This document shows, one piece after another, positions 1-64,000 of a DNA stretch of 64,000 nt (its first letter is position 1; each line of letters begins with the position of its first letter). The translations under genes were made by a program, and so were the position numbers. Origin of the DNA: Burkholderia sp. BCC0506 (GTDB lineage: Bacteria; Pseudomonadota; Gammaproteobacteria; Burkholderiales; Burkholderiaceae). The notes below the pieces were generated by a model. It worked only from the letters and a program-made list of their open reading frames with translations. It was not told where the DNA came from and searched no databases. Location of the stretch: the NCBI RefSeq assembly GCF_902833145.1, contig NZ_CADFEN010000004.1:62001-126000 (forward strand), given 5' to 3'.

Positions 1-62
1 CCGAGTTTCGGGCCGGGGATCGTGTCCTGGATCAGCGCCCAATAGGCGCTGCCGCTCAGATC
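1..62 (-). pseudogene. MFS transporter fragment (interrupted, runs off the left edge)
   Basis: Read on the minus strand from about position 65 down to 1, the sequence encodes SAYWALIQDTIPGPKLG. This resembles the conserved transmembrane segment and following loop of anion:cation-symporter MFS permeases. No membrane-protein coding continues upstream, because beyond about position 64 the DNA is quinone oxidoreductase coding on the opposite strand, and the minus frame meets a stop at 84-86. The 5' part of the transporter is therefore missing and its 3' part lies outside the window. The assignment rests on about 20 residues, so the family is a plausible guess. Confidence 0.4.
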
Positions 63-75
63 CGGCATCAACTTC

Positions 76-942
76 ATGGACGTTCACACGCGACAGGGGA
101 AGTACCGCGATTCGCGCACCTATCCCGTGCGGATTCCGTGCACGCTCGGCATGGAGGGCGCAGGGGAGGTCGTCGAGGTGGGGGCGGGCGTCACATCCGT
201 GCGCGCGGGCGATCGCGTCGCGTGGTGCATCGTGTGGGGAGCGTACGCCCAGTATGCAGTCGTCCCCGCCGCGCGGCTTGCACGCATCCCGGACGACATT
301 GCGTACGATCTCGCCGCGGCAGCGATCTTCCAGGGCTCGACCGCGCATTATCTGTTCGACGACGTCGGGAAGCTCGAAGCCGGCATGACCTGCCTCGTCC
401 ATGCGGCATCAGGCGGTATCGGCCAATTGCTGGTGCAATTGGCGAAGCGGCGCGGCGTCGACGTGTTCGCCACGACGAGCACGGCGGACAAGGCCGCGAT
501 CGCGCGGGCGCGCGGTGCGGATCACGTCCTGCTTTACGAGAACGGCGGCTTCGCGGATCGCATCCGCGAACTGACCGATGGTCGAGGTGTGGACGTGGTG
601 TTCGATGCCGTCGGCAGGACGACTTTGCGCGACAGCTTCCGCGCGACCCGCGTGCGCGGGCTGGTCGTCAACTACGGCTCGGTGACAGGCCCGATCCGCG
701 ATCTCGATCCCTACGAACTCGGCGAAGCCGGCTCGCTTTTCCTGACACGCCCGCGGCTCGCCGATCATCTCGCCGACGCGCGCACCGTGCAGCGCCGCGC
801 CGACGACGTGTTCGCCGCCATCGGGCAGCGCGCGCTGCATGTCGAAATCAACGGACACTACACGCTGGACAACGTCGAGGAAGCGCATGCGGCCCTCGAG
901 GAGCGCCGCCAGTCGGGCAAGGCGGTGATGGACATCGGGTAG
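76..942 (+). CDS. NADPH:quinone oxidoreductase, 5'-truncated
   Basis: Zinc-independent medium-chain dehydrogenase/reductase of the quinone oxidoreductase type: GroES-like N-terminal half, then a nucleotide-binding fold with the motif AASGGIGQLLVQLA at about residues 113-126. Family members are near 325 residues; this frame gives 288. Coding similarity begins at about position 64, where GINFMDV (usually about 40 residues into the protein) is abruptly preceded by unrelated sequence with an in-frame stop at 43-45. The first 30-40 residues, their promoter and ribosome site are therefore lost. The ATG at 76 is only the first available start, with no convincing ribosome-binding site. The gene is probably a non-expressed remnant unless transcribed from the flanking fragment. 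Confidence 0.75.
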   Translation: MDVHTRQGKYRDSRTYPVRIPCTLGMEGAGEVVEVGAGVTSVRAGDRVAWCIVWGAYAQYAVVPAARLARIPDDIAYDLAAAAIFQGSTAHYLFDDVGKLEAGMTCLVHAASGGIGQLLVQLAKRRGVDVFATTSTADKAAIARARGADHVLLYENGGFADRIRELTDGRGVDVVFDAVGRTTLRDSFRATRVRGLVVNYGSVTGPIRDLDPYELGEAGSLFLTRPRLADHLADARTVQRRADDVFAAIGQRALHVEINGHYTLDNVEEAHAALEERRQSGKAVMDIG

Positions 943-1070
943 TCCCCGCCGAGCGTTCATACGACGCAGATGCCGGTGCGGCGATGTGCATGCGTCACCG
1001 GTGACGAACGCGTTCCTCGGCCCGACAGGAACGGCGTTTCGCATGCGGCGTGCCGCAGCGGCATGCACGA

Positions 1071-1538
1071 TCAAAGCGGAAGCACGGAAGTCTGCTTGAT
1101 CTTCTGCATCGGAATCTCGGTCTTCACGCTCTGCACGCCCTCTATCCGGGTCAAGTGGTCGATCTGGAGTTTCCGGTACGCGTCGATATCGGCGGTCACG
1201 ACACGCAGCAGGCAATCGCAATCGCCCGCCATCAGGTGGCACTCGAGCACCTGTGGAAGACGTTGAACCGCCTCGGTGAAACGGTCGACGGTTTTCGCGT
1301 CCTGGCTCGTCAGCCAGATGCGGACGAAGACGGTCAACCCCGCGCCGATCTTCGATGCGTCGAGCAGCGCCGCGTAGCGCTCGATGACACCCGCCTGTTC
1401 CAGTTGCCTGACGCGACGCAGGCACGGTGACGGCGACAAGCCCACTTTCTGCGCCAGTTCCACGTTTTGGATGCGCCCGTCTTCCTGGAGCGCTCTCAGA
1501 ATGCGGCGGTCCATTTCGTCCAGCTCGATCATGGCCAT
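1071..1538 (-). CDS. Lrp/AsnC family transcriptional regulator
   Basis: A 155-residue protein of normal family length. The N-terminal winged helix-turn-helix (about residues 4-60, with VELAQKVGLSPSPCLRRV as the recognition region) is followed by an alpha/beta RAM ligand-binding domain (about 70-145) containing GDCDCLLRV. Members bind amino acids and regulate amino acid metabolism or export as octamers. The start at 1538 gives MAMIELDEMDRRIL, and a second ATG lies two codons in. It is divergently transcribed from the branched-chain aminotransferase gene across 174 bp, which suggests local control of ilvE. An upstream in-frame start would add an unconserved tail and was not chosen. Confidence 0.9.
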   Translation of the reverse strand: MAMIELDEMDRRILRALQEDGRIQNVELAQKVGLSPSPCLRRVRQLEQAGVIERYAALLDASKIGAGLTVFVRIWLTSQDAKTVDRFTEAVQRLPQVLECHLMAGDCDCLLRVVTADIDAYRKLQIDHLTRIEGVQSVKTEIPMQKIKQTSVLPL

Positions 1539-1712
1539 TGATCCGGTACGGTGGGTTGAGGCATGCGATGCCTGGATAGTCGATTTTCGAAGCATTGCAT
1601 TGCTGAACTGCCTCGATCTTAAGTCGAACACGCAACCTGAAATTATTTTTTCTACGATAAATTTTTGCCCGTAGCAGCCGGGACGGTCCCGCTGCCGATC
1701 AAGGGGCAAACG
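1539..1712. promoter_or_regulatory. Divergent Lrp/ilvE promoter region
   Basis: This 174-bp interval is clearly richer in A+T than its neighbours, notably around 1640-1672, where runs of A and T flank a TACGATAAATTT stretch. It must hold promoters for both divergent genes. Lrp-family proteins prefer such bendable AT-rich DNA, so an operator here is likely, but no single site can be assigned by eye. Confidence 0.5.
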
Positions 1713-2810
1713 ATGAGCACCGATTCCGTCCAGCACTTCGAATTCGAACCAAATCCTCACCCCGTCGCGGCGGCCGAGCGCGCGGCGCTGCTCGCCAATC
1801 CCGGTTTCGGCCGGGTCTTCACGGATCACATGGTGACGATCCGCTACTCGGCGGAACAAGGGTGGCATCACGCGAAAATCGGGCCGCGCGAGCCGTTCCG
1901 GTTCGATCCGGCGACGCTCGTGCTGCACTACGCGCAGGAAATTTTCGAGGGCCTGAAAGCCTACCGGTTGCCGGACGGCGGCGCGGCGTTGTTTCGCCCC
2001 GATGCGAATGCGCGGCGCTTTCGCCATTCGGCCGAGCGGCTCTCGATGGCGCCGCTGCCGGAGGCGATGTTCGTCGAATCGGTCCGTGCGCTGGTCCGGA
2101 CCGACCGCGACTGGATTCCGGCGTTCGACGGCGCGGCGCTGTATTTGCGTCCGTTCATGATCGCGACGGAGGCGGTGCTCGGCGTGAAGCCGTCGCCGGA
2201 GTACCTGTACTGCGTGATCGCGACGCCGGTCGGCGCGTACTTCAAGAGCGGCGCGTCGGGGGTGACGCTGTGGGTGTCGGAGCACTACACGCGGGCCGCG
2301 CCGGGCGGCACGGGCGACGCGAAATGCGGCGGCAACTACGCGGCGAGCCTGGCTGCGCAGGCCGAGGCGACCCGCGAAGGCTGCGAGCAGGTCGTATTTC
2401 TCGACGCGGTCGAACGCCGCTGGATCGAGGAACTGGGCGGGATGAACGTGTTCTTCGTGTTCGACGACGGGTCGATCCAGACGCCGCCGCTGAACGGGAC
2501 GATCCTGCCGGGCATCACGCGCGCGTCGTTGATCACGCTGGCCCGGGATCTGAATTACACGGTGCGGGAGGAGGGCTACACGATCGACCAGTGGCAGGCG
2601 GATGCGCGCAGCGGTCGGCTGGTCGAGGCGTTCGCGTGCGGCACGGCGGCGGTCGTGACGGCGATCGGCAGGGTGAAGGGCCGGACGTACGACTTCACGA
2701 TCGGCGAAGGCGGCACGGGGCCGGTCACGTCGCGCCTGAAGGCGGCGCTGCTCGACATCCAGAACGGGCGCGAAGCCGATCGCCACGGCTGGGTCGAACG
2801 CGTGTTTTGA
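1713..2810 (+). CDS. ilvE: Branched-chain amino acid aminotransferase
   Basis: A fold-type IV PLP-dependent aminotransferase of 365 residues, the size of the long (eukaryote-like) BCAT subgroup. It interconverts leucine, isoleucine and valine with their 2-oxo acids using glutamate/2-oxoglutarate. Family landmarks are ALYLRPFMIATE, the lysine region GDAKCGGNYAASL (the K is the presumed Schiff-base residue), and EELGGMNVFFVF with NGTILPGITR near the C-terminal half. The start at 1713 is preceded by AAGGGG at a good distance; an upstream in-frame start would add 16 unconserved residues. It diverges from the Lrp-type regulator and is probably controlled by it. Confidence 0.93.
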   Translation: MSTDSVQHFEFEPNPHPVAAAERAALLANPGFGRVFTDHMVTIRYSAEQGWHHAKIGPREPFRFDPATLVLHYAQEIFEGLKAYRLPDGGAALFRPDANARRFRHSAERLSMAPLPEAMFVESVRALVRTDRDWIPAFDGAALYLRPFMIATEAVLGVKPSPEYLYCVIATPVGAYFKSGASGVTLWVSEHYTRAAPGGTGDAKCGGNYAASLAAQAEATREGCEQVVFLDAVERRWIEELGGMNVFFVFDDGSIQTPPLNGTILPGITRASLITLARDLNYTVREEGYTIDQWQADARSGRLVEAFACGTAAVVTAIGRVKGRTYDFTIGEGGTGPVTSRLKAALLDIQNGREADRHGWVERVF

Positions 2811-2918
2811 GCTCGGTGCGGCGGCCCTCGCGACACGCGACGCCCGATGGCCGTCACGCAAGCCGCGGCCGGCATCCCGGCCGGAAGCCGCCGCGCAGCC
2901 TCCTGGAATGCTTCGATC

Positions 2919-4832
2919 ATGTCAGCTGTTTCGTTGTCACGGGCGATTGACCGCCTGTTCATTGCCGACCCCGGTCTTCATCGGCTGCTGGGCGGTGTGC
3001 GGGCCGCCCTCGCGAGCCTGCTTGCCGGCGCGCTCGGCATTGCATGGGCGCTCCATCTCGGTTTTGCGATCACCACCGGCGCCGTGGGCATACTTTTCTC
3101 GATGATCGCGCCGCTCTTCCTGCGCGATGCTCACCGGCTGGACTGGTATGAATCGCTTGCCTGGCAGTACGGCGTCGCATGCGCGAGTTTCGCCGCGGCC
3201 ACGGCCGCCGCCGCGAGCCCGTGGCCGGCCGTCGGCAAGGCGGGTTTCGTGATCGTGCTGTTCTGTTCGATGCTGTGCCAGACCCGGGGGCCGCGCACGA
3301 TCGGATGCGCGTTCCTGGCGATCGCGATGTACTACCTCGGGCTGTATCTGCACCCGGCCGCGCCGCAGGCCGGCCACATGCTGGCGATGTCGATCGCAGG
3401 CCCCGCAAGCGTCGTGCTCGTCTGCCGCATGCTGTTGCCGGCGCATGCGGCGCCCACGCCACGGCTCATCGCGCGCTCGGTATCGCTGCAAGCGGCATGC
3501 ATCGCACGAAGCGACACATCGGACGCGGGCGCACTGGATGCGATGGCGCATCTGCTGGCGCTGAACGAAGCCGCCATCGCCCTCGAGCATCACGCGTCGA
3601 CACGCGATGAAGGCGACGCGCATGCGTTGCACGCCGCGCTCGTCGCATTGGAGATCGTGGCGGCGCGACGCGTGCTGAAGCGCGATCGGACCGACGCCGC
3701 CGCCGCGGCGCTACGCGCGGCGATCGCCCGCTTCGAGCGCGTCGCCGACGACGTGGCGGCGCGCATGAGCGCGGCACGTCCGCCCGCGATGCCGCGGCAC
3801 ACGCGCGCGGCGCCGTGGGCTGCCGGCTGGCGCACGCTTGCCTGGTTGCCGGCGATCCGTGCCGCGGCGGCCGCGTGCGCCGCCATGTCGATCGGCGAGA
3901 CGCTGTCGTCGGAGCGGTGGATGTGGGCAGTGCTCAGTACGTTCGTCGTGTTCTTTGGCACGTATTCGTGCGCGGACACGATCTATCGCGGCGCGCAACG
4001 CGTCGCCGGCACGCTCGCCGGCGCGCTTGCGAGCGTACTCGTCGTCGGCGCCGTGCATCATGCGAATGCACTCGCGGCCGTCGTCATGGGCGTTTGCGTG
4101 TTTGCGTGGGCGTACCACATCCTGCACGCGTATGGGCGCGGCGTGTTCTTTCTCACGGTGTTGATCGGTCTCGTCTATGCGCAACTGGGGTTCGAGATCG
4201 GCGCGCTCGCGGAACTGCGTATCGGCGAGGTGTTGATCGGCTGTGCGGTGTCGCTCGCGGCGGCGATGCTGGTGATGCCGCTGGCGGCATCGCGCCACAT
4301 CGCGACGCGCGCGCACGGCCTGTTGGCGGCGTTGCGCGAGCTCGTGCACGAACGCGGCGACGGCGCGCGGCCGGGGGCGGCGCAGACGCGCGCGGCCGAT
4401 CGCCGTTTTCACGACGTGCGCATGGCGATCAGGCCGTTGGCCGCGTGGCGCATGCTTCGTGTCTCCGGCGATGCGCGACGGCTGCTGGACACGCTCTTGG
4501 TCTGCTGGCTGTATGGTCGCATCGCGGCGACCCGCTTGCCGGTCGAAGCCGGTGGGCCGGTCGTCGCATTCGAGCGGCATGCGTGCGCAGCCATCGTCAC
4601 GCGCATCGATGCATTGATGCGCGACCTGGATCGCAGCCGCTCGATGCGACTGGATGCGGTTGCGAACGTCGGGAGCGGCACGCTCGCGATAGCCGGCGAT
4701 CGTCCGTTACCGGACCATCGGGAACTGGCTCGGCTCGACGCGAAGTTGAGCGAACTCAACCGGGTGTTCGAGCGCGCGCTGTTCGGAAAAACACGGGCAA
4801 GGAACGGGCTGGCGCTCGATCCAGAGGCTTGA
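2919..4832 (+). CDS. FUSC family inner-membrane protein
   Basis: A protein of about 637 residues with the arrangement of the fusaric-acid-resistance/aromatic acid exporter family: a hydrophobic N-terminal block of about six membrane segments (roughly residues 25-170), a cytoplasmic helical stretch rich in Ala and His, a second hydrophobic block (roughly 310-460) and a C-terminal cytoplasmic domain. Such proteins are usually the pump component of efflux systems for hydroxylated aromatic acids, often with a small membrane protein and a membrane-fusion protein; neither lies beside it here. The start at 2919 (MSAVSLSRAIDRL) was chosen over one 24 codons upstream because the extra residues look non-coding. 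The substrate is unknown. It converges with the response regulator gene, 15 bp away. Confidence 0.8.
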   Translation: MSAVSLSRAIDRLFIADPGLHRLLGGVRAALASLLAGALGIAWALHLGFAITTGAVGILFSMIAPLFLRDAHRLDWYESLAWQYGVACASFAAATAAAASPWPAVGKAGFVIVLFCSMLCQTRGPRTIGCAFLAIAMYYLGLYLHPAAPQAGHMLAMSIAGPASVVLVCRMLLPAHAAPTPRLIARSVSLQAACIARSDTSDAGALDAMAHLLALNEAAIALEHHASTRDEGDAHALHAALVALEIVAARRVLKRDRTDAAAAALRAAIARFERVADDVAARMSAARPPAMPRHTRAAPWAAGWRTLAWLPAIRAAAAACAAMSIGETLSSERWMWAVLSTFVVFFGTYSCADTIYRGAQRVAGTLAGALASVLVVGAVHHANALAAVVMGVCVFAWAYHILHAYGRGVFFLTVLIGLVYAQLGFEIGALAELRIGEVLIGCAVSLAAAMLVMPLAASRHIATRAHGLLAALRELVHERGDGARPGAAQTRAADRRFHDVRMAIRPLAAWRMLRVSGDARRLLDTLLVCWLYGRIAATRLPVEAGGPVVAFERHACAAIVTRIDALMRDLDRSRSMRLDAVANVGSGTLAIAGDRPLPDHRELARLDAKLSELNRVFERALFGKTRARNGLALDPEA

Positions 4833-4847
4833 ACGACGAAATCCATT

Positions 4848-5891
4848 TCATGCGCGCTCGAGCATCTTGAGCGCCGCGGCGGCTGCCCCCGCACGGGTCT
4901 CGACGTGGAGCTTGCGGAACAGGTGTTCGAGATGTTTGTTCACCGTGCGCGGGGCGATGCCCAGGATGTCGCCGATATCGCGGTTGGTCTTGCCGTGCGA
5001 CACCCAGAGCAGCACTTCGGCCTCGCGCAGGGTCAGGCCGAAGCGTTCGGCGAGCGCATGGCAATGCGCGGTGTCGTCTCTTTCCTTGAGGATCACGATC
5101 CATTCGCCCGGTTCCGGACCGCGTGTCGCGCTGGCCGAGCGGCGTATCTGGCCCGAGCTGAATTCGTGCACGGCGTCGCCCGGGGCGCCGCGCGCGAGCC
5201 AGTCGACGAACCAGGTGCGCAGCGGCACCGGCAGCTTCGGCGGCGCACCGGTATCGTGTGCGTTCGCCGTTTGCGCGGCATCGGCGGGGCCGTCATGCGC
5301 AGTCGTGTACGCAGCGATATGATGCGCGGCCTGCGGGCTCTGCCACCGGATCGTGCCATCCGCACCGACGATCAGCGCCGCGCGCGTGTCGAGCGACAGG
5401 GCGGCCTCCGCGTACAACTGCGCGCGTGAACGCCGCACGTGGGCACCGATGCGCGCGCACAGCTCCTCGGGCTGCACCGGCTTGGTCACGTAATCGATGC
5501 CGCCCACGCGAAAGCCGCGTACGACGTGCTCGCTCTCCGTCAGTGCAGTCATGAAGATCACGGGCAGATGCTCGTGCCGTCCGTCCTGCTTGATACGCAC
5601 GCACGTTTCGAAGCCGTCCATGCCGGGCATCATGGCGTCGAGCAGCACCACGTCGGGCGTCACGCGCGCGAGGCGTTTGAGCGCATCCTCGCCGGACAAG
5701 GCGACGATCACCGCGTAGCCGTGCGCCTGCAGCGTATCGGACAGAAAGGCGAGGTTCTCCGGCGTGTCGTCGACGATCAGGATCATGGGCCGTTCGCGCC
5801 GCCACGCGGCCGGGTCGTCGACGATCGGAGAAGCCACGATCGTGGTGTGCGCGTCACGCGTTCGCGCCGCGCGCGAGTCGGTCAAGTTCAT
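4848..5891 (-). CDS. LuxR/NarL-type response regulator of the amide cluster
   Basis: 347 residues. The receiver domain (about 37-150) has acidic residues D41/D42, phosphoacceptor D85 in LLDAMMPG, T115 and K137. A central PAS-like stretch (about 165-265) follows, then a C-terminal LuxR helix-turn-helix (about 285-345; GKTNRDIGDILGIAPRTVNK). The receiver-linker-LuxR architecture suggests direct promoter activation on phosphorylation. Its 5' end overlaps the 3' end of the permease-kinase gene by 38 bp, so the two are co-translated and form a cognate pair. Its likely target is the divergent amide transporter operon. The start at 5891 is the longest; an internal ATG just before ILIVDD would remove 35 residues and the overlap. 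Confidence 0.88.
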   Translation of the reverse strand: MNLTDSRAARTRDAHTTIVASPIVDDPAAWRRERPMILIVDDTPENLAFLSDTLQAHGYAVIVALSGEDALKRLARVTPDVVLLDAMMPGMDGFETCVRIKQDGRHEHLPVIFMTALTESEHVVRGFRVGGIDYVTKPVQPEELCARIGAHVRRSRAQLYAEAALSLDTRAALIVGADGTIRWQSPQAAHHIAAYTTAHDGPADAAQTANAHDTGAPPKLPVPLRTWFVDWLARGAPGDAVHEFSSGQIRRSASATRGPEPGEWIVILKERDDTAHCHALAERFGLTLREAEVLLWVSHGKTNRDIGDILGIAPRTVNKHLEHLFRKLHVETRAGAAAAALKMLERA

Positions 5892-8800
5892 GCTCGAGTT
5901 CCCTTAACTGAAAACGTTCGGCCAACGCGCGCAACGCGTCGACTTGATCGCGCAGCTCGGGCCAGGTCTCGCGGGCGGCGTCGAGCCGTTCGATCACGCC
6001 CTGTACGTAGCCGACTTCGAGATGCGCATGCAGACGTTCGACGAGTTCGCGCGGCCACGCGGCGGGCGTGAGCGGCCGTGTCGCGACCGCCGGTAGCGCG
6101 CTCGCACCGGTATCGGAGGCAATCCAGTCGAGTGCAAGCAGCTGCGCCAGCTTGTCGAGCAGCAGGTTCACCTGCAGCGGTTTCACCAGATAGCCCTTGC
6201 ATCCGGTCGCGCTCGCGCGATCGCGGTCGTCGGCGAACGCGTTGGCGGAGAGCAGAACGATGGGCGCGTTCGACAACTGATTCTCGGAGATCAGGCGGCT
6301 GGTTTCGTAGCCGTCCATCAACGGCATCGAAATGTCCATGATGATGGCGTCCGCCGTGTGCATCGCCAGCCAGCGCAGCGCATCGGTGCCGCTGGCCGCC
6401 TCGGCGACGTCGAAGCCGAGCGGCGTGAGCAATTGCACGACGATGTCGCGCTGATCGTCGAGGTCGTCGACCACGAGAATGGTGCGGCGCGCCCCCGTAT
6501 AGCCGCGGATCGACGCGAGTTCGGCGTGGGTGTCGGCCGCCGCGTCGACGGCGGGGGCGAACAGGCGTACCACGAAGCGCGTGCCGTGCCCGACTTCGCT
6601 GTCCACTTCCAGGCTGCCGCCGAGCGCTTGCGTGAGCAGCCGGCAGATCGTGAGTCCGAGGCCCGCGCCGTGATCGTACGCATGGGCCGCCTCGCCGCGT
6701 TCGAACGGCAGGAACAGGCGCTCCATTTCGGTGGGCGGGATGCCGGGGCCGGTATCGATCACCTCGAATTTGAGGGTATCGAGCACGTGACCGACGCGCA
6801 GCGTGATCGTGCCGCTCGACGTGAAGCGGATCGCATTGCCGATCAGGTTGGTGAGGATCTGGCTCATGCATTTCTGGTCGGTGCGCACGGTGGCGGGCAG
6901 CCGGCCGACCGTCTGCACGTCGAAGGCGAGTGCTTTTTCGAGCGCCTGCGGGCGCAGCATCGACGTCAGGTGCGAGACGAAATCGGCGAGGGATACCTTC
7001 GCGATGTTCAACTGAAGCTTGCCCGCCTCGATGCGCGCGATGTCGAGCAGGCCGTCGACCAGCGCGAGCAGATGCTCGCCGCTGCGATGGATCGTGCGCA
7101 CGGCGTTGTAGCGCATGGGCGTGAGTTCTTCCTTCGCCTGCAGCAGCAACTGCGTGTAGCCGAGAATGCTGTTCAGCGGCGTGCGCAATTCATGGCTCAA
7201 ACCCGAGACGTAACGGCTCTTGGCCTGATTGGCCGATTCCGCGGCGGCGGTCGCACGCTTGAGCGCCGCGTCGGTTTTCTGGTGCGCGTCGATTTCGAGC
7301 ATCAGCAGCTCGTTTTGCCGCTGCGACTCTTCCTGCGTGACGCGGCGATTTTCCCGCTCCAGCACGAACCACCAGGCCGCGATGCAGCCCACCAGCGACA
7401 GCGCGAAAAAGATCTTCAGAAAGCTGCCCGAAAGCGCCTGGCCGATCGACGGCCCGGCGGCGATCATCGACGTCGCGCTTTGAGACCAGATCAGATAGAG
7501 CACGCTGCCCAGCACCGCGAGCATGGCGAGCACGAGGCTCGCATAGTGAATGAGCCGCAGCGCGGCGGGGCCGAGCCGTGCGCCCGGGAGCACGCGGTGC
7601 AGCGCGCGGCCGGCCTGCGACGCGAAGCGCGCGTGCGGCTTGCAGCGATCGTGGCAGCGCGAGTCGAGCGAGCAGCACAGCGAGCAGATCGTGCCTCCGT
7701 AGGCCGGGCAGTACGCCGTATCGTCGGGCTCGAAGGTGTTTTCGCAAATCGCGCAGCGCAGCGAGGGCGCGTCGCCGGTAGGCTGCGCGGCGCGGGCAAT
7801 GTAAAAGCGACCGCGCGTGAGTATCGCGAGCACCGGCGCGCACGCGAACGCCGCGCCGAACGCGATGAACGACGACATCGCCTGGGCGAGCACGCCGAAC
7901 AGGCCGCTATGCGCGAGCATCGCGACGGCGGCTGCGATCAGCATCGCGCCGACGCCCACGGGATTCACATCGTAGAGATGCGCGCGCTTGAACTCGATAT
8001 GTCGCGGGCTATAGCCGAGCGGCTTGTTGACGACGAGATCGGCGAACAGCGCGCCGATCCACGCAATCGCGATGTTCGCGTAGAGCGACAGCACCTTCGC
8101 GATTGCGTCGAACACGCCCATTTCGACGAGCAGCAGCGCGATCATGACGTTGAACACGAGCCATACCACGCGGCCCGGATGGCTGTGCGTGAGCCGTGCG
8201 AAAAAATTGGACCACGCGAGCGAGCCCGCATAGGCATTGGTCACGTTGATCTTCAACTGCGAGACGATCACGAACAGCGTCATCGCCGGCAGCGCCCAGC
8301 TCGCGAGCCCCAACGGATCGAGCAGCAGATGATAGGCGACGAGGTACATCTGCGTAGGCTCGGTGGCGTGGCCGGCATCGACTTCGTACTGGAGCGCGAT
8401 GAAGGCGAGCAGAGCGCCGCCCAGCATCTTGAGCGCGCCGGGCACGATCCAGCCGGGCCCCGTCGAGAGCAACGCGAACCACCAGCGCGTGCGGTTCTTC
8501 GCGGTGAGCGGCGGCAGGAAACGCAGATAGTCCACCTGTTCGCCGACCTGGACGATCAGCGCGAACACGACCGTCGACGCCTGGCCGAAGGCGATCAGGC
8601 TGAACGCGCGGCCCTGCGGCGCGAAGCCCGCGAAGGTGGTCCATTGCGCGATCAGGTCGGGATGGCGCCACAGCACGGCGGCGTAGGGCAGCACGAACAA
8701 GACGAGCCACAGCGGCTGCGTCCAGCTTTGCAGGCGGTTGATCAGCGTGATGCCGAACATGACGATCGGAATCACGACGAGCGAACTTACGACGTAGGCG

Positions 8801-9279
8801 ATCGCCAGCGAAATATGGAAATACAGCTGGAGCGCAAGCGACATGATGGCCGCTTCGAGCGCGAAAAAAATGAACGTGAACACCGCGTACAGCAGCGAAG
8901 TGACCGTCGAGCCGATATAGCCGAAGCCCGCGCCACGCGTGAGCAGGTCCATGTCCACGCCGTAGCGCGCCGCGTAATAGCTGATGGGCAGGCTCGTGAG
9001 CCAGATCAGCACGGAGACGGCCGCGATGGCCCAGACCGCGTTCGTGAAGCCGTAGTTGACGACGAGACTGCCGCCGATCGCTTCCAGCACCAGGAACGAC
9101 ACGGCGCCGATTGCCGTATTGGCCACGCGCAGCTCCGACCAGCGCCGGAACGAGCGCGGCGTGAAGCGCAGCGCGTAGTCCTCGAGGGTTTCGTCGCCGA
9201 CCCAGGCGTTGTAGTCGCGACGCACCTTGACGATGCGTTGCGTACCGGGCGCGCCCACTGACGGGTGACTCTGGGACAT
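5854..9279 (-). CDS. NCS1 permease-histidine kinase-receiver hybrid sensor
   Basis: A 1141-residue fusion. Residues 25-490 are a full-length NCS1 (purine/cytosine/hydantoin-type) transporter with about twelve membrane segments. A cysteine-rich knuckle follows (C509, C512, C524, C532, C535, C536, C542, C546), then two more membrane segments (about 577-600 and 620-640). A coiled linker leads to the kinase: phosphoacceptor H696 in GLSHELRTP, an N box near 811, DTGPGIP at 842-848 and GAGLGL at 871-876. A receiver has D935-D939 acidic residues, D982 and K1033, and a helical tail ends the protein. It probably senses or transports an amide-like nitrogen compound and signals to the overlapping response regulator. 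The start at 9279 gives MSQSHPSV; upstream codons are unconserved. Ligand and actual transport ability are unknown. Confidence 0.88.
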   Translation of the reverse strand: MSQSHPSVGAPGTQRIVKVRRDYNAWVGDETLEDYALRFTPRSFRRWSELRVANTAIGAVSFLVLEAIGGSLVVNYGFTNAVWAIAAVSVLIWLTSLPISYYAARYGVDMDLLTRGAGFGYIGSTVTSLLYAVFTFIFFALEAAIMSLALQLYFHISLAIAYVVSSLVVIPIVMFGITLINRLQSWTQPLWLVLFVLPYAAVLWRHPDLIAQWTTFAGFAPQGRAFSLIAFGQASTVVFALIVQVGEQVDYLRFLPPLTAKNRTRWWFALLSTGPGWIVPGALKMLGGALLAFIALQYEVDAGHATEPTQMYLVAYHLLLDPLGLASWALPAMTLFVIVSQLKINVTNAYAGSLAWSNFFARLTHSHPGRVVWLVFNVMIALLLVEMGVFDAIAKVLSLYANIAIAWIGALFADLVVNKPLGYSPRHIEFKRAHLYDVNPVGVGAMLIAAAVAMLAHSGLFGVLAQAMSSFIAFGAAFACAPVLAILTRGRFYIARAAQPTGDAPSLRCAICENTFEPDDTAYCPAYGGTICSLCCSLDSRCHDRCKPHARFASQAGRALHRVLPGARLGPAALRLIHYASLVLAMLAVLGSVLYLIWSQSATSMIAAGPSIGQALSGSFLKIFFALSLVGCIAAWWFVLERENRRVTQEESQRQNELLMLEIDAHQKTDAALKRATAAAESANQAKSRYVSGLSHELRTPLNSILGYTQLLLQAKEELTPMRYNAVRTIHRSGEHLLALVDGLLDIARIEAGKLQLNIAKVSLADFVSHLTSMLRPQALEKALAFDVQTVGRLPATVRTDQKCMSQILTNLIGNAIRFTSSGTITLRVGHVLDTLKFEVIDTGPGIPPTEMERLFLPFERGEAAHAYDHGAGLGLTICRLLTQALGGSLEVDSEVGHGTRFVVRLFAPAVDAAADTHAELASIRGYTGARRTILVVDDLDDQRDIVVQLLTPLGFDVAEAASGTDALRWLAMHTADAIIMDISMPLMDGYETSRLISENQLSNAPIVLLSANAFADDRDRASATGCKGYLVKPLQVNLLLDKLAQLLALDWIASDTGASALPAVATRPLTPAAWPRELVERLHAHLEVGYVQGVIERLDAARETWPELRDQVDALRALAERFQLRELEHELDRLARGANA

Positions 9280-9503
9280 GAAGATGATCCGAAATGGTGC
9301 GAAAGCGGCACGAGCGGGGCGCGGACGGCGCAACGGCGGACCACGCCGCTCAGGATCGCCCTGCAATGCAAATTACATTCCAGTCCGCGCGGCGGGAATA
9401 CGTCGATTGACGTATTTCGATCCTCAAATTGGCTTTCTACATTGCGTCCAACCTCGACCCAGCCCGCAGCGCCTCGCGCCGGGCACCCGATAAGGAGAAC
9501 GTG
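9280..9503. promoter_or_regulatory. Divergent promoter region of the amide cluster
   Basis: This 224-bp interval separates the leftward sensor/regulator pair from the rightward transporter/amidase operon and must contain both promoters. The segment 9360-9445 has lower G+C than the rest and includes the perfect inverted repeat listed at 9397-9416. AAGGAG at 9492-9497 is the ribosome site of the substrate-binding protein gene. No canonical sigma54 element was found. Confidence 0.6.
9397..9416. promoter_or_regulatory. Inverted repeat AATACGTC-N4-GACGTATT, candidate response-regulator operator
   Basis: A perfect dyad with 8-bp arms and a 4-bp spacer, 88 bp upstream of the transporter operon start codon. 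LuxR/NarL-type regulators commonly bind such TAC-centred dyads. The only such regulator nearby is encoded at 4848-5891, so this is the most likely binding site; that link is inference. Confidence 0.5.
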
Positions 9504-10778
9504 ATGTCCGCAGACGATCGACTCGATGATGACGCCCGGATGCCTTCGCCGCTGCGCCGGAAAATGCTCGGCGGTCTCGCCGCCGCGCCGCTGATGGCGC
9601 TGGGCCTGCCGCGCGGCGCGTGGGCGCAAACGCCGCCCACGGCGAAGGTCAACACCACGCGCCTCGCGGTCACGGACACCACGGTGACGGTCGGCCAGCT
9701 CCACTCGGCCACGGGCACGATGGCGATCTCCGAAACCGGCTCGATCCAGGCCGAACGCCTCGCCATCGAGCAGATCAACGCGATGGGCGGCGTGCTCGGC
9801 CGCAAGGTGCAGATCATTCAGGAGGACGGCGCCTCCGACTGGCCGACCTTCGCCGAAAAATCGAAGAAGCTGCTGGAGAACGACCACGTCGCGGCCGTGT
9901 TCGGCTGCTGGACGTCGGCCTCGCGCAAGGCGGTGCTGCCGGTGTTCGAGAAGGACAACGGGCTGCTCTATTACCCGACCTTCTACGAAGGCCTCGAACA
10001 GTCGAAGAACGTGTTCTACACGGGCCAGGAAGCGACCCAGCAGATTCTGTGGGCGCTCGACTGGGCGTCGAACACGAAAAAGGCCAAGACCTTCTTCCTG
10101 ATCGGTTCCGACTACATCTGGCCGCGCACGTCCAACAAGATCGCGCGCCGCCATATCGAACAGCATCTGCACGCGAAGGTGGCGGGCGAGGAGTATTACC
10201 CGCTCGGCACGACCGAGTTCGCGTCGCTGATGAACAAGATCAAGCTCGCGCGCCCGGACTGCATCTTCGCGACCGTGGTGGGCGGCTCGAACGTGGCGTT
10301 CTACAAGCAGCTCAAGGCCGCGGGCATCACGCCGCAGAAGCAGTTCCTGCTGACGCTGTCGGTGACCGAGGACGAAGTGCTCGGCATCGGCGGCGACAAC
10401 TTCGCGGGCTTCTATTCGTCGATGAAGTACTTCCAGTCGCTCGACAACGACAACAACAAGAAGTTCGTCGCGGCGTTCAAGGCGCGCTACGGCCAGAAGT
10501 CGGTGATCGGCGACGTGACGCAGGCCGCCTATCTCGGCCCGTGGATCTGGAAGGCCGCGTGCGAGCGCGCGGGCAGTTTCGACGTGGACAAGGTGGTCGC
10601 GCATTCGGCCGGCATCGAGGTGGCGAACGCGCCGCAAGGCTACGCGAAGGTCGATGCGAACCATCACCTGTGGAGCCGCTCGCTGATCGGCCAGGGGCAG
10701 GCGGACGGCCAGTTCAAGGTCGTCGCGCAGTCGGATCAGCCGATCCAGCCGAATCCGTTCCCGAAGGGCTACATGTAA
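9504..10778 (+). CDS. Urea/short-chain amide ABC transporter substrate-binding protein (UrtA/FmdD-like)
   Basis: 424-residue periplasmic binding protein of the branched-chain amino acid/urea type. The N terminus has a twin-arginine-like signal (PLRRKMLGG, then a hydrophobic stretch ending GAWAQ). The mature part shows features shared by UrtA and FmdD: GQLHSATGTMAISETG near the start, FGCWTSASRKAVLPVFE, and LLYYPTFYEGLEQS. It captures urea or short amides for the permeases encoded directly downstream. Start 9504 has AAGGAG seven bases upstream. It is the first gene of a rightward operon ending in two amidases, which favours amide over urea as substrate; no urease genes are present. Confidence 0.9.
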   Translation: MSADDRLDDDARMPSPLRRKMLGGLAAAPLMALGLPRGAWAQTPPTAKVNTTRLAVTDTTVTVGQLHSATGTMAISETGSIQAERLAIEQINAMGGVLGRKVQIIQEDGASDWPTFAEKSKKLLENDHVAAVFGCWTSASRKAVLPVFEKDNGLLYYPTFYEGLEQSKNVFYTGQEATQQILWALDWASNTKKAKTFFLIGSDYIWPRTSNKIARRHIEQHLHAKVAGEEYYPLGTTEFASLMNKIKLARPDCIFATVVGGSNVAFYKQLKAAGITPQKQFLLTLSVTEDEVLGIGGDNFAGFYSSMKYFQSLDNDNNKKFVAAFKARYGQKSVIGDVTQAAYLGPWIWKAACERAGSFDVDKVVAHSAGIEVANAPQGYAKVDANHHLWSRSLIGQGQADGQFKVVAQSDQPIQPNPFPKGYM

Positions 10779-10833
10779 TCCGTCAACCGCAGCGGCGCGG
10801 CGGCCGATGACGCCGCCGCGCGAGGAGCGTTCG

Positions 10834-11751
10834 ATGTCCGCAACCGATATTTTCAACATCACGCTGATGCAGGGCTTCGCCGGCCTGAGCCTGTTCAGCG
10901 TCCTGCTCCTGATGGGGCTCGGGCTCGCCGTGATCTTCGGCCAGATGGGCGTGATCAACATGGCGCACGGCGAATTCATGACGATCGGCGCGTATACGGT
11001 CTACCTGTTTTCGTGGTTCTCGCAGAACGTCTGGCACGCGCTCACGCCGGTGTATTTCTTCTTCGCGATTCTTGCGGCGTTCGTGCTGGCCTTCGCGGCC
11101 GGCTGGCTCGCCGAATGGGCGCTGATCCGCCATCTCTACAAGCGCCCGCTCGATACGCTGCTCGCGACCTGGGGCCTGAGCCTCGGCATGCAGCAGGTGT
11201 TCCGCTCGACCTTCGGGCCGAAAGAGGTGAGTCCGGCGCTGCCCGACTGGCTGATGGGTTCGTGGGAACCCGCGCCCGGCCTCGACATTCCGGTGAGCGG
11301 CATGTTCGTGATGGGCCTCGCGCTGCTGATGACGGGCGGCCTGCTGCTTGCGCTCTATCGGTCGCGCTGGGGCTTGCGCGTGCGCGCCACGGTCGCGAAC
11401 CGGCCGATGGCGAACGCGGCGGGCATCAACACGCGGCGCACCGACCGCATGACCTTCGCGATCGGCTGCGGCATCGCGGGCGTGGCCGGCGCGGCCTTCA
11501 CGGCCATCGGCTCGACGGGGCCGACGAGCGGCTCGCTCTATATCGTCGATTCGTTTCTCGTCGTGACGTTCGGCGGCGCGGCGAGCCTGCTCGGCACCGT
11601 GGCGTCGGCGTTCGGCATCGCGCAGATGCAGTCGATCAGCGAGTTCTTTCTGTCGGGCTCGATCGCGCGCGTGCTCACGCTGCTCACCGTCGTGGTGATT
11701 CTCATGCTGCGCCCGCAGGGCCTGTTCGCGTCGAAGGTGCGGCGAGTTTGA
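10834..11751 (+). CDS. Amide/urea ABC transporter permease, UrtB type
   Basis: 305-residue inner-membrane permease of the LIV-H family with about eight membrane segments. The hallmark GQMGVINMAHGEFMTIGAYT lies near residues 36-55, and the C-terminal half contains the loop GIAGVAGAAFTAIGSTGP. The start at 10834 (MSATDIFNI) follows GAGGAG at 10822-10827; an in-frame start nine codons earlier overlaps that ribosome site. It pairs with the UrtC-type permease encoded next. Confidence 0.9.
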   Translation: MSATDIFNITLMQGFAGLSLFSVLLLMGLGLAVIFGQMGVINMAHGEFMTIGAYTVYLFSWFSQNVWHALTPVYFFFAILAAFVLAFAAGWLAEWALIRHLYKRPLDTLLATWGLSLGMQQVFRSTFGPKEVSPALPDWLMGSWEPAPGLDIPVSGMFVMGLALLMTGGLLLALYRSRWGLRVRATVANRPMANAAGINTRRTDRMTFAIGCGIAGVAGAAFTAIGSTGPTSGSLYIVDSFLVVTFGGAASLLGTVASAFGIAQMQSISEFFLSGSIARVLTLLTVVVILMLRPQGLFASKVRRV

Positions 11752-11800
11752 GACCGCGTTCATGCACAAGCCTCATTCACAGCTTCATTCGACTGGAGAG

Positions 11801-12976
11801 ATGGACATGAAACCCATCCAACCCACGGCGGTCGGCGTATCCCCGCGATCCGGCCCCGGTGCGCCGCCGGCCGGCTGGCGCGCTCGCGTGGCGCGGCTCG
11901 ATGCGTCGGGCTATGCGGGCATCGCGTTGCTCGCGCTGCTGATCGCCGTCGTGTTTCCGCTCGTGCTCGACACGTTCCGCCTGAACCTGATGGGCAAGTA
12001 CCTGACCTACGCGTTCGTGGCGATCGGCCTCGTGATCGCGTGGGGCTACGGCGGCGTGCTCAGCCTCGGCCAGGGCGTGTTCTTCGGCCTCGGCGGGTAT
12101 GCGATGGCGATGTTTCTCAAGCTCGAGGCGTCCGATCCGGCCGCGACGCGCACGCAGACCACGCCGGGCATTCCCGATTTCATGGACTGGAATCAGCTCA
12201 CCGCGCTGCCCGCGTGGTGGAAGCCGTTTCATCACTTGCCGTTCTCGATACTCGCGGTGCTCGTCGTGCCGACGGCGCTTGCGTTCGTGATCGGCTACGC
12301 GATGTTCAAGCGGCGCGTGGGCGGCGTGTACTTCGCGATCATCACGCAGGCGGTCGCGCTGATCCTTTCGGTGCTCATCATCGGCCAGCAAGGCTATACG
12401 GGCGGCGTGAACGGCATCACCGACCTGCGAACGCTGCTCGGCTGGGACATTCGCACCGATCACGCGAAGCTGATCCTGTATTTCGTGAACGCCGCGCTGC
12501 TGATCGGGGCGCTGCTCGCCTGCCGCTGGGTTCAGCGCAGCAAGCTCGGCACGCTGCTGCTCGCGATGCGCGACAAGGAAGACCGCGTGCGTTTCTCGGG
12601 CTACGACGTCGCGATGTTCAAGGTGTTCGCATTCTGTCTCGCGGCGATGCTCGCGGCCATCGGCGGCGCGATGTTCACGCTGCAGGTGGGTTTCATGTCG
12701 CCGTCGTTCGTCGGCATCGTGCCGTCGATCGAAATGGTGATCTACGCGGCCATCGGCGGGCGCATGTCGCTGGTCGGCGCGGTGTACGGCGCGATTCTCG
12801 TCAATCTCGGCAAGAGCTGGTTCTCCGAGAGCTTTCCGAATCTCTGGCTCTATCTGATGGCGGCGATGTTCATCGGCGTGGTGATGGTGTTTCCGAACGG
12901 GCTGGCCGGTCTTTACGACGCGCATGTGCGCCCGCGCGTGCGGCGGCTGCTCGGCGCGGCGAACGAGGAGGCGTGA
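11801..12976 (+). CDS. Amide/urea ABC transporter permease, UrtC type
   Basis: 391-residue inner-membrane permease of the LIV-M family, longer than UrtB-type partners. A proline-rich cytoplasmic N terminus precedes about nine membrane segments. Conserved segments are WGYGGVLSLGQGVFFGLGGY and GRMSLVGAVYGAILVN. The start at 11801 (MDMKPIQ) sits behind CTGGAGAG; the upstream in-frame ATG at 11762 adds 13 unconserved residues and lacks a good ribosome site. It ends four bases before the ATPase gene, indicating coupled translation. Confidence 0.9.
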   Translation: MDMKPIQPTAVGVSPRSGPGAPPAGWRARVARLDASGYAGIALLALLIAVVFPLVLDTFRLNLMGKYLTYAFVAIGLVIAWGYGGVLSLGQGVFFGLGGYAMAMFLKLEASDPAATRTQTTPGIPDFMDWNQLTALPAWWKPFHHLPFSILAVLVVPTALAFVIGYAMFKRRVGGVYFAIITQAVALILSVLIIGQQGYTGGVNGITDLRTLLGWDIRTDHAKLILYFVNAALLIGALLACRWVQRSKLGTLLLAMRDKEDRVRFSGYDVAMFKVFAFCLAAMLAAIGGAMFTLQVGFMSPSFVGIVPSIEMVIYAAIGGRMSLVGAVYGAILVNLGKSWFSESFPNLWLYLMAAMFIGVVMVFPNGLAGLYDAHVRPRVRRLLGAANEEA

Positions 12977-12979
12977 AGC

Positions 12980-13723
12980 ATGAGCAATACCGACTTTCTG
13001 CTCGCGATCGAAGACCTGACCGTGTCGTTCGACGGCTTCAAGGCGATCGATTCGCTCAATCTGTATCTCGAACGCGGCGAGCTGCGCGTGGTGATCGGCC
13101 CGAACGGCGCGGGCAAGACCACGCTGCTCGACCTCATCTGCGGCAAGACGAAGGAAACGGCGGGCAGCATCAAGTTCCGCAACGAGGAAATCACGAACCT
13201 CGCGGAATTCCGCCGCGTGCGCAAAGGGATCGGGCGCAAGTTCCAGACGCCGTCGATTTACGAAAACCTGAGCGTGGCGCAGAACCTCGAAGTGTCGTTT
13301 CCGCGCGGGCGCAGCGTGTTTGGGGCGCTGGCCTATCGCGAGGACGCCGAAGTGGCCGACCGCGTGCGCGACGTGGCCAATGAAATCGGCCTGGCCGGCG
13401 CGCTCGACCAGGAAGCGGGGCTGCTTTCGCACGGCCAGAAGCAGTGGCTCGAAATCGGCATGCTGCTGATGCAGGACCCCGAACTGCTGATGCTGGACGA
13501 ACCGATTGCGGGCATGAGCGTGCGCGAACGCGAACTGACCGCCGATCTGCTCGACCGTATCTGCCGCAACCGCTCGATGATCGTGATCGAACACGACATG
13601 GCGTTCGTGGAGCGCATCGCGCACAAGGTCACGGTCATGCATCAGGGGAAGATCCTCGCGGAAGGGCCGATGGCGCAGGTGCAGGCCGACCCGCGCGTGA
13701 TCGACGTCTACCTGGGCCACTGA
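12980..13723 (+). CDS. Amide/urea ABC transporter ATP-binding protein, UrtD type
   Basis: 247-residue cytoplasmic ABC ATPase of the LIV-G/UrtD class. The Walker A region is GPNGAGKTTLLD (about residue 38), the signature is LSHGQKQWLEIGM (the His in place of the usual first Gly is normal for UrtD proteins), and the Walker B region is LLMLDEPIAG, followed by the H-loop VIEHDM. It starts three bases after the previous stop, with GGAGG upstream. It forms a heterodimer with the UrtE-type subunit. Confidence 0.92.
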   Translation: MSNTDFLLAIEDLTVSFDGFKAIDSLNLYLERGELRVVIGPNGAGKTTLLDLICGKTKETAGSIKFRNEEITNLAEFRRVRKGIGRKFQTPSIYENLSVAQNLEVSFPRGRSVFGALAYREDAEVADRVRDVANEIGLAGALDQEAGLLSHGQKQWLEIGMLLMQDPELLMLDEPIAGMSVRERELTADLLDRICRNRSMIVIEHDMAFVERIAHKVTVMHQGKILAEGPMAQVQADPRVIDVYLGH

Positions 13724-13757
13724 GTCGGCCACCGAACGACAACACGGAGGACACATC

Positions 13758-14447
13758 ATGCTGGAAGTCGACGATCTCGTCGTCAGCTACGGCCAGAGCG
13801 AAGTGCTGCACGGCATCGACTTTTCCGTTGCGCAAGGCGAAAGCGTGGCCGTGATGGGCCGCAACGGGATGGGCAAGACCACGCTGTTCAAGGCGCTGAT
13901 CGGCATGCTGCCCGCCAATCGCGGCACGGTGCGCGTGGCCGGTGCCGATGTTTCGAAGGACGAGAGCTACCGGCGCGTGTCGAAAGGCATCGGCTACGTG
14001 CCGCAAGGAAGGCAGATTTTCGCGTCGCTCACCGTCGAGGAGAACATTCAGACGGGCCTCGAAAACGCGCAGAGCCAGCGCGTGCCCGACGAGCTTTACG
14101 CGTTGTTTCCCGTGCTGTTCGACATGAGAAAGCGCAAGGGCGGCAACCTCTCGGGCGGCCAGCAACAGCAGCTGGCGATCGCGCGTGCGCTCGCGACCGA
14201 CCCGAAAGTGCTGCTGCTCGACGAGCCGACCGAAGGCATCCAGCCGTCCGTCATCAAGGACATCGCCAAGGCGCTCAACCAGATTCGAACGAGCCGCCAT
14301 ATCGCCATCGTCGTGTCTGAACAGGTGCTGAGCTTCGCGCTCGACGTGGCCGACCGCCTGTTCGTGATCGAGGGCGGGCGCTTCGTGCATCAAAGCACGC
14401 GCGATGCGGGCGACACCGACCGCATCCGCGAATACCTGTCCGTCTGA
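13758..14447 (+). CDS. Amide/urea ABC transporter ATP-binding protein, UrtE type
   Basis: 229-residue ABC ATPase of the LIV-F/UrtE class: Walker A GRNGMGKTTLFK, signature LSGGQQQQLAIA, Walker B VLLLDEPTEG, and a C-terminal region ending in REYLSV. The ribosome site ACGGAGGA precedes the ATG. It is the fifth and last transporter gene; the formamidase gene follows after 61 bp, so import and hydrolysis are transcriptionally linked. Confidence 0.92.
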   Translation: MLEVDDLVVSYGQSEVLHGIDFSVAQGESVAVMGRNGMGKTTLFKALIGMLPANRGTVRVAGADVSKDESYRRVSKGIGYVPQGRQIFASLTVEENIQTGLENAQSQRVPDELYALFPVLFDMRKRKGGNLSGGQQQQLAIARALATDPKVLLLDEPTEGIQPSVIKDIAKALNQIRTSRHIAIVVSEQVLSFALDVADRLFVIEGGRFVHQSTRDAGDTDRIREYLSV

Positions 14448-14508
14448 GCGCGGCGCGGCGTTCGCGCGCCGCGCCGTATGTCAATCCGCGAACCCAGGAG
14501 CGAACGCC

Positions 14509-15747
14509 ATGCCCGAGACTCTCATCAAGGTCGATCTGAACCAGTCGGCCTACGAAAACGAACAGGTGCACAACCGCTGGCACCCCGACATTCCGATGGC
14601 CTGCTGGGTCAAGCCCGGCGACGATTTCATCCTCGAAACCTACGACTGGACCGGCGGCTTCATCAAGAACGACGACAGCGCCGACGACGTGCGCGACATC
14701 GATCTGTCGATCGTGCATTTTCTCTCCGGCCCGGTGGGCGTGCACGGCGCGGAGCCCGGCGACCTGCTGGTGGTCGACCTGCTCGACATCGGCGCGAAGG
14801 CCGACAGTCAATGGGGCTTCAACGGCTTCTTTTCGAAGACGAACGGCGGCGGCTTTCTCACCGATCATTTCCCCAGCGCGCAAAAATCGATCTGGGATTT
14901 TCATGGCGTCTATACGAGCTCGCGCCATATTCCAGGCGTGAATTTCGCGGGCCTGATTCATCCGGGCCTGATCGGCTGCCTGCCCGACCCGGCACTGCTG
15001 GAGACCTGGAACGCACGCGAAACCGGCCTGATCGCCACCGCGCCCGATCGCGTGCCGCCGCTCGCGAATCCGCCGTTCGCGGCCACCGCGCACATGGGCA
15101 AGCTCGCCGGCGACGCACGCGACAAGGCCGCCGCGCAGGGCGCGCGCACGGTGCCGCCGCGCGAGCATGGCGGCAATTGCGACATCAAGGACCTGTCGCG
15201 CGGCTCGAAGGTGTTTTTCCCGGTCTACGTGGACGGCGCGGGCCTGTCGGTCGGCGACCTGCACTTCAGCCAGGGCGACGGCGAGATCACGTTCTGCGGT
15301 GCGATCGAAATGGCCGGCTGGGTGCATATGCGCGTGAATCTCATCAAGGGCGGCATGGCGAAATACGGGATTCGCAACCCGGTCTTCCAGCCCAGCCCGA
15401 TCACGCCGACCTATAACGACTACCTCATTTTCGAAGGCATTTCGGTCGACGAGCAGGGCGGTCAACATTATCTCGACGTCACCACCGCGTATCGCCAGGC
15501 ATGTCTGAACGCCATCGAGTACCTGAAGAAATTCGGCTATTCGGGCGCGCAGGCGTATTCGCTGCTGGGCTGCGCGCCGGTGCAGGGGCATATCAGCGGC
15601 GTGGTGGATATTCCGAACGCGTGCGCGACCTTGTGGCTGCCCACGCAGATCTTCGACTTCGACATTCGCCCGAATGCCGACGGCCCGATCCGGCACATCC
15701 AGGGCGGCGTGGATCTGCCGTGTTCGCCGGATCTCGCGACGGCGTGA
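14509..15747 (+). CDS. fmdA: Formamidase, acetamidase/formamidase family
   Basis: 412 residues, close to the 407 of characterised FmdA. It hydrolyses formamide (and more slowly acetamide) to ammonia and the acid, in the cytoplasm. The sequence follows the family through its length: FNQSAYENEQVHNRWHP-like N terminus, HGAEPGDLLVVDLLDIG, PREHGGNCDIKDL with its conserved His/Asn/Cys/Asp cluster, and YRQACLNAIEYL near the end. The start at 14509 (MPETLIKVDL) is preceded by CAGGAG; codons further upstream are unconserved. It lies between the transporter genes and fmdB, the classical fmd arrangement. Confidence 0.93.
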   Translation: MPETLIKVDLNQSAYENEQVHNRWHPDIPMACWVKPGDDFILETYDWTGGFIKNDDSADDVRDIDLSIVHFLSGPVGVHGAEPGDLLVVDLLDIGAKADSQWGFNGFFSKTNGGGFLTDHFPSAQKSIWDFHGVYTSSRHIPGVNFAGLIHPGLIGCLPDPALLETWNARETGLIATAPDRVPPLANPPFAATAHMGKLAGDARDKAAAQGARTVPPREHGGNCDIKDLSRGSKVFFPVYVDGAGLSVGDLHFSQGDGEITFCGAIEMAGWVHMRVNLIKGGMAKYGIRNPVFQPSPITPTYNDYLIFEGISVDEQGGQHYLDVTTAYRQACLNAIEYLKKFGYSGAQAYSLLGCAPVQGHISGVVDIPNACATLWLPTQIFDFDIRPNADGPIRHIQGGVDLPCSPDLATA

Positions 15748-15784
15748 GCGACACACTGCAACGATGAAGGAAAAGGAGGCCGTC

Positions 15785-16120
15785 ATGCCAATCTACGACT
15801 TCGAGTGCGCACGCTGCGGGCCGTTCTCCGTCATGCGCCGCATCGCGGACCGCGAAAAACCGTGCTGCTGTCCCGACTGCGGCGCGCAAGGCGGGCGCGT
15901 CATCAGTGCGCCGTCGCTGGCGCTGATGGGAGGCGCGCGCCGCGCCGCGCACGCGACCAACGAGCGTGCCGCGCACGCGCCGCGCCAGTCCGCCGACGGG
16001 CCGCCGCTGCGCCATCGCGCCGGTTGCAGTTGCTGCTCGGGCGGCGCGGCGAAGCTCGCGGGCACGGCGTCGGACGGCCTCAAGCGGCCGGCGGGACGGC
16101 CGTGGATGATCAGCCACTAA
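15785..16120 (+). CDS. fmdB: FmdB family zinc-ribbon protein
   Basis: 111 residues. The N-terminal zinc ribbon MPIYDFECARCG ... CPDCG places two CxxC pairs about 20 residues apart, as in FmdB. The rest is low-complexity Ala/Arg/His, with a second cysteine cluster GCSCCSGG near residue 85. FmdB was proposed as a regulator in Methylophilus amide operons, but its biochemical role is unsettled. It sits 37 bp after fmdA and 78 bp before the amidase gene, clearly in the same transcript. Confidence 0.85.
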   Translation: MPIYDFECARCGPFSVMRRIADREKPCCCPDCGAQGGRVISAPSLALMGGARRAAHATNERAAHAPRQSADGPPLRHRAGCSCCSGGAAKLAGTASDGLKRPAGRPWMISH

Positions 16121-17224
<1,104 letters not shown>

Positions 17225-17298
17225 GGGTGTGCACCCCGGTGTAATCGAGCGAATTCGTGAAGGTGATGCGCATCGAGCTTTGATTGGCACCACCTGCC

Positions 17299-17336
17299 CC
17301 CGCACCGAAGCCGCACCGAGCGGGTTCCGGTGCGGG
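17299..17336. terminator. Candidate bidirectional hairpin between amiE and a porin gene
   Basis: Arms CCCGCACCG (17299-17307) and CGGTGCGGG (17328-17336) form a stable stem between the converging amiE and porin genes. No T-run follows on either strand, so it is at best a weak or Rho-assisted terminator. Confidence 0.4.
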
Positions 17337-17345
17337 AGTCTGGCG

Positions 17346-18515
17346 TTAGAAACGATGCAACATGCCCAAGCGATAAACCATCTGGTTGGGTCCTGACGAC
17401 GCGCCGGCCGACGCGTCCACGATCTGCGCGTCGTCGAAGCTGGTCCCGGTATGCGCGCCGACGACATGCTGCCACGCACCCTGCACATACAGCGACGTAC
17501 GTTTGCTCAAGTCATAGTCGAGCATCAGGCCGACCTGGTGCCACTTGGGGACATATTTCGTGTCGGACGCGGACAGGTGCGCCATGGTGAACGTGTAGGC
17601 GGCTCCCAGCCAGAGCGCATGAGTGAAGTAGTACTGAGCGTTGAGTTCGAAGTTGTCGAATTTCCACGCATTCCACGTCGCGCCGTTCGGCAGGGCGGTA
17701 TTTTCGATCCATGCATTGCCGGCCGGGTTGTAGACATCGACATGGGACCACGCGGCGCCGACGAGCACATGGGTGAACTGATAGGAAGCGGCTACGCCGA
17801 TGTCCTGCTGCGACGACCCGTTGAAGAGATCGCCACTGGCGACCGCGCCGCCAGCAGCGAGCCCCGGATTGTTGAGCTTCAGATAGGACGCCGCCGCGGT
17901 CAGGTTGCCGTTCTGGTAGTTCAGCGTGGCGCCCCAGACGCGATTGTTCGAGAAGCCGCCGGGCTGGTTGCTGAAGCCGTACATCGCTTCGGCCGTGAGT
18001 CCCCGGTATGTCGGCGTCACATACTTGACGGCATTGTTGACGCGGAAATCCCAGTCCGTATTGTCGTTATCGAACGGGTGGGTAGCGATGTCGCCCGCCC
18101 AGTTGCCGGCCGCCGTGAGACCGCCGAAGCCGAGCGCGTCGACGCTGGTGTCGTACTGGCGTCCGAGCGTGAGCGTGCCATACCGTGATGATGAAAGGCC
18201 CACGAACGCCTGGCGGCCGAACATGCTCGAATCCTGACCGAGCTTGCCGCTGTTCACGTTGAAGCCATTTTCGAGCTGGAAGATGGCCTTGTCGCCGCCG
18301 CCAAGGTCTTCACTGCCTTTCAGGCCCCATCGGCTGCCGAACGTGTCGCCGCTCGACATCTGCCATGCGCGATGGCCGCCCGCATTGCTCGTGAAGTTGA
18401 GGCCTTCGTCGATCAACCCGTATAGCGTGATGCTCTGTTGTGCGTGCGCCGCACCGGCGAGCAGGAGTGCCGGCGCGAATCCGAACCAGGACAATTTCAT
18501 CGTTCGACGCTTCAT
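17346..18515 (-). CDS. Gram-negative porin (outer membrane), first of three
   Basis: 389-residue general porin of the Burkholderiales type: signal peptide ending GAAHAQ, then SITLYGLIDEGLNF (first strand), SRWGLKGSEDLGGGDKAIFQLE, GRQAFVGLSS and GTLTLGRQYD, and a C-terminal strand ending in phenylalanine (LGMLHRF), the outer-membrane assembly signal. A 16-stranded trimeric channel for small hydrophilic solutes is expected. The start at 18515 is preceded by GAGGAACG. It lies just beyond the amide island and converges with it, so it could serve amide entry, but nothing in the sequence proves that. Confidence 0.9.
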   Translation of the reverse strand: MKRRTMKLSWFGFAPALLLAGAAHAQQSITLYGLIDEGLNFTSNAGGHRAWQMSSGDTFGSRWGLKGSEDLGGGDKAIFQLENGFNVNSGKLGQDSSMFGRQAFVGLSSSRYGTLTLGRQYDTSVDALGFGGLTAAGNWAGDIATHPFDNDNTDWDFRVNNAVKYVTPTYRGLTAEAMYGFSNQPGGFSNNRVWGATLNYQNGNLTAAASYLKLNNPGLAAGGAVASGDLFNGSSQQDIGVAASYQFTHVLVGAAWSHVDVYNPAGNAWIENTALPNGATWNAWKFDNFELNAQYYFTHALWLGAAYTFTMAHLSASDTKYVPKWHQVGLMLDYDLSKRTSLYVQGAWQHVVGAHTGTSFDDAQIVDASAGASSGPNQMVYRLGMLHRF

Positions 18516-18879
18516 TTCGTTCCTCTAATGGTGTGGCTGAGTAGTCAGTGCCGGACGGACTGACTTCGATGTTGTCCGAAATGCAATCTCGGCGGACGAC
18601 GCAGTGTAGGCAGAGGGAAAACCGGTCGCCGCAACGTGTATGGAAAGACTATCTTTCAGTATCCGGAAGGGTCGTGCGCAGATCGAAGTCACGCGGAAAT
18701 GTGCGGCGCTTTCGAGTCGCATGGCCGTCGTACGCTGTGCGATGTGTTGTTTTCCATGTTTCGCCGGTTGACATGAAAATTTTATTCGCGTGAAACGTCG
18801 ACATATCGAAACGGCAAAAAAAACGCGCGCGGCCGCGAGGCTCGCGCGCAAAACTCGGAGAACGGTCGACGAAGACGAT
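18516..18879. other. Intergenic region upstream of the first porin
   Basis: 364 bp without a convincing gene. It should contain the leftward porin promoter. The end nearest the DUF4148 gene holds the terminator listed at 18816-18856. A TTGACA on the plus strand near 18768 has no matching -10 element or downstream rightward gene. Confidence 0.5.
18816..18856 (-). terminator. Rho-independent terminator of the DUF4148 gene
   Basis: On the minus strand a very GC-rich inverted repeat (GCGCGCGAG ... CGCGCGC) is followed directly by eight T residues. It lies about 25 bp after the stop codon of the leftward DUF4148 gene. Confidence 0.7.
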
Positions 18880-19185
18880 TCAGTTGCCGCTCGACGCGAC
18901 GGTATTGGCTGCCCCGGCGCAATCGTGCCGGTACTTCTGCATCAGGCGCGCCTGTGCCGAATCGATATCGTCGGGATAGCTGCTCTCGTCGCCGGACGAC
19001 GGGTTGTAGCCGACGGACTCCAGCTCGTTCAGTTCGTTGACGAGCTGCCGGTGGGAGACCGGGCCGTTCGCATGCACGAACGGATAGTCGTGACATTGCG
19101 CCGACGTGAGCTTCGTCTCGGCATGCGCGGAGACGCTCGATGCGAGCATGGCGGCGCAGACGAGGTAACGGACGGGATGATTCAT
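18880..19185 (-). CDS. DUF4148 secreted protein
   Basis: 101 residues: a signal peptide (cleavage expected after SAHA) and a short mature part containing the DUF4148-like signature VNELNELESVGYNPSS. Such small periplasmic proteins are abundant in Burkholderia and have no established function. Two cysteines (in AQCHDYP and RHDCAG) may form a disulphide. The start has AGGAG upstream. The region before it carries two of the NTRAA-N6-TTCAT boxes, placing it in the probable regulon of the nearby two-component system. Confidence 0.75.
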   Translation of the reverse strand: MNHPVRYLVCAAMLASSVSAHAETKLTSAQCHDYPFVHANGPVSHRQLVNELNELESVGYNPSSGDESSYPDDIDSAQARLMQKYRHDCAGAANTVASSGN

Positions 19186-19290
19186 CTTCGGCTCCTGGAT
19201 AGCGTTGGATCGAGGCCGTACGGCAGGATGCCTGCGTCGGCCGCGACACGAAGAGTAGGCACGGCGGACTATCGAAACGGCAGCGCGAGG

Positions 19291-19306
19291 ATGAAACTTG
19301 TTTTAG
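19291..19306 (-). promoter_or_regulatory. Box 1 of the NTRAA-N6-TTCAT family
   Basis: Minus-strand CTAAAACAAGTTTCAT, 106 bp upstream of the leftward DUF4148 gene. The two 5-bp elements start 11 bp apart, the usual spacing for OmpR-family dimers. Confidence 0.6.
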
Positions 19307-19351
19307 GCACGCCCGGATCGGGCTCTGCCGCGGCTGCCGAATGCATGGAAG

Positions 19352-19367
19352 TTAAAGAATCCTTCAT
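19352..19367 (+). promoter_or_regulatory. Box 2 of the NTRAA-N6-TTCAT family
   Basis: Plus-strand TTAAAGAATCCTTCAT, 95 bp upstream of the small secreted protein at 19462. Together with box 1 it makes an oppositely oriented pair in one 276-bp intergenic region. Confidence 0.6.
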
Positions 19368-19461
19368 GCGTGTGTTTCCGGATGGTTAGGCGCAGCGGCG
19401 TATCGTCGAGCGATGACCCGATCGATGCCGCGCGCCGCGCGGTGCGCACTGGAGCAACGCA

Positions 19462-19671
19462 ATGAAATCAATCGTCACGATGGCTGGACTGGTCGCGCTG
19501 GTATGTACGTCGCTGCCGGCGTTCGCGAAGGTGCAGGGAACAGGGCTCGCGATCGCCGATGCGACGCTCGCGCACGCGAAAGCCGAACAGCGGGATCGTG
19601 CGATCGACGCCGCACGCGATCTCGCCTCGCGTCGCACGGACGGATCGGGCGCCCACTCGCACCGGGGCTGA
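19462..19671 (+). CDS. Small secreted protein of unknown function
   Basis: 69 residues. MKSIVTMAGLVALVCTSLPAFA is a clear signal peptide, leaving about 47 charged, Ala-rich residues that end in HSHRG. CTGGAGCAACGCA upstream provides a ribosome site. I recognise no family. It is followed by the response regulator gene in the same direction, with box 3 between them, and is preceded by box 2. It may be a small regulated envelope factor; a spurious short frame cannot be excluded, although signal peptide and ribosome site together argue for a real gene. Confidence 0.5.
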   Translation: MKSIVTMAGLVALVCTSLPAFAKVQGTGLAIADATLAHAKAEQRDRAIDAARDLASRRTDGSGAHSHRG

Positions 19672-19732
19672 TCGTGCGTTGCGGCGCCCGGTACGGCCAG
19701 GGACGACGACGGCCCGCACGCCGCCGCCGGAC

Positions 19733-19748
19733 ATGAAACTTTCTTCAT
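19733..19748. promoter_or_regulatory. Box 3 of the NTRAA-N6-TTCAT family
   Basis: ATGAAACTTTCTTCAT, nearly palindromic, 109 bp upstream of the response regulator gene at 19857. The position suggests autoregulation. Confidence 0.6.
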
Positions 19749-19856
19749 GAAGCCGATGCGCATCTTTTACGCGTGCCCGCATAAGCTCTGCACGAGCACG
19801 TTCGACCGTCGGGTCTCGACGCGCATACGTCCCTTCGATGAAGACGAGAATCGTAC

Positions 19857-20603
19857 ATGGCATCTTCAGCTTCCCCGGTTAACGAGCCCGCCCTGCCTGA
19901 CAGGCCGGCCGAGGACGGTGCGGCCGTCGCGCACGTGCTCACGATCGAAGACGACGAAATCACCGCGAACGAAATAGTCAGGGAGCTGGAAGGGCGCGGC
20001 TTTACGGTCGAATGGGTGGCGAACGGGCGCGATGGCATGGCCCGCGCGCTCGGCAACGAGTTCGACGTGATCACGCTCGACCGGATGCTGCCGGTCGTCG
20101 ACGGCCTCACGATCCTGACCACGATGCGCAGCGTCGGCGTGCGCACGCCCGTGTTGATGCTGAGCGCGCTCGGCGATGTCGACGAGCGCGTTCGCGGGCT
20201 GCGCGCGGGAGGCGACGACTACCTGACCAAACCGTTCGATCCCGAGGAAATGGCCGCGCGCCTGGAGGTGCTGCTGCGCCGCAGCCAGGCCGCGCCGGCC
20301 GCGCTCGACACGACGCTATCCGTTGGCCCGCTCAAGCTCGACCTGATTTCGCGCAAGGTGTTTCGCGACGGCGAAGAAATCGTGCTGTTGCCGACCGAGT
20401 ACCGCGTGCTCGAATACATGATGCGCAATGCCGGGCAAACCATCACGCGGACGATGTTGTTCGAGGCCGTATGGGGCTATCACTTCGATCCCGGCACGAA
20501 CCTGATCGAAGTGCACATGGGCCGGTTGCGCAGGAAGATCGATCCGCCCGATGCGCAGCAGATGATCCAGACGGTACGCGGTGCAGGGTATCGCCTTGGC
20601 TGA
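19857..20603 (+). CDS. OmpR-family response regulator
   Basis: 248 residues. The receiver (about 25-140) has E31/D32/D33, phosphoacceptor D75 (ITLDRMLP) and K125 (TKPF). The winged-helix DNA-binding domain (about 155-246) contains FEAVWGYHFDPGTNLIEVH and the recognition helix TNLIEVHMGRLRRK. The first 24 residues are a variable tail. Its 3' end overlaps the sensor kinase gene by 23 bp. Its DNA-binding domain is almost the same as that of the regulator at 30983-31657. Likely control of porin, DUF4148 and efflux genes is inferred from shared upstream boxes. Confidence 0.9.
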   Translation: MASSASPVNEPALPDRPAEDGAAVAHVLTIEDDEITANEIVRELEGRGFTVEWVANGRDGMARALGNEFDVITLDRMLPVVDGLTILTTMRSVGVRTPVLMLSALGDVDERVRGLRAGGDDYLTKPFDPEEMAARLEVLLRRSQAAPAALDTTLSVGPLKLDLISRKVFRDGEEIVLLPTEYRVLEYMMRNAGQTITRTMLFEAVWGYHFDPGTNLIEVHMGRLRRKIDPPDAQQMIQTVRGAGYRLG

Positions 20604-22014
20604 CCCGGCTACCGCGGCGTCCGCCGCGCATCACGTCCAGCCGGCGCCCGCGCGACGCTGGTACTCGAGTACGTTCCGGCTCGTGTCGGTCTACGCCGTC
20701 ACGTTCTCCGTGTCGGTCATGCTGCTGCTCGGTTTCATTGCGTCGGTGATCACGCACGACATGGAGCGGGAAACCGACACGGTGATCGACTGGCAGATGA
20801 TCTACTTCGATTCGATACAGGACGACCAGCTTCCCGCCGCGATCCGGCACCGGATCGAGCACGAGCGGATGCATACCAACTACTACGGGCTCTTTACCGC
20901 CGACGGCACGCATATTGCCGGCGATGTGCTGGCGTTGCCCGCCGGTATGCGGCCGAATCGCAACGGCGTGACGCTCGATCACACGATGCCGATCGCGGGG
21001 GACCAGGTGCCGCCGGTCGTCCGCGCGATGGCGGAGCGGCGGGCAAACGGCGACGTGCTGGTGCTCGGACGCGACCTCACGCACATCCTGCGGATCCGCG
21101 CGGGGATCATCCAGGCGCTGGTGGGCGGCGGGCTGCTCTGCCTCGGCACGGGCGTCGTGGGCGGCTTGATGCTCAGCGTGCGGCAAATGCGGCGTCTGAA
21201 GGCGGTCCGGCACATCACGCAGGGGATTGCGCAGGGCGACCTCGGCCAGCGGCTGCCGGTCGGCGGACACGACGAGATCGATCTGCTGTCCCATCTCGTC
21301 AACCATATGCTCGAGGAGATCGAGCGGCTGATGAACGAGGTAAAGGGTGTCTGCGACGGCATCGCGCATGACTTGCGGACCCCGCTCGCACACGTGCACA
21401 CGCTGCTCGCGCAGGCCGCCCAGCGCGCGGGGCGGCTCGACGATGCCGTGCTTGAGAATCTCGTCTCGCGTGCGCGCAACGAAACCGACGTGTTGCTCAG
21501 CCGTTTCCGGGCGATGCTGCGTATCGCCGAAATCGGTTCCCTGCAGCGGCGAGGCGGATTTGCGGAGCTGTCGCTCGAGGATCTGGTCGTGGACGTCGGG
21601 CAGTTGTTCGAACCGCTCGCGGACAGTCGCGCGATCCGCTTCGTGCAGTCCGTCGAGCCGGTCGCGCGGATTCACGGCGATCGCGCACTGTTGTTCGAGG
21701 CGCTGACCAACCTGCTCGACAATGCGCTCAAGTACACGACGTCGGGCGACACGGTACGCCTGGAACTTCATGACACGCCGTTCGGCCCGCGCATCGACGT
21801 GATCGACAACGGCCCGGGTATCGCGGCCGACGAGCGCGACGCGGTGCTGCGGTATCGGTACCGCAGCCGCCGTACCGGGCATCTCGCCGGCGCCGGGCTC
21901 GGCCTGAGCATCGTGTCGACGGTCGTCAACGTGCACGATTTCACGCTGCGCATCGGCAGTGCCGAGCCCGGCACGCGCGTGACGATCGAATGCTGGCCGA
22001 GGTCGCTGGGATGA
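20581..22014 (+). CDS. Membrane sensor histidine kinase
   Basis: 477 residues: a membrane segment at about 34-57, a periplasmic sensor loop (about 60-172), a second membrane segment (about 176-200), HAMP (about 200-252), then DHp with H263 in GIAHDLRTPLAH, an N box NLLDNALKYT, DNGPGIAADE and the ATP lid with GAGLGLSIV. The frame opens with GTG at 20581 inside the regulator gene. The periplasmic loop is about 110 residues and matches no sensor domain I recognise. It is the only complete orthodox kinase in this envelope module, so it may serve both OmpR-type regulators. Confidence 0.9.
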   Translation: MQGIALADPATAASAAHHVQPAPARRWYSSTFRLVSVYAVTFSVSVMLLLGFIASVITHDMERETDTVIDWQMIYFDSIQDDQLPAAIRHRIEHERMHTNYYGLFTADGTHIAGDVLALPAGMRPNRNGVTLDHTMPIAGDQVPPVVRAMAERRANGDVLVLGRDLTHILRIRAGIIQALVGGGLLCLGTGVVGGLMLSVRQMRRLKAVRHITQGIAQGDLGQRLPVGGHDEIDLLSHLVNHMLEEIERLMNEVKGVCDGIAHDLRTPLAHVHTLLAQAAQRAGRLDDAVLENLVSRARNETDVLLSRFRAMLRIAEIGSLQRRGGFAELSLEDLVVDVGQLFEPLADSRAIRFVQSVEPVARIHGDRALLFEALTNLLDNALKYTTSGDTVRLELHDTPFGPRIDVIDNGPGIAADERDAVLRYRYRSRRTGHLAGAGLGLSIVSTVVNVHDFTLRIGSAEPGTRVTIECWPRSLG

Positions 22015-22072
22015 TGCCCGTGCGTGCCAGACCGCACGTGCCGGCGTATTTCCGCCGCGAGGCCGGTTGACG

Positions 22073-22756
22073 ATGCGCATCCTGCTCGTGACCTCGCCGC
22101 ATCCGGAGGCGTCGTGGCTGCACAAGGCGCTGCAGGAAAGCGGGCACAGCCTGCAGCGCGCCGAGGATCCGCGCGACGGCCTGTTTCTCGCGTCGCAGGA
22201 GGCTTTCGACGCGATCGTCGCGACCGCGTTCGAGCCCGGCAGCGATGCCGCGCTGATTACGCTGCTGCCGCGTTTCGTCGCCGACGGCGGCGGCGCCGCG
22301 CTCGTGGTGCTGATCGGCGAGGCGTCGGCGCGCGAACGCATCCATCTGCTGCGCGCGGGCGCCGATGCGTGTTTCTGCGCGCCTTATTCGTTCATCGAGC
22401 TGCACGAACGCCTGCAGGCGTTGCAGCGGCTGGCCGGGCCGCGCGATGCGGGTCGCCCGATCGCGAGAGCATCCGCGTTCGAGACGCTGGCGCGCGAACT
22501 CAAGGACGGCAAGCTGCGCGTCGCCGTGACACGCCGCGAATACCTGTTGCTCGAATGCCTGATGCGCCACCCGAATGCGCCGGTGCCGCGTGACCAGTTG
22601 ATCCGGTATGTCTGGCAGGACAAGGAGGATGTCGATCCATCGAGCGTCAATCTCGTGGTGTCGCGGCTGCGCCGCAAGCTCGCGCGGCATCTGCCCGACG
22701 TCCGCATCGATACGGTGAGCCGCTACGGCTACCAGGTGACGCTGCCGGACGCATGA
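22073..22756 (+). CDS. OmpR-like regulator with degenerate receiver domain
   Basis: About 227 residues. The N-terminal half keeps the alpha/beta rhythm of a receiver (MRILLVTSPHPE ...) but lacks the acidic pair after strand 1, has VATAFEPGSD where the phosphoacceptor Asp is expected, and has CAPYSF in place of the K-P motif. Classical phosphorylation is therefore impossible. The C-terminal winged helix (about 140-226) is intact, with a different recognition helix (SSVNLVVSRLRRKL) from the other two regulators. It lies 58 bp after the kinase gene in the same direction. ATG at 22073 is preferred over a TTG two codons upstream. It may act as a constitutive or protein-interaction-controlled regulator. 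Confidence 0.8.
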   Translation: MRILLVTSPHPEASWLHKALQESGHSLQRAEDPRDGLFLASQEAFDAIVATAFEPGSDAALITLLPRFVADGGGAALVVLIGEASARERIHLLRAGADACFCAPYSFIELHERLQALQRLAGPRDAGRPIARASAFETLARELKDGKLRVAVTRREYLLLECLMRHPNAPVPRDQLIRYVWQDKEDVDPSSVNLVVSRLRRKLARHLPDVRIDTVSRYGYQVTLPDA

Positions 22757-23000
22757 ACGCGCGGTGCCGTCCGTGCAACGGACCTGACGGGCGCGCTGCC
22801 GGCGGCAACGCGCCCGTCGTGCGTTGACGAGCCGAAGAACGGCACGCAGAAGTCGGGTGGGCCGACACAATCGCCGGGGCCGTCCGGCTGCACGGAGGCG
22901 CAGCCTGACAGCACGACGCCCGCGGCAATCGCGAGGAGCGTGAGACGGGCGGAGCGAGCAACGGTCGAAGCTTCATGGATGGTGAGCAATTCAGTGAGCG
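22729..23000 (-). pseudogene. Small lipoprotein gene with a possible frameshift at its start
   Basis: On the minus strand a lipoprotein-type sequence RLTLLAIAAGVVLSGCASVQ (lipobox LSGC) is followed by a short Pro/Gly-rich mature part. The only well-placed ATG (near 22976, giving MKLRPLLA) is in another frame and would join this one if a single base were added about 25 bases after the ATG. Either one base has been lost or sequenced wrongly, or translation begins at an upstream TTG. Its end overlaps the converging regulator gene by 28 bp. No function is evident. Confidence 0.4.
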
Positions 23001-23056
23001 GGTGGCGGCGCGAGCGGCGTGAGCCAGGCACCGCGCCCGGCCGCACGTCGCGCGCA

Positions 23057-23329
23057 TCAATGCGCATAGAGCGTGGAGTTCAGGTACTTGAGCTGTCCGT
23101 CCTGTTCGGCGTGCACGAGATCGGCACGAACCTCGGCGCGCGTCTTCTCGTGGATCGGCTGGCCATAAGGCGGCACCCACTGGCCGGCAGCCTGGATGCC
23201 GGGCGCGCCATCCTTCGTGGCGGCCGGCGACACCTGAACCGGCTGACTGGCGGTCAGCGCAAACGCGGGAACGGACAGCGTGGCGATCGCGGCGAGCACG
23301 GCGGCGGCGACGATGTTGGCGGTTTTCAT
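23057..23329 (-). CDS. DUF4148 secreted protein
   Basis: About 90 residues: signal peptide MKTANIVAAAVLAAIATLS... ending PAFA, then a short mature part ending with the DUF4148 signature KTRAEVRADLVHAEQDGQL and YLNSTLYAH. Function is unknown, as for the family. AGGACTCC upstream of the ATG at 23329 is an acceptable ribosome site; longer in-frame starts add no sensible signal. It diverges from a porin gene across a region with two NTRAA-N6-TTCAT boxes. Confidence 0.75.
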   Translation of the reverse strand: MKTANIVAAAVLAAIATLSVPAFALTASQPVQVSPAATKDGAPGIQAAGQWVPPYGQPIHEKTRAEVRADLVHAEQDGQLKYLNSTLYAH

Positions 23330-23462
23330 GTCTGGAGTCCTCATGATGATTGACTGGGTAGCTCCCCTGGCGCGGCGCATCGGTATCGGAATCGATATCG
23401 GTGTCGCGCACGGGTTGAGGACAAGCATAGAGGGGACGCGTTAGCGGATCGGCATACGCAAC

Positions 23463-23478
23463 GTGAAAAGAAATTCAT
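23463..23478 (+). promoter_or_regulatory. Box 4 of the NTRAA-N6-TTCAT family
   Basis: GTGAAAAGAAATTCAT, 133 bp upstream of the leftward DUF4148 gene and 192 bp upstream of the rightward porin gene. Confidence 0.5.
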
Positions 23479-23524
23479 GCACCGTTGCGAACGCGTGCGG
23501 ACATGAAGCCGGTATGTCGCCAGG

Positions 23525-23540
23525 ATGAAGCAGGTTTCAT
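23525..23540. promoter_or_regulatory. Box 5 of the NTRAA-N6-TTCAT family
   Basis: ATGAAGCAGGTTTCAT, fitting the consensus on both strands, 130 bp upstream of the porin start codon and 46 bp from box 4. Confidence 0.6.
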
Positions 23541-23670
23541 TTTTCGGGCCGTTTCGATAACCGCGCTGTCATGCCGGCTGCCTAAATTGTGCGCGATCGC
23601 ATCGCGCACGAGCGGCTCTGCCGCACGGGCCGGCGATGCGAGCAGACCGATCCACTCCAACGAAACCATC

Positions 23671-24846
23671 ATGAAGAAATATCTGGCAATTCCGGCGGCG
23701 GTTGCGTGCCTGCTGGCGAGCGCGGCGCATGCGCAGAGCAGCGTGACGCTGTACGGCACGATCGACGCGGGCCTGGACTACATCAGCAACCAGAAATCGG
23801 CCGCGGGCGCGGGGCCCGTCTACGGCCTGCAGAGCGGCAACGTCAGCACGTCGCGCTGGGGGCTGCGCGGCAACGAGGATCTCGGCGGCGGGCTGTCGGC
23901 CGTGTTCACCCTCGAGAACGGCTTCAACGTCGCGAACGGCAAGTTCGGCAACGGCGGCGACGAATTCGGCCGCCAGGCGTGGGTCGGCCTCGCGAGCCGC
24001 CAGTGGGGCACGGTGACGCTCGGCCGCCAGTACGATTTCCTGGTCGACTTCGTCGCGCCGCTGTCGGCGACGGGCTCGGGATTCGGCGGCAACCTCGCCG
24101 ATCATCCGTACGACAACGACAATCTCGCCAACGACACGCGGATGAACAACGCGGTGAAGTTCCGCAGCGCGAACTACGGCGGCTTCACGTTCGGCGGCGC
24201 GTACGGTTTCAGCAATCAGGGCGGCGGGTTCAGCAACGACAACGCATACAGCGTCGGCGCGCAGTATGCGAACGGCCCGATCGACCTCGCCGTCGCGTAC
24301 CTGCAGTCGAACCAGCCTGGCGGTGTCGACGCGCGGCAGAACACCGGCGGCTCGCTGAGCAGTGCGGACGGCGATGCGATGCTCGTCGGCGGCCGCTGGC
24401 GCACGTTCGGCGCCGGCGCGCACTATGCGTTCGACCATGCCGCGATCGGCTTCGTCTATACCAGGACGATCCTGAACGACCCGCGCGAGCTGTCGCAGGG
24501 CGGCGCGTACGGCCGCGTAAACGGCCAGTTGCTGACCTTCAGCAACTACGAACTGAACGGACGCTACTTCCTCACGCCGGCGTTCTCGCTGGGCGGCTCC
24601 TATACGTTCACGCAGGGCCGCTTCGACGATGCGGGCCGCAGCATCGCGCCGAAGTGGAACCAGTTCATGCTGCAGGCCGACTATGCGCTGTCGCGCCGCA
24701 CCGACCTCTATCTGGAAGGCGTGTACCAGCGCGTGACCGGCGCGGACGGCGTCGCGGTGCTCGGCCACGCGGGCGTCTTCAATCTCGCGGCATCAGGCAA
24801 CGATCGTCAGGCCGTGGTCGCGGCCGGCATCCGTCACAAGTTCTGA
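23671..24846 (+). CDS. Gram-negative porin, second of three
   Basis: 391-residue outer-membrane porin: signal peptide ending AAHAQ, first strand SSVTLYGTIDAGLDYI, then SRWGLRGNEDLGGGLSAVF, GRQAWVGLAS, GTVTLGRQYDFLVD, and terminal phenylalanine in AAGIRHKF. It is the closest of the three porins to the classical OpcP/Omp38 pattern. The start at 23671 was chosen because it opens the signal peptide; upstream codons are not conserved and the ribosome site is weak. Its promoter region carries two probable OmpR-type boxes. Confidence 0.9.
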   Translation: MKKYLAIPAAVACLLASAAHAQSSVTLYGTIDAGLDYISNQKSAAGAGPVYGLQSGNVSTSRWGLRGNEDLGGGLSAVFTLENGFNVANGKFGNGGDEFGRQAWVGLASRQWGTVTLGRQYDFLVDFVAPLSATGSGFGGNLADHPYDNDNLANDTRMNNAVKFRSANYGGFTFGGAYGFSNQGGGFSNDNAYSVGAQYANGPIDLAVAYLQSNQPGGVDARQNTGGSLSSADGDAMLVGGRWRTFGAGAHYAFDHAAIGFVYTRTILNDPRELSQGGAYGRVNGQLLTFSNYELNGRYFLTPAFSLGGSYTFTQGRFDDAGRSIAPKWNQFMLQADYALSRRTDLYLEGVYQRVTGADGVAVLGHAGVFNLAASGNDRQAVVAAGIRHKF

Positions 24847-24869
24847 GCCGCCGGGCCGGCGTAAAAAAC

Positions 24870-24894
24870 GGCACCCGTCATCGCGACGGGTGCC
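24870..24894. terminator. Bidirectional rho-independent terminator
   Basis: A perfect stem GGCACCCGTC/GACGGGTGCC with a 5-base loop lies between the converging porin gene and RND efflux operon. Read leftward it is followed by G and six T residues, a good terminator for the efflux operon; read rightward it is followed only by TTG. Confidence 0.8.
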
Positions 24895-24931
24895 TTGAAA
24901 TGCGACACGCCTCGTCCATGTCGCAAGGGAC

Positions 24932-26386
24932 TCAGTTCGTCGAACGAGCCGGGGCTTGCGGACCGGATGCGGCTTCATCGGTCGACCACCCGCCGCCCAG
25001 CGCGGCGATCAACCCCACCGCCGCCAGTTGCCGGCGCGTGTTCAGCTCCAGCATCGCGATCTTCGTATCGAGTTCGATGGTCTGCGCGGTCACGACGTCG
25101 AGATAGCTGACGACACCGTCCCGGTAGCGCGACATCGACAGCTGCAACGTGCGCTCGGCCGCATCGAGCGCCTCCTGTTCGCGATCGGCTTCGTCGCCGA
25201 GGTGGTGCGTGAGCGCGAGGTTGTCTTCGACCTGCCGGCACGCATCGAGCACCACCGCACGGTATTTCGCGCCGTTCTCCGCCAGTTGCGCGCGCGCCTG
25301 GTCGGTGAGCGCCTGGCGCCGCCCGCCGTCGAACAGCGTCAGTGCGAGGCTCGGCCCGATCGACCAGATTTCGTTCGGCGCGCGCAGCCAGTGGCCGAGA
25401 CCGGAGCTCTGGTAGCCGCCGATCAGCCCGAGCGTGATGTCGGGGAAGAACGCCGCGCGCGCCACGCCGATCTTCGCGTTGGCGGCGGCCATGCGTCGCT
25501 CGGCGGCCGCGACGTCGGGGCGCCGCTGCAGCAGCGTCGCGGGAATGCCGGCCGGGATCGTCGGCAGATACGCCGCGTTCAGGTCCGGCGGCAGCGAGAA
25601 CGACGACGCCGGCACGCCCGTGAGCGTCGCGATCGAGTGCTCGTAGAGCGCGCGCCGCGCCCGGACGTCCTCGGCCGATGCGCGAGCCGAATCGAGCTGC
25701 GTCTGCGCGCGCGAGACGTCGAGATCGGACGCGATGCCGCCCGCGTGCCGGCTCATCGTCAGGCGCAGCGCGCGCTGATACGTGTGGATCGTGTCGGTCA
25801 GCAGCCGTTGCTGCTGATCGAGCCCGCGCAGGTTGAAGTACGCGCTGGCGAGGCTGGCCTGCAGGCTCAGCCGCACCGACGCGAGATCGTCGGCGCTGGC
25901 CTGGGCGTCGGCGCGCCCGGCCGCGACTTCATTCCGCACTTTCCCCCACAGATCGAGGTCGTAGTCGAAGCCCGCGTCGAACGTGTCGTCGCCATAGACG
26001 TTCGGCTGGTTCGCGCCGCGCAGCGGCCGCGTGGCCGATTGACGATTGCTCGAGACCTGCGCGCCGAGGCCGATGGTCGGGAACAGGCCCGAGCGTGCCT
26101 GATCGAACAGCGCCGCCGCTTCGTCGTGGCGGGCCACGGCCGCGGCCACGTCGGGGTTGGCCGCGGCCACCCGTGCTTCGAGCCGGTCGAGCACGGGATC
26201 GCGGAACGCCTTCCACCAGCCGTCGCGCGCGATGCGGTCGGCCGGCTTCGCGGGCTGCCAGCCGCCCGCTTCCTTGAAACTGGCCGGCAGCGCCGTTTGC
26301 GGCGCGCGATACGTGGGCGCGAACGAGCACGCGCAGAGGAACGCGACGCCGGCGAGCATCGCGCAGAGCCGAAGCCGGTTAGCCAT
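24932..26386 (-). CDS. RND efflux outer-membrane lipoprotein (NodT/OprM family)
   Basis: 484 residues: lipoprotein signal peptide with lipobox LCAC, then two OEP repeats typical of TolC-like channels (first about 60-250, second about 270-460; KIGVARAAFFPDITLGLIGG and DVSRAQTQLDSARASAED are family-typical). It forms the trimeric outer-membrane duct of the efflux pump. The ATG at 26386 overlaps the stop of the adaptor gene by 8 bp, indicating coupling; a GTG two codons earlier is also possible. Last gene of a three-gene leftward operon, followed by a terminator. Confidence 0.92.
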   Translation of the reverse strand: MANRLRLCAMLAGVAFLCACSFAPTYRAPQTALPASFKEAGGWQPAKPADRIARDGWWKAFRDPVLDRLEARVAAANPDVAAAVARHDEAAALFDQARSGLFPTIGLGAQVSSNRQSATRPLRGANQPNVYGDDTFDAGFDYDLDLWGKVRNEVAAGRADAQASADDLASVRLSLQASLASAYFNLRGLDQQQRLLTDTIHTYQRALRLTMSRHAGGIASDLDVSRAQTQLDSARASAEDVRARRALYEHSIATLTGVPASSFSLPPDLNAAYLPTIPAGIPATLLQRRPDVAAAERRMAAANAKIGVARAAFFPDITLGLIGGYQSSGLGHWLRAPNEIWSIGPSLALTLFDGGRRQALTDQARAQLAENGAKYRAVVLDACRQVEDNLALTHHLGDEADREQEALDAAERTLQLSMSRYRDGVVSYLDVVTAQTIELDTKIAMLELNTRRQLAAVGLIAALGGGWSTDEAASGPQAPARSTN

Positions 26387-27584
26387 GCGCACGCTCCGTA
26401 TCGCGCGCGGCCGACGCGACGGTGCCCGCCGGCGCCGCGAGCCGGACCGGGTCGCCGTCGGCGAGCGAGTCGGGCGGGTTGTCGATCACGCGGTCGTCCG
26501 GCGCGAGGCCGGTCGCGATCTGCACGTGCGTGCCGAGGTCGGTCGCGATCGTCACGGGCTTGAATACCGCGCGATCGTCCTTGCCGACCACGGCGACCTG
26601 CAGGCCGGCCTGCCGGAAGATCAACGAGCTGGCCGGAATCGTCAGCGCGTGGGTGCTGCCCGCCGGCAGCGCGAAATGCACTTCGGTGTATTCGCCGGGA
26701 ATCAGCTTGCCGCCGGGGTTGTCGACCATCAACTGGACGAGCAGCGTGCCGGTCGAATCGGCGATCGAGTCGTCGGTGTCGGCGAGCGTCGCCCGAAAGG
26801 TTTCGCCCGGATGCTCCGGCACGGTCAGCGTGGCCGTCATGCCGGGCCGGATCGCGGCGGCCTCGTTCTGCGGCACGCTCACGTAGACGCGCATCCGATG
26901 GACGTCGGACACGGCGAACAGTTCCGGGCCGGCGCCGCCGCCGGCCGAAATCAACTGGCCGATGTCGGTCTTGCGCGCGGTGACGACGCCGTCGAACGGC
27001 GCGACGATGCGCTTGAACGCCTCCAGCGCCTCGAGGCGCCGCACGTTCGCTTCGTTGGCGGCGACGATCGCCTGCTTGGCCGCGAGGTCGCTGGTCTTCT
27101 CGTCGGTTTCCTGCTGCGACACCGAATCCTGCGCGAGCATCCGGGTCCAGCGCGCGGCCGTGGACGCGGCCAGCTTCTCGTTGGCCAGCGAGCTCTGCAG
27201 GTCGGCGCGGGCCTGCTGCAGTTGCTGGTCGAGCTCGGGCGTGTCGATCAGACCGAGCAGTTGCCCCGACTTCACGTGCGCGCCGATATCGGTGTACCAC
27301 GCATGCAGGTAGCCCGACACCTGCGCGTGGATCGGCGCGCTCTCGAACGCGGACAGGTGGCCGGGCAGCACGAGCGTGGCGCCTTCGCCGCCGGTCTGCG
27401 GCGTGTACGCGACCACGGTCGGCACCGCCTGTTCGGCGGACCAGCTGGTCATTTCCTGTTTCGCGTGCGCGCGGCCGATGATGCCGGTCGCCACGATGCC
27501 GACCGCGATCAGCGCGGTGACCGTGGCGACGAGCTTGAGGTTGGGCAGCCGTTTCGGCGACTTGATATCGATCTCAGTGGACAT
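26379..27584 (-). CDS. RND efflux periplasmic adaptor (membrane fusion protein)
   Basis: 401 residues: a single N-terminal membrane anchor (LKLVATVTALIAVGIVATGI), a barrel-sandwich/lipoyl half (YTPQTGGEGATLVLPGHLSA), a coiled-coil hairpin (about 115-205, beginning QQLQQARADLQSSLANEKLA), the second lipoyl half (FKRIVAPFDGVVTARKTDIG) and beta-barrel/membrane-proximal domains. It links the RND pump to the outer-membrane channel. The start at 27584 has GGAGCTTCCC upstream and overlaps the pump gene by 11 bp. The substrate cannot be told from sequence. Confidence 0.92.
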   Translation of the reverse strand: MSTEIDIKSPKRLPNLKLVATVTALIAVGIVATGIIGRAHAKQEMTSWSAEQAVPTVVAYTPQTGGEGATLVLPGHLSAFESAPIHAQVSGYLHAWYTDIGAHVKSGQLLGLIDTPELDQQLQQARADLQSSLANEKLAASTAARWTRMLAQDSVSQQETDEKTSDLAAKQAIVAANEANVRRLEALEAFKRIVAPFDGVVTARKTDIGQLISAGGGAGPELFAVSDVHRMRVYVSVPQNEAAAIRPGMTATLTVPEHPGETFRATLADTDDSIADSTGTLLVQLMVDNPGGKLIPGEYTEVHFALPAGSTHALTIPASSLIFRQAGLQVAVVGKDDRAVFKPVTIATDLGTHVQIATGLAPDDRVIDNPPDSLADGDPVRLAAPAGTVASAARDTERAHG

Positions 27585-30500
27585 GGGAAGCTCCGGACGC
27601 GGAAGGGGAGGAAGCGCGGGACGCGTCGTGCTTGAGCGCATCGCGCCGGTGCACGAGGCTGAACACGACGGGAACGAAGAACAGCGTCGCGATCGTCGCG
27701 CACGCGAGGCCGCCGATCACGGCGCGGCCGAGCGGCGCGTTCTGCTCGCCGCCGTCGCCGAGGCCGAGCGCCATCGGCGCCATGCCGATGATCATCGCGA
27801 GCGCGGTCATCAGCACCGGGCGGAAGCGCGTGAAACCGGCTTCGAGCGCGGAGGCCAGCGCGTTGCCGGTGTCGGCCAGGCGCTCGCGCGCGAAACTGAC
27901 GACGAGGATCGAGTTCGCGGTGGCCACGCCCATGCACAGGATCGCGCCGGTCAGCGCCGGCACCGACAGCGGCGTATGCGTGGTGAACAGCATCCACACG
28001 ATGCCGGCCAGCGCCGCCGGCAGCGCCGAGACGATCACGAATGCGTCGGCCCACGAGTGGAAGTTCACGACGATCAGCAGGTAGATCAGCACGATCGCGC
28101 CCACGAGGCCGAGCAGCAGGCCCGCGAACGCGCCGTTCATGGTCTGCACCTGGCCGCGCAGCGTCACGGTCGAGCCCTTGGGCAGATCCTTTGCGGTGGC
28201 CTTGACGATGCCGTCGATGTCGGTCGCGACCGCGCCGAGGTCGCGCCCCTGGGTGGTCGCGTAGACGTCGAACAGCGGTTCGATGTTGTAGTGCGACACC
28301 ACCGCGTTGCCGACGCCCCGCGTGATCGTGGCCAGGCCGCCCAGCAGCTGGGACTGGCCATTCGCGCCCGTGACCGGCAGATTCTGCAGCGCCGACAGCG
28401 TGGTCATCCGGTACTGCGGCGTCTGCGCGACGATCGGATAGGACACGCCGTTGTGCGGGTTGAGCCAGTAGGTCGGGTCGACCTGGCTGGTGCCGGCGAG
28501 CGTCGCGACCACCGAGTTCGTCACGTCCTGCTCGGTGATGCCCAACTGGTCGGCGCGCGTGCGGTCGACCGTCACCGTGAACTGCGGATAGGTGCTGGCC
28601 TGCTGGATGCGTGGGTCGGCGACGCCGGGGATCAGGCGCAGCTTGCGGTACAGCTCGCGCGCATAGGCGAGATTGGCCTGCTGGTTCGGGCCGGCCACCT
28701 GCAGGTCGACCGGGGCCGGCGCGCTGAAATTGAGGATCTGGCTGACGATGTCGGCGGGCAGGAACGAGAACGTGGTGCCCGGATAGGCGCGCGGCAGGCG
28801 TTCGCGCAGCGTGCGCACGTAGTCGGCGGTCGGCGTGTGATCGCGCGACAGCGAGATCAGGATGTCGCCGTCCTGCGGCCCGAGCGTGCCGCTGTTGTTG
28901 TAGGTGAGGTTGATCCCGCTGTTCGGCAGGCCGATGTTGTCGATCACTTCGCGCAGTTGCGCGGGCGGGATCACGCCGCGAATCGTGTTCTCGATGCGGT
29001 CGAGCTCGGCGGCGGTTTCCTCGACACGCGTGCCGACCGGTGCACGCACGTGCAGCGCGATCTCGCCGGAATCGATGGTCGGGAAGAAATTGCGGCCGAG
29101 CGACGGCGCGAGCAGGAACGACGCAGCCACGATGCAGAGGAAGGCGACGACGAACGGCTTGCGGCGCGTGAGCGCGAGGCCCAGCAGGATCCGGTACGAC
29201 GCGCGCACGGACTCGAAGCGGCGCTCGAATGCACGCTGAAAGCGCACCAGCGGATTGCGCGACGGCGGAGCGTCGTGCGCGCCGGCATGGCCCGCGTGCG
29301 GATCCATGACCGCGGCCAGTTCGCCCGACGCGTGACCGGCCGATGCGTGCGGCTTGAGCAGGTATTGCGCGAGCATCGGCACGAAGGTGCGCGACAGCAC
29401 GAACGACGACACCATCGAGAAGATCACCGCCTTGGCCATCGGCACGAACAGAAAGCGCGAGATGCCGTCGAGCATCAGCATCGGCACGAACACGATGCAG
29501 ATGCACAGCAGCGAGACCAGCGCCGGCATCACGATCTGCTTCGCGCCGTCGACGATCGCGGTGCGCGTGTCCTTGCCCTGTTCGAGGTGCCAGTTCACGT
29601 TCTCGATCGTCACCGTCGCGTCGTCGACCAGGATCCCGACCGCGAGCGCGAGGCCGCCGAGCGTCATCACGTTCAGCGTTTCGCCGGTGGCCGCGAGCAG
29701 CGCGATCGCCGACAGCACGGCCAGCGGGATCGACGCGGCGATGATCAGTGTCGAGCGCCACGAGCCGAGGAACAGCAGGATCATCAGCGAGGTCAGCGCG
29801 GCGGCGATGATGCCTTCGCGCGCCACGCCGCTGACGGCGCCGTTCACGAAGGTCGACTGGTCGCCCATCGTGACGAGCTTCAAGCCCGGCGGCAGCGTCT
29901 GTTCGACCAGCGGCAGCTTCGCCTTCACGCCCGCGATGATGTCGAGCGTCGACGCCGAGCCGTTCTTCAGGATACTCATCAGCACCGCGCGGTGGCCGTC
30001 CACGCGCACGATGTTGCCCTGCGGCGGGTAGCCGTCGCGCACATGGGCGACGTCGCGCATGTAAATCGTCGTGCCGCCCACCGACTTGATCGGCAGGTCG
30101 TTCAACGCATCGAGCGAGAGCGGGCTGTTGTTGAGCTTGATGTTGTATTCGAAGCGGCCGATCTTCTGCGTGCCGGCCGGGATGATCTGATTCTGCTGCG
30201 CGAGCGCGCGCGCGACGTCCTGCGCCGACAGCCCTTTAGACTGCAGCGCCTGCGGGTCGAGGTCGATCTGCACTTCGCGTGTCTTGCCGCCGTACGGCGT
30301 CGGAATCGCGACGCCGGGCACCGACAGCAACTGCGGCCGAATGAAGTTGACCGCGTAATCCCCGAGCTTCTGTTCGTCGAGCGTGTTGCTGGTCAGCGCG
30401 ATCTGCAGCACCGGTACCGTCGACGCGTTGTAGTTGAGGATCTGCGGCGGCGTGGTGCCGGGCGGCATCTGCTTGAGCACCGTCTGCGAGATCGACGTGA

Positions 30501-30828
30501 CCTGCGCGGTCGCCGTGCGGATATCGACGGTCGGCTGGAAGAAGATCTTCACGATGCCGTAGCCGCGGAACGATTGCGACTCGATATGCTGGACGTCGTT
30601 CACCGTCGTGCCAAGCGTGCGCTCGTAGTACGTGATCACGCGTCCGGCCATGTCGTCCGGCTGCAGGCCGGCGTAGTTCCAGACGACGCTGATCACCGGA
30701 ATGCGGATGTCCGGGAAGATGTCGATGGGCGTTCGGATCGCCGCGAGCGGGCCCGCGATCAGGATCAGCAGCGCCAGTACGACGAACGTATAGGGCCGCG
30801 TGAGCGCGAGCCGGACAATTTTCAGCAT
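27574..30828 (-). CDS. RND multidrug efflux pump, inner-membrane subunit
   Basis: 1084 residues with the duplicated RND layout: TM1 (about 9-30), a large periplasmic porter loop, TM2-6, an intracellular connection, TM7, a second porter loop and TM8-12. The proton-relay aspartate pair is present in ALAVGILVDDATVTIENVN, and the N terminus (LTRPYTFVVLALLILI, then TPIDIFPDIRIPVISVVW) places it with HAE1-type drug pumps of the MdtB/BpeF sort rather than metal pumps. It is the first gene of the operon (pump, adaptor, outer-membrane channel). Box 6 lies 126 bp upstream of its start. A response regulator gene ends 154 bp upstream in the same direction. Confidence 0.93.
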   Translation of the reverse strand: MLKIVRLALTRPYTFVVLALLILIAGPLAAIRTPIDIFPDIRIPVISVVWNYAGLQPDDMAGRVITYYERTLGTTVNDVQHIESQSFRGYGIVKIFFQPTVDIRTATAQVTSISQTVLKQMPPGTTPPQILNYNASTVPVLQIALTSNTLDEQKLGDYAVNFIRPQLLSVPGVAIPTPYGGKTREVQIDLDPQALQSKGLSAQDVARALAQQNQIIPAGTQKIGRFEYNIKLNNSPLSLDALNDLPIKSVGGTTIYMRDVAHVRDGYPPQGNIVRVDGHRAVLMSILKNGSASTLDIIAGVKAKLPLVEQTLPPGLKLVTMGDQSTFVNGAVSGVAREGIIAAALTSLMILLFLGSWRSTLIIAASIPLAVLSAIALLAATGETLNVMTLGGLALAVGILVDDATVTIENVNWHLEQGKDTRTAIVDGAKQIVMPALVSLLCICIVFVPMLMLDGISRFLFVPMAKAVIFSMVSSFVLSRTFVPMLAQYLLKPHASAGHASGELAAVMDPHAGHAGAHDAPPSRNPLVRFQRAFERRFESVRASYRILLGLALTRRKPFVVAFLCIVAASFLLAPSLGRNFFPTIDSGEIALHVRAPVGTRVEETAAELDRIENTIRGVIPPAQLREVIDNIGLPNSGINLTYNNSGTLGPQDGDILISLSRDHTPTADYVRTLRERLPRAYPGTTFSFLPADIVSQILNFSAPAPVDLQVAGPNQQANLAYARELYRKLRLIPGVADPRIQQASTYPQFTVTVDRTRADQLGITEQDVTNSVVATLAGTSQVDPTYWLNPHNGVSYPIVAQTPQYRMTTLSALQNLPVTGANGQSQLLGGLATITRGVGNAVVSHYNIEPLFDVYATTQGRDLGAVATDIDGIVKATAKDLPKGSTVTLRGQVQTMNGAFAGLLLGLVGAIVLIYLLIVVNFHSWADAFVIVSALPAALAGIVWMLFTTHTPLSVPALTGAILCMGVATANSILVVSFARERLADTGNALASALEAGFTRFRPVLMTALAMIIGMAPMALGLGDGGEQNAPLGRAVIGGLACATIATLFFVPVVFSLVHRRDALKHDASRASSPSASGASHVH

Positions 30829-30953
30829 GAGGTGCCGCTCCGTTCGAAATCGTCGTGAAGAAGAGCCGGATGTGCGCGTGTTCGGGAAAACACCGGGGCG
30901 CAACCGATGACCGCATTCTGCGGAGCGGCCCCTAACAGCCGGTGGCAAAAAAG

Positions 30954-30969
30954 ATGAAACAAGTTTTAA
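30954..30969 (-). promoter_or_regulatory. Box 6 of the NTRAA-N6-TTCAT family
   Basis: Minus-strand TTAAAACTTGTTTCAT, between the end of the response regulator gene and the start of the RND operon, correctly placed to control the efflux genes. Confidence 0.65.
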
Positions 30970-30982
30970 GTAGCGGGCGGAC

Positions 30983-31657
30983 TCAACCGAGCATGTAGCC
31001 GGAACCGCGGATCGTGCGGATCAGCGGCGTGGCGCCTGGCCGGTTCACCTTCTTGCGCAGGCGGCCGACGTGCACGTCGATCAGGTTCGTCCCCGGATCG
31101 AAGCGGCAGCCCCATACGGCCTCGAAGATCATCGTGCGCGTGAGCACGCGGCCGGCGTTGCGCATCATGAATTCGAGCACGCGGGATTCGGTCGGCAGCA
31201 GCGCGAGCTCGTGCGCGCCCAGTGTCGCGCGTCGCCGCACCAGGTCGAGCGCCAGCTCGCCCGCGCGCAGCACCGTGTCGACGTGCGTGCCGCGCGGCCG
31301 CCGGCGAATCAGCACGTCGATACGCGCGCACATCTCTTCGAGCGAGAACGGCTTGACGAGGTAGTCGTCGCCGCCCGCGCGCAGCCCCTGGATACGCTGA
31401 TCGACGTCGGACATCGCGCTCATCACGAGTACCGGCGTATCGAGGCCGACGCCGCGCATCGTCGCGAGGATCGTCAGCCCGTCGAGGTCGGGCAACATGC
31501 GATCGAGCGTGACGACGTCGTAGTTCGCGCTCATCGCCCGCGCCATGCCGTCGCGACCGGTGCGCGCGACGTCGATCCGGTGGCCTTCGGCACGCAGCGT
31601 GTGCGCGATGTGATCGGCCAGCAGCGGATCGTCTTCGATCGTCAGGATGTGTGCCAT
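30983..31657 (-). CDS. OmpR-family response regulator without adjacent kinase
   Basis: 224 residues: receiver (about 1-120) with E8/D9/D10, phosphoacceptor D52 (VTLDRMLP) and K102 (VKPF), and winged-helix domain (about 130-224) with FEAVWGCRFDPGTNLIDVH. Throughout, and especially in the recognition helix, it closely matches the regulator at 19857-20603, suggesting duplication and a shared binding site. No kinase gene adjoins it; upstream is a LysR gene, downstream the RND operon. The start at 31657 (MAHILTIEDD) was chosen because the receiver begins there; the 12-residue longer form would overlap the LysR gene. Confidence 0.9.
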   Translation of the reverse strand: MAHILTIEDDPLLADHIAHTLRAEGHRIDVARTGRDGMARAMSANYDVVTLDRMLPDLDGLTILATMRGVGLDTPVLVMSAMSDVDQRIQGLRAGGDDYLVKPFSLEEMCARIDVLIRRRPRGTHVDTVLRAGELALDLVRRRATLGAHELALLPTESRVLEFMMRNAGRVLTRTMIFEAVWGCRFDPGTNLIDVHVGRLRKKVNRPGATPLIRTIRGSGYMLG

Positions 31658-31679
31658 GGCGTGCGCGATTCCGGCGGAA

Positions 31680-32606
31680 TCAGGCGGCGGCAAGCTGCAT
31701 GGCGGCGGTGCGGTCCGGCGCGCGATAGTGGTCGACCACGTAGTCGATGAAGCTGCGCACTTTCGTGGAAAGATAATTGCGACTGGGGTAGAGGATCGAG
31801 ACGCAGCGCGGGCCGCCGTTCACTTCGTAGCGTTCGAGAATCGGCACCAGGGTGCCGCGCGCGAGATCGTCGGCCACGAGCGGATGCGGCAATTGCGCGA
31901 TGCCCATGTGATCGAGTGCCGCGATGCGCACCATCGTGTTGCTGGTCGATGCCAGCGCATTGCCCGTATAGATGCGACAGGCGCCGTCGGCATCCGAGAA
32001 CTCCCAGTTGCGCGCGGCGCCGTTCGACACGGTCAGCAGGCTGTGCGCATTCAGGTCGGCCGGCTCGACGGGCTTGCCGTGGCGCGCGAGATAGTCGGGA
32101 GACGCGACGATCACGTCGCGCACGCTCGTCAACGTCCGCGACACGAAGGTCGAGTTGACGAGGCGGTGATCGTCGCAGAAGCACACGTCGTAGCCGCCTT
32201 CCACCATGTCGACCTGGATATCGAACGTCGTCACGTCGAATCGCACGCGCGGATGCTCGAGGCGATACGTGGACAGCAGCGCGCCAAGCCCGGCCGCAAC
32301 CGACGTTGCCGACGCGGCGATGCGCAGCGTGCCGTGCGGGTCGCGATTGACCTGCGCGAGATTCGATTCGATCTCGTCGAGCTTCTCGATGATCGCGCGG
32401 CAGCCGTCGAGATATTCGCGGCCTGTCTCGGTGAGCGACAGGCTGCGCGTGGTCCGGTTCAACAGGCGCATGTTCAGGTGGGCTTCGAGCATGCCGACGC
32501 TGCGCGTGACCGCGGCGGCCGACATGCCGAGCTGACGTGCGGCGAGACTGAAGCTCGATAACTCGACCACACGCGTGAAAACGCGCATCGCTTGCAGTTG
32601 GTTCAT
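31680..32606 (-). CDS. LysR-family transcriptional regulator
   Basis: 308 residues: N-terminal winged helix (about 1-60; SSFSLAARQLGMSAAAVTRS) and a periplasmic-binding-protein-like effector domain (about 90-300), of the CrgA/DmlR-like subgroup. It ends 22 bp before the response regulator gene in the same direction, so the two may be cotranscribed. Boxes 7 and 8 lie upstream. Effector unknown. Confidence 0.88.
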   Translation of the reverse strand: MNQLQAMRVFTRVVELSSFSLAARQLGMSAAAVTRSVGMLEAHLNMRLLNRTTRSLSLTETGREYLDGCRAIIEKLDEIESNLAQVNRDPHGTLRIAASATSVAAGLGALLSTYRLEHPRVRFDVTTFDIQVDMVEGGYDVCFCDDHRLVNSTFVSRTLTSVRDVIVASPDYLARHGKPVEPADLNAHSLLTVSNGAARNWEFSDADGACRIYTGNALASTSNTMVRIAALDHMGIAQLPHPLVADDLARGTLVPILERYEVNGGPRCVSILYPSRNYLSTKVRSFIDYVVDHYRAPDRTAAMQLAAA

Positions 32607-32759
32607 GATCGGCGAGGAATGGATTGGCCGGAAATACGGGGCGGCGCGCCGGTCTTCAGCGGGCTGCGTCGACGCATCGTGCCGCGCCTGCCGGGTCGGG
32701 CAGCGAATTCATTATGGAAGGCACGCGGGCGCGGGACGTTAAAAAACGGTGCTGACCGG

Positions 32760-32775
32760 ATGAAATTTCATTTAG
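32760..32775 (-). promoter_or_regulatory. Box 7 of the NTRAA-N6-TTCAT family
   Basis: Minus-strand CTAAATGAAATTTCAT, 154 bp upstream of the leftward LysR gene start. Confidence 0.6.
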
Positions 32776-32826
32776 AAAGCGGTGCCGCCCCGCGGACGAT
32801 GGGCACGACGCGCTTTATCAAGCTTT

Positions 32827-32842
32827 CTAAAAAAAGATTCAT
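32827..32842 (+). promoter_or_regulatory. Box 8 of the NTRAA-N6-TTCAT family
   Basis: Plus-strand CTAAAAAAAGATTCAT, 72 bp upstream of the rightward gene at 32915. Confidence 0.6.
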
Positions 32843-32914
32843 GCGCGGATCACAAATCTTCAGCCGGCCGACGTGTACCGCGGACGATAATGGGATCACG
32901 TAACTGCGGCAAGG

Positions 32915-33298
32915 ATGACGAAGATGGCACAACCGTTGAGCATCAAGATGATCGAGGAGCGCGGCAAGCTCGTCGTGCTGATGTCGATCGAACGGGGCGC
33001 GGCAGTGCTCGATCCGGAGGATGTGGACGCAGTCATCCAGTACTTGAGCTTGTTGCGCGCGTCGATGCAGCCTGCCGTGCCGGAACGTCCGCCGCACGCG
33101 CAGCAATTCGTGACCGAAATGGATCCCTGCTGGTACGCCGAACGCCATCCGCTGCAGGGCGGCGTGGTGCTGTTGTTGCGTCACAGTGGGCTCGGCTGGG
33201 CCAGCTTTGCACTCCCGCCGCGCAGCCTTGAACGGTTGCACGGTTCACTGACGCAACTGCTCGAAGACGAGCAGCAGGCGATCAGCCTGCCTCACTGA
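32915..33298 (+). CDS. Protein of unknown function
   Basis: 127 residues, no signal peptide or membrane segment. It looks like a small soluble alpha/beta protein: a strand-rich start (KMIEERGKLVVLMSI), a helix with DPEDVDAVIQYLSLLRASM, a central WYAERHPLQGGVVLLLRHSG and a helical C terminus rich in Leu/Gln/Glu. I recognise no family. A second ATG three codons in (MAQPLS) is equally possible. It is divergent from the LysR gene and downstream of box 8, so it may belong to the two-component regulon. Confidence 0.6.
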   Translation: MTKMAQPLSIKMIEERGKLVVLMSIERGAAVLDPEDVDAVIQYLSLLRASMQPAVPERPPHAQQFVTEMDPCWYAERHPLQGGVVLLLRHSGLGWASFALPPRSLERLHGSLTQLLEDEQQAISLPH

Positions 33299-33400
33299 AA
33301 CTCAGTTGCGTCGTGAATGCGCTTGCATTCGGCGGCGTCGGAGCGGGTCGGTAGCAGCCCGTGCGCGAACGCTGCCGCCCGGCGCGGGCCGCAGTGCACG

Positions 33401-34159
33401 CTATCCGCGACCGACGAACGGCATCGCGGTCGCCATGATCGTCATGTTGAGGATGTTGGTATCGAGCGGCAGATTCGCCATCTGGACGATCGCGCTCGCG
33501 ACATGCGCGACGTCCATTCGCGCTTCGGGCGCGAGCCGGCCGTCCGCTTGCGGGACGCCTTGTGTCATCCGTTCCGTGAGCGCGGTGGCGGCATTGCCGA
33601 TGTCGATCTGGCCGCACGCGATGTTGTACCGGCGACCGTCCAGCGCGAGCGACTTCGTGATCCCGGTCACCGCGTGCTTGGTGGCCGTGTATGCGATCGT
33701 ATCGGGGCGCGGCGCGTGCGCCGAGATCGAGCCGTTGTTGATGATCCGGCCGCCCTGCGGCGTCTGCGCTTTCATCAGCCGCCATGCGGCGCGCGCGCAC
33801 AGAAAGACGCCGGTCAGGTTGGTCGCGACGACGCTGTTCCACACGTCGAGTTCGTATTCGTCCAGGGAAACGACAGGGGCATTGCGGCCGGCATTGTTGA
33901 ACAGGACATCGAGCCGGCCGAACCGTTGCGCGATCTGCGCGAATGCGTGGTCGACCGACGCTTCGTCGGTGACGTCGGCGGGAAACACGTGCGCGTCGCC
34001 GCCGGCCGCGCGGATGGCGTCCTGCGTTTCGCGTAACGACGCCTCCGTGCGCCCGAGCAGCGCGACGGTGAAGCCCGCCTGGGCGAGCGCGATGGCCGCG
34101 GCGCGACCGATGCCGGAGCCGGCGCCCGTGACGGCGGCGAATTGCTTCGAGACAGACAT
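33401..34159 (-). CDS. Short-chain dehydrogenase/reductase
   Basis: 252-residue classical SDR: cofactor motif TGAGSGIG near residues 11-18, NNAG at about 88-91, catalytic Ser in the NGSISAH region, and the YTATK catalytic Tyr/Lys pair near 158-162. The arginine after the second strand (GRTE) favours NADP(H). An oxidoreductase on an unidentified alcohol or ketone; it has no operon partner. The start at 34159 ([12 protein letters not shown]) has AGGAAA upstream. Confidence 0.85.
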
Positions 34160-34343
34160 GGCGTGATTTCCTGCGGGTCGAGTAGGGGAGGCAGGCGACG
34201 AACGATGCCATCGCCACTTCGGCAATGTAGACGAAATGCGGCCGGTAAGGATTCGAGCGACATCGTTAAGCGCACGGGATACCGTGGCTTTCGTTCAACG
34301 CGCAGCCGACCGAGCGGCAGGGCGAGACAACGCCCGCCGGCCT

Positions 34344-35291
34344 TTACTTCACGCACTCCAGCGCATACTTCAACCCCTGCCCGAGCATCCCGCGCCACAC
34401 GTCCCATGTATGCCCGCCGTCGACGATGCGCAGCTCGGCCGGGTTCTGCGCGCGGCGCAGGTGCGTGTACAGCACGCTCGATTCCGCCTGGATCGTCAGG
34501 TCGTCGTCGCCGGCCGCGATGAACATCGGCACGCGCCAGTTGCGCGCGAAATAGCCGCGCAGCAGCGCCGGGTAGTTCAGTTCGTGCCACACGCGCGGAT
34601 CGAACTGCCGGTCGCCGAACACGCCGACGTAGCGCGCCGCGGAATTGAGCGGCGGCTCGTTCGCATAGATCGCGGGGCTCAGCAGCATCGCGCCGCAGAA
34701 CAGCCCCGGCTCGAGTAGCGAAAAGCGCAGCGCGCCGAAACCGCCCATCGACACGCCGCCGATCGCGCGGCCCGCGCGCTGGTTCGACACCGCGAAGTGT
34801 GCTTCGACTTCCGGCAGCAGGTCGTTGAGGAACGCGCTCTGCATTTTCTCCTTGCGATCGACGTACCAGTCGGTGCCGCCCTGCGGCATCACGATCACGA
34901 CGGGCGGAATGTCGCGGCGCTCGATCAGCGTGTCGGCGGTGGCCTGCAGCCGGCCCTGCGTGATCCAGTCGTTCGCGTTGCCCGCGTTGCCGTGCAGCAG
35001 GTACATCACCGGGTAGCGCGCCCCTTCCGGGTTGTAGCCGGGCGGCAGGTAGACGGTGTACGACCAGTCGCGCTTGAGCGACGCCGAGCGGAACGTGCGC
35101 AGCACGACGCTGCTGCCCGGATTGACCGACGGCTCCTGCGCGGCCGACGCGGTCGTGGCGGTCTGGACGGCCGGCGGCGCGGGCGATGCCGACGGCGCGG
35201 CAGCAGGCGCCTGCGCCGGCGGCGTGGCATGGGCGGTGGCGATGGCGCCGGCGATCAGGGCAAGGGCGAGCGGAAGGGCGAGTCGGCGCAT
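34344..35291 (-). CDS. Secreted esterase, alpha/beta hydrolase (esterase D/PHB-depolymerase-like)
   Basis: 315 residues: signal peptide (cleavage near AHA), a low-complexity Ala/Pro linker (about 24-58), then a PF00756-type hydrolase domain. Catalytic candidates are S181 in GGVSMGG, an Asp in AAGDDD (262-264) and H294 in GGHTWD; YPVMYLLHGNAGNAN carries the oxyanion region. Related enzymes cleave acyl esters, including feruloyl or mycolyl-like esters and S-formylglutathione; the export signal rules out a cytosolic role. An OpgC-like acyltransferase gene starts upstream in the same direction, so acyl-group editing of an envelope glycan is possible, though unproven. Confidence 0.8.
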   Translation of the reverse strand: MRRLALPLALALIAGAIATAHATPPAQAPAAAPSASPAPPAVQTATTASAAQEPSVNPGSSVVLRTFRSASLKRDWSYTVYLPPGYNPEGARYPVMYLLHGNAGNANDWITQGRLQATADTLIERRDIPPVVIVMPQGGTDWYVDRKEKMQSAFLNDLLPEVEAHFAVSNQRAGRAIGGVSMGGFGALRFSLLEPGLFCGAMLLSPAIYANEPPLNSAARYVGVFGDRQFDPRVWHELNYPALLRGYFARNWRVPMFIAAGDDDLTIQAESSVLYTHLRRAQNPAELRIVDGGHTWDVWRGMLGQGLKYALECVK

Positions 35292-35352
35292 GGCGAATCG
35301 TTTCAGGAAAGACGCCGGCTATCGTAGCAGCGGCGCATGACGGCGCGGCGCG

Positions 35353-36450
35353 TCATCGCCGCGAGCGGAACGGCAGCCGCGCGACGAGCGGCCCGTAGAG
35401 TTTGGCCACGAGATACAGCAGCCCCATCGCGACGGCGTCGGCGGCCAGCCCGAGCGGCACGTCGAGATATCCTTCGGTCGCCTGGTAGAGCAGCGAATCG
35501 ACCGCGAGCGAGATGCCGGTGCCCGCGACGAAGCACAGCAATCCTTGCCGGCCGATCGTGCCGATCCACGGCATCGCGTGCGCGATCTTCTTCATCCACC
35601 CGAGGTGCACGAGCTTGGCGGCGAGCCACGCGATCGCGAGGAAGTTCGCGAGCCGCAGCGCGCCGAGGTTCTGCTTGATCGACGGATCGGTCGGGAACGG
35701 CTCGATGCGCAGCCGGTAGTACGCGCCGGCCGCGACGATCGCGAGCGACGCGGCCGTCAGCAGCCAGCCCTGCGGCCTGGGCGCGAGCGTCTGGTAGACG
35801 GGCTGGCAGCGCGCGATCACGCCGAGCACGAACAGGAACTGCCACGCGAACGGGTTGAAATCCCACGGCGCGCCTTCGACGGTCGGCAAGAAACGTGCGA
35901 CGTGCGGCGCCGCGTACCACAGCGATCCGCTGAACGCGAGCAGCAGCCATGGCTGGGTGCGGGCGAGCGGCAGCGCGAGCGGGACGAGCAGCGCGAAGAA
36001 CGCGTACATCGGCAGCACCGACGCGAGGTATGGCTGGCGGCGGAACAGCAGGATGTCGCGCAGCGCGGCGAGCGGCTTGTGCAGCAGCCCGTCGAGATCG
36101 TTGGTCGGCATGTTCGGGCCGTCGATCGCGAACGCATTCAGCACGGCGGTGATCAAGAGCATCAGGCCGGCCGTGACGAGGAACGCGCGGTAGATCTCGA
36201 ACGCCCGCCGGATGAAGCGCTGGCGCGCGGCGGCCTCGTCGTGGCGCTCGGCGAGCGAGTTGTACGCGATGGCGGTCGCGAAGCCGCCGAGGAACACGAA
36301 CACCTCGGCCGCGTCGCACAGCGCGTACGCGTGCAGCGTGACGCGCGACAGGATGCTGCCGCCGATGTGGTCGACGACGATCACGAGCAGCACGAGGCCG
36401 CGGAAGAAGTCGAGCTCGGCGTAGCGGCCGGCCCGGGCGGGCGCGGTCAT
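35353..36450 (-). CDS. OpgC-family membrane acyltransferase
   Basis: 365 residues, about ten membrane segments, with the OpgC N-terminal signature RYAELDFFRGLVLLVIVVDH and AEVFVFLGGFATAIAYN. OpgC succinylates osmoregulated periplasmic glucans in enterobacteria; homologues in Burkholderiales are common and often lack an adjacent opgGH, as here. The start at 36450 is the first sensible ATG, with AAGGCGC upstream. It precedes the secreted esterase gene by 61 bp, so an operon is likely. Substrate glycan unknown. Confidence 0.82.
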   Translation of the reverse strand: MTAPARAGRYAELDFFRGLVLLVIVVDHIGGSILSRVTLHAYALCDAAEVFVFLGGFATAIAYNSLAERHDEAAARQRFIRRAFEIYRAFLVTAGLMLLITAVLNAFAIDGPNMPTNDLDGLLHKPLAALRDILLFRRQPYLASVLPMYAFFALLVPLALPLARTQPWLLLAFSGSLWYAAPHVARFLPTVEGAPWDFNPFAWQFLFVLGVIARCQPVYQTLAPRPQGWLLTAASLAIVAAGAYYRLRIEPFPTDPSIKQNLGALRLANFLAIAWLAAKLVHLGWMKKIAHAMPWIGTIGRQGLLCFVAGTGISLAVDSLLYQATEGYLDVPLGLAADAVAMGLLYLVAKLYGPLVARLPFRSRR

Positions 36451-36831
36451 CGGAGCGCCTTGCGGCGCGGGCCGCGGGCACGGCCGGCATGCGCCGCGCG
36501 TGAATCGGGGTGAAGCATGACTTCGTGAAGAAATGGCGAACGGATGCGCATTGTGCCACCGATGCGACGCCCATCGGGTTTACGCGGATGGCCGGCCCGG
36601 CGGCCGCTGCCGATAAGCCCGGTCAGGCTGTCTGCGCAACGGGGCAGTTGGACGAGCGCAACGCTTTGCGCGCGACGACCCGCACCCGATGGACGGACGG
36701 TTTCCGACGTGACACCATTTTGTCCTCACGCGGCCGCACACCGCGTCGTCCGCCCTGCGGGCCACAGCTAGAACAGACCAAACATTCGCCGGGCGTTCGG
36801 CCTGCCCGGCCCCCGGCTCCGGAGATCCGTC
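36451..36831. other. Intergenic region between the acyltransferase and third porin
   Basis: 381 bp, divergent promoters expected. I see no gene, strong dyad or NTRAA-N6-TTCAT box. The last 15 bp contain the porin ribosome site CCGGAG. Confidence 0.45.
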
Positions 36832-37986
36832 ATGAAGAACCCCGTCATTTTTGCCGCCGCGCTCGCTGCTTTCGCCGCGCCGGCCTTTGCCGAGAACAGC
36901 GTGACGCTGTACGGCCTGATCGACGAAGGCTTCAATTACACGAACAACGTCAATGTCAATGGGGTCGGAAAGACCAATTACCAGCTCGCGAGCGGCTATG
37001 CGCAGGGCAGCCGCTGGGGCCTGAAGGGCAGCGAGGATCTCGGCGGCGGGCTGAAGGCGATCTTCACGCTGGAAAACGGGTTCGACGTGAACAACGGCCG
37101 GCTCGGCCAGGGCGGCCGGATGTTCGGCCGTCAGGCGTTCGTCGGGCTGTCCGAGTCGCGCTTCGGCACGCTGACCTTCGGCCGCCAGTACGATGCCGTC
37201 GTCGACTATCTCGCGCCGCTGACCGCGAACGGCAACTGGGGCGGCACGCTGTTCTCGCACCCGTTCGACAACGACAACACCGACAACTCGTTCCGCGTCA
37301 ACAACACGGTCAAGTACGCGAGCGCCGACTGGAACGGCCTGACCTTCGGCGGCACGTACAGCTTCAGCAACAGCACGGGCTTCTCGAACAACCGCCAGTA
37401 CAGCATCGGCGCGCAGTATTCGCTGGCCGGGCTGCAGGTGGCGGCCGCGTACCTGCAGGCGAACAACCCGGGCGTCGGCAGCGCGGGCGCGATCGCGGCC
37501 GACGATGCGAACTTCGTCGCCGATCGCCTGCGGATCTTCGGCGGCGGCGTCAACTACACGTTCGGCCCGGCCACGGTCGGCTTCGTCTATACGAAGACCG
37601 ACGTGAAGAATCCGGTATCGACGGTGTATCTGCCGGCGTCGACGTTCGCCGGCCTCGGGCTGACCGCGACGAAGTTCCAGAACTTCGAAGTCAACGGCAA
37701 GTACCAGCTCACGCCCGACTTCTTCCTCGGCGCCCAATATGTGTACACGGACGGCAAGTACGATGCCGCGGCCGGTTCGATCAAGCCGAAGTACCACACG
37801 GTCGGGCTGATGGCCGACTACAGCCTGTCGAAGCGCACCGACGTGTACCTGCAGGGCGCGTGGCAGAAGGTAGCCGGCGACAAGACGGGCACGGCGGCGG
37901 ACGGCGGCTATGTCGTCGGGACGGACGGCCCGTCGGCGTCGTCGAACCAGTTCTCGGTGCGCGCCGCGATCCGCCACAAGTTCTGA
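36832..37986 (+). CDS. Gram-negative porin, third of three
   Basis: 384-residue outer-membrane porin: signal peptide ending APAFAE, first strand NSVTLYGLIDEGFNY, SRWGLKGSEDLGGGLKAIF, GRQAFVGLSE, GTLTFGRQYDAVVD, and the terminal phenylalanine of AAIRHKF. It resembles the first porin (17346-18515) in many strands, including FDNDNTD in an extracellular loop. Good ribosome site. Unlike the second porin, its promoter region lacks the OmpR-type boxes, so regulation probably differs. Confidence 0.9.
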   Translation: MKNPVIFAAALAAFAAPAFAENSVTLYGLIDEGFNYTNNVNVNGVGKTNYQLASGYAQGSRWGLKGSEDLGGGLKAIFTLENGFDVNNGRLGQGGRMFGRQAFVGLSESRFGTLTFGRQYDAVVDYLAPLTANGNWGGTLFSHPFDNDNTDNSFRVNNTVKYASADWNGLTFGGTYSFSNSTGFSNNRQYSIGAQYSLAGLQVAAAYLQANNPGVGSAGAIAADDANFVADRLRIFGGGVNYTFGPATVGFVYTKTDVKNPVSTVYLPASTFAGLGLTATKFQNFEVNGKYQLTPDFFLGAQYVYTDGKYDAAAGSIKPKYHTVGLMADYSLSKRTDVYLQGAWQKVAGDKTGTAADGGYVVGTDGPSASSNQFSVRAAIRHKF

Positions 37987-38006
37987 CGTTCCGACCGGGC
38001 GCCGGC

Positions 38007-38027
38007 GCCGGGGTGGATGGCCCCGGC
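38007..38027. terminator. Candidate hairpin between the third porin and a LysR gene
   Basis: Arms GCCGGGG and CCCCGGC with a 7-base loop lie between the converging genes; no T-run follows, so termination efficiency is uncertain. Confidence 0.4.
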
Positions 38028-38037
38028 ACGGCCGTCG

Positions 38038-38949
38038 TCAGTCCGCCCGGTGCGTGCCGCCGAGCGTGTGCGCGAGCCAGTCGACGAAGATCCGCACGCG
38101 CGGCGCCAGGTGCCGGCCGGACGGGAACACCACCGACACGGGCAGCGGCCCGGCATTCCATTCCGGCAGCACCTCGACCAGCGAGCCGTCGGCGAGCAGC
38201 GGCGCGAGCCCGTCGCGCGGCGCCTGGATCAGCCCGAGGCCCGCGAGGCAGCAGGCGAGGTACGCCTGCGAGCTGTTGACCGACACGACGCTGCGCATCT
38301 TCACCGTGTGCATCTCGCCTGAATCCATGTCCGCATATTCCCAGTCCAGTTCGCGGCCCGTGCGGCTCGAAAAATAGCCGACCGCGACGTGGTCCGGCAG
38401 ATCGTCCGGCGAGCGCGGCGTGCCGTGGCGCGCGAGATAGGCCGGCGACGCGCAGTTGATCTGGGCCATCTCGCCGACGCGCCGTGCGACGAGCGACGTG
38501 TCGGACAGCGCGCCGACCCGCACCGCGCAGTCGATGCCGTCGGCCACGAGGTCGACGAACCGGTCGGTCATGCTGATCACGACGCGCAGGTCGGGGTAGC
38601 GTGCGTGGAAATCCGGCAGCGCCGGAATCACGTGGTTCAGCGCGAACCGTTCGGGCAGGTCGACGCGGATCACGCCGCGCGGCGACGCGCCGGCATCCTC
38701 GAACAGCGTTTCCGCATCGTCGAGATCGGCCAGCAATTGTGTACAGCGCTCGTAGTAGGTCGCACCCTCGGCGGTCAGCGCGACGCGCCGCGTCGTGCGT
38801 TGCAGCAGCCGGACCTTCAGGTGCTTCTCCAGATACTGGACGGCGTTGCTGACCGACGGGCGCGGCAGCTGAAGTTGCTCGGCGGCTTTCGTGAAGCTGC
38901 CCAGATGGGCGACGCGCGCGAAGATGCGCATTGCTTGCAGATGGTCCAT
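38038..38949 (-). CDS. LysR-family transcriptional regulator
   Basis: 303 residues, CrgA/DmlR-like subgroup: winged helix (about 1-60; [19 protein letters not shown]) and effector domain (about 90-295). It is divergent from an aldo/keto reductase gene across 141 bp, the typical arrangement in which a LysR protein controls its neighbour. Effector unknown. Confidence 0.9.
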
Positions 38950-39090
38950 GCGGGGGCGGGAGCGTGGCGGATGGGAACAGGCTCCATTGTTAATCAGTGT
39001 CGAATGAATTGGTTGGGGGTTTCGCGTTTATCGCACGCCGCGATGCGTCCAGAATCCGGTTTATTCAGTCACTACCGCAAGGACACGGAC

Positions 39091-40092
39091 ATGGACGCAC
39101 GTCAACTGGGCCGCACGGGCCCGCAGGTTTCGGCGATCGGGCTCGGCTGCATGGGGATGTCGGATTTTTACGGGCCGGCGGATCGCGACGAAAGCATCGC
39201 GACACTGCACGCGGCGCTCGACAACGGGATCACGCTGCTCGATACGGGCGACTTCTACGGGATGGGCGACAACGAGATGCTGATTCGCGACGCGCTGCGC
39301 GGCCGGACGCGCGACCAGGTGCTGATCAGCGTGAAATTCGGCGCGTTGCGCGATCCGGCGGGCGGGTTTGCGGGCTACGACGCACGGCCCGCGGCGATCC
39401 GGAACTTCGTCGCGTATTCGCTGAAGCGGCTCGGCACCGACTACCTCGACATCTACCGCCCGGCCCGCGTCGATCCGGCGGTGCCGATCGAGGAGACGGT
39501 CGGCGCGATCGCCGATCTCGTGAAGGCCGGGTACGTGCGCCATATCGGGCTGTCCGAAGCCGGTGCGGACACGATCCGCCGGGCGGCCGCCGCCGCGCCG
39601 ATCGCCGATCTGCAGATCGAGTATTCGCTGCTGTCGCGCGGGATCGAGGCCGAGATCCTGCCCGCGTGCCGCGAACTCGGCATCGGCGTGACGGCCTACG
39701 GCGTGCTGTCGCGCGGGCTGCTCGGCGGGCGCTGGAGCGCGGCACGGCAGGGCGAGCGCGATTTCCGTTCGGCGAGCCCGCGCTTCCAGGGCGAGAACCT
39801 CGCGCACAACCTCGCGCTCGTCGACGCGCTGCGCGCGATCGCCGACGAGAAGGGCAGCAATCCGGCGCAGGTCGCGATCGCGTGGGCGTTGTCGCGCGGC
39901 GCCGACATCGTGCCGCTGGTCGGCGCACGCAAGCGCACGCAACTGCAGGATGGTTTGCAGGCGACAGAATTGCAACTAACGGTCGATGATCTCGAGCGCA
40001 TCGAAGCGGCGGTTCCCGCCGGGGCGGCGGCCGGTGAGCGCTATCCGGCCGCGCAGATGGCGCACCTCGACAGCGAGCAAGGCCGGGGGTGA
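39091..40092 (+). CDS. Aldo/keto reductase with an altered active-site tetrad
   Basis: 333-residue (beta/alpha)8 NADPH-dependent reductase: [11 protein letters not shown] at about 19-29, presumed catalytic Asp and Tyr in LLDTGDFYG, Lys in ISVKFGA. The fourth tetrad position, normally His in the YYQHRVDP-type motif, reads YRPARVDP, so Ala replaces His. NADPH-binding segments near the C terminus ([13 protein letters not shown]) are present. Start at 39091 behind AAGGAC. Probable substrates are small aldehydes or ketones; the altered tetrad could lower activity or shift pH dependence. Divergent LysR gene probably regulates it. Confidence 0.87.
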
Positions 40093-40223
40093 TTCACGGG
40101 GCCGGATCGACGAGCCTGACAGCCCCGTCGGACGGCCCCGAGCCAGCCTCAGGCAAAACCAGATGGCGGGCGGCATGCCGGGCAGGCACCATCGGCGCCG
40201 TACTCAACGGACGGAATGCCGCC

Positions 40224-40964
40224 ATGCAAATGCATACGCTGACGATCATCGCGCTGGTTTTCCTTTTGGCCGGCGCGGTCAAGGGCATGATCGGGCTCGG
40301 GCTGCCGACGATCGCGATGGGGCTGCTGACGCTCGCGATGCCGCCGTCGGCCGCGGCGAGCCTGCTGCTCGTGCCGTCGTTCATCACCAATGTGTGGCAG
40401 TTGTGGCTCGGTCCGTCGTTCGGCGCGCTGCTGCGCCGGCTGTGGCCGCTGCTCGTCGGCCTGACGGTCGGCACGCTGACGGGCGGGTTGCCGGCACTCG
40501 CGGCCGGCAGCACGTGGACGCACGCGGCGCTCGGCGTCGTACTGGTGCTTTACGGGCTGTGGGGGCTGGCGGCGGCGCGGCTGCCCGCACCGGGGCGCCA
40601 CGAAAAATGGTTGTCGGCCGTGGTCGGCTACCTGACGGGCGTCGTGACGGCCGCGACCGGTGTGTTCGTCGTACCGGCCGTGCCGTACCTGCAGGCGCTG
40701 CGCTTGTCGAAGGACGACCTGATCCAGGCGCTCGGGCTGTCATTTACCGCATCGACGATCGTGCTCGGCCTGCAACTGCGCGTGACGGGCGCACTGCAGA
40801 CGGTCGATCTCGGCGTGTCGGCGCTCGCGCTCGTGCCCGCGCTGGCGGGCATGGCCGGCGGGCAATATGCGCGGCGCGTGATGAGCGAGAAGATGTTCAA
40901 GCGTTGCTTCTTCGTCGGGCTGATCGCGCTCGGCGCGTACATGGCGGGGGCGGGGCGAGGGTGA
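40224..40964 (+). CDS. TauE/SafE family inner-membrane permease
   Basis: 246 residues, seven to eight membrane segments in two similar halves, each with a glycine-rich GxxxGxGxP-like entry (GAVKGMIGLGLPTIAMG in the first, GYLTGVVTAATGVFVVPAVP in the second). Family members export sulfite or sulfoacetate or move other small anions, but most are uncharacterised. The start at 40224 (MQMHTLTI) follows GGAATG; upstream codons are not membrane-like. No sulfonate genes adjoin it, so the substrate is open. Confidence 0.85.
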   Translation: MQMHTLTIIALVFLLAGAVKGMIGLGLPTIAMGLLTLAMPPSAAASLLLVPSFITNVWQLWLGPSFGALLRRLWPLLVGLTVGTLTGGLPALAAGSTWTHAALGVVLVLYGLWGLAAARLPAPGRHEKWLSAVVGYLTGVVTAATGVFVVPAVPYLQALRLSKDDLIQALGLSFTASTIVLGLQLRVTGALQTVDLGVSALALVPALAGMAGGQYARRVMSEKMFKRCFFVGLIALGAYMAGAGRG

Positions 40965-40988
40965 ACGCGTGCCCGGGCGCCGATGCAT

Positions 40989-41025
40989 GATCCCGAAGCC
41001 GGTTCCGGCAACCGGCTTCGGGATC
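40989..41025. terminator. Strong hairpin between converging genes
   Basis: A perfect inverted repeat with 16-bp arms (GATCCCGAAGCCGGTT and its complement) and a 5-base loop, between the ends of the permease gene and the large lipoprotein gene. No T-run, but the stem is strong enough to act as a bidirectional terminator or transcript-end stabiliser. Confidence 0.65.
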
Positions 41026-41050
41026 GGTCACGGGATGGCGGTCGCGCCGC

Positions 41051-43222
41051 TCACGCCGGATCCGCGTACTTCAGCGTCCACCCGACCGTGCGGGTCGCGC
41101 CCGCGCCGAGCGCGAACGGTTTCGTCGTGCACGCGAAGTTCGAGTGCAGTTGTCCGATCGGCGTCGTCGACAGCGGATTCGTCGCGCCGTTTACCGTGTC
41201 GAAGGCGGACAGCGCGCAGTTGTCGAACCCGGATGCCGTATAGCCGGTCGCGGCGCTGTTCGCGTACGTCACCGACACGCCGTCGCCATTGGCCTGCGTC
41301 GACGCGAAATCCGCGAACGACGTGAAGTCGGTCTCGACCGCGAGGTTGCCGGCGAGCGCGCCCGAACTCAGCGTATCGCTGCGCGAGATCGTGCCGTGCG
41401 CGAACGTCAGCACCGTATGCACCTGCAGGTCGAGATCCGTCGTGTAGGCGGCGTTCTTCGACGCGAGCCGGAACTTCGTCGTATCGAACGACACGATCAC
41501 CTGGCCGTTGCCTTGCTGCACGTTCAGGTTCTTGTAGTACGTGACGGGAATGTAGGTCTTCGCGTTGTACGTCACCTGCGGCACCAGCAGCGCATAGCCG
41601 AGGTCGGTCGTGCCGTAGATGAGCTTGTCGGAGAACGGCACCGGGTAATACGGCGTGTACGAATCGTAGTCGGGCGCCTGGCTGAGGTTCAGGTTGATCA
41701 CGCGCCGGCCGTCGCGCACGGTGAGCAGCGCGGCGCTGTACGGATGGGCGGTGTCGCCCGGCCGGTTGTACCAGGTGAGCGTATAGCGCGGCAGCGCGTC
41801 GAGCCAGGCGGCGTAATCCGAATCGGCCATCGGCGCCTGGCCGCCGAAGCCGAGCTTGTTCCACCATGCGTTCACGTACAGGTACTGGTGCAGCAGGCTG
41901 AAGTTCTCGCCCATCACGCGCGGCTTGCCGCGATACGTGTCGGTGCCGCGGCCCTTGACCCACATGTTCACCGACGGCGTCGGCAGCGACGGGTCGTACC
42001 AGTACGTGTCGAAGCGACGCGCGGCCTGGTAGATGAACGCATACGCAACCTGCTTCTCGCGGTCGGTCAGCACGCCGGCATTGGCCGCGGCCGTCAGCAC
42101 TTCCATGAACGCCGAATCGCCGTACGGGCCGATCGAGCGGCCGTAGTTGAAGCCCTGGCCGCCGGCGTTCAGCTGCGGCAGGATCAGGTCGACCGACTTG
42201 CGCAAATAGCCCTTCAGCTCCGGCGTGAGATTCGCTTCGTTACCCATCTCGAACGTGCGCTCGACCACTTCGCCGATCAGCAGCGTGCTGTAACGGTCGA
42301 AGCGCGCCTGGTCGTAGTAGGTCGTGTGCGTGTTCGATGCTTCGTCGGAGAACCCGCCCGACGAGTCGTTGCGGATGTGGTTCGTCAGCGTGTACAGCAG
42401 CGCGTCGCGTGCGCCCATCGTCGCGACCGCCGGATCGGTCTTCGATGCGAACGACGGGCTGCTCCAGCCGAGCTTCTGGCGCAGCCCGGCGATGCCGTAG
42501 GACACCGCATAGTAGTTCTGCGCGGTGTTGAGCGACGCGATATCGATCGGCGTGCCGGCGGCCGGGCACGTATTGGTCTTGCCGCTCGCATCGGGGCCGA
42601 ACATGTCGCAGAACGTGAGGCGCTGCTGCAGCGTCGCGAGCATCGCGTCGCTGAAGACTTCGTTGAGCATCCCGTGCGCCTTCAGGTTGTTCAGCGCGAC
42701 GAGATAGTAGTACTCGCCCCACGACGTGTTCGCATACGCGTAGTTGCTGCCGGACTGCGCCATCATCGCGGTCGTGATCGTCTGGTACGTCGCGAGGTAG
42801 CTCGCGTATTGCGGGTCGTTCTTCGACTTCATGTCGATCAGGATGTACGACAGGCCGAGCGCGAGCTTGCCGGGCAGGAATTTGTCGCCGGTATTCGTGT
42901 CGAGCACGTGCACGGGCGTGCCGTCGCCGAGATCCATCACGACCTGCGTGAAATCGGGCGATTTCCGGATCAGGTCGAACAACGCGCGCATCTGGCCCAT
43001 CATCGTGACCGGAATGTTCGTGCCGGCCGGCACGCCGGTGTCGGGCGCGCCGTAGACGAGCGCCTGCAGCGAGTTCGGCGCGAGCGACGGCGTGGTCGGC
43101 GTGGTGGACGAAGGGGGCGACGGCGGCGTGTCGGTCACGTCGTTGCCGCCGCACGCGCTGACGAGCACGACGGAAAGGGCGCTGAGCGCGGCCCCGAGCG
43201 CGAATCTGCTGCGCGGATGCAT
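41051..43222 (-). CDS. Large secreted lipoprotein, family not recognised
   Basis: 723 residues. Lipoprotein signal peptide with lipobox VSAC, then a Pro/Ser/Thr linker (to about residue 45). The next 400 residues are helix-rich with repeated aromatic patches (TSWGEYYYLVALNNLKAHG, GFNYGRSIGPYGDSAF), and the last 250 look beta-rich. That helical-toroid plus beta-sandwich pattern is seen in polysaccharide lyases and related glycan enzymes, but I see no decisive catalytic motif, so the function is open. GGAGACACC precedes the ATG at 43222. The promoter carries a perfect LacI-type operator, which favours a sugar-related role. No partner genes adjoin. Confidence 0.7.
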   Translation of the reverse strand: MHPRSRFALGAALSALSVVLVSACGGNDVTDTPPSPPSSTTPTTPSLAPNSLQALVYGAPDTGVPAGTNIPVTMMGQMRALFDLIRKSPDFTQVVMDLGDGTPVHVLDTNTGDKFLPGKLALGLSYILIDMKSKNDPQYASYLATYQTITTAMMAQSGSNYAYANTSWGEYYYLVALNNLKAHGMLNEVFSDAMLATLQQRLTFCDMFGPDASGKTNTCPAAGTPIDIASLNTAQNYYAVSYGIAGLRQKLGWSSPSFASKTDPAVATMGARDALLYTLTNHIRNDSSGGFSDEASNTHTTYYDQARFDRYSTLLIGEVVERTFEMGNEANLTPELKGYLRKSVDLILPQLNAGGQGFNYGRSIGPYGDSAFMEVLTAAANAGVLTDREKQVAYAFIYQAARRFDTYWYDPSLPTPSVNMWVKGRGTDTYRGKPRVMGENFSLLHQYLYVNAWWNKLGFGGQAPMADSDYAAWLDALPRYTLTWYNRPGDTAHPYSAALLTVRDGRRVINLNLSQAPDYDSYTPYYPVPFSDKLIYGTTDLGYALLVPQVTYNAKTYIPVTYYKNLNVQQGNGQVIVSFDTTKFRLASKNAAYTTDLDLQVHTVLTFAHGTISRSDTLSSGALAGNLAVETDFTSFADFASTQANGDGVSVTYANSAATGYTASGFDNCALSAFDTVNGATNPLSTTPIGQLHSNFACTTKPFALGAGATRTVGWTLKYADPA

Positions 43223-43401
43223 GGTGTCTCCAGTTTTGAATAGTGGTGAAGCACGGGCATGTGTGGCCGATGCCGCGCGCGATGCCCGTACCCGGCCTCC
43301 GCCTTGCAACCCTGTTCCCTGCACGCGGATGGCCTGGATCGCATAGCGAGCGGGCACACGTTCCCCCTGCGCGGGCCATGACCGGCGTCGCGCTCGAGCG
43401 A

Positions 43402-43417
43402 TGGAAAACGTTTTCCA
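43402..43417. promoter_or_regulatory. LacI-type operator TGGAAAACGTTTTCCA
   Basis: A perfect 16-bp palindrome centred on CG, the form bound by LacI/GalR-family repressors. It adjoins the -10 element of the leftward promoter at 43418-43446, overlapping the expected transcription start, so a bound repressor would block initiation of the lipoprotein gene. Confidence 0.75.
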
Positions 43418-43446
43418 AATTTAGGCATCGAGCGACGCGATGTCAA
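43418..43446 (-). promoter_or_regulatory. Sigma70-type promoter of the large lipoprotein gene
   Basis: On the minus strand, a consensus -35 TTGACA (43441-43446) and a -10 TAAATT (43418-43423) are separated by exactly 17 bp. The transcript would have a leader of about 185 bases before the ATG at 43222. Confidence 0.75.
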
Positions 43447-43633
43447 TGAACTTTCACGTCGAATGCGCCGGTAGAAACCCGAATGGCAGGAAGGTGGAGT
43501 GTGAGGGGTTGGGTGGAATTACACGGAAATCGCCGGGATTTTTCGTGACGGGTGCGCAGCAATCGCCCGAAGGAACGGCTTGCAAGCGGCGCACGGCAGC
43601 GCGGCATCGGAGCAGGTTTCCGATGCATGAAGA

Positions 43634-43649
43634 GAGAAAACGTTATCCA
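43634..43649. promoter_or_regulatory. Second, imperfect LacI-type operator
   Basis: GAGAAAACGTTATCCA matches 13 of 16 positions of the perfect operator, 232 bp away centre to centre. Paired sites at such distances allow DNA looping by tetrameric repressors; that role is inferred. Confidence 0.4.
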
Positions 43650-43725
43650 TACGAATCGAGGCACGTTCGATCCGCGACTGTCCATCGGCTGCAGCGCGCG
43701 CGGCGACCCGCCGTTTCGACGACGT

Positions 43726-44118
43726 TCAAAGCTGCTTCTCGATCGCCGCCTTGTCGATCACCGACCACACCTGGCGGATCTTGCCTTCGTGAAATTCGTA
43801 GAACACGTTCTCGGCGAACGTGACCTTGCGGCCGTCGACGGCGAGCCCCATGAACGTCCCCTTCGGCGCACACGCAAAGCGAAGACGGCACGCGACGCGC
43901 GGCGGCTCGCACACGAGCAGCCGGATGTCGAAACGGAGATCGGGAATGTCGCGGAAATCCTGTTCCAGCATCGCGCGGTAACCGGCGAGGCCGAGCGGCC
44001 GATCGTTGTGGATCACGTCGTCGGCCACGTACGCGCCGAGCGCCGTCCAGTCCTGCCGGTTCAGGCAATCGATATACGCGCGGTAGCGGGTGGCGAGATC
44101 GGTATCGGTCATGGCCAT
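43726..44118 (-). CDS. SnoaL-like/NTF2-fold protein
   Basis: 130 residues with the NTF2-like cone fold pattern: N-terminal helix YRAYIDCLNRQDWTALGAYV, then VADDVIHNDRPLGLAGYRAML and strands ending VTFAENVFYEFHEGKIRQVW. Relatives include SnoaL-type cyclases and ester-cyclase-like proteins, many with no known reaction. GGAGACATGG at the start gives a good ribosome site. A LysR gene lies 40 bp upstream in the same direction, so the pair may form a transcript. Confidence 0.8.
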   Translation of the reverse strand: MAMTDTDLATRYRAYIDCLNRQDWTALGAYVADDVIHNDRPLGLAGYRAMLEQDFRDIPDLRFDIRLLVCEPPRVACRLRFACAPKGTFMGLAVDGRKVTFAENVFYEFHEGKIRQVWSVIDKAAIEKQL

Positions 44119-44158
44119 GTCTCCGTGTGTCGATGGGTCGAGTCGAATACGGCGTGCG

Positions 44159-45055
44159 TCATCGCGGCGGTGCGTCGCCGGACAGGAACGCGACGAACGC
44201 CTGCGTGTACTTCGGCAGCGCGTCGAACGATCGCGCGCAAAGCGTCAGTTTCCGATGGCTCCACGGATCGGACAGTTCGACGAGCCGCACGTCCATCGTC
44301 TGCATCGCGCGCTCGGCCGCGTGCCGCGACACGATGCCGATGCCCACGCCGCTCGCGATCACGCGGCAGATCGCGTCGAAGCTCTTCAACTGCACGCGAT
44401 AGCGGATCCGCTTGCCGATCGCGCGCGCCTGGTCGGCGAGATGCACCTGCAGCGCGCTGCCGTCGGTGAGGCCGATGAAGTCTTCGTCGGCGATGTCGTC
44501 GAACGCGACCTGGTCGTGCGACGCGAGCGGGTGCGCGGCCGGCACGACGGCGATCAGCCAGTCTTCGCGGAACGGCTTCTGTTCGAGCCCGCCGAGGCCG
44601 ACCGAATCGGCGACGATGCCGACCTCGGCCGTCTTGTTGCGGATCGCGTGCACGATCTCCTGGCTCGAGCGTTCCTCGACGCTGATCGACAGCTTCGGAT
44701 GGCGCGGCAGGTAATCGGCCAGTGCGTCGGGCAGGTATTCGCTCAGCGACGCGGTGTTGCACAGCAGCCGGATATGGCCGCGCAGCCCCTGGCCGTACTG
44801 CTGCAGTTCGCCGCGCATGTGATCGATCTGCTGCAGCACGGTGCGCGCGTGGTGTTCGAGCGCGCGCCCCGCATCGGTCGCCTGCGCGCCCGATTTGGTC
44901 CGGTGCAGCAGCGGCACGCCGAGCTCGTCCTCCATTCCGCGAATGCGCTCGCTCGCCGCCTGCAGCGTGATGTGCGTGCGTTCCGCGCCGCCCGTGATCG
45001 TGCCTGCCTCGCAGATGTTCAGGAAGAGCCGCAGGTCGGTCAGGTCGAAGCGCAT
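44159..45055 (-). CDS. LysR-family transcriptional regulator
   Basis: 298 residues: winged helix (about 1-60; GTITGGAERTHITLQAASERI) and effector domain (about 90-290) with GIGIVSRHAAER. The subgroup resembles regulators of small catabolic operons. It is co-directional with the SnoaL-like gene downstream. Effector unknown. Confidence 0.88.
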   Translation of the reverse strand: MRFDLTDLRLFLNICEAGTITGGAERTHITLQAASERIRGMEDELGVPLLHRTKSGAQATDAGRALEHHARTVLQQIDHMRGELQQYGQGLRGHIRLLCNTASLSEYLPDALADYLPRHPKLSISVEERSSQEIVHAIRNKTAEVGIVADSVGLGGLEQKPFREDWLIAVVPAAHPLASHDQVAFDDIADEDFIGLTDGSALQVHLADQARAIGKRIRYRVQLKSFDAICRVIASGVGIGIVSRHAAERAMQTMDVRLVELSDPWSHRKLTLCARSFDALPKYTQAFVAFLSGDAPPR

Positions 45056-45208
45056 GATGGGGCGAGGCGAGGGGTGGGAATGGCCGATAAGTTAGCAGGA
45101 ACCGCCGCGCCGGTCTCAGGGGCAGCCTGAGGCCCGGTTCGCCGCTTCCGCATTTTCGGGGCGCGATCGATGGCCGATCATGAACGCACATCAACCGGGG
45201 AGCCTGTC

Positions 45209-45319
45209 ATGCGGATCGATCCGTCGTGGGGCGTGTCGTTCAAGATCGCGCTGCATCTGCTGTTCCTGTGCATCGGCGTCGCGTGGGCCGGGGCCGAATT
45301 CGTCGCATGGTTGCGGTGA
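45209..45319 (+). CDS. 36-residue single-pass membrane protein
   Basis: MRIDPSWGVSFKIALHLLFL begins a 36-residue frame consisting almost wholly of one membrane helix (about residues 10-31) and ending FVAWLR. GGGGAG lies seven bases before the ATG, which supports translation. Small hydrophobic proteins of this type are common and often missed. Function unknown. It sits alone between a leftward LysR gene and the LysM/LytM lipoprotein gene. Confidence 0.5.
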   Translation: MRIDPSWGVSFKIALHLLFLCIGVAWAGAEFVAWLR

Positions 45320-45554
45320 ATGTCAGGTTCGAGCCTATCAAAACGAATCGGCCATAGTTTTTTGCGACGAAAATGCTTCCGTTTTTCTGCGGAAAGACCA
45401 TCAAGTTTTTCCGGATCGGACCGTATTACCGGTAGCGAATGCCGGCCGGCATCCGGTCCGTGATCGTTTGTCATCATTGTTTGCATCCGGTTACACGTCG
45501 GCCGTTCCGTTTTTGAGATGCTTGAAAGATTGTCAAACCGGAGTCGGATCGTCC

Positions 45555-46436
45555 ATGAAAACGCGCGAGATTCACCGCAAGGCGGCGTGGCTGTCGGGCC
45601 TGGCCGCCGTGCTCGTCATGGCCGGTTGTGCAAGTACGCAGTCCGTTCCGCCGAGCGACACGCTGGCGGGACAACCTTCCGATGCGAGCCAGCCTGCCGC
45701 GCCGGCGGCCGCCACGATGCCGCCCGCGCCGATTCTCGTCGCGCGCAAGTACGTCGTGAAACGCGGCGATACGCTGACGGGCATCGCATCCGCGAACGAT
45801 TGCAGCGTGGCCGACTTGCGTACCTGGAACAAGCTGGCCGCGAACGGCAGGCTGCGCAGGGGACAGGTACTGCGCATCGTCAAGCAGCAGCCGCTGCCGC
45901 CCGCCGGCGTGGCCGGCACGCAGACTGTCGCGGGCAATGGCGCGGCGGGCACTCCGGCCACTGCGCAGGCCGCTTCACAGGCCAGTTCACAGGCCAGTTC
46001 GCAGGCCGTCGCATCGGCCGCGAGCGATCGTCAGGTCGTCAAGGAAACCCGGCGTCATGCGGGCGGTGTCGCGCTCAGGTGGCCCGCAACCGGCAAGATC
46101 GTCGAAGGGTTCCGGCCGGGGCAGAACCGCGGCATCCAGATCGCCGGCCGGCCGGGCGACCCGGTTCGCGCCGCGGCCGACGGCCGCGTGATGTATGCGG
46201 GCACCGGCCTGAACGATTACGGCAGCCTGATCATCGTCCAGCACAACGCGGATTTCCTGACGGCCTACGCGCACAACCGCAAGCTGCTCGTGAAGACGGG
46301 CGATATCGTGCATCAGGGCGATGCGATCGCCGAGATGGGCGACCTCGACAACTCGCGCGTCGCGCTGCTGTTCGAGGTGCGACGCGACGGCAAGCCGGTG
46401 AACCCGATGCCGTACCTGCCGTCGTCGCAAGGGTGA
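45555..46436 (+). CDS. NlpD-like LysM/LytM lipoprotein with degenerate metallopeptidase site
   Basis: 293 residues: lipobox MAGC (C25), a linker, one LysM peptidoglycan-binding domain (about 66-108; YVVKRGDTLTGIASANDCSV), an Ala/Ser/Gln linker with a short DNA tandem repeat, and a C-terminal LytM/M23 domain (about 175-290). The zinc ligands are lost: the HxxxD region reads NRGIQI and the HxH region reads VALLFEV, though AYAHN is kept. As in NlpD and EnvC, such domains activate N-acetylmuramyl-L-alanine amidases instead of cutting themselves. A role in daughter-cell separation or wall repair is likely. Confidence 0.88.
   Translation: MKTREIHRKAAWLSGLAAVLVMAGCASTQSVPPSDTLAGQPSDASQPAAPAAATMPPAPILVARKYVVKRGDTLTGIASANDCSVADLRTWNKLAANGRLRRGQVLRIVKQQPLPPAGVAGTQTVAGNGAAGTPATAQAASQASSQASSQAVASAASDRQVVKETRRHAGGVALRWPATGKIVEGFRPGQNRGIQIAGRPGDPVRAAADGRVMYAGTGLNDYGSLIIVQHNADFLTAYAHNRKLLVKTGDIVHQGDAIAEMGDLDNSRVALLFEVRRDGKPVNPMPYLPSSQG
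45974..46009 (+). repeat. Three 12-bp tandem repeats inside the NlpD-like gene
   Basis: Units TTCACAGGCCAG, TTCACAGGCCAG and TTCGCAGGCCGT encode the QASSQASSQA linker between the LysM and LytM domains. In-frame unit number changes would only alter linker length. Confidence 0.7.
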
Positions 46437-46643
46437 AGCGCGGCCGTTTCGCTGGAACGCGGCGGCGCTCGCTGCTACGCTAGGGTTCATGCGAATCCCG
46501 CCTGCGCGCGGGGCCGACGGGCGTCTTTCGGGGAAGCGCGGCAAACGCCGTCGCGGGCCGGCCGTCGGTGTGAGCGGTCGCGCGTCGCCGATGCGCGGCC
46601 GCGTCGCTTCGCGCCATCGTTTCCGACAGAACAGATCTCATCC

Positions 46644-47543
46644 ATGGAACACTCTCCGACACGCCGCTCGCTGTTGCTCGCCGCCGTTGCCGCGCCGTTC
46701 GTCGCCGCATGCACGTCCGCGCCGGTGGCCGACCAGGGGCGCGCCCACACCGCGCAAGCCGAGCTCGCCGCGCTCGACAAGGCCTCGAACGGACGGCTCG
46801 GCGTCGCCGCGCTCGATACGTCGAACGGCGTGCGCATCGCGCACCATGCGCGCGAACGCTTCCCGCTGTGCGGCACGTATGCGGTCATGGCCGCCGCCGC
46901 GGTGCTCGCGCGCGGCGCGCTCGACGCATCGCTGCTGCCGCGCCGCATCCTGTACCGCCGCTATGAAATCGTGTCCGGCTCGCCGGTGACGGAAAGCCAT
47001 GTCGACACCGGCATGACGATCGCGCAGCTGTGTGCCGCGATGCTGCAGTCGGGCGACAAGGGCGCGGGCAACCTGCTGATGGGCGTGCTCGGCGGCCCGC
47101 AGGCCGTCACGGCGTTCGCGCGCGAAAGCGGCGACACCACGTTCCGCCTCGATCACTGGGAGCCCGAACTGAACCAGGCCGTGCCCGGCGACGAGCGCGA
47201 CACGTCGACGCCGGTCGCGATGGTCGACACGCTGCAGCGGCTGCTGCTCGGCGACACGCTGCGCGAACCGCAGCGCGCGCAACTGACCGAATGGCTGGCC
47301 GGCGGCGCACGCGGGGCGACCGGCATCGCGGCGGGCGTGCCGCCCGGCTGGCGCATCGCGGACAAGGCCGGCACCGGCGGCTACGGCACGACGACCGATG
47401 TCGCGGTGCTGTGGCCGCCGTCGCGTGCGCCGATCGTGATGGCCGTGTCGTTCACGCAGCCGCAGGCCGGTGCCGCGGCGCGCGCGGACGTCGTCGCGTC
47501 GGCGGCGCGCATCGCCGCGGGCGCGCTTGCCGCGACGGCCTGA
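46644..47543 (+). CDS. Class A beta-lactamase homologue lacking catalytic residues
   Basis: 299 residues, alignable from end to end with Burkholderia PenA/PenB: twin-arginine signal with lipobox (PTRRSLLLAAVAAPFVAAC, C23), then the complete beta-lactamase fold. The active site is dismantled: SxxK reads GTYA (G77, A80), SDN reads GDK (G137, K139) and KTG reads KAG (A242). The omega-loop E173 and N177 (WEPELN) remain. No acylation is possible, so it cannot be a working beta-lactamase. The frame is intact, so it may have a binding or sensing role. A LysR gene of the GcvA/AmpR-like type follows 106 bp downstream in the same direction. Confidence 0.85.
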   Translation: MEHSPTRRSLLLAAVAAPFVAACTSAPVADQGRAHTAQAELAALDKASNGRLGVAALDTSNGVRIAHHARERFPLCGTYAVMAAAAVLARGALDASLLPRRILYRRYEIVSGSPVTESHVDTGMTIAQLCAAMLQSGDKGAGNLLMGVLGGPQAVTAFARESGDTTFRLDHWEPELNQAVPGDERDTSTPVAMVDTLQRLLLGDTLREPQRAQLTEWLAGGARGATGIAAGVPPGWRIADKAGTGGYGTTTDVAVLWPPSRAPIVMAVSFTQPQAGAAARADVVASAARIAAGALAATA

Positions 47544-47649
47544 GCCTGCGCCGTCTCGCGCGAAGCCGGCGTTTGGCTTATCGTGTCGGTCAGCGCGCGC
47601 CGGTGTCGGCGCGCGATCCTTCCGCGCCGTTTTCCGTTTCCCGTTCGCC

Positions 47650-48522
47650 ATGCGCCGACTTCCGCCCCTGCACGCGCTGCAGATCTTCTCCACGGTGGCT
47701 CGCCACCGCAGCTTCACGCGCGCGGCCGAGCAGCTGTGCATCACGCAGGGCGCGGTGAGCCGGCAGATCCAGACGCTCGAGGCGCATTACGGTTTTCCGT
47801 TGTTCAAGCGGCATGCGAAGGGCCTCACGCTCACGGCGGAGGGCGAGCAGTTGCTGCCGGTGGTCGACGAGAGCTTCGCGCGGATCGAGGACATCTCGAT
47901 GAAGCTCACGCGGCAGCGCACCGATCTCGCGCTGAAGGTGCCGACCTGCGTGATGCGCTGGATGTTGCCGCGCATCATGCGCTTCCAGGGCGAACATCCC
48001 GATCTCCACGTGCAGATCACGACCACGTGGCAGCACGTCGTCGATTTCTCGAGCGAGCCGTTCGATGCGGCGATCGTCTACGGCACGTCGCCGGGCCCGG
48101 GCGTCGTCGCGCTGCCGCTGTTCGACGAGCGGCTGACACCGGTGTGCGCGCCCGAATTGCGGCAGGCGTCGCCGCTCGGCACGATCGGCGATCTCGCGCG
48201 CCATACGTTGCTGCATCCGACGCGCGACCATCGCGACTGGCGCGCTTGGCTCGACCATGCGGGCGAGCGCGGCGTCGATCCCGCGCGCGGGCCGACGTTC
48301 GACACGCTCGATCTGGCGACGAACGCGGCGATGCAGGGCTTCGGCATCGCGATCGGCGACGTGACGCTCGTCGACGACGACGTCAGCGCGCGCCGGCTCG
48401 AACGGCCGTTCGACATCGTGCTCGAAACGGGCGCACGCTACTTCTTCGTCTACCCCGAGAACCTCGGCAACCAGCAGAAGATCCGCGCGTTCAGCGACTG
48501 GATCGCGCGCCATCGCGACTGA
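47650..48522 (+). CDS. LysR-family regulator, GcvA/AmpR-like
   Basis: 290 residues: winged helix (about 5-65; LHALQIFSTVARHRSFTRAA) and effector domain, with the GcvA/AmpR-group pattern HPTRDHRDWRAWLDHAG in its C-terminal half. In Burkholderia the PenA/PenB beta-lactamase is controlled by such a protein (PenR/AmpR), usually encoded divergently; here the gene follows the inactive lactamase homologue in the same direction. The start at 47650 was chosen because conservation begins at MRRLPPLHAL. Confidence 0.87.
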   Translation: MRRLPPLHALQIFSTVARHRSFTRAAEQLCITQGAVSRQIQTLEAHYGFPLFKRHAKGLTLTAEGEQLLPVVDESFARIEDISMKLTRQRTDLALKVPTCVMRWMLPRIMRFQGEHPDLHVQITTTWQHVVDFSSEPFDAAIVYGTSPGPGVVALPLFDERLTPVCAPELRQASPLGTIGDLARHTLLHPTRDHRDWRAWLDHAGERGVDPARGPTFDTLDLATNAAMQGFGIAIGDVTLVDDDVSARRLERPFDIVLETGARYFFVYPENLGNQQKIRAFSDWIARHRD

Positions 48523-48551
48523 CGCGCGGCGCCGCGGCGCCGCGGCGGGCT

Positions 48552-48884
48552 TTACTGGTAGGTCACGACGGCGATCATCGGTGCGTGCGCGTTGCCCGGA
48601 CGGTCAGGTAAAACGATTGCGCGGGAGGCCTGCGTAAAGGTCGTGGTCTTGATCGTGCGCAGGCTGGCCGCGTCGACGAACGCGACTTGTCCGCTCGCGG
48701 GACGCGGGCAGTCGGGGCGCACGTGCGCATGCGCGGCGTCGGCCGTATCGAGCGCGAACGCGCACGGTGGCTCGACGATCATGCCGGAGAAGTAGATGAT
48801 GCCGGACGTGCCGGCGGCAAATGACGAGGACGAGGCCAGAAGCGAGGCAGCCAGGGCGAACGAGGCGAACACACGATGCTTCAT
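48552..48884 (-). CDS. Small pilin-like secreted protein
   Basis: 110 residues: signal peptide ending FAAG, then GIIYFSGMIVEPPCAF, which matches the start of chaperone-usher pilins (GxIxFxGxIVEPxC), and a C-terminal AVVTYQ resembling the terminal strand of fimbrial subunits. The middle is far shorter than a pilin (usual length 160-190), with a second Cys in RPDCPRP. It may be a reduced minor subunit, terminator or regulator linked to the fimbrial operon starting 6 kb further on. GGAGCC upstream of the ATG supports translation. Confidence 0.6.
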   Translation of the reverse strand: MKHRVFASFALAASLLASSSSFAAGTSGIIYFSGMIVEPPCAFALDTADAAHAHVRPDCPRPASGQVAFVDAASLRTIKTTTFTQASRAIVLPDRPGNAHAPMIAVVTYQ

Positions 48885-49134
48885 GACAGGCTCCAGAGAG
48901 GAAGCGCGTCGCAGCGCGGCCGCTCGGGTGGCAGTCCGTCAACGCTGCGGTGCTGTATGCGTAAACGGCAACTTCATCGAACCTCTTGAGTGAAAAACCG
49001 GAAATAGCGGCGACGAGCAAATGACGCCGGGTTGGTTCATTCAATTTATCTCAAATTTGTGCGGCCGCAAGTCAGGGTATTGCCGATGATGTAAGTTCGG
49101 ACGAGGCGCGCCGATGGATGCGCGATTTGCCGGT

Positions 49135-49158
49135 GAATCGTTGAGGACTCAACGATTC
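49135..49158. promoter_or_regulatory. 24-bp palindrome, candidate operator
   Basis: GAATCGTTGAG-GA-CTCAACGATTC is a perfect inverted repeat with 11-bp arms and a 2-bp centre. The short centre makes it a better protein-binding dyad than an RNA terminator, and no T-run follows. It lies about 250 bp upstream of the leftward pilin-like gene. Confidence 0.45.
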
Positions 49159-49190
49159 GACGATCCCGGGAATCACGATTCGCCAAAAGA

Positions 49191-49223
49191 AAACGGCCGC
49201 TCGTTGACTGAGCGGCCGTTTTG
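49191..49223 (-). terminator. Rho-independent terminator of the GlsB/YeaQ gene
   Basis: AAACGGCCGCTC and GAGCGGCCGTTT form a perfect 12-bp stem with a 7-9 base loop, and read leftward it continues into TTTTCTTTT. It begins 24 bp after the stop codon of the leftward membrane protein gene. Confidence 0.9.
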
Positions 49224-49246
49224 CCATGAGGCGCGGCGTGCGGTGT

Positions 49247-49501
49247 TCAGCTCGCGCGCTTGCGGATCGCACCCACGACGACGAGCAGCACGATCGCGCC
49301 GATGATCGACGCGATCCAGCCGGCGCCCTGGCCCGGCGCATACCAGCCGGCGGCGCGGCCGATATAGCCGGCCACCAGCGAACCGACGACGCCGAGCACG
49401 ATGGTCATCAGGATGCCCATCTTGTCGTCGCCCGGCTTGAGCGCGCGGGCGAGGAGGCCGACGATGAGCCCGACGACCAGGGTTTCGATGAATTGCAGCA
49501 T
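49247..49501 (-). CDS. GlsB/YeaQ/YmgE family membrane protein
   Basis: 84 residues with three membrane segments and the family pattern GLIVGLLARALKPGDDKMG, then GVVGSLVAGYIGR and a C-terminal hydrophobic segment ending IRKRAS. Such transglycosylase-associated-like proteins are induced by stress in several bacteria, but their action is unknown. AAGGAGG lies nine bases before the ATG, an unusually strong site for this window, and a terminator follows, so it is a single-gene transcript. Confidence 0.9.
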   Translation of the reverse strand: MLQFIETLVVGLIVGLLARALKPGDDKMGILMTIVLGVVGSLVAGYIGRAAGWYAPGQGAGWIASIIGAIVLLVVVGAIRKRAS

Positions 49502-49657
49502 GAATGCCTCCTTATAGCCGTTGTGCTGTTGACGAAGGGAAGTGGACCGGCGCGGCGCACCGAGGTTCCCGGCGTCGGGAAATCACCGCGCGGTGCGCCG
49601 AGTATCGCATGACGCCGTGTCGTGCGGATGTCGGGGCGGCCGGGCAGTGCCTGCCGT

Positions 49658-50665
49658 TCATTGGTAATCGAGCAGGACCTGCGCCGCGGCATGAACGGAG
49701 CCGCCGCCGATCGTCGCATCCGTTTGCAGGTACGACGCCCGGAGCGGAATCGACGGCGATCCGCCGGTGGCCCGGTTGTAGTTCGTTACCGTGTGCGATT
49801 GTCGCAGCATCAGCGGCTGCCCGGTCGCGGCATCGGCGATATGGATGCCGATGCCGCGGGCCGTCGCACCCGGACGCAACCGCATGCCGCCGGGCACGCC
49901 GACGACCACGTCGTCCAGCGGGTCCAGCTGGTATCCGATACGGTTGTAGCCGGCCGGGCAGTTGTTCAACTGCACGTGAAAATCGGTGGCGCCTGCAGTC
50001 GAGCCCACGCCGTTGAAGTCGCGGTTCTGCACTGTCGGCAGCGTGACGTTCTGGTCGGAAACCGAGCACGTTCCGTTGATGAAGCTGACGTTCGCGGCGA
50101 GGTGGATGATTGTCGTTTGACCGAGGAGGCCGGACTTGTAATGGATGTAGTAATACCCGTTGAAGGAGCCCGCATTGAGCGAACCGTCCTTCGGCTGGCC
50201 GCTGTTGCGAAACAACTGTATCTCGAGCCTATCGCGCAGTGTTGCTTTCGTCTTCGAGGTGGCCACCTGGCCGTCAATCAGCATCCGCGTCGACAGGCCG
50301 GACACGTTGGTGTCCAGGTCGGGACCGGTGGTGCTGCCCCACACGCTGCCCTTCGAGTTCATCGTGGTGTCAGTGATCTGGCATGTGCTCTTGCCACAAA
50401 TGTCCTCGGGCGTGAAGTACTGACGGGCGACGATGGTTCCGGCCGGCGCGTTCGACGGGCTCGACAACGTCGCCTGCCCGAAGGCATACAGGGTCTCCGC
50501 AGCCGCGTCGGTCGCAAATGCGGTGCATGCGAGCACAAGGGTCGACGCAACCGCGATCATGCGCGCCGCGCGTCGGCCAATACCGGCACGTGTGCCGCGC
50601 AGATGCGCGATGCCTGCCCGGCTCGTCACCCGGGGCGATGCGGACGATGCGTAGAGGGTGGTCAT
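49658..50665 (-). CDS. Fimbrial tip adhesin of a chaperone-usher operon
   Basis: 335 residues, about twice pilin size, as expected for a two-domain adhesin. A long signal sequence (hydrophobic core MIAVASTLVLACTAFATDAAA after 35 basic residues) is followed by an N-terminal receptor-binding-like half and a C-terminal pilin half with CSVSDQNVTLPTV, NNCPAGYN and the donor-strand-accepting end QVLLDYQ. The start at 50665 has AAGGAA upstream; a start at the hydrophobic core would be more ordinary. It is the last gene of the operon, 9 bp after the usher. Receptor unknown. Confidence 0.82.
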   Translation of the reverse strand: MTTLYASSASPRVTSRAGIAHLRGTRAGIGRRAARMIAVASTLVLACTAFATDAAAETLYAFGQATLSSPSNAPAGTIVARQYFTPEDICGKSTCQITDTTMNSKGSVWGSTTGPDLDTNVSGLSTRMLIDGQVATSKTKATLRDRLEIQLFRNSGQPKDGSLNAGSFNGYYYIHYKSGLLGQTTIIHLAANVSFINGTCSVSDQNVTLPTVQNRDFNGVGSTAGATDFHVQLNNCPAGYNRIGYQLDPLDDVVVGVPGGMRLRPGATARGIGIHIADAATGQPLMLRQSHTVTNYNRATGGSPSIPLRASYLQTDATIGGGSVHAAAQVLLDYQ

Positions 50666-50674
50666 ATCGATTCC

Positions 50675-53272
50675 TTATTGAGTGGCGGCGGTCGTCGCAT
50701 CGGCCTGGCAGACGCTCGTGACGGTCTGGATGCCGGACGATTGCCGGCGATGGTCCGCGACCGGCAGGTCGTATGCGATCCGACAGATCGAGCGATGGTC
50801 GGCGCCCCATTGAACCGTGAGCGACCCGCTGTCGGCGAGCCCGCGTGCGAAGATCTTGCTCGCTTGAGAGACGACCCCGACTTCCTTGCCCGTCTCGTCG
50901 TGCACGGTGGCACCGAACGGCAACGGCGTACCGTCGGCCTGCGGTGCCCGGACGAGCGCGGCACGGCCGGTGTCGGTGGCAAACCGGATGAGCGGCACCG
51001 CACCGGCGCGCGGCGCGATCTGCCGGCTGGTTTCCTTCAGCTCGACGTCCATCGAGATCCCCTTCGGGTCGAGCGCGACCGTATTGAGGCTGTACGGCGT
51101 CAGGTACGGCACGACGGCGTAACCGTTGCCGTCGACCTTGACGCCCGACGCGTTCGTGACGCGCGCGCCGGCCGCACCCGGTGCCTCGACGATCGCGAAC
51201 GTTTCGGACAACGGCTGCGAGAACGTGATGCCGCCGCGGTGCGCGACCAACGCGCCGCGCACGCCGAGCGAACCCTGCTGGAACTCCGTGCCCGCACCCG
51301 CGCTGGCATTGATTTCGGCCATGCGCGTGCGGTACGTGACGTTGGCGCTGCCGTCGGTGACCGAGCCCGACCCGGTCGAATGGTTCGCGCTGACGCTGTA
51401 CGACAGCGCGTGATCCTCGCCGAGCGACCCGGACAGCGTCGACTGCAGCCGGGTGCGGCCGAGCGAGTCGTGCGACACGTTGCCGGTGACGGTCACCGGG
51501 CGCGCGCGGCCGAACGGGATCGTGACGCTCGCGTAATAGAGCGTGCTCATGTCGCCGCCGGCGTTGCGCTGCCGCGTGGCCGTCAGGCTATAGGACAGGT
51601 TGCGGAACTGGTTCGTATAGCCGATCGAATAGTTGACGTCCGAACCGGAGCGGTTCCAGTAGTTCACGGCCGATGCCGTGGCGTTGATGCGTCCGCCGGT
51701 CGCGCCGAGGCGCTGCGTGAGCGCCAGCGACGCGCGATGGCGCTGACGCCAGACCGAACTGGCCGGGCGGCCGTCCCGCACGGCATCGCGCGCCTGCATT
51801 GCATCGTTGAGACCGAAATAGCCGTCCGTCGAATACCGATACGCGGCAAGGGCGATGTCGGTGCCGGTCGTTTCGACGGATTTCGCATAGCTGACGCGTA
51901 CGCTCGAACCGCTGTAGCGCTTCTCGCCGGGAATCGAGGTCATGGCATGCGTCACATCCGTGCCGAATGCACCGAACGACGTATTGAGGGCGCCGCCCAG
52001 CATCGCGGATGCGTAACCGCCCGCAAGCGTGACGCCGCCATAGGCCGTCAGCAGGTTGGTCAGGCCGCGCTGGTACGTGGCCTGCGCGAACAGCGGCTGG
52101 CTCGATCCGTAGGAATTGCGCAGCGCGCCCGCGACGAAGCTGTAGCGGCTGATGCCCGGCCGCAGCGACATCGGCACGGCCGCATAGGGTACGGAGAACG
52201 TGTGCACGGAGCCGTCGGCTTCGGAGACCGACACCTCCAGGTCGCCGCCATACCCGGTCGGATACAGGTCGTCGATTTCGAAATTGCCCGGCGCGACCGT
52301 CGTTTCGTAGATCGTCACGTCGTTCTGGCGGATCGTCACCTTCGCATTGCTGTTCGCGATACCGCGCACCACGGGCGCATAGCCGCGCAGCGAGTCGGGC
52401 AGCATCCGGTCGTCCGTCGACAGGCGCACGCCGCGGAACTGCGTCGAATCGAACAGCTCCCCGGACGTATAGCTTTCGCCGATGACGAGTTGCGACGACA
52501 GCGACGGCAGGTCGCGCTGGAGATAGGTCGCGAGATTCTGGTAGTGGCTCTGGCCGCGCGACGACCATGCAAACGAGCCTTCGTGGCGAAAACGCCAACT
52601 GCCGAGATTCACGCCGCCGTTCAGGCCGAGGTAGCCTTGCGTCTGGGTGGTATGGCCGCTGGCCTTCGACGAATAGAGGTTGAAGTTGTAGCCGAGCAGG
52701 CCGACGGTTTCGCCGGCGGTCCACTGATCGGGGTTCACGTAGCCGCGCGCCTTGCGCGCGAGCGATGCCTGCGGAATCGAGAGCCGCAGTACCTGGCGCG
52801 TGAAGTCGAACGCCGCGCTTGCCTCCGGCACGACTTGCTCGATCCGCAGGCATGCGCGCTCGCCGTCGAGCGCCGCGACGACTTCCGGCGCGAGCTTGCC
52901 GAAATCGACGCCGACGCGTTCGAGCAGCGTGCGGTCGAAGCACGGCTGGGCGTCGCCCGTGTCCGGCGCGGCCGCGAAGCGCACGTCGTAGCGGCCGATC
53001 CAGTCGGCGCCGACATGGATGTCGGCGGTGTACACGCCCGGGGCCGTGACGTTGCGCTGCGCGAAGCGCGAGACGTCGAAATTCCGGCCCAGGCGATTCT
53101 GCATGAATGCGCCGTCGAACTCGACTTGCGCGAGCGTGCTCCCGGCGGCGGATTGAGCGGTCGCGCGACCCTCGCTCGACCACGCGCCAACGCAAGCCAC
53201 CACCAGCAGATGGATCGGCTTGATCTTGGGCATGTCGGCCACGGTATGGCGCGGCAGTCGAGTCGTGGTCAT
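50675..53272 (-). CDS. Fimbrial outer-membrane usher
   Basis: 865 residues, normal for PapC/FimD ushers: signal peptide, an N-terminal chaperone-binding domain (VEFDGAFMQNRLGRNFDVSRF), a 24-strand barrel with plug (NNxD-like PGNFEIDDLYPTGYGGDLEVSV), and C-terminal domains with VPYLTPYSLNTVALDPKG. It is the assembly platform that secretes and polymerises the pilus. GGAG upstream of the start. The 195-bp gap from the chaperone gene is unusually long for this operon type but holds no gene. Confidence 0.92.
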   Translation of the reverse strand: MTTTRLPRHTVADMPKIKPIHLLVVACVGAWSSEGRATAQSAAGSTLAQVEFDGAFMQNRLGRNFDVSRFAQRNVTAPGVYTADIHVGADWIGRYDVRFAAAPDTGDAQPCFDRTLLERVGVDFGKLAPEVVAALDGERACLRIEQVVPEASAAFDFTRQVLRLSIPQASLARKARGYVNPDQWTAGETVGLLGYNFNLYSSKASGHTTQTQGYLGLNGGVNLGSWRFRHEGSFAWSSRGQSHYQNLATYLQRDLPSLSSQLVIGESYTSGELFDSTQFRGVRLSTDDRMLPDSLRGYAPVVRGIANSNAKVTIRQNDVTIYETTVAPGNFEIDDLYPTGYGGDLEVSVSEADGSVHTFSVPYAAVPMSLRPGISRYSFVAGALRNSYGSSQPLFAQATYQRGLTNLLTAYGGVTLAGGYASAMLGGALNTSFGAFGTDVTHAMTSIPGEKRYSGSSVRVSYAKSVETTGTDIALAAYRYSTDGYFGLNDAMQARDAVRDGRPASSVWRQRHRASLALTQRLGATGGRINATASAVNYWNRSGSDVNYSIGYTNQFRNLSYSLTATRQRNAGGDMSTLYYASVTIPFGRARPVTVTGNVSHDSLGRTRLQSTLSGSLGEDHALSYSVSANHSTGSGSVTDGSANVTYRTRMAEINASAGAGTEFQQGSLGVRGALVAHRGGITFSQPLSETFAIVEAPGAAGARVTNASGVKVDGNGYAVVPYLTPYSLNTVALDPKGISMDVELKETSRQIAPRAGAVPLIRFATDTGRAALVRAPQADGTPLPFGATVHDETGKEVGVVSQASKIFARGLADSGSLTVQWGADHRSICRIAYDLPVADHRRQSSGIQTVTSVCQADATTAATQ

Positions 53273-53467
53273 GAGCAGTACTCCAGATAGTGTCGAATCG
53301 CGCGGACGCGTTTAGCCTGCGCAGTCGCGCGGGCGTGCGCGGCTGCGTGGCGAATGTCGAATCCGGGGATTCAGGGCCGTCTGGTCGGGACGGCGGGAAG
53401 AGCGGCGGACGAAAGGGGGAGAAGCGGTCGGACGCGCCCGTGATGCGCGCTACCGGCTTCGACCGTG

Positions 53468-54208
53468 CTACGGGGCGATGCTGACCGGACGCTTGACGTC
53501 GATGGACCGGCCCCAGTCGTTGATGCCGCCGAACTCGACCGTTGCACCCGCGGCGGGCGCGCCGGCGAGCTGCTTGATCGGGAATCGTTGTGTGCTTCGG
53601 GGCAGCACGTAGCCCATGCCGGCATCATGCTTGCGGCCGGCGGCATTCAGCAGGACGCTGCCCAAATTGACGACGAACGGTGTCGGATTGCTTGCCTCGA
53701 GCGCGTAGCCGTCAGCCGTGCGAACCACGCGCCAGTCGAGCTGCATCGGCGCATCGTCGGCGCTGCCTGCGAGCCCGTCGGGGCGATACATGATCTTGAT
53801 ACGCGAGCGGACCGCGAGCTGGATGCGGTTCCGGTTGTTTTCCGCGGATGCCTTCGGCGGCACTTCGAGCACGTTCAGCCAGAACAGCGATTCGCGGTCG
53901 GCGGGAAGCGGTTCGCCGGTGTGGACGAGGCGCAGCGTCTGGCCGTTGCCGGATTCCATCCGGAAGACCGACGGCGTCAGCGTGAACGGAACGTCGACGT
54001 TCTCGGGCAACGCGCTGCTATTGCCGTCGTCGAGCCACGCCTGCACCAGCGCCGGACGCTTGCTGTCGTTCGTGAGTTGGATCGTGACCTCGCGCTCGCT
54101 GGACGGGAAGATCACGCGCGTGCCGGCGATCACGACGCTTGCGTCGGCTTGCGACGCGAATGCGGTGACGGCCAGGGTCAGCGTACGGAAGAGCTTCAAC
54201 AGTTTCAT
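53468..54208 (-). CDS. Periplasmic fimbrial chaperone
   Basis: 246 residues, PapD-like two-domain immunoglobulin fold: signal peptide ending SQADA, then SVVIAGTRVIFPSSE and VQAWLDDGN, a G1-strand-type region, and PLPADRESLFWLNVLEVPP, a family hallmark. The second domain ends GRSIDVKRPVSIAP. It caps pilin subunits by donor-strand complementation until the usher takes them. The start at 54208 opens the signal peptide although no clear ribosome site is visible. It is encoded between pilin and usher, the classical order. Confidence 0.9.
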   Translation of the reverse strand: MKLLKLFRTLTLAVTAFASQADASVVIAGTRVIFPSSEREVTIQLTNDSKRPALVQAWLDDGNSSALPENVDVPFTLTPSVFRMESGNGQTLRLVHTGEPLPADRESLFWLNVLEVPPKASAENNRNRIQLAVRSRIKIMYRPDGLAGSADDAPMQLDWRVVRTADGYALEASNPTPFVVNLGSVLLNAAGRKHDAGMGYVLPRSTQRFPIKQLAGAPAAGATVEFGGINDWGRSIDVKRPVSIAP

Positions 54209-54319
54209 AGGCGGGGAGAGTCGGATCGTTGGGAGAAAGCGGGCGGAAACCGGGGTTGTCCGCACCGCGCGACGCGACGGGGGGAGATCGCCGACACGGC
54301 GACCTCCACGCGTCGGGCC

Positions 54320-54871
54320 TTACTGATAGATCAGCGAGTACTCGACGCGCGAGTTGACGTCGCCGGCCTTCACGGCACCGGACGCGTAGTACTCGGCGAA
54401 GTAGTTGAGCTTCGCGGTGCCATCGGTGCCGATGGTGGCGAGCTGCGTGCTGGCCGGCGTCTGCGCGCCGATGGGGACCAGCTTCTGTTGGTCGTCCAGC
54501 ACGTTGATCTGGACGCCTTCCGCGGCCTTGTCGCCCGCATCGATCGTCAGACGACCGCTCGACTGATCGACGTTCGTGCCGTTCTCGAAGATGACGCCGA
54601 CCTTCACCGGATTTTCATCGCCGGTCGCGCAGCCCTTGAGCGCCAGCGAGAATGCGCTGCGAGCGGCGACGGAGCCGACGTCGGCCAGCGCCGTGGTGCT
54701 GACCGGCGGCAGCGGGACGGTGAGGTCCGATCCGCCTTCGACGCTGCAGGTCGACGCGACGACTTTGCCGTTGAAGTTGATGGTGCCGTCCGATGCGTGA
54801 GCGGCGGACGAGAAGGCGACGCCGGCTGCGACGAGGAGGAACGGGATAGCGCTGCGCTTGAGGTTCTTCAT
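54320..54871 (-). CDS. Major fimbrial subunit (pilin)
   Basis: 183 residues: signal peptide ending AAHAS, then DGTINFNGKVVASTCSVEGG and a second cysteine in LKGCATGDE forming the conserved disulphide, and a C-terminal end VEYSLIYQ with the penultimate tyrosine of pilins. It polymerises to form the shaft. It is the first gene of a leftward operon (pilin, chaperone, usher, adhesin), with GGAG before its ATG, and is preceded by an A+T-rich promoter region. Confidence 0.92.
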   Translation of the reverse strand: MKNLKRSAIPFLLVAAGVAFSSAAHASDGTINFNGKVVASTCSVEGGSDLTVPLPPVSTTALADVGSVAARSAFSLALKGCATGDENPVKVGVIFENGTNVDQSSGRLTIDAGDKAAEGVQINVLDDQQKLVPIGAQTPASTQLATIGTDGTAKLNYFAEYYASGAVKAGDVNSRVEYSLIYQ

Positions 54872-55286
54872 ATTTAACAACTCCAAATAAAGTTCGACGA
54901 TCGAAAGCGCGAGGTGAATTTAAAACTACGAATGGCGCGTTTCGGATTGAATTATGCTTGCCATGTAATGATTTTGTAATTTGACGGGTACGAATTGATA
55001 AGCTTTTTTACTAGTACGCGTACTAAGTTGTTTGGGTCGCCAGTAGCGGCCTTTCAGGCGGGGCGAGGGGCCGAGCAGGAGGGCGCAGGCAGGAGGGAGC
55101 GGGCGAGCATGCTCGTCCCGTTACCGAAGTCGGCGAGGCACCGATTTCGTTGGTCGCGCTATTCGGTATTCGTCAATCGCAGCGGATCGACGCGGGCATG
55201 ACCGGCCGACGGGCGACGTTGCGGGAGACGCAGGTCATGCAACGGTCGCACGTGCGGCCGGTCGCGATATCGCGGGGCGACGCGAG
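54872..55286. promoter_or_regulatory. A+T-rich upstream region of the fimbrial operon
   Basis: 415 bp, gene-free. The part up to about 55035 is the most A+T-rich interval so far, typical of H-NS-silenced adhesin promoters, and contains the palindrome at 55012-55025. The right part is GC-rich and lies after the peptide transporter operon end; no clear terminator is visible there. Confidence 0.6.
55012..55025. promoter_or_regulatory. 14-bp palindrome TAGTACGCGTACTA, candidate operator
   Basis: A perfect dyad 141 bp upstream of the pilin start codon, flanked by A/T runs. No fimbrial regulator gene adjoins the operon, so the binding protein is unknown. Confidence 0.45.
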
Positions 55287-56063
55287 TCAGGTCGTGGGGG
55301 CGCCGGCGATCGGGTCGAGCCGGCGGTAGCCTTCGGTCGCGTTCAGCAGCGTGCGCGTGTAGTCGCGTGCGACCTGCCCGGCCCGCACGTCCTCGACCCG
55401 CAGCTGCTCGACGATCTCGCCGTGCTGCATCACCGCGACGCGCTGGCACAGGAAGCCGATCACCGCGAGGTTGTGGCTGACGAGGATCATCGTCAGGTTG
55501 CGTTCGCGATGCAGGCGGCGCAGCAGGTTCAGGATTTCGGCCTGCACCGATACGTCGAGCGCGGACGTCGGCTCGTCGAGCAGCAGCACGCGCGGCTCGA
55601 CGATCAGCGCGCGCGCGATCGCCACGCGCTGCCGCTGGCCGCCCGACAACTGGTGCGGATAGCGGAAGCGGAACGCGGGGCCGAGGCCCACCTCGGCGAG
55701 CGCGCGGGCGATCCGCGCATCGGCGTCGCCGATCGCATGGATCGACAGCGGCTCGCGCAGCGTCTGGTCGACGGTGAAGCGCGGATGCAGCGACGCATAC
55801 GGATCCTGGAACACCATCTGCACGTGGCGGCGGAACGCGCGATCGGGCGTGCCGTCGACCGGGCGGCCGTCGATCGACAGGCTGCCGGACGCGAGCGGCA
55901 CGAGGCCCGTCAGCGCACGCAGCAGCGTCGACTTGCCTGAACCCGATTCGCCGACGAGCCCGAACACTTCGCCGTCGCGCACCGCGAAGCTCGCGTTGCG
56001 CACGGCGTCGACGTGACCCGTGCGGGTCGGGAAACGGATCGATGCGTGATCGACGTCGATCAT
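55287..56063 (-). CDS. Peptide ABC transporter ATP-binding protein, DppF/DdpF type
   Basis: 258 residues: Walker A GESGSGKSTLLRALTG, Q-loop QMVFQDPYASLHPR, signature LSGGQRQRVAIARAL, Walker B VLLLDEPTSALD, H-loop VSHNL, then a short C-terminal oligopeptide-transporter extension. ATG at 56063 overlaps the stop of the partner ATPase (ATGA), showing translational coupling. Last gene of the dipeptide operon. Confidence 0.9.
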   Translation of the reverse strand: MIDVDHASIRFPTRTGHVDAVRNASFAVRDGEVFGLVGESGSGKSTLLRALTGLVPLASGSLSIDGRPVDGTPDRAFRRHVQMVFQDPYASLHPRFTVDQTLREPLSIHAIGDADARIARALAEVGLGPAFRFRYPHQLSGGQRQRVAIARALIVEPRVLLLDEPTSALDVSVQAEILNLLRRLHRERNLTMILVSHNLAVIGFLCQRVAVMQHGEIVEQLRVEDVRAGQVARDYTRTLLNATEGYRRLDPIAGAPTT

Positions 56064-56992
56064 CGTACGGCCTCCTGTCGATCGGCGGCTGCGGTAGCTG
56101 ACGCCGACGATGCGGCGTCGAGCCATGCCGGATCGCGTCGCAGCACCGGCAATTCGTCGGGCGGGTTCGCGAGCGGCGGGTTCGCCGCGAGCAGCCCGCG
56201 GGTATACGGGTGAGACGCGTCGCGCAGGTCGCGCGCGGCGCAGGTTTCGACGACGCGGCCCGCATACATCACCGCGACGCGGTCGCAGAACGACATCACG
56301 AGCGGCAGGTCGTGGCTGATGAACATCAGGCCCGTGCCGTGCCGCGCGATCATCGCGTCGAGCACCGCGAGCACCTGCATCGACACCGCGACGTCGAGCG
56401 CGGAGGTCGGCTCGTCGGCGATCAACAGGCGCGGGCCGGTCGACACCATCATCGCGATCATCACGCGCTGCCCCATGCCGCCCGACAGCTCGTGCGGATA
56501 CGCATCGGCGACGCGCGCCGGATCGCGGATCTGCACGGCCGCGAGCGCATCGACGATCCGCTCGCGCAGCGCACGGCCGCGCAGGCCGGGCTCGTGCAGC
56601 CGGAACGCCTCGCCCATCTGCTTCGCGACCGTCATCACCGGGTTCAGCGAATATTTCGGGTCCTGCAGGATCATCCCCATCCGGCTGCCGCACAGCCGCC
56701 GGCGCTCGCGCGGCGACATCGCGAGCAGGTCGTGGCCCGCGAAGCGCATCGTGCGCGCCGACCAGCGCGCGGCGTCGGGCAGCAGGCCGAGCAGCGCGCG
56801 GCCGGTCAGCGACTTGCCGGAGCCCGATTCGCCGACGATGCCGAGCCGCTCGCCCGGCGCGAGCGTCAGCGACAGGTCGCGCACGGCGTCGGTGACGCTG
56901 CCGTCGTGCCCGCGAAAGCCGATCTTCAGCCCGTCGATCTCGCAGAGCGGCGCCGGCGCGGCGGTGGAATTCATCGGCATGTCATGCTCCAT
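56060..56992 (-). CDS. Peptide ABC transporter ATP-binding protein, DppD/DdpD type
   Basis: 310 residues: Walker A GESGSGKSLTGRALLG, Q-loop MILQDPKYSLNP, signature LSGGMGQRVMIAMM, Walker B LLIADEPTSALD, H-loop ISHDL, and the C-terminal oligo/dipeptide extension SHPYTRGLLAANP. The start at 56992 overlaps the permease gene by 11 bp; a later ATG (MPMNST) is a possible alternative. Pairs with the DppF-type subunit. Confidence 0.9.
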   Translation of the reverse strand: MEHDMPMNSTAAPAPLCEIDGLKIGFRGHDGSVTDAVRDLSLTLAPGERLGIVGESGSGKSLTGRALLGLLPDAARWSARTMRFAGHDLLAMSPRERRRLCGSRMGMILQDPKYSLNPVMTVAKQMGEAFRLHEPGLRGRALRERIVDALAAVQIRDPARVADAYPHELSGGMGQRVMIAMMVSTGPRLLIADEPTSALDVAVSMQVLAVLDAMIARHGTGLMFISHDLPLVMSFCDRVAVMYAGRVVETCAARDLRDASHPYTRGLLAANPPLANPPDELPVLRRDPAWLDAASSASATAAADRQEAVR

Positions 56993-57896
56993 GGCGGGGG
57001 TCGAAGACGTCGCGCAGCCCGTCGCCGAGCAGGTTGAACGCGAGGCTCACGAGCAGGATCGCGATGCCGGGCAGCGTCGCGACCCACCACGCGTCGAGCA
57101 GCACGTTGCGGCCCGACGCGACCATGAAGCCCCATTCGGGGCTCGGCGGCTGCGCGCCGAGGCCGAGAAAGCCGAGGCCCGCGACGGTCAGGATGATGCC
57201 GGCCATGTCGAGCGTCGCGCGCACGATCACCGACGACATGCAGAGCGGCATGATGTAGCGCAGCAGGATGCGCGGCCCCGACGCGCCTTGCAGCCGCGCG
57301 GCATGGATGTAGTCGGCCTGCGCGATGCGGATCGTCTCCGCGCGCGCGAGCCGCGCATACGCGGGCCATGCGGTGATCGAGATCGCGACGACCGCGTTGA
57401 TCACGCCGGGGCCGAGCGCGGCCGCGAACGCGAGCGCGAGCACGATCTTCGGGAATGCGAGCGCGATGTCGGTGATGCGCATCAGCACGCTGTCGACGAA
57501 GCCGCCGCAATAGCCGGCCGTCGTGCCGATCAGGAGGCCGATCGGTACGACGATCACGACGACGAGCAGCGCGATGCCGAGCGTCAGGCGCGACCCGGCG
57601 ATCAGCCGCGAGAGGATGTCGCGGCCGAGCTGGTCGGTGCCGAACCAGTGCGACGGCGAGCCGGGCGGCAGCAGCCGGTCGGCCAGCACCTGGCGCAGCG
57701 GATCGTGCGGCGTGATCAGCGGGCCGACGATCGCGACCGCGATCAGCGCGAGCAGGATCGCGAGCCCGAACAGGTTGAGCGGATTCGTGGCGAACCGGCG
57801 CCAGCGTCGGTACGCGAGGCCGAAGGCGGCCTGCGAGCGCGAGGCGGGCGCGTCGGACAACAGCCACGCGCGCAGGGAGAGACGCTCGGCGCTCAT
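56982..57896 (-). CDS. Peptide ABC transporter permease, DppC/DdpC type
   Basis: 304 residues, six membrane segments. N-terminal NPLNLFGLAILLALIAVAIV leads to HWFGTDQLGRDILSRLIAGS, a DppC/OppC signature, and the EAA-like loop around YIHAARLQGASGPRILLRYI. The start at 57896 (MSAERLSLRAW) has no clear ribosome site. Encoded between the DppB-type permease and the ATPases. Confidence 0.9.
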   Translation of the reverse strand: MSAERLSLRAWLLSDAPASRSQAAFGLAYRRWRRFATNPLNLFGLAILLALIAVAIVGPLITPHDPLRQVLADRLLPPGSPSHWFGTDQLGRDILSRLIAGSRLTLGIALLVVVIVVPIGLLIGTTAGYCGGFVDSVLMRITDIALAFPKIVLALAFAAALGPGVINAVVAISITAWPAYARLARAETIRIAQADYIHAARLQGASGPRILLRYIMPLCMSSVIVRATLDMAGIILTVAGLGFLGLGAQPPSPEWGFMVASGRNVLLDAWWVATLPGIAILLVSLAFNLLGDGLRDVFDPRHGA

Positions 57897-57961
57897 GATT
57901 GGACGGCCTTCGGCATGGACGATGAAAGAAGCGGGGGGAAAGCGTTCATGTCGGGCGGCCC

Positions 57962-59032
57962 TCAGCGCGCACGCGGATCGAACACGCGGTACAGCGCGTC
58001 GGTCAGCAGGTTGACGGTGATGAACATCGCGCCGATCACGAGCGTCGCGCCGAGCACGGCGTTCATGTCGGCGTTCAGCAGCGCGCCGGTCAGGTACGAG
58101 CCGAGCCCCGGCCACGCGAACACGATCTCGGTCAGCACCGAGCCTTCGAGCAGGTTGCTGTACGTGAGCGCGATCACCGTGAGCAGCGGCACCGCGATGT
58201 TGCCGAACGCGTGCCGCCAGATCACGCGCCGCTCGGACAGACCCTTCGCGCGTGCGGTGACGATGTATTCCTGGCTCAGCTGGTCGAGCATGAACGAGCG
58301 CGTCATGCGGCTGAGATACGCGACCGAGTAGTAGCCGAGGATCGCGGCCGGCAGCGCGATGTGCGACACCGCGTTGCGGAACACGTCCCACTCGCCGGCC
58401 AGTGCCGCGTCGAGCAGCAGGCTGCCCGTGCGCGGGTCGACCATCCCGTCGTACACGGGATCGAGCCGGCCGGGGCCGCCGACCCAGTGCAGCCGCGCGT
58501 AGAACAGCAGCAGCCCCATCAACCCGAGCCAGAACACGGGAACCGAATTGCCGATCAGCCCGACGAAGCGCGCGATGTGATCGATCGGGCGGTTGTGCTT
58601 CACGGCGGCCGCGACGCCAAGCGGCACGCCGATCGCGATGCCGATCAGCGTCGCGATCGTCGCCAGTTCGAGCGTGGCCGGGAACACGCGCCTGATGTCG
58701 TCGAGCACCGGGTTCGCGGTCAGCAGCGACACGCCGAGATTGCCGTGCAGCACGTCGCGCGCATAGATCAGGAATTGCGTGGCGAGCGGCTTGTCGAGCC
58801 CGAGTGCGATGCGCTCGGCCGCGTACGCCTCGGCCGACGCGCGATCGCCGAGGATCGCGAGCACGGGATCGATCGGCACCTTGCGGCCGATCACGAACGT
58901 CAGCGCGAGCAGCCCCGCGAACGTGACGGCGAGCGTGATCGCCCAGCGCAGCACGCGCAGCGCCCAGCGTACGGCCGGGCGCCGCGCGGGCAGCGTGCGC
59001 AGGGCTTCGAGGGAGGAGGCGGGGGTCGACAT
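57962..59032 (-). CDS. Peptide ABC transporter permease, DppB/DdpB type
   Basis: 356 residues, six membrane segments, somewhat longer than DppB (about 340) because of an Ala/Arg-rich N-terminal tail. Family landmarks are DPVLAILGDRASAEAY, GVPLGVAAAVKHNRPIDH, GNSVPVFWLGLMGLLLFY and the EAA loop IVTARAKGLSERRVIWRHAF. Encoded 10 bp after the binding-protein gene. Confidence 0.9.
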   Translation of the reverse strand: MSTPASSLEALRTLPARRPAVRWALRVLRWAITLAVTFAGLLALTFVIGRKVPIDPVLAILGDRASAEAYAAERIALGLDKPLATQFLIYARDVLHGNLGVSLLTANPVLDDIRRVFPATLELATIATLIGIAIGVPLGVAAAVKHNRPIDHIARFVGLIGNSVPVFWLGLMGLLLFYARLHWVGGPGRLDPVYDGMVDPRTGSLLLDAALAGEWDVFRNAVSHIALPAAILGYYSVAYLSRMTRSFMLDQLSQEYIVTARAKGLSERRVIWRHAFGNIAVPLLTVIALTYSNLLEGSVLTEIVFAWPGLGSYLTGALLNADMNAVLGATLVIGAMFITVNLLTDALYRVFDPRAR

Positions 59033-59042
59033 GCGGCGAATC

Positions 59043-60644
59043 TTATTGCTTCTTCAGGTTGCGGTACGACACCAGGTCGTTGATCGGCCCGACTTCGAGC
59101 CCGTTCACGCCCGGCCGCGTCGCGACCTGCGCGACTTTCTCGAACATGATCACGAACGGCGAGCGCGCAAGCACTTCCTTCTGCATCGCCTGATACAGTT
59201 GCGCGCGTTTCGCGGCGGTCGGTTCGGCGAGCGCGGTGTCGGTTTCCTTCGTCAGTTGCGGGATGTCCCAGCTGTTGCGCCAGGCCAGCATTTTATAGCT
59301 CGACTTGTCGGTGTTGTCCGGATTCCACGCGAAGCCCTGCGCGTTGCTGTGCGGATCGATGTAGTCCGCCGACCATTCGCCGATGTAGATGTCGTGCTGG
59401 CGCGCGCGGTATTTCGCGAGCGTCTGCTTGTTGTCCCCGGGGATCAACTGCACCTTGATGCCCGCCTGCGCGAAGTTCGCCTGCACGGCCTGCGCGATCT
59501 CCGTATACGGATAGTCGTTGCGCACGTCCATCGTCACCGAGAAGCCGTTCGGCACGCCGGCCTTCGCGAGCAGCGCCTTCGCCTTCGCGACGTCGAGCTT
59601 GTACGGGTTCGAATTCAGCGTGCCGAGGAAGCCATCGGGCAGGAAGGTCTGGTGCACCTTGTAGGTCGTCTTCACGACGTTGGACTGGATGCCCGCGTAG
59701 TCGACCAGCCATTTCAGCGCTTCCTGCACGTCGGGTTTCGCGAGCGTCGGGTTCTTCGTGTTCAGGCCGAGATACAGCAGCGTCGCCTGCGGCGAGGCCG
59801 CCACCTTCGCCTTGCCCGACTTCACGACCGATGCCAGATCGTCGGGGCTCAGGTCGCGCGCCGCGTCGACGTCGCCGTTTTCCAGCAGCAGCCGCTGGCT
59901 CGCGGCTTCGGGCACGTGGCGCAGCACGATGCGCTTCATCGCGAGCGGCAGCCGGTAGCCGTCGAAGCGCTGCAGCACGATGCTGTCGCCGGCTGTCCAC
60001 TTGACGAGCTTGTAGGCGCCGGAGCCGGCTTCGTTGGTCTTCAGCCATGCGTTGCCGAAGTCGTTGCCCTGCTGGTGCGACAGCAGCAGCTTCCTGTCGA
60101 CCACCGACGCGGGCCACGAGCCGAGCACGTTAAGCACGAAGGTCGGCGCGTACTTGCGGTCGGTCGTGACCGACACCGTCGCGTCGTCGAGCTTCTTCAC
60201 GTTCGCGACGACGTTCGCCTTCGTGAGGCCGATACCCGTCAGCACCGCGGCCGGTCCCTTGTCGAGCAGCACCGCGCGCTGGATCGACCACGCGACGTCG
60301 TCGGCCGTCAGCGGGTTGCCCGAGTGGAACTTGAGGCCCGAGCGCAGCTTGAACGTATAGGTCAGGCCGTCGGGGCTGACCGTCCACGACTGCGCGACGT
60401 CGCCGTTGAATTTCGACGGATCTCGCAGGTCGACGCGCACGAGCCGGTCGTACGTGTTCGCGACGTATTCTTCCGGCACCAGCTCGTAGATCTCGCCCGG
60501 GTCGAGCGTCGTGAATTCGTCGAGCAGCGTGGCCATCACGAACATGTCCTTCGGCGTTTCCGCATGGGCCGCGGAAAGCGGAACGGCGGCGAGCAGGGAC
60601 GCGGCGGCCAGCGCTGCGACGAGCCGGGAGATCGGGAGTTTCAT
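59043..60644 (-). CDS. Peptide ABC transporter substrate-binding protein, DdpA/DppA-like
   Basis: 533-residue periplasmic binding protein of the large SBP_bac_5 family: signal peptide ending SAAHAE, then VMATLLDEFTTLDPGEIYE, GLTYTFKLRSGLKFHSGNPL, and SADYIDPHSNAQGFAWNPDN. Expected to bind a short peptide. Linkage to DdpX points to D-Ala-D-Ala or related wall dipeptides, but specificity cannot be read from the sequence. GGAG precedes the start at 60644. Confidence 0.9.
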   Translation of the reverse strand: MKLPISRLVAALAAASLLAAVPLSAAHAETPKDMFVMATLLDEFTTLDPGEIYELVPEEYVANTYDRLVRVDLRDPSKFNGDVAQSWTVSPDGLTYTFKLRSGLKFHSGNPLTADDVAWSIQRAVLLDKGPAAVLTGIGLTKANVVANVKKLDDATVSVTTDRKYAPTFVLNVLGSWPASVVDRKLLLSHQQGNDFGNAWLKTNEAGSGAYKLVKWTAGDSIVLQRFDGYRLPLAMKRIVLRHVPEAASQRLLLENGDVDAARDLSPDDLASVVKSGKAKVAASPQATLLYLGLNTKNPTLAKPDVQEALKWLVDYAGIQSNVVKTTYKVHQTFLPDGFLGTLNSNPYKLDVAKAKALLAKAGVPNGFSVTMDVRNDYPYTEIAQAVQANFAQAGIKVQLIPGDNKQTLAKYRARQHDIYIGEWSADYIDPHSNAQGFAWNPDNTDKSSYKMLAWRNSWDIPQLTKETDTALAEPTAAKRAQLYQAMQKEVLARSPFVIMFEKVAQVATRPGVNGLEVGPINDLVSYRNLKKQ

Positions 60645-60714
60645 GGGCGCTTCTCCATCTGTCGTTAGAGTCGTTGAACGTGAACCTGCATGAAAAAGGA
60701 GGCGTGCATCGTCG

Positions 60715-61278
60715 TTACATCAGGCGCCACGGGCCGCTCGCCGCGTTGTCGATCTGCGGCAGCGCACGCGAGCCGGGCAGTTCGTAGTGCCACCATTCGC
60801 TGTCGATGTGCGCGAAGCCTGCCGCATGCATCACGCCGAGCAGCAGCAGGCGATTGCGTTGCACCTGCTCGGGCAATCCCGCGTGAAAATGGCCCGACGC
60901 GGCCACCATCTCGTCGAAGCCCGTGCCCATGTCGAGCGGCTCGCCGTTCGCGCCGACGAGCGTCAGGTCGAGCGCGGTGCCGCGGCTGTGATTCGAGCCG
61001 CGGCCGAGATCGGCGACGAAGTTCGGATCGGGCAGGAAATCCCACAGCACCTGCTGCGCCTGCGGCGGCCGGTATGCGTCGTAGATGCGCAGCGTGAAGC
61101 CGGCTTGCGCGGCCACGTCGACTGCGCGCCGCAATGCGGCTTCGGCCGGCTCGAGCAGCAGGCAGTGTGCGCGCCGGTAAATCGGCTTGCCGGTCAGGTT
61201 GCGGTCGGTCGCGTAGACGAGATCGATGTCGACGCGGTGCGTGGCGGGCGTGATTTCGACGAGGCGGTGATCGTTCAT
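60715..61278 (-). CDS. ddpX: D-alanyl-D-alanine dipeptidase
   Basis: 187-residue zinc dipeptidase of the VanX/DdpX family. The zinc ligands are H97 and D104 (SNHSRGTALD) and H164, with catalytic E161 (SEWWHYE) and R70 (YDAYRPP), all intact. It cuts D-Ala-D-Ala to D-alanine in the cytoplasm. In Escherichia coli ddpX starts the ddpXABCDF operon used to scavenge D-Ala-D-Ala; here it is encoded between an RpiR regulator and the ABC importer. No vancomycin-resistance ligase or dehydrogenase is nearby, so a nutritional or wall-recycling role is more likely. Confidence 0.92.
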   Translation of the reverse strand: MNDHRLVEITPATHRVDIDLVYATDRNLTGKPIYRRAHCLLLEPAEAALRRAVDVAAQAGFTLRIYDAYRPPQAQQVLWDFLPDPNFVADLGRGSNHSRGTALDLTLVGANGEPLDMGTGFDEMVAASGHFHAGLPEQVQRNRLLLLGVMHAAGFAHIDSEWWHYELPGSRALPQIDNAASGPWRLM

Positions 61279-61295
61279 CGGCGGGGCGGGCTCGC

Positions 61296-62177
61296 TCAGG
61301 ATTCGAATTGATCGAACGTGCGCTGCAATTCGCGGTTGCGCGCGACGCGCCGGTCGATCGCGGGGCCGAGGCGATCGACCACGGCCGTGATCAGCAGGTT
61401 GAACAGGCAGGTGAGCGGCGCGAGCGAATCCCAGAACTGGCCGACGTCGGTCTTCACCTGCAGCAGGTCGGCCGGCCATTCGCGCGCCCACGGGCAATAC
61501 AGATCGGTGACCAGCGCGAACGGCTGTCCGAGCTCGGCCGCCGCCTGGCAATAGCGGCGCGCGCTGCGCGAATACGCGCGCGTATCGGTGACGATGCAGT
61601 ACGGCCGCTCGAATTCGGAGTTCAGCGAATCGACGTACGAGCCCGACTGTCCGTCGGAATAGAACACGCGCGGGCGCAGGTATTCGAGGTAGCTGCTGAA
61701 TGCATTGCTGATGCCGCGCGTCGACTGGATGCCGAGGATGAACACGGCGTCGGCATGCGCGATCCGGTCGGCCACCTGCGCGAACACCGGGCCTTCGGCG
61801 AGGCGGTACACGTGGCGGATCGCGTCGAGCTCGCGCTCGAGCGACGACACGAGCGTGCCGTCGCTGCCGTTGCCGTTGCGTTCGGCCGGCTGCGCGCCGG
61901 CGACGCGGCGGTATTCGTCGAGCCGGTCCGTGATCATCCACGGGCGATCGGCGCCGCCGCGCAGTTCGCGCTTCAGGTCGTCGAGATTGCGGTAGCCGAC
62001 GCTGCGCAGGAAACGCCCGACCGAGATGCCGCTCGTGCCGGCCTGCTGCGCGATCTGGTCGGCCGTCTCGAGCCCGAGCCGGTCGAGGTTCGCGAGCATG
62101 TAGCTCGCGATGCGCTTGGCCGTCGGCGTCAGCTCGGCATAGCGGGATTCGACGGTACGGGCGAACGCGCAGGTCAT
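61296..62177 (-). CDS. RpiR/MurR-family transcriptional regulator
   Basis: 293 residues: N-terminal HTH_6 domain (about 1-77; ADQIAQQAGTSGISVGRFLR) and a SIS sugar-phosphate-binding domain (about 120-260; VFILGIQSTRGIS). MurR/RpiR proteins often control catabolism of amino sugars and wall fragments such as MurNAc-6P. It is the first gene of the dipeptide-scavenging operon, 17 bp before ddpX, so it probably controls its own operon. Its effector may be a wall-derived sugar phosphate. Confidence 0.9.
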   Translation of the reverse strand: MTCAFARTVESRYAELTPTAKRIASYMLANLDRLGLETADQIAQQAGTSGISVGRFLRSVGYRNLDDLKRELRGGADRPWMITDRLDEYRRVAGAQPAERNGNGSDGTLVSSLERELDAIRHVYRLAEGPVFAQVADRIAHADAVFILGIQSTRGISNAFSSYLEYLRPRVFYSDGQSGSYVDSLNSEFERPYCIVTDTRAYSRSARRYCQAAAELGQPFALVTDLYCPWAREWPADLLQVKTDVGQFWDSLAPLTCLFNLLITAVVDRLGPAIDRRVARNRELQRTFDQFES

Positions 62178-62778
62178 CGGCTGTTAGATCGTTGTCGTTT
62201 GATAACGGAATGTCATCCATCTAACAAAACCAATAAAAACGGCACCAGATAAAAAAAACTATGCGGGCGCTGTCGTGAATAGCTTTTTCCGTGTCGCGTC
62301 GGGGAGGGCGCGGCGGCGGCCTCGACATCTTCTACCCGACACGGCGGCCGGTAGGCGCCCGGCCCCCGATCGTGGCCAGCCGCGGCTTTTCATGCGATTG
62401 ATTGCGCGGATCGAAACGGCAATCAATTTTATTCAGGGATTAAAAAAACAGTGGGATCGTTTTATTTTTAAATGGAGTTAATTGTTGACTTGGTGGATGG
62501 GGGTGTTTTGATTTTTGTCAATAAAATTGATTTGCCGGGTTTGTTTTTATTTTCACCTGGATTGTATCGGTGGATTGTGTGCGCATAATGCGGCGTCGTT
62601 ATGAGATTCGAATTATTTGTCCTGCTGACGGGGCGGATAAGTGACGGACGGATTGCCTGCCGTGAATCCGCCGCCAGGGAGTGCGCAGCGATGCAGTCGG
62701 GCAGGTGCCCCATGGCGTCGTCGGGGCGCGCATTGCGCGCACGTCGGTTGTATGACACACGAGAAGGAGCAGGTGCTC
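62178..62778. other. Long A+T-rich region between the RpiR and chitinase genes
   Basis: 601 bp, gene-free. It includes the repeat at 62182-62226. The stretch 62400-62585 is strikingly A+T-rich with runs of T and A (for example TCAATAAAATTGA at 62518-62530) and must hold the chitinase promoter. The remainder up to the chitinase start is GC-rich leader. Confidence 0.5.
62182..62226. promoter_or_regulatory. Inverted repeat TGTTAGAT ... ATCTAACA upstream of the RpiR operon
   Basis: 8-bp arms at 62182-62189 and 62219-62226, starting 5 bp upstream of the regulator start codon; a nested CGTT/AACG dyad lies between them. It is a candidate autoregulatory operator. Confidence 0.45.
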
Positions 62779-64000
62779 ATGCTGAATCCAGGAGTCGTTC
62801 AACAGTTGCGACGGGCGTCGGTGGACGATGCGTCCGCGATGCCGGACCTGTCGGGCAGGAAGATCCTGATGGGGTTCTGGCACAACTGGCCGTCCGATGC
62901 GGGGCAAGGGTATCAGGGCGGCCGGTTCGCGGAGATCCCGCTGACGGATATCCCGGAAGCGTACAACGTCGTGGCGGTCGCCTTCATGAAAGGGCACGGC
63001 ATCCCGACTTTCCGTCCGTACAACCTGTCGGACGAGGCGTTTCGCCGGCAGGTGGGCGTGCTCAATGCGCAACAGCGCGCGGTGCTGATTTCGCTCGGCG
63101 GCGCGGACGCGCATATCGAGCTTCATGCCGGGCAGGAGGAGCCGCTCGCATACGAGATCATCCGCCTCGTCGAAACCTACGGCTTCGACGGACTCGATAT
63201 CGACCTCGAGCAGTCGGCGATTACGCTGGCGGACAACCGGACGGTAATCCCGGCCGCGCTTAAAATGGTCCGTGAGCATTATGAGAAGGAAGGCCGGCAT
63301 TTCATTATTTCCATGGCGCCCGAGTTTCCGTATTTGCGGGAAAATGGGGCTTATCTCGCCTACCTGAATGCACTCGATGGTTACTACGATTTTATCGCGC
63401 CGCAGTATTACAACCAGGGCGGCGACGGCATCTGGGTGGAGGGCGTCGGTTATCTGACGCAAAACGACGACGCGCGTAAAGAGGACTTTCTCTACTACCT
63501 CACCGAAAGCATCGTATCGGGCACGCGCGGCTTCGCCCGGATTGCGCACGACCGGTTCGCGATCGGCCTGCCCAGTAATCCTGACGCCGCGGCCACCGGC
63601 TACGTGATCGACGCGCAGGCGGCGATCGGTGCGCTGAAGCGGCTCGACGACGCGCGTCTGCCGATTCGCGGATTGATGACCTGGTCGGCGAGCTGGGACG
63701 ACGGCGTGGACAAGAACGGCCGGCGCTACAACTGGGAATTCGCGCGTCGCTACGGCTTCCTGACGGGCGGCGGCGGGCCGGGCGAGCGGCCCGCCGCGCC
63801 GACCGGCCTGCATTCGCCGAGCCAGACGCAGCACAGCGTGTCGCTTGCCTGGCAGGCCGCATCGGGCCCGCAGCCGATCGTTCGCTATACGGTTTACCGG
63901 AACGACGACCGGATCGCCGACACGACGACGCGATCGTATGTCGACACCGGGCTGCAGGCCGGCGCCACATATCGGTATCAGGTCAGCGCGACCGATGCCC
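62779..64000 (+). CDS. GH18 chitinase, ChiC-like (3' end outside the window)
   Basis: 407 residues visible, open at the right edge. The family 18 catalytic domain (about 28-345) shows KILMGFWHNW, SLGGADAHIEL and the catalytic motif DGLDIDLE (D137, D140, D142, E144). A proline-rich linker and a fibronectin type III domain (from about 350; PTGLHSPSQTQHSVSLAW) follow and are cut by the window end. The closest pattern is Serratia marcescens ChiC, an endochitinase. No signal peptide is visible, again as in ChiC. AAGGAG at 62763-62768 favours the ATG at 62779 over an in-frame one at 62752. Confidence 0.92.
   Translation, partial: MLNPGVVQQLRRASVDDASAMPDLSGRKILMGFWHNWPSDAGQGYQGGRFAEIPLTDIPEAYNVVAVAFMKGHGIPTFRPYNLSDEAFRRQVGVLNAQQRAVLISLGGADAHIELHAGQEEPLAYEIIRLVETYGFDGLDIDLEQSAITLADNRTVIPAALKMVREHYEKEGRHFIISMAPEFPYLRENGAYLAYLNALDGYYDFIAPQYYNQGGDGIWVEGVGYLTQNDDARKEDFLYYLTESIVSGTRGFARIAHDRFAIGLPSNPDAAATGYVIDAQAAIGALKRLDDARLPIRGLMTWSASWDDGVDKNGRRYNWEFARRYGFLTGGGGPGERPAAPTGLHSPSQTQHSVSLAWQAASGPQPIVRYTVYRNDDRIADTTTRSYVDTGLQAGATYRYQVSATDA

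What the first reader, a model, noticed from the sequence alone, without database searches (positions are those of the whole stretch)
19291..32842. Eight copies of a 16-bp box NTRAA-N6-TTCAT define a probable two-component regulon
CTAAAACAAGTTTCAT, TTAAAGAATCCTTCAT, ATGAAACTTTCTTCAT, GTGAAAAGAAATTCAT, ATGAAGCAGGTTTCAT, TTAAAACTTGTTTCAT, CTAAATGAAATTTCAT and CTAAAAAAAGATTCAT occur at 19291, 19352, 19733, 23463, 23525, 30954, 32760 and 32827. All are intergenic, and I noticed none elsewhere in the window. By hand estimate (A or T about 0.17 each), roughly 0.1 copies would be expected by chance in 64 kb. The two half-elements are 11 bp apart, as for OmpR-family dimers. The sites precede two DUF4148 genes, a small secreted protein, the response regulator itself, a porin, the RND efflux operon, a LysR gene and an unknown gene. 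This links outer-membrane permeability and efflux under one switch.
Basis: partly seen in the sequence, partly recalled or inferred. Interest (0 to 1): 0.8.

Follow-up and report, generated by a model that had tools for sequence, protein, structure and literature searches.

The report
Conserved operator of a porin-efflux regulon
Eight short mirror-image DNA sites beside two related regulator genes in a Burkholderia genome look like genuine landing pads for those regulators, which probably switch on a porin, an efflux pump and small secreted proteins together.

Summary
All eight boxes exist, are intergenic and are the only ones in the window (10 strand matches, 0.24 expected). In 80 related loci there are 249 boxes against 4 for the reversed pattern; 1 lies inside an annotated gene and 234 lie just upstream of one. 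The element is an inverted repeat, ATGAAA-N4-TTTCAT, not a tandem OmpR-type repeat. A -10-like TAnnnT lies exactly 33 bp downstream (176 composites at gap 33; 20 and 13 at gaps 42 and 27; 0-5 at the other 11 gaps tested), with a third conserved element before it and no conserved -35: the geometry of an activator site. Five of eight window boxes obey it.

Box presence tracks one response-regulator (RR) group: 79 of 85 RRs at 70% identity or more, 4 of 51 below. In this genome the only other cluster lies upstream of the 73% paralogue. Nearest precedent: AgrR/CopR (same 6-4-6 geometry, other letters, inferred spacing one turn further out); the RRs miss the curated heavy-metal RR cutoff. Binding, signal and direction are untested; the LysR/unknown-gene pair lacks the -10 rule.

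The parts
19291..19306 (-). box CTAAAACAAGTTTCAT toward DUF4148a; -10 TACTCT at gap 33 (19252-19257)
   Evidence: conserved in 3 Burkholderia relatives
19352..19367 (+). box TTAAAGAATCCTTCAT toward the small secreted ORF; -10 TATCGT at gap 33 (19401-19406)
19733..19748 (+). palindromic box ATGAAACTTTCTTCAT upstream of RR A; -10 TAAGCT at gap 33 (19782-19787)
23463..23478 (-). box ATGAATTTCTTTTCAC toward DUF4148b; -10 TATGCT at gap 33 (23424-23429)
23525..23540 (+). palindromic box ATGAAGCAGGTTTCAT upstream of the porin; -10 TAAATT at gap 42 (23583-23588)
23557..23572 (+). second, imperfect inverted repeat ATAACCGCGCTGTCAT in the porin promoter
   Evidence: 2 mismatches to the AgrR consensus; number of hits at chance level; ATAAC-N6-GTCA kept in 5 Burkholderia rows
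30954..30969 (-). box TTAAAACTTGTTTCAT upstream of the RND operon; -10-like CAGAAT at gap 33 (30915-30920)
32760..32775 (-). box CTAAATGAAATTTCAT toward the LysR gene; no -10 at gap 33
32827..32842 (+). box CTAAAAAAAGATTCAT toward the unknown 127-aa gene; no -10 at gap 33
18880..19185 (-). DUF4148 protein a
   Evidence: Pfam PF13663
19462..19671 (+). small secreted ORF, 69 aa
   Evidence: no family above cutoff
19857..20603 (+). response regulator A (OmpR family)
   Evidence: PF00072 + PF00486
20581..22014 (+). histidine kinase
   Evidence: HAMP and HATPase_c above cutoff, HisKA below cutoff
22067..22756 (+). pseudo-receiver regulator (pRR): DNA-binding domain with a receiver that has lost the phosphorylation residues
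23057..23356 (-). DUF4148 protein b (the -10 at 23424-23429, if real, excludes the ATG at 23428 as start)
   Evidence: sequence
23671..24846 (+). porin
   Evidence: PF13609
24932..26392 (-). RND outer membrane factor
   Evidence: TIGR01845 above cutoff
26379..27641 (-). RND adaptor
   Evidence: TIGR01730 above cutoff
27574..30828 (-). RND pump
   Evidence: PF00873; below the curated NCBIfam subfamily cutoffs
30983..31693 (-). response regulator C, no adjacent kinase
31680..32606 (-). LysR-type regulator
32915..33298 (+). unknown 127-aa protein
   Evidence: no Pfam or NCBIfam match

Best explanation
The box is the primary operator of an OmpR-family response-regulator group (RR A here, paralogue RR B on contig C14, and probably RR C at 30983). 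A dimer binds the 6-4-6 inverted repeat ATGAAA-N4-TTTCAT. A weaker second contact lies 22 bp further on (CGnTA or TTAG at positions 33-38, counting the box as 1-16), just before the -10. From there the regulator recruits RNA polymerase to promoters that lack a conserved -35, at a fixed 33-bp gap to TAnnnT (box centre about -53.5). When the kinase is active, the RR raises its own expression and co-induces the DUF4148 proteins, the porin (variant spacing) and the RND operon. Shown: conservation, geometry, location, co-occurrence with the RR group. Inferred: binding, activation, the tandem contact, the role of the kinase. Unknown: the signal.
For: Enrichment at two RR loci only. Paralogue RR B has two palindromic boxes directly upstream. 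249 boxes against 4 control in 80 loci; 1 inside an annotated gene by a 30-bp margin, 5 touching one at all (random positions 43% inside); 234 of 249 within 450 bp upstream of an annotated start (random 19%). Negatives inside operons: pRR 0 of 93, outer membrane factor 0 of 54, adaptor 1 of 29. Spacer peak at N6. -10 rule: TAnnnT at gap 33 in 81 of 87 distinct DUF4148 promoters and 32 of 52 RR promoters; 159 of 488 oriented contexts at gap 33, mean 4.6 over 95 gaps. Window: 5 of 8 boxes (4 strict TAnnnT). Two loci not used to find the rule, though close kin of loci that were: Burkholderia cenocepacia L215 has all 8 boxes in the same order, 5 with the rule; Caballeronia L213 has 6 boxes, 4 with it; reversed-pattern control 0 in both. 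Of 30 RND loci returned, those close to an RR of this group have a box in 14 of 17, the others in 0 of 13 (with places). In four genomes (G032, G093, G102, G110) RR B is the only RR at E <= 1e-80 and the RND box is present, so one RR can serve it. Box with RR identity 70% or more: 79 of 85; below: 4 of 51. Recognition helix GTNLI[DE]VHMGRLR[KR]K: 79 of 84; other helices 4 of 52. AgrR precedent (PMC7380067, abstract and passages).
Against: No binding or expression data. The 80 loci are related and some genomes enter twice, so counts are not independent. pRR is found in 76 of the 80 loci and could be the binder. The 32760/32827 boxes and the second C14 box (TACGAT at gap 27) break the 33-bp rule; 63 of 249 boxes in the relatives have no [TC]AnnnT at gap 33 on either side. 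6 of 85 RRs of the group lack an exact box upstream; 2 of 80 loci have no box. RR C has a box upstream of itself in only 2 of 8 copies, porin A in 0 of 12. Direct repeats TTCAT-N9/N10-TTCAT also exceed the background (25 and 35 counts), mostly by repeated strings. Activation is inferred from promoter geometry alone.
Confidence: 0.8

Rival explanations
1. The pseudo-receiver regulator (pRR, 22067-22756), not the canonical RR, binds the box as a phosphorylation-independent regulator.
For: pRR is annotated in 76 of 80 loci and keeps a DNA-binding domain.
Against: Its recognition-helix stretch (DPSSVNLVVSRLRRK and variants) differs from the GTNLIDVHMGRLRKK helix whose presence tracks the box. Locus L087 has a box 127 bp before the RR match but no pRR hit, although another locus of that strain (L110) has one.
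Confidence: 0.1
2. The boxes are repressor sites: unphosphorylated or phosphorylated RR blocks these promoters.
For: Related RRs can act both ways: CzcR represses the porin gene oprD (as told in PMC7380067). The porin promoter has a different spacing and a second element near its -10.
Against: The box does not overlap the -10; no -35 is conserved; a fixed 33-bp gap across many promoters is typical of activators (general knowledge). AgrR acts as activator from a similar position.
Confidence: 0.15
3. The boxes belong to another regulator (for example the LysR protein at 31680) or are chance palindromes.
For: Two boxes flank the LysR gene.
Against: The C14 paralogue region (174000-192000) shows boxes with RR, kinase and pRR; the reading frames printed there show no LysR-type regulator and no RND gene by eye (not searched by profile). 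Counts exceed chance in window and relatives.
Confidence: 0.03

Closest known systems
AgrR box and AgrR regulon, Cupriavidus metallidurans (PMC7380067 and PMC10127602; abstracts and passages seen)
   Same: OmpR-family RR; 16-bp 6-4-6 imperfect inverted repeat; additional in-phase half-site at some operators; own promoter, a small periplasmic protein (PrsQ2) and an OmpC-type porin among upregulated genes; RND genes agrABC beside the regulator genes; promoters with no or poor -35.
   Different: Half-sites ATTACA/TGTAAT against ATGAAA/TTTCAT; box centre -43.5 at its own promoter against an inferred -53.5, one helical turn further; the agr efflux genes did not change significantly in their mutant (Table 1), whereas a box precedes the RND operon here; no pseudo-receiver regulator or second RR is mentioned in the passages seen. 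AgrR's own sequence was not compared.
CopR/CzcR/SilR heavy-metal response regulators (NCBIfam TIGR01387)
   Same: Closest curated family; CopR of Pseudomonas syringae binds an inverted repeat within 16 bp (as told in PMC7380067). The heavy-metal RR beside the copper genes of pMOL30 (taken as CopR) is 44% identical to RR A.
   Different: RR A, B and C score 205, 203 and 196 bits against a cutoff of 279; the pMOL30 regulator scores 345.
DzrR-DesABC envelope stress response (PMC10052836; abstract, outline and passages seen)
   Same: Two-component RR with a Burkholderia homologue that directly activates an RND operon, apparently without phosphorylation.
   Different: Direct CTCCAT repeats; that box is at chance level in the window (1 match with 3 mismatches, 3.4 expected).
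IrlRS / IrlR2-IrlS2 with a neighbouring DUF4148 gene, Burkholderia pseudomallei (PMC7549894: passages seen; PMC13037405: start of abstract and one passage in its reference list seen)
   Same: DUF4148 gene next to a two-component pair; the authors of PMC7549894 say the closeness may be coincidental.
   Different: They resemble heavy-metal regulators; DUF4148 lies downstream of the kinase; no operator motif in what I saw (the words motif and binding site do not occur in PMC13037405).

Membership tests
OmpR/PhoP-family response regulator | Receiver plus winged-helix C-terminal domain with phosphorylation residues | tested here: met
   PF00072 and PF00486 for RR A and RR C; the position of Asp 75 is Asp in 153 of 162 RR copies and Glu in 9
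Heavy-metal RR subfamily (CztR/SilR/CopR, TIGR01387) | Score above the curated cutoff of 279.2 bits | tested here: not met
   205.1, 203.0 and 196.4 bits; positive control from pMOL30 345.1
AgrR regulon | 16-bp 6-4-6 inverted-repeat operator | tested here: met
   Spacer scan; the two 6-bp arms differ at 0-3 positions in 129 distinct boxes (positions 2, 4, 5, 12, 13 and 15 were fixed by the search pattern)
AgrR regulon | Consensus ATKACA-N4-TGTMAT | tested here: not met
   1 match with 2 mismatches in the window, 1.46 expected; it is the second porin element
AgrR regulon | Box centred near -43.5 | tested here: inconclusive
   -53.5 inferred from a 33-bp gap to the -10; start sites not mapped
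AgrR regulon | Orthology of RR A to AgrR | not tested
OmpR-type tandem operator | Direct repeat of half-sites | tested here: not met
   TTCAT-N6-TTCAT 7 against ATGAA-N6-TTCAT 140
DzrR | Direct CTCCAT repeats upstream of the RND operon | tested here: not met
Direct regulon of RR A | Binding of the RR to the box | not testable with these tools
   needs EMSA, footprinting or ChIP

The most novel reading that the evidence does not exclude
One histidine kinase feeds two full response regulators (RR A or B, and the orphan RR C) that share one operator, together with a third, pseudo-receiver regulator that is kept as a gene in 76 of 80 loci although its receiver has lost the phosphorylation residues in 95 of 95 copies examined. 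The three form a layered switch that sets porin, efflux and small surface proteins together. In one Paraburkholderia lineage RR C has replaced the phosphorylated Asp by Glu and the Lys by Arg (9 copies), which would make it signal-independent.
Probability: 0.25. Interest if true: 0.75.

Novelty: new variant of a known kind. Interest (0 to 1): 0.55.

Why it matters
It gives a ready-to-test operator, promoter geometry and gene list for a two-component regulon that my searches did not find described, seen in Burkholderia, Paraburkholderia, Caballeronia and Trinickia. DUF4148 proteins have no known biochemical function (9 papers in the library mention them; one reports a surface-located virulence factor, another induction by arsenite and antimonite); a shared operator with a porin and an RND pump would be a new lead on what they work with. 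If confirmed, it shows outer-membrane influx and efflux under one regulator, and adds a second half-site code to the inverted-repeat class of OmpR-family operators.

Tried and rejected
Tandem OmpR-type site: rejected. N7 spacer variant: of the 26 palindromes behind the second peak, 17 are near-identical strings repeated in related loci with no annotated start nearby (presumably coding; not tested), 7 sit in the flank next to a known box, 2 lie near a DUF4148 gene. Membership in the curated heavy-metal RR family: rejected on score. DzrR box: rejected. DUF4148 as CopQ/PrsQ: five small hypothetical proteins of pMOL30 gave no Pfam match; I could not tell which is CopQ, so the question stays open. 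Other own-genome boxes as targets: 18 places; only one has [TC]AnnnT at gap 33 and it lies inside a predicted coding frame; the places near a porin (C4:438175) and a polysaccharide-export-like gene (C4:515272) lack the rule. A count of palindromes over 150 family genomes was noisy because small genomes also carry many. Distant RR homologues (27 loci, L152-L178): 1 of 27 has the box right upstream (L171, two copies); several show other 6-4-6 palindromes, suggestive only. My first count said that no box lies inside an annotated gene; that script tested only the boxes without a neighbouring start, and the recount gives 1 of 249. A FastTree of 136 RR copies needs 10 changes of box presence; no clade test was run. 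Promoter scan, structure prediction and fold search were not run.
Full report
OBSERVATION. TRAAN6TTCAT matches 10 times (8 places) in the window against 0.24 expected, no shuffle of 100 reaching 10. All lie between genes if likely starts are taken. The window is G000:C4:62001-126000 of a 7.29-Mb genome; its nearest RR A relative in genome contigs is in Burkholderia anthina, 95% identical. Genome-wide there are 34 strand matches, 28 places: 8 here, 2 at contig C14, 18 elsewhere; the reversed pattern gives 6. The 20 strand matches outside the RR loci do not exceed the roughly 27 that the window's shuffle rate implies, so the excess is confined to the RR loci.

THE PARALOGUE. RR A (19857) has 73 matches in its own genome. 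The two best after itself are C14:180888 (73% identity, here RR B) and window 30983 (58%, RR C); the next are 40-42%. The two C14 boxes begin 137 and 100 bp before the RR B match, in front of an RR-kinase-pseudo-RR set like that in the window. That ties the box to this RR subfamily rather than to the LysR or RND genes.

RELATIVES. One scan of genome contigs kept the best 80 of 268 relatives. These 80 loci (1.53 Mb) hold 249 boxes; the reversed pattern has 4; 78 loci have at least one box. With tblastn annotation from window proteins, 1 of 249 boxes lies inside an annotated gene by a 30-bp margin (L051, in an RND match) and 5 touch one at all (43% of random positions lie inside); 234 lie within -40 to 450 bp upstream of an annotated start (19% of random positions); 15 have no annotated neighbour. 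Neighbours, not exclusive: DUF4148 169, RR 98, porin 49, RND 20, unknown-127 15, kinase 11. Per gene: RR 57 of 65, DUF4148a 43 of 52, DUF4148b 46 of 52, porin B 25 of 35 (5 of 9 of lower identity), RND 20 of 26 (0 of 13 of lower identity), unknown-127 12 of 14, LysR 3 of 8 (0 of 10 lower), RR C 2 of 8, kinase 11 of 99, porin A 0 of 12; operon-internal genes pRR 0 of 93, outer membrane factor 0 of 54, adaptor 1 of 29. One query (RR B) was translated in a wrong frame; RR B copies were caught by the RR A query and the box counts do not depend on it. The loci are related, so these counts are not independent events.

NATURE OF THE BOX. The spacer scan peaks at N6 for ATGAA-N6-TTCAT (140 strand counts, 70 sites); the direct repeat TTCAT-N6-TTCAT has 7. 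Direct repeats with N9 and N10 have 25 and 35 counts, mostly a few repeated strings, some of them overlapping boxes. It is an inverted repeat, 6-4-6, with right half TTTCAT or TTTTAG. Among 129 distinct 16-mers the two 6-bp arms differ at 0, 1, 2 or 3 positions in 10, 47, 40 and 32 cases; part of that symmetry is set by the search pattern, so the spacer scan is the better evidence. An alignment of 13 RR B-type promoters shows two boxes whose ATGAA arms are invariant and whose right arms are invariant in the second box and vary at two bases in the first, between variable stretches; the window's own boxes stand out likewise.

PROMOTER GEOMETRY. Reading from the box toward the gene, TAnnnT lies at a gap of exactly 33 bp in 81 of 87 distinct DUF4148 promoters and 32 of 52 RR promoters; in the RND set (17) the commonest hexamers there are CACACT 8, CAGAAT 4 and CACAAT 4; porins have TAnnnT at gap 42 in 19 of 28. 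Over 488 oriented contexts the count at gap 33 is 159, mean 4.6 over 95 gaps; 186 of 249 boxes have [TC]AnnnT at gap 33 on at least one side. The composite of a loosened box plus TAnnnT occurs 176 times at gap 33, 3 at 32, 2 at 34, 20 at 42, 13 at 27, 0-5 at the other 9 gaps tested. A third element, CGnTA or TTAG, sits at positions 33-38, 22 bp from the right half-site and about 12 bp before the -10; no -35 is conserved. In the window, 19291, 19352, 19733, 23463 (TAnnnT) and 30954 (CAGAAT) obey the rule; 23525 (porin) has TAAATT at gap 42; 32760 and 32827 do not. Of the 2 C14 boxes 1 obeys; the other has TACGAT at gap 27. Of the 18 other own-genome places 1 does, inside a predicted coding frame. 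With the usual 6-7 bp from -10 to start, the box centre falls near -53.5 (inference).

LOCI NOT USED TO FIND THE RULE. Burkholderia cenocepacia L215 has 8 boxes in the same order and near-identical spacing as the window, 5 with the rule; Caballeronia L213 has 6 boxes, 4 with it; control 0 in both. They are close kin of loci in the set, so this is a weak hold-out. Paraburkholderia caribensis L214 (RR 59%, next to a DUF4148 gene) and Bradyrhizobium L216 (57%) have no box.

WHICH PROTEIN. Of 136 distinct RR copies with at least 300 bp upstream, a box lies within 650 bp upstream in 79 of 85 at 70% identity or more and in 4 of 51 below. RRs with helix GTNLI[DE]VHMGRLR[KR]K have it in 79 of 84, others in 4 of 52. 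RR C has Val for Met in this helix and mostly lacks a box upstream of itself, but its neighbour RND carries one. Of 30 RND loci returned, those close to an RR of this group have a box in 14 of 17 (L179-L191 and L193; not L192, L194, L195), those elsewhere in 0 of 13 (with places). In four genomes (G032, G093, G102, G110) RR B is the only RR at E <= 1e-80 and the RND box is there (L188-L191); L099, annotated, has boxes before DUF4148, RR and RND with one full RR in the fetched 20 kb. So one RR can serve all boxes.

PSEUDO-RECEIVER. The third regulator of the trio (22067-22756) keeps the DNA-binding domain. In 95 of 95 aligned copies the residues matching Glu 31, Asp 32, Asp 75 and Lys 125 of RR A are lost; the gene is annotated in 76 of 80 loci. 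In 9 RR copies, all RR C type, Asp 75 is Glu and Lys 125 is Arg; two of them (L071, L131) seem to be the same contig by length.

COMPARISON. AgrR of Cupriavidus metallidurans binds a 16-bp 6-4-6 inverted repeat ATTACA-N4-TGTAAT with additional in-phase half-sites, activates its own promoter and promoters of a small periplasmic protein and an OmpC-type porin, and acts near -43.5 or slightly upstream at promoters lacking a good -35 (PMC7380067). The present system works like that with other letters and one more helical turn. Whether RR A is the AgrR orthologue was not tested. The curated heavy-metal RR family is the nearest by profile but not reached (205 of 279 bits; pMOL30 control 345). DzrR, another RND-activating RR in Burkholderia, uses different direct repeats (PMC10052836).

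NOT IN PRINT, as far as searched. Searches of the open-access library with DUF4148 terms and regulator/operator terms listed no paper that, by the titles and abstract starts shown, describes this box or regulon; some lists were capped, and subscription papers are mostly missing from the library.

VERDICT. The regulon reading is well supported; the operator is an inverted repeat at a fixed distance from the -10; binding, direction and signal remain to be shown.

Noticed in passing
window 22067-22756: A conserved pseudo-receiver regulator follows the kinase; the residues matching Glu 31, Asp 32, Asp 75 and Lys 125 of RR A are lost in 95 of 95 copies.
   Followed up: partly
L068, L070-L074, L085, L131, L134: RR C copies with Asp to Glu and Lys to Arg in the receiver, a possible signal-independent form.
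   Followed up: partly
window 23557-23572: Second, imperfect inverted repeat ATAACCGCGCTGTCAT in the porin promoter, close to the AgrR consensus and kept in Burkholderia relatives.
   Followed up: partly
L171 (G253:C5), upstream of a 52% RR homologue: Two ATGAA-N6-TTCAT palindromes about 65 and 175 bp upstream of a distant RR outside the family.
   Followed up: no
L214 (Paraburkholderia caribensis plasmid): A 59% RR homologue sits beside a DUF4148 gene, with a LysR gene two genes away, no annotated kinase and no box within the fetched 16.7 kb.
   Followed up: no
L152, L153, L155-L158 (another family of the order): RR homologues at 61-64% seem to lie just downstream of a reading-frame end that looks porin-like (read by eye).
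   Followed up: no
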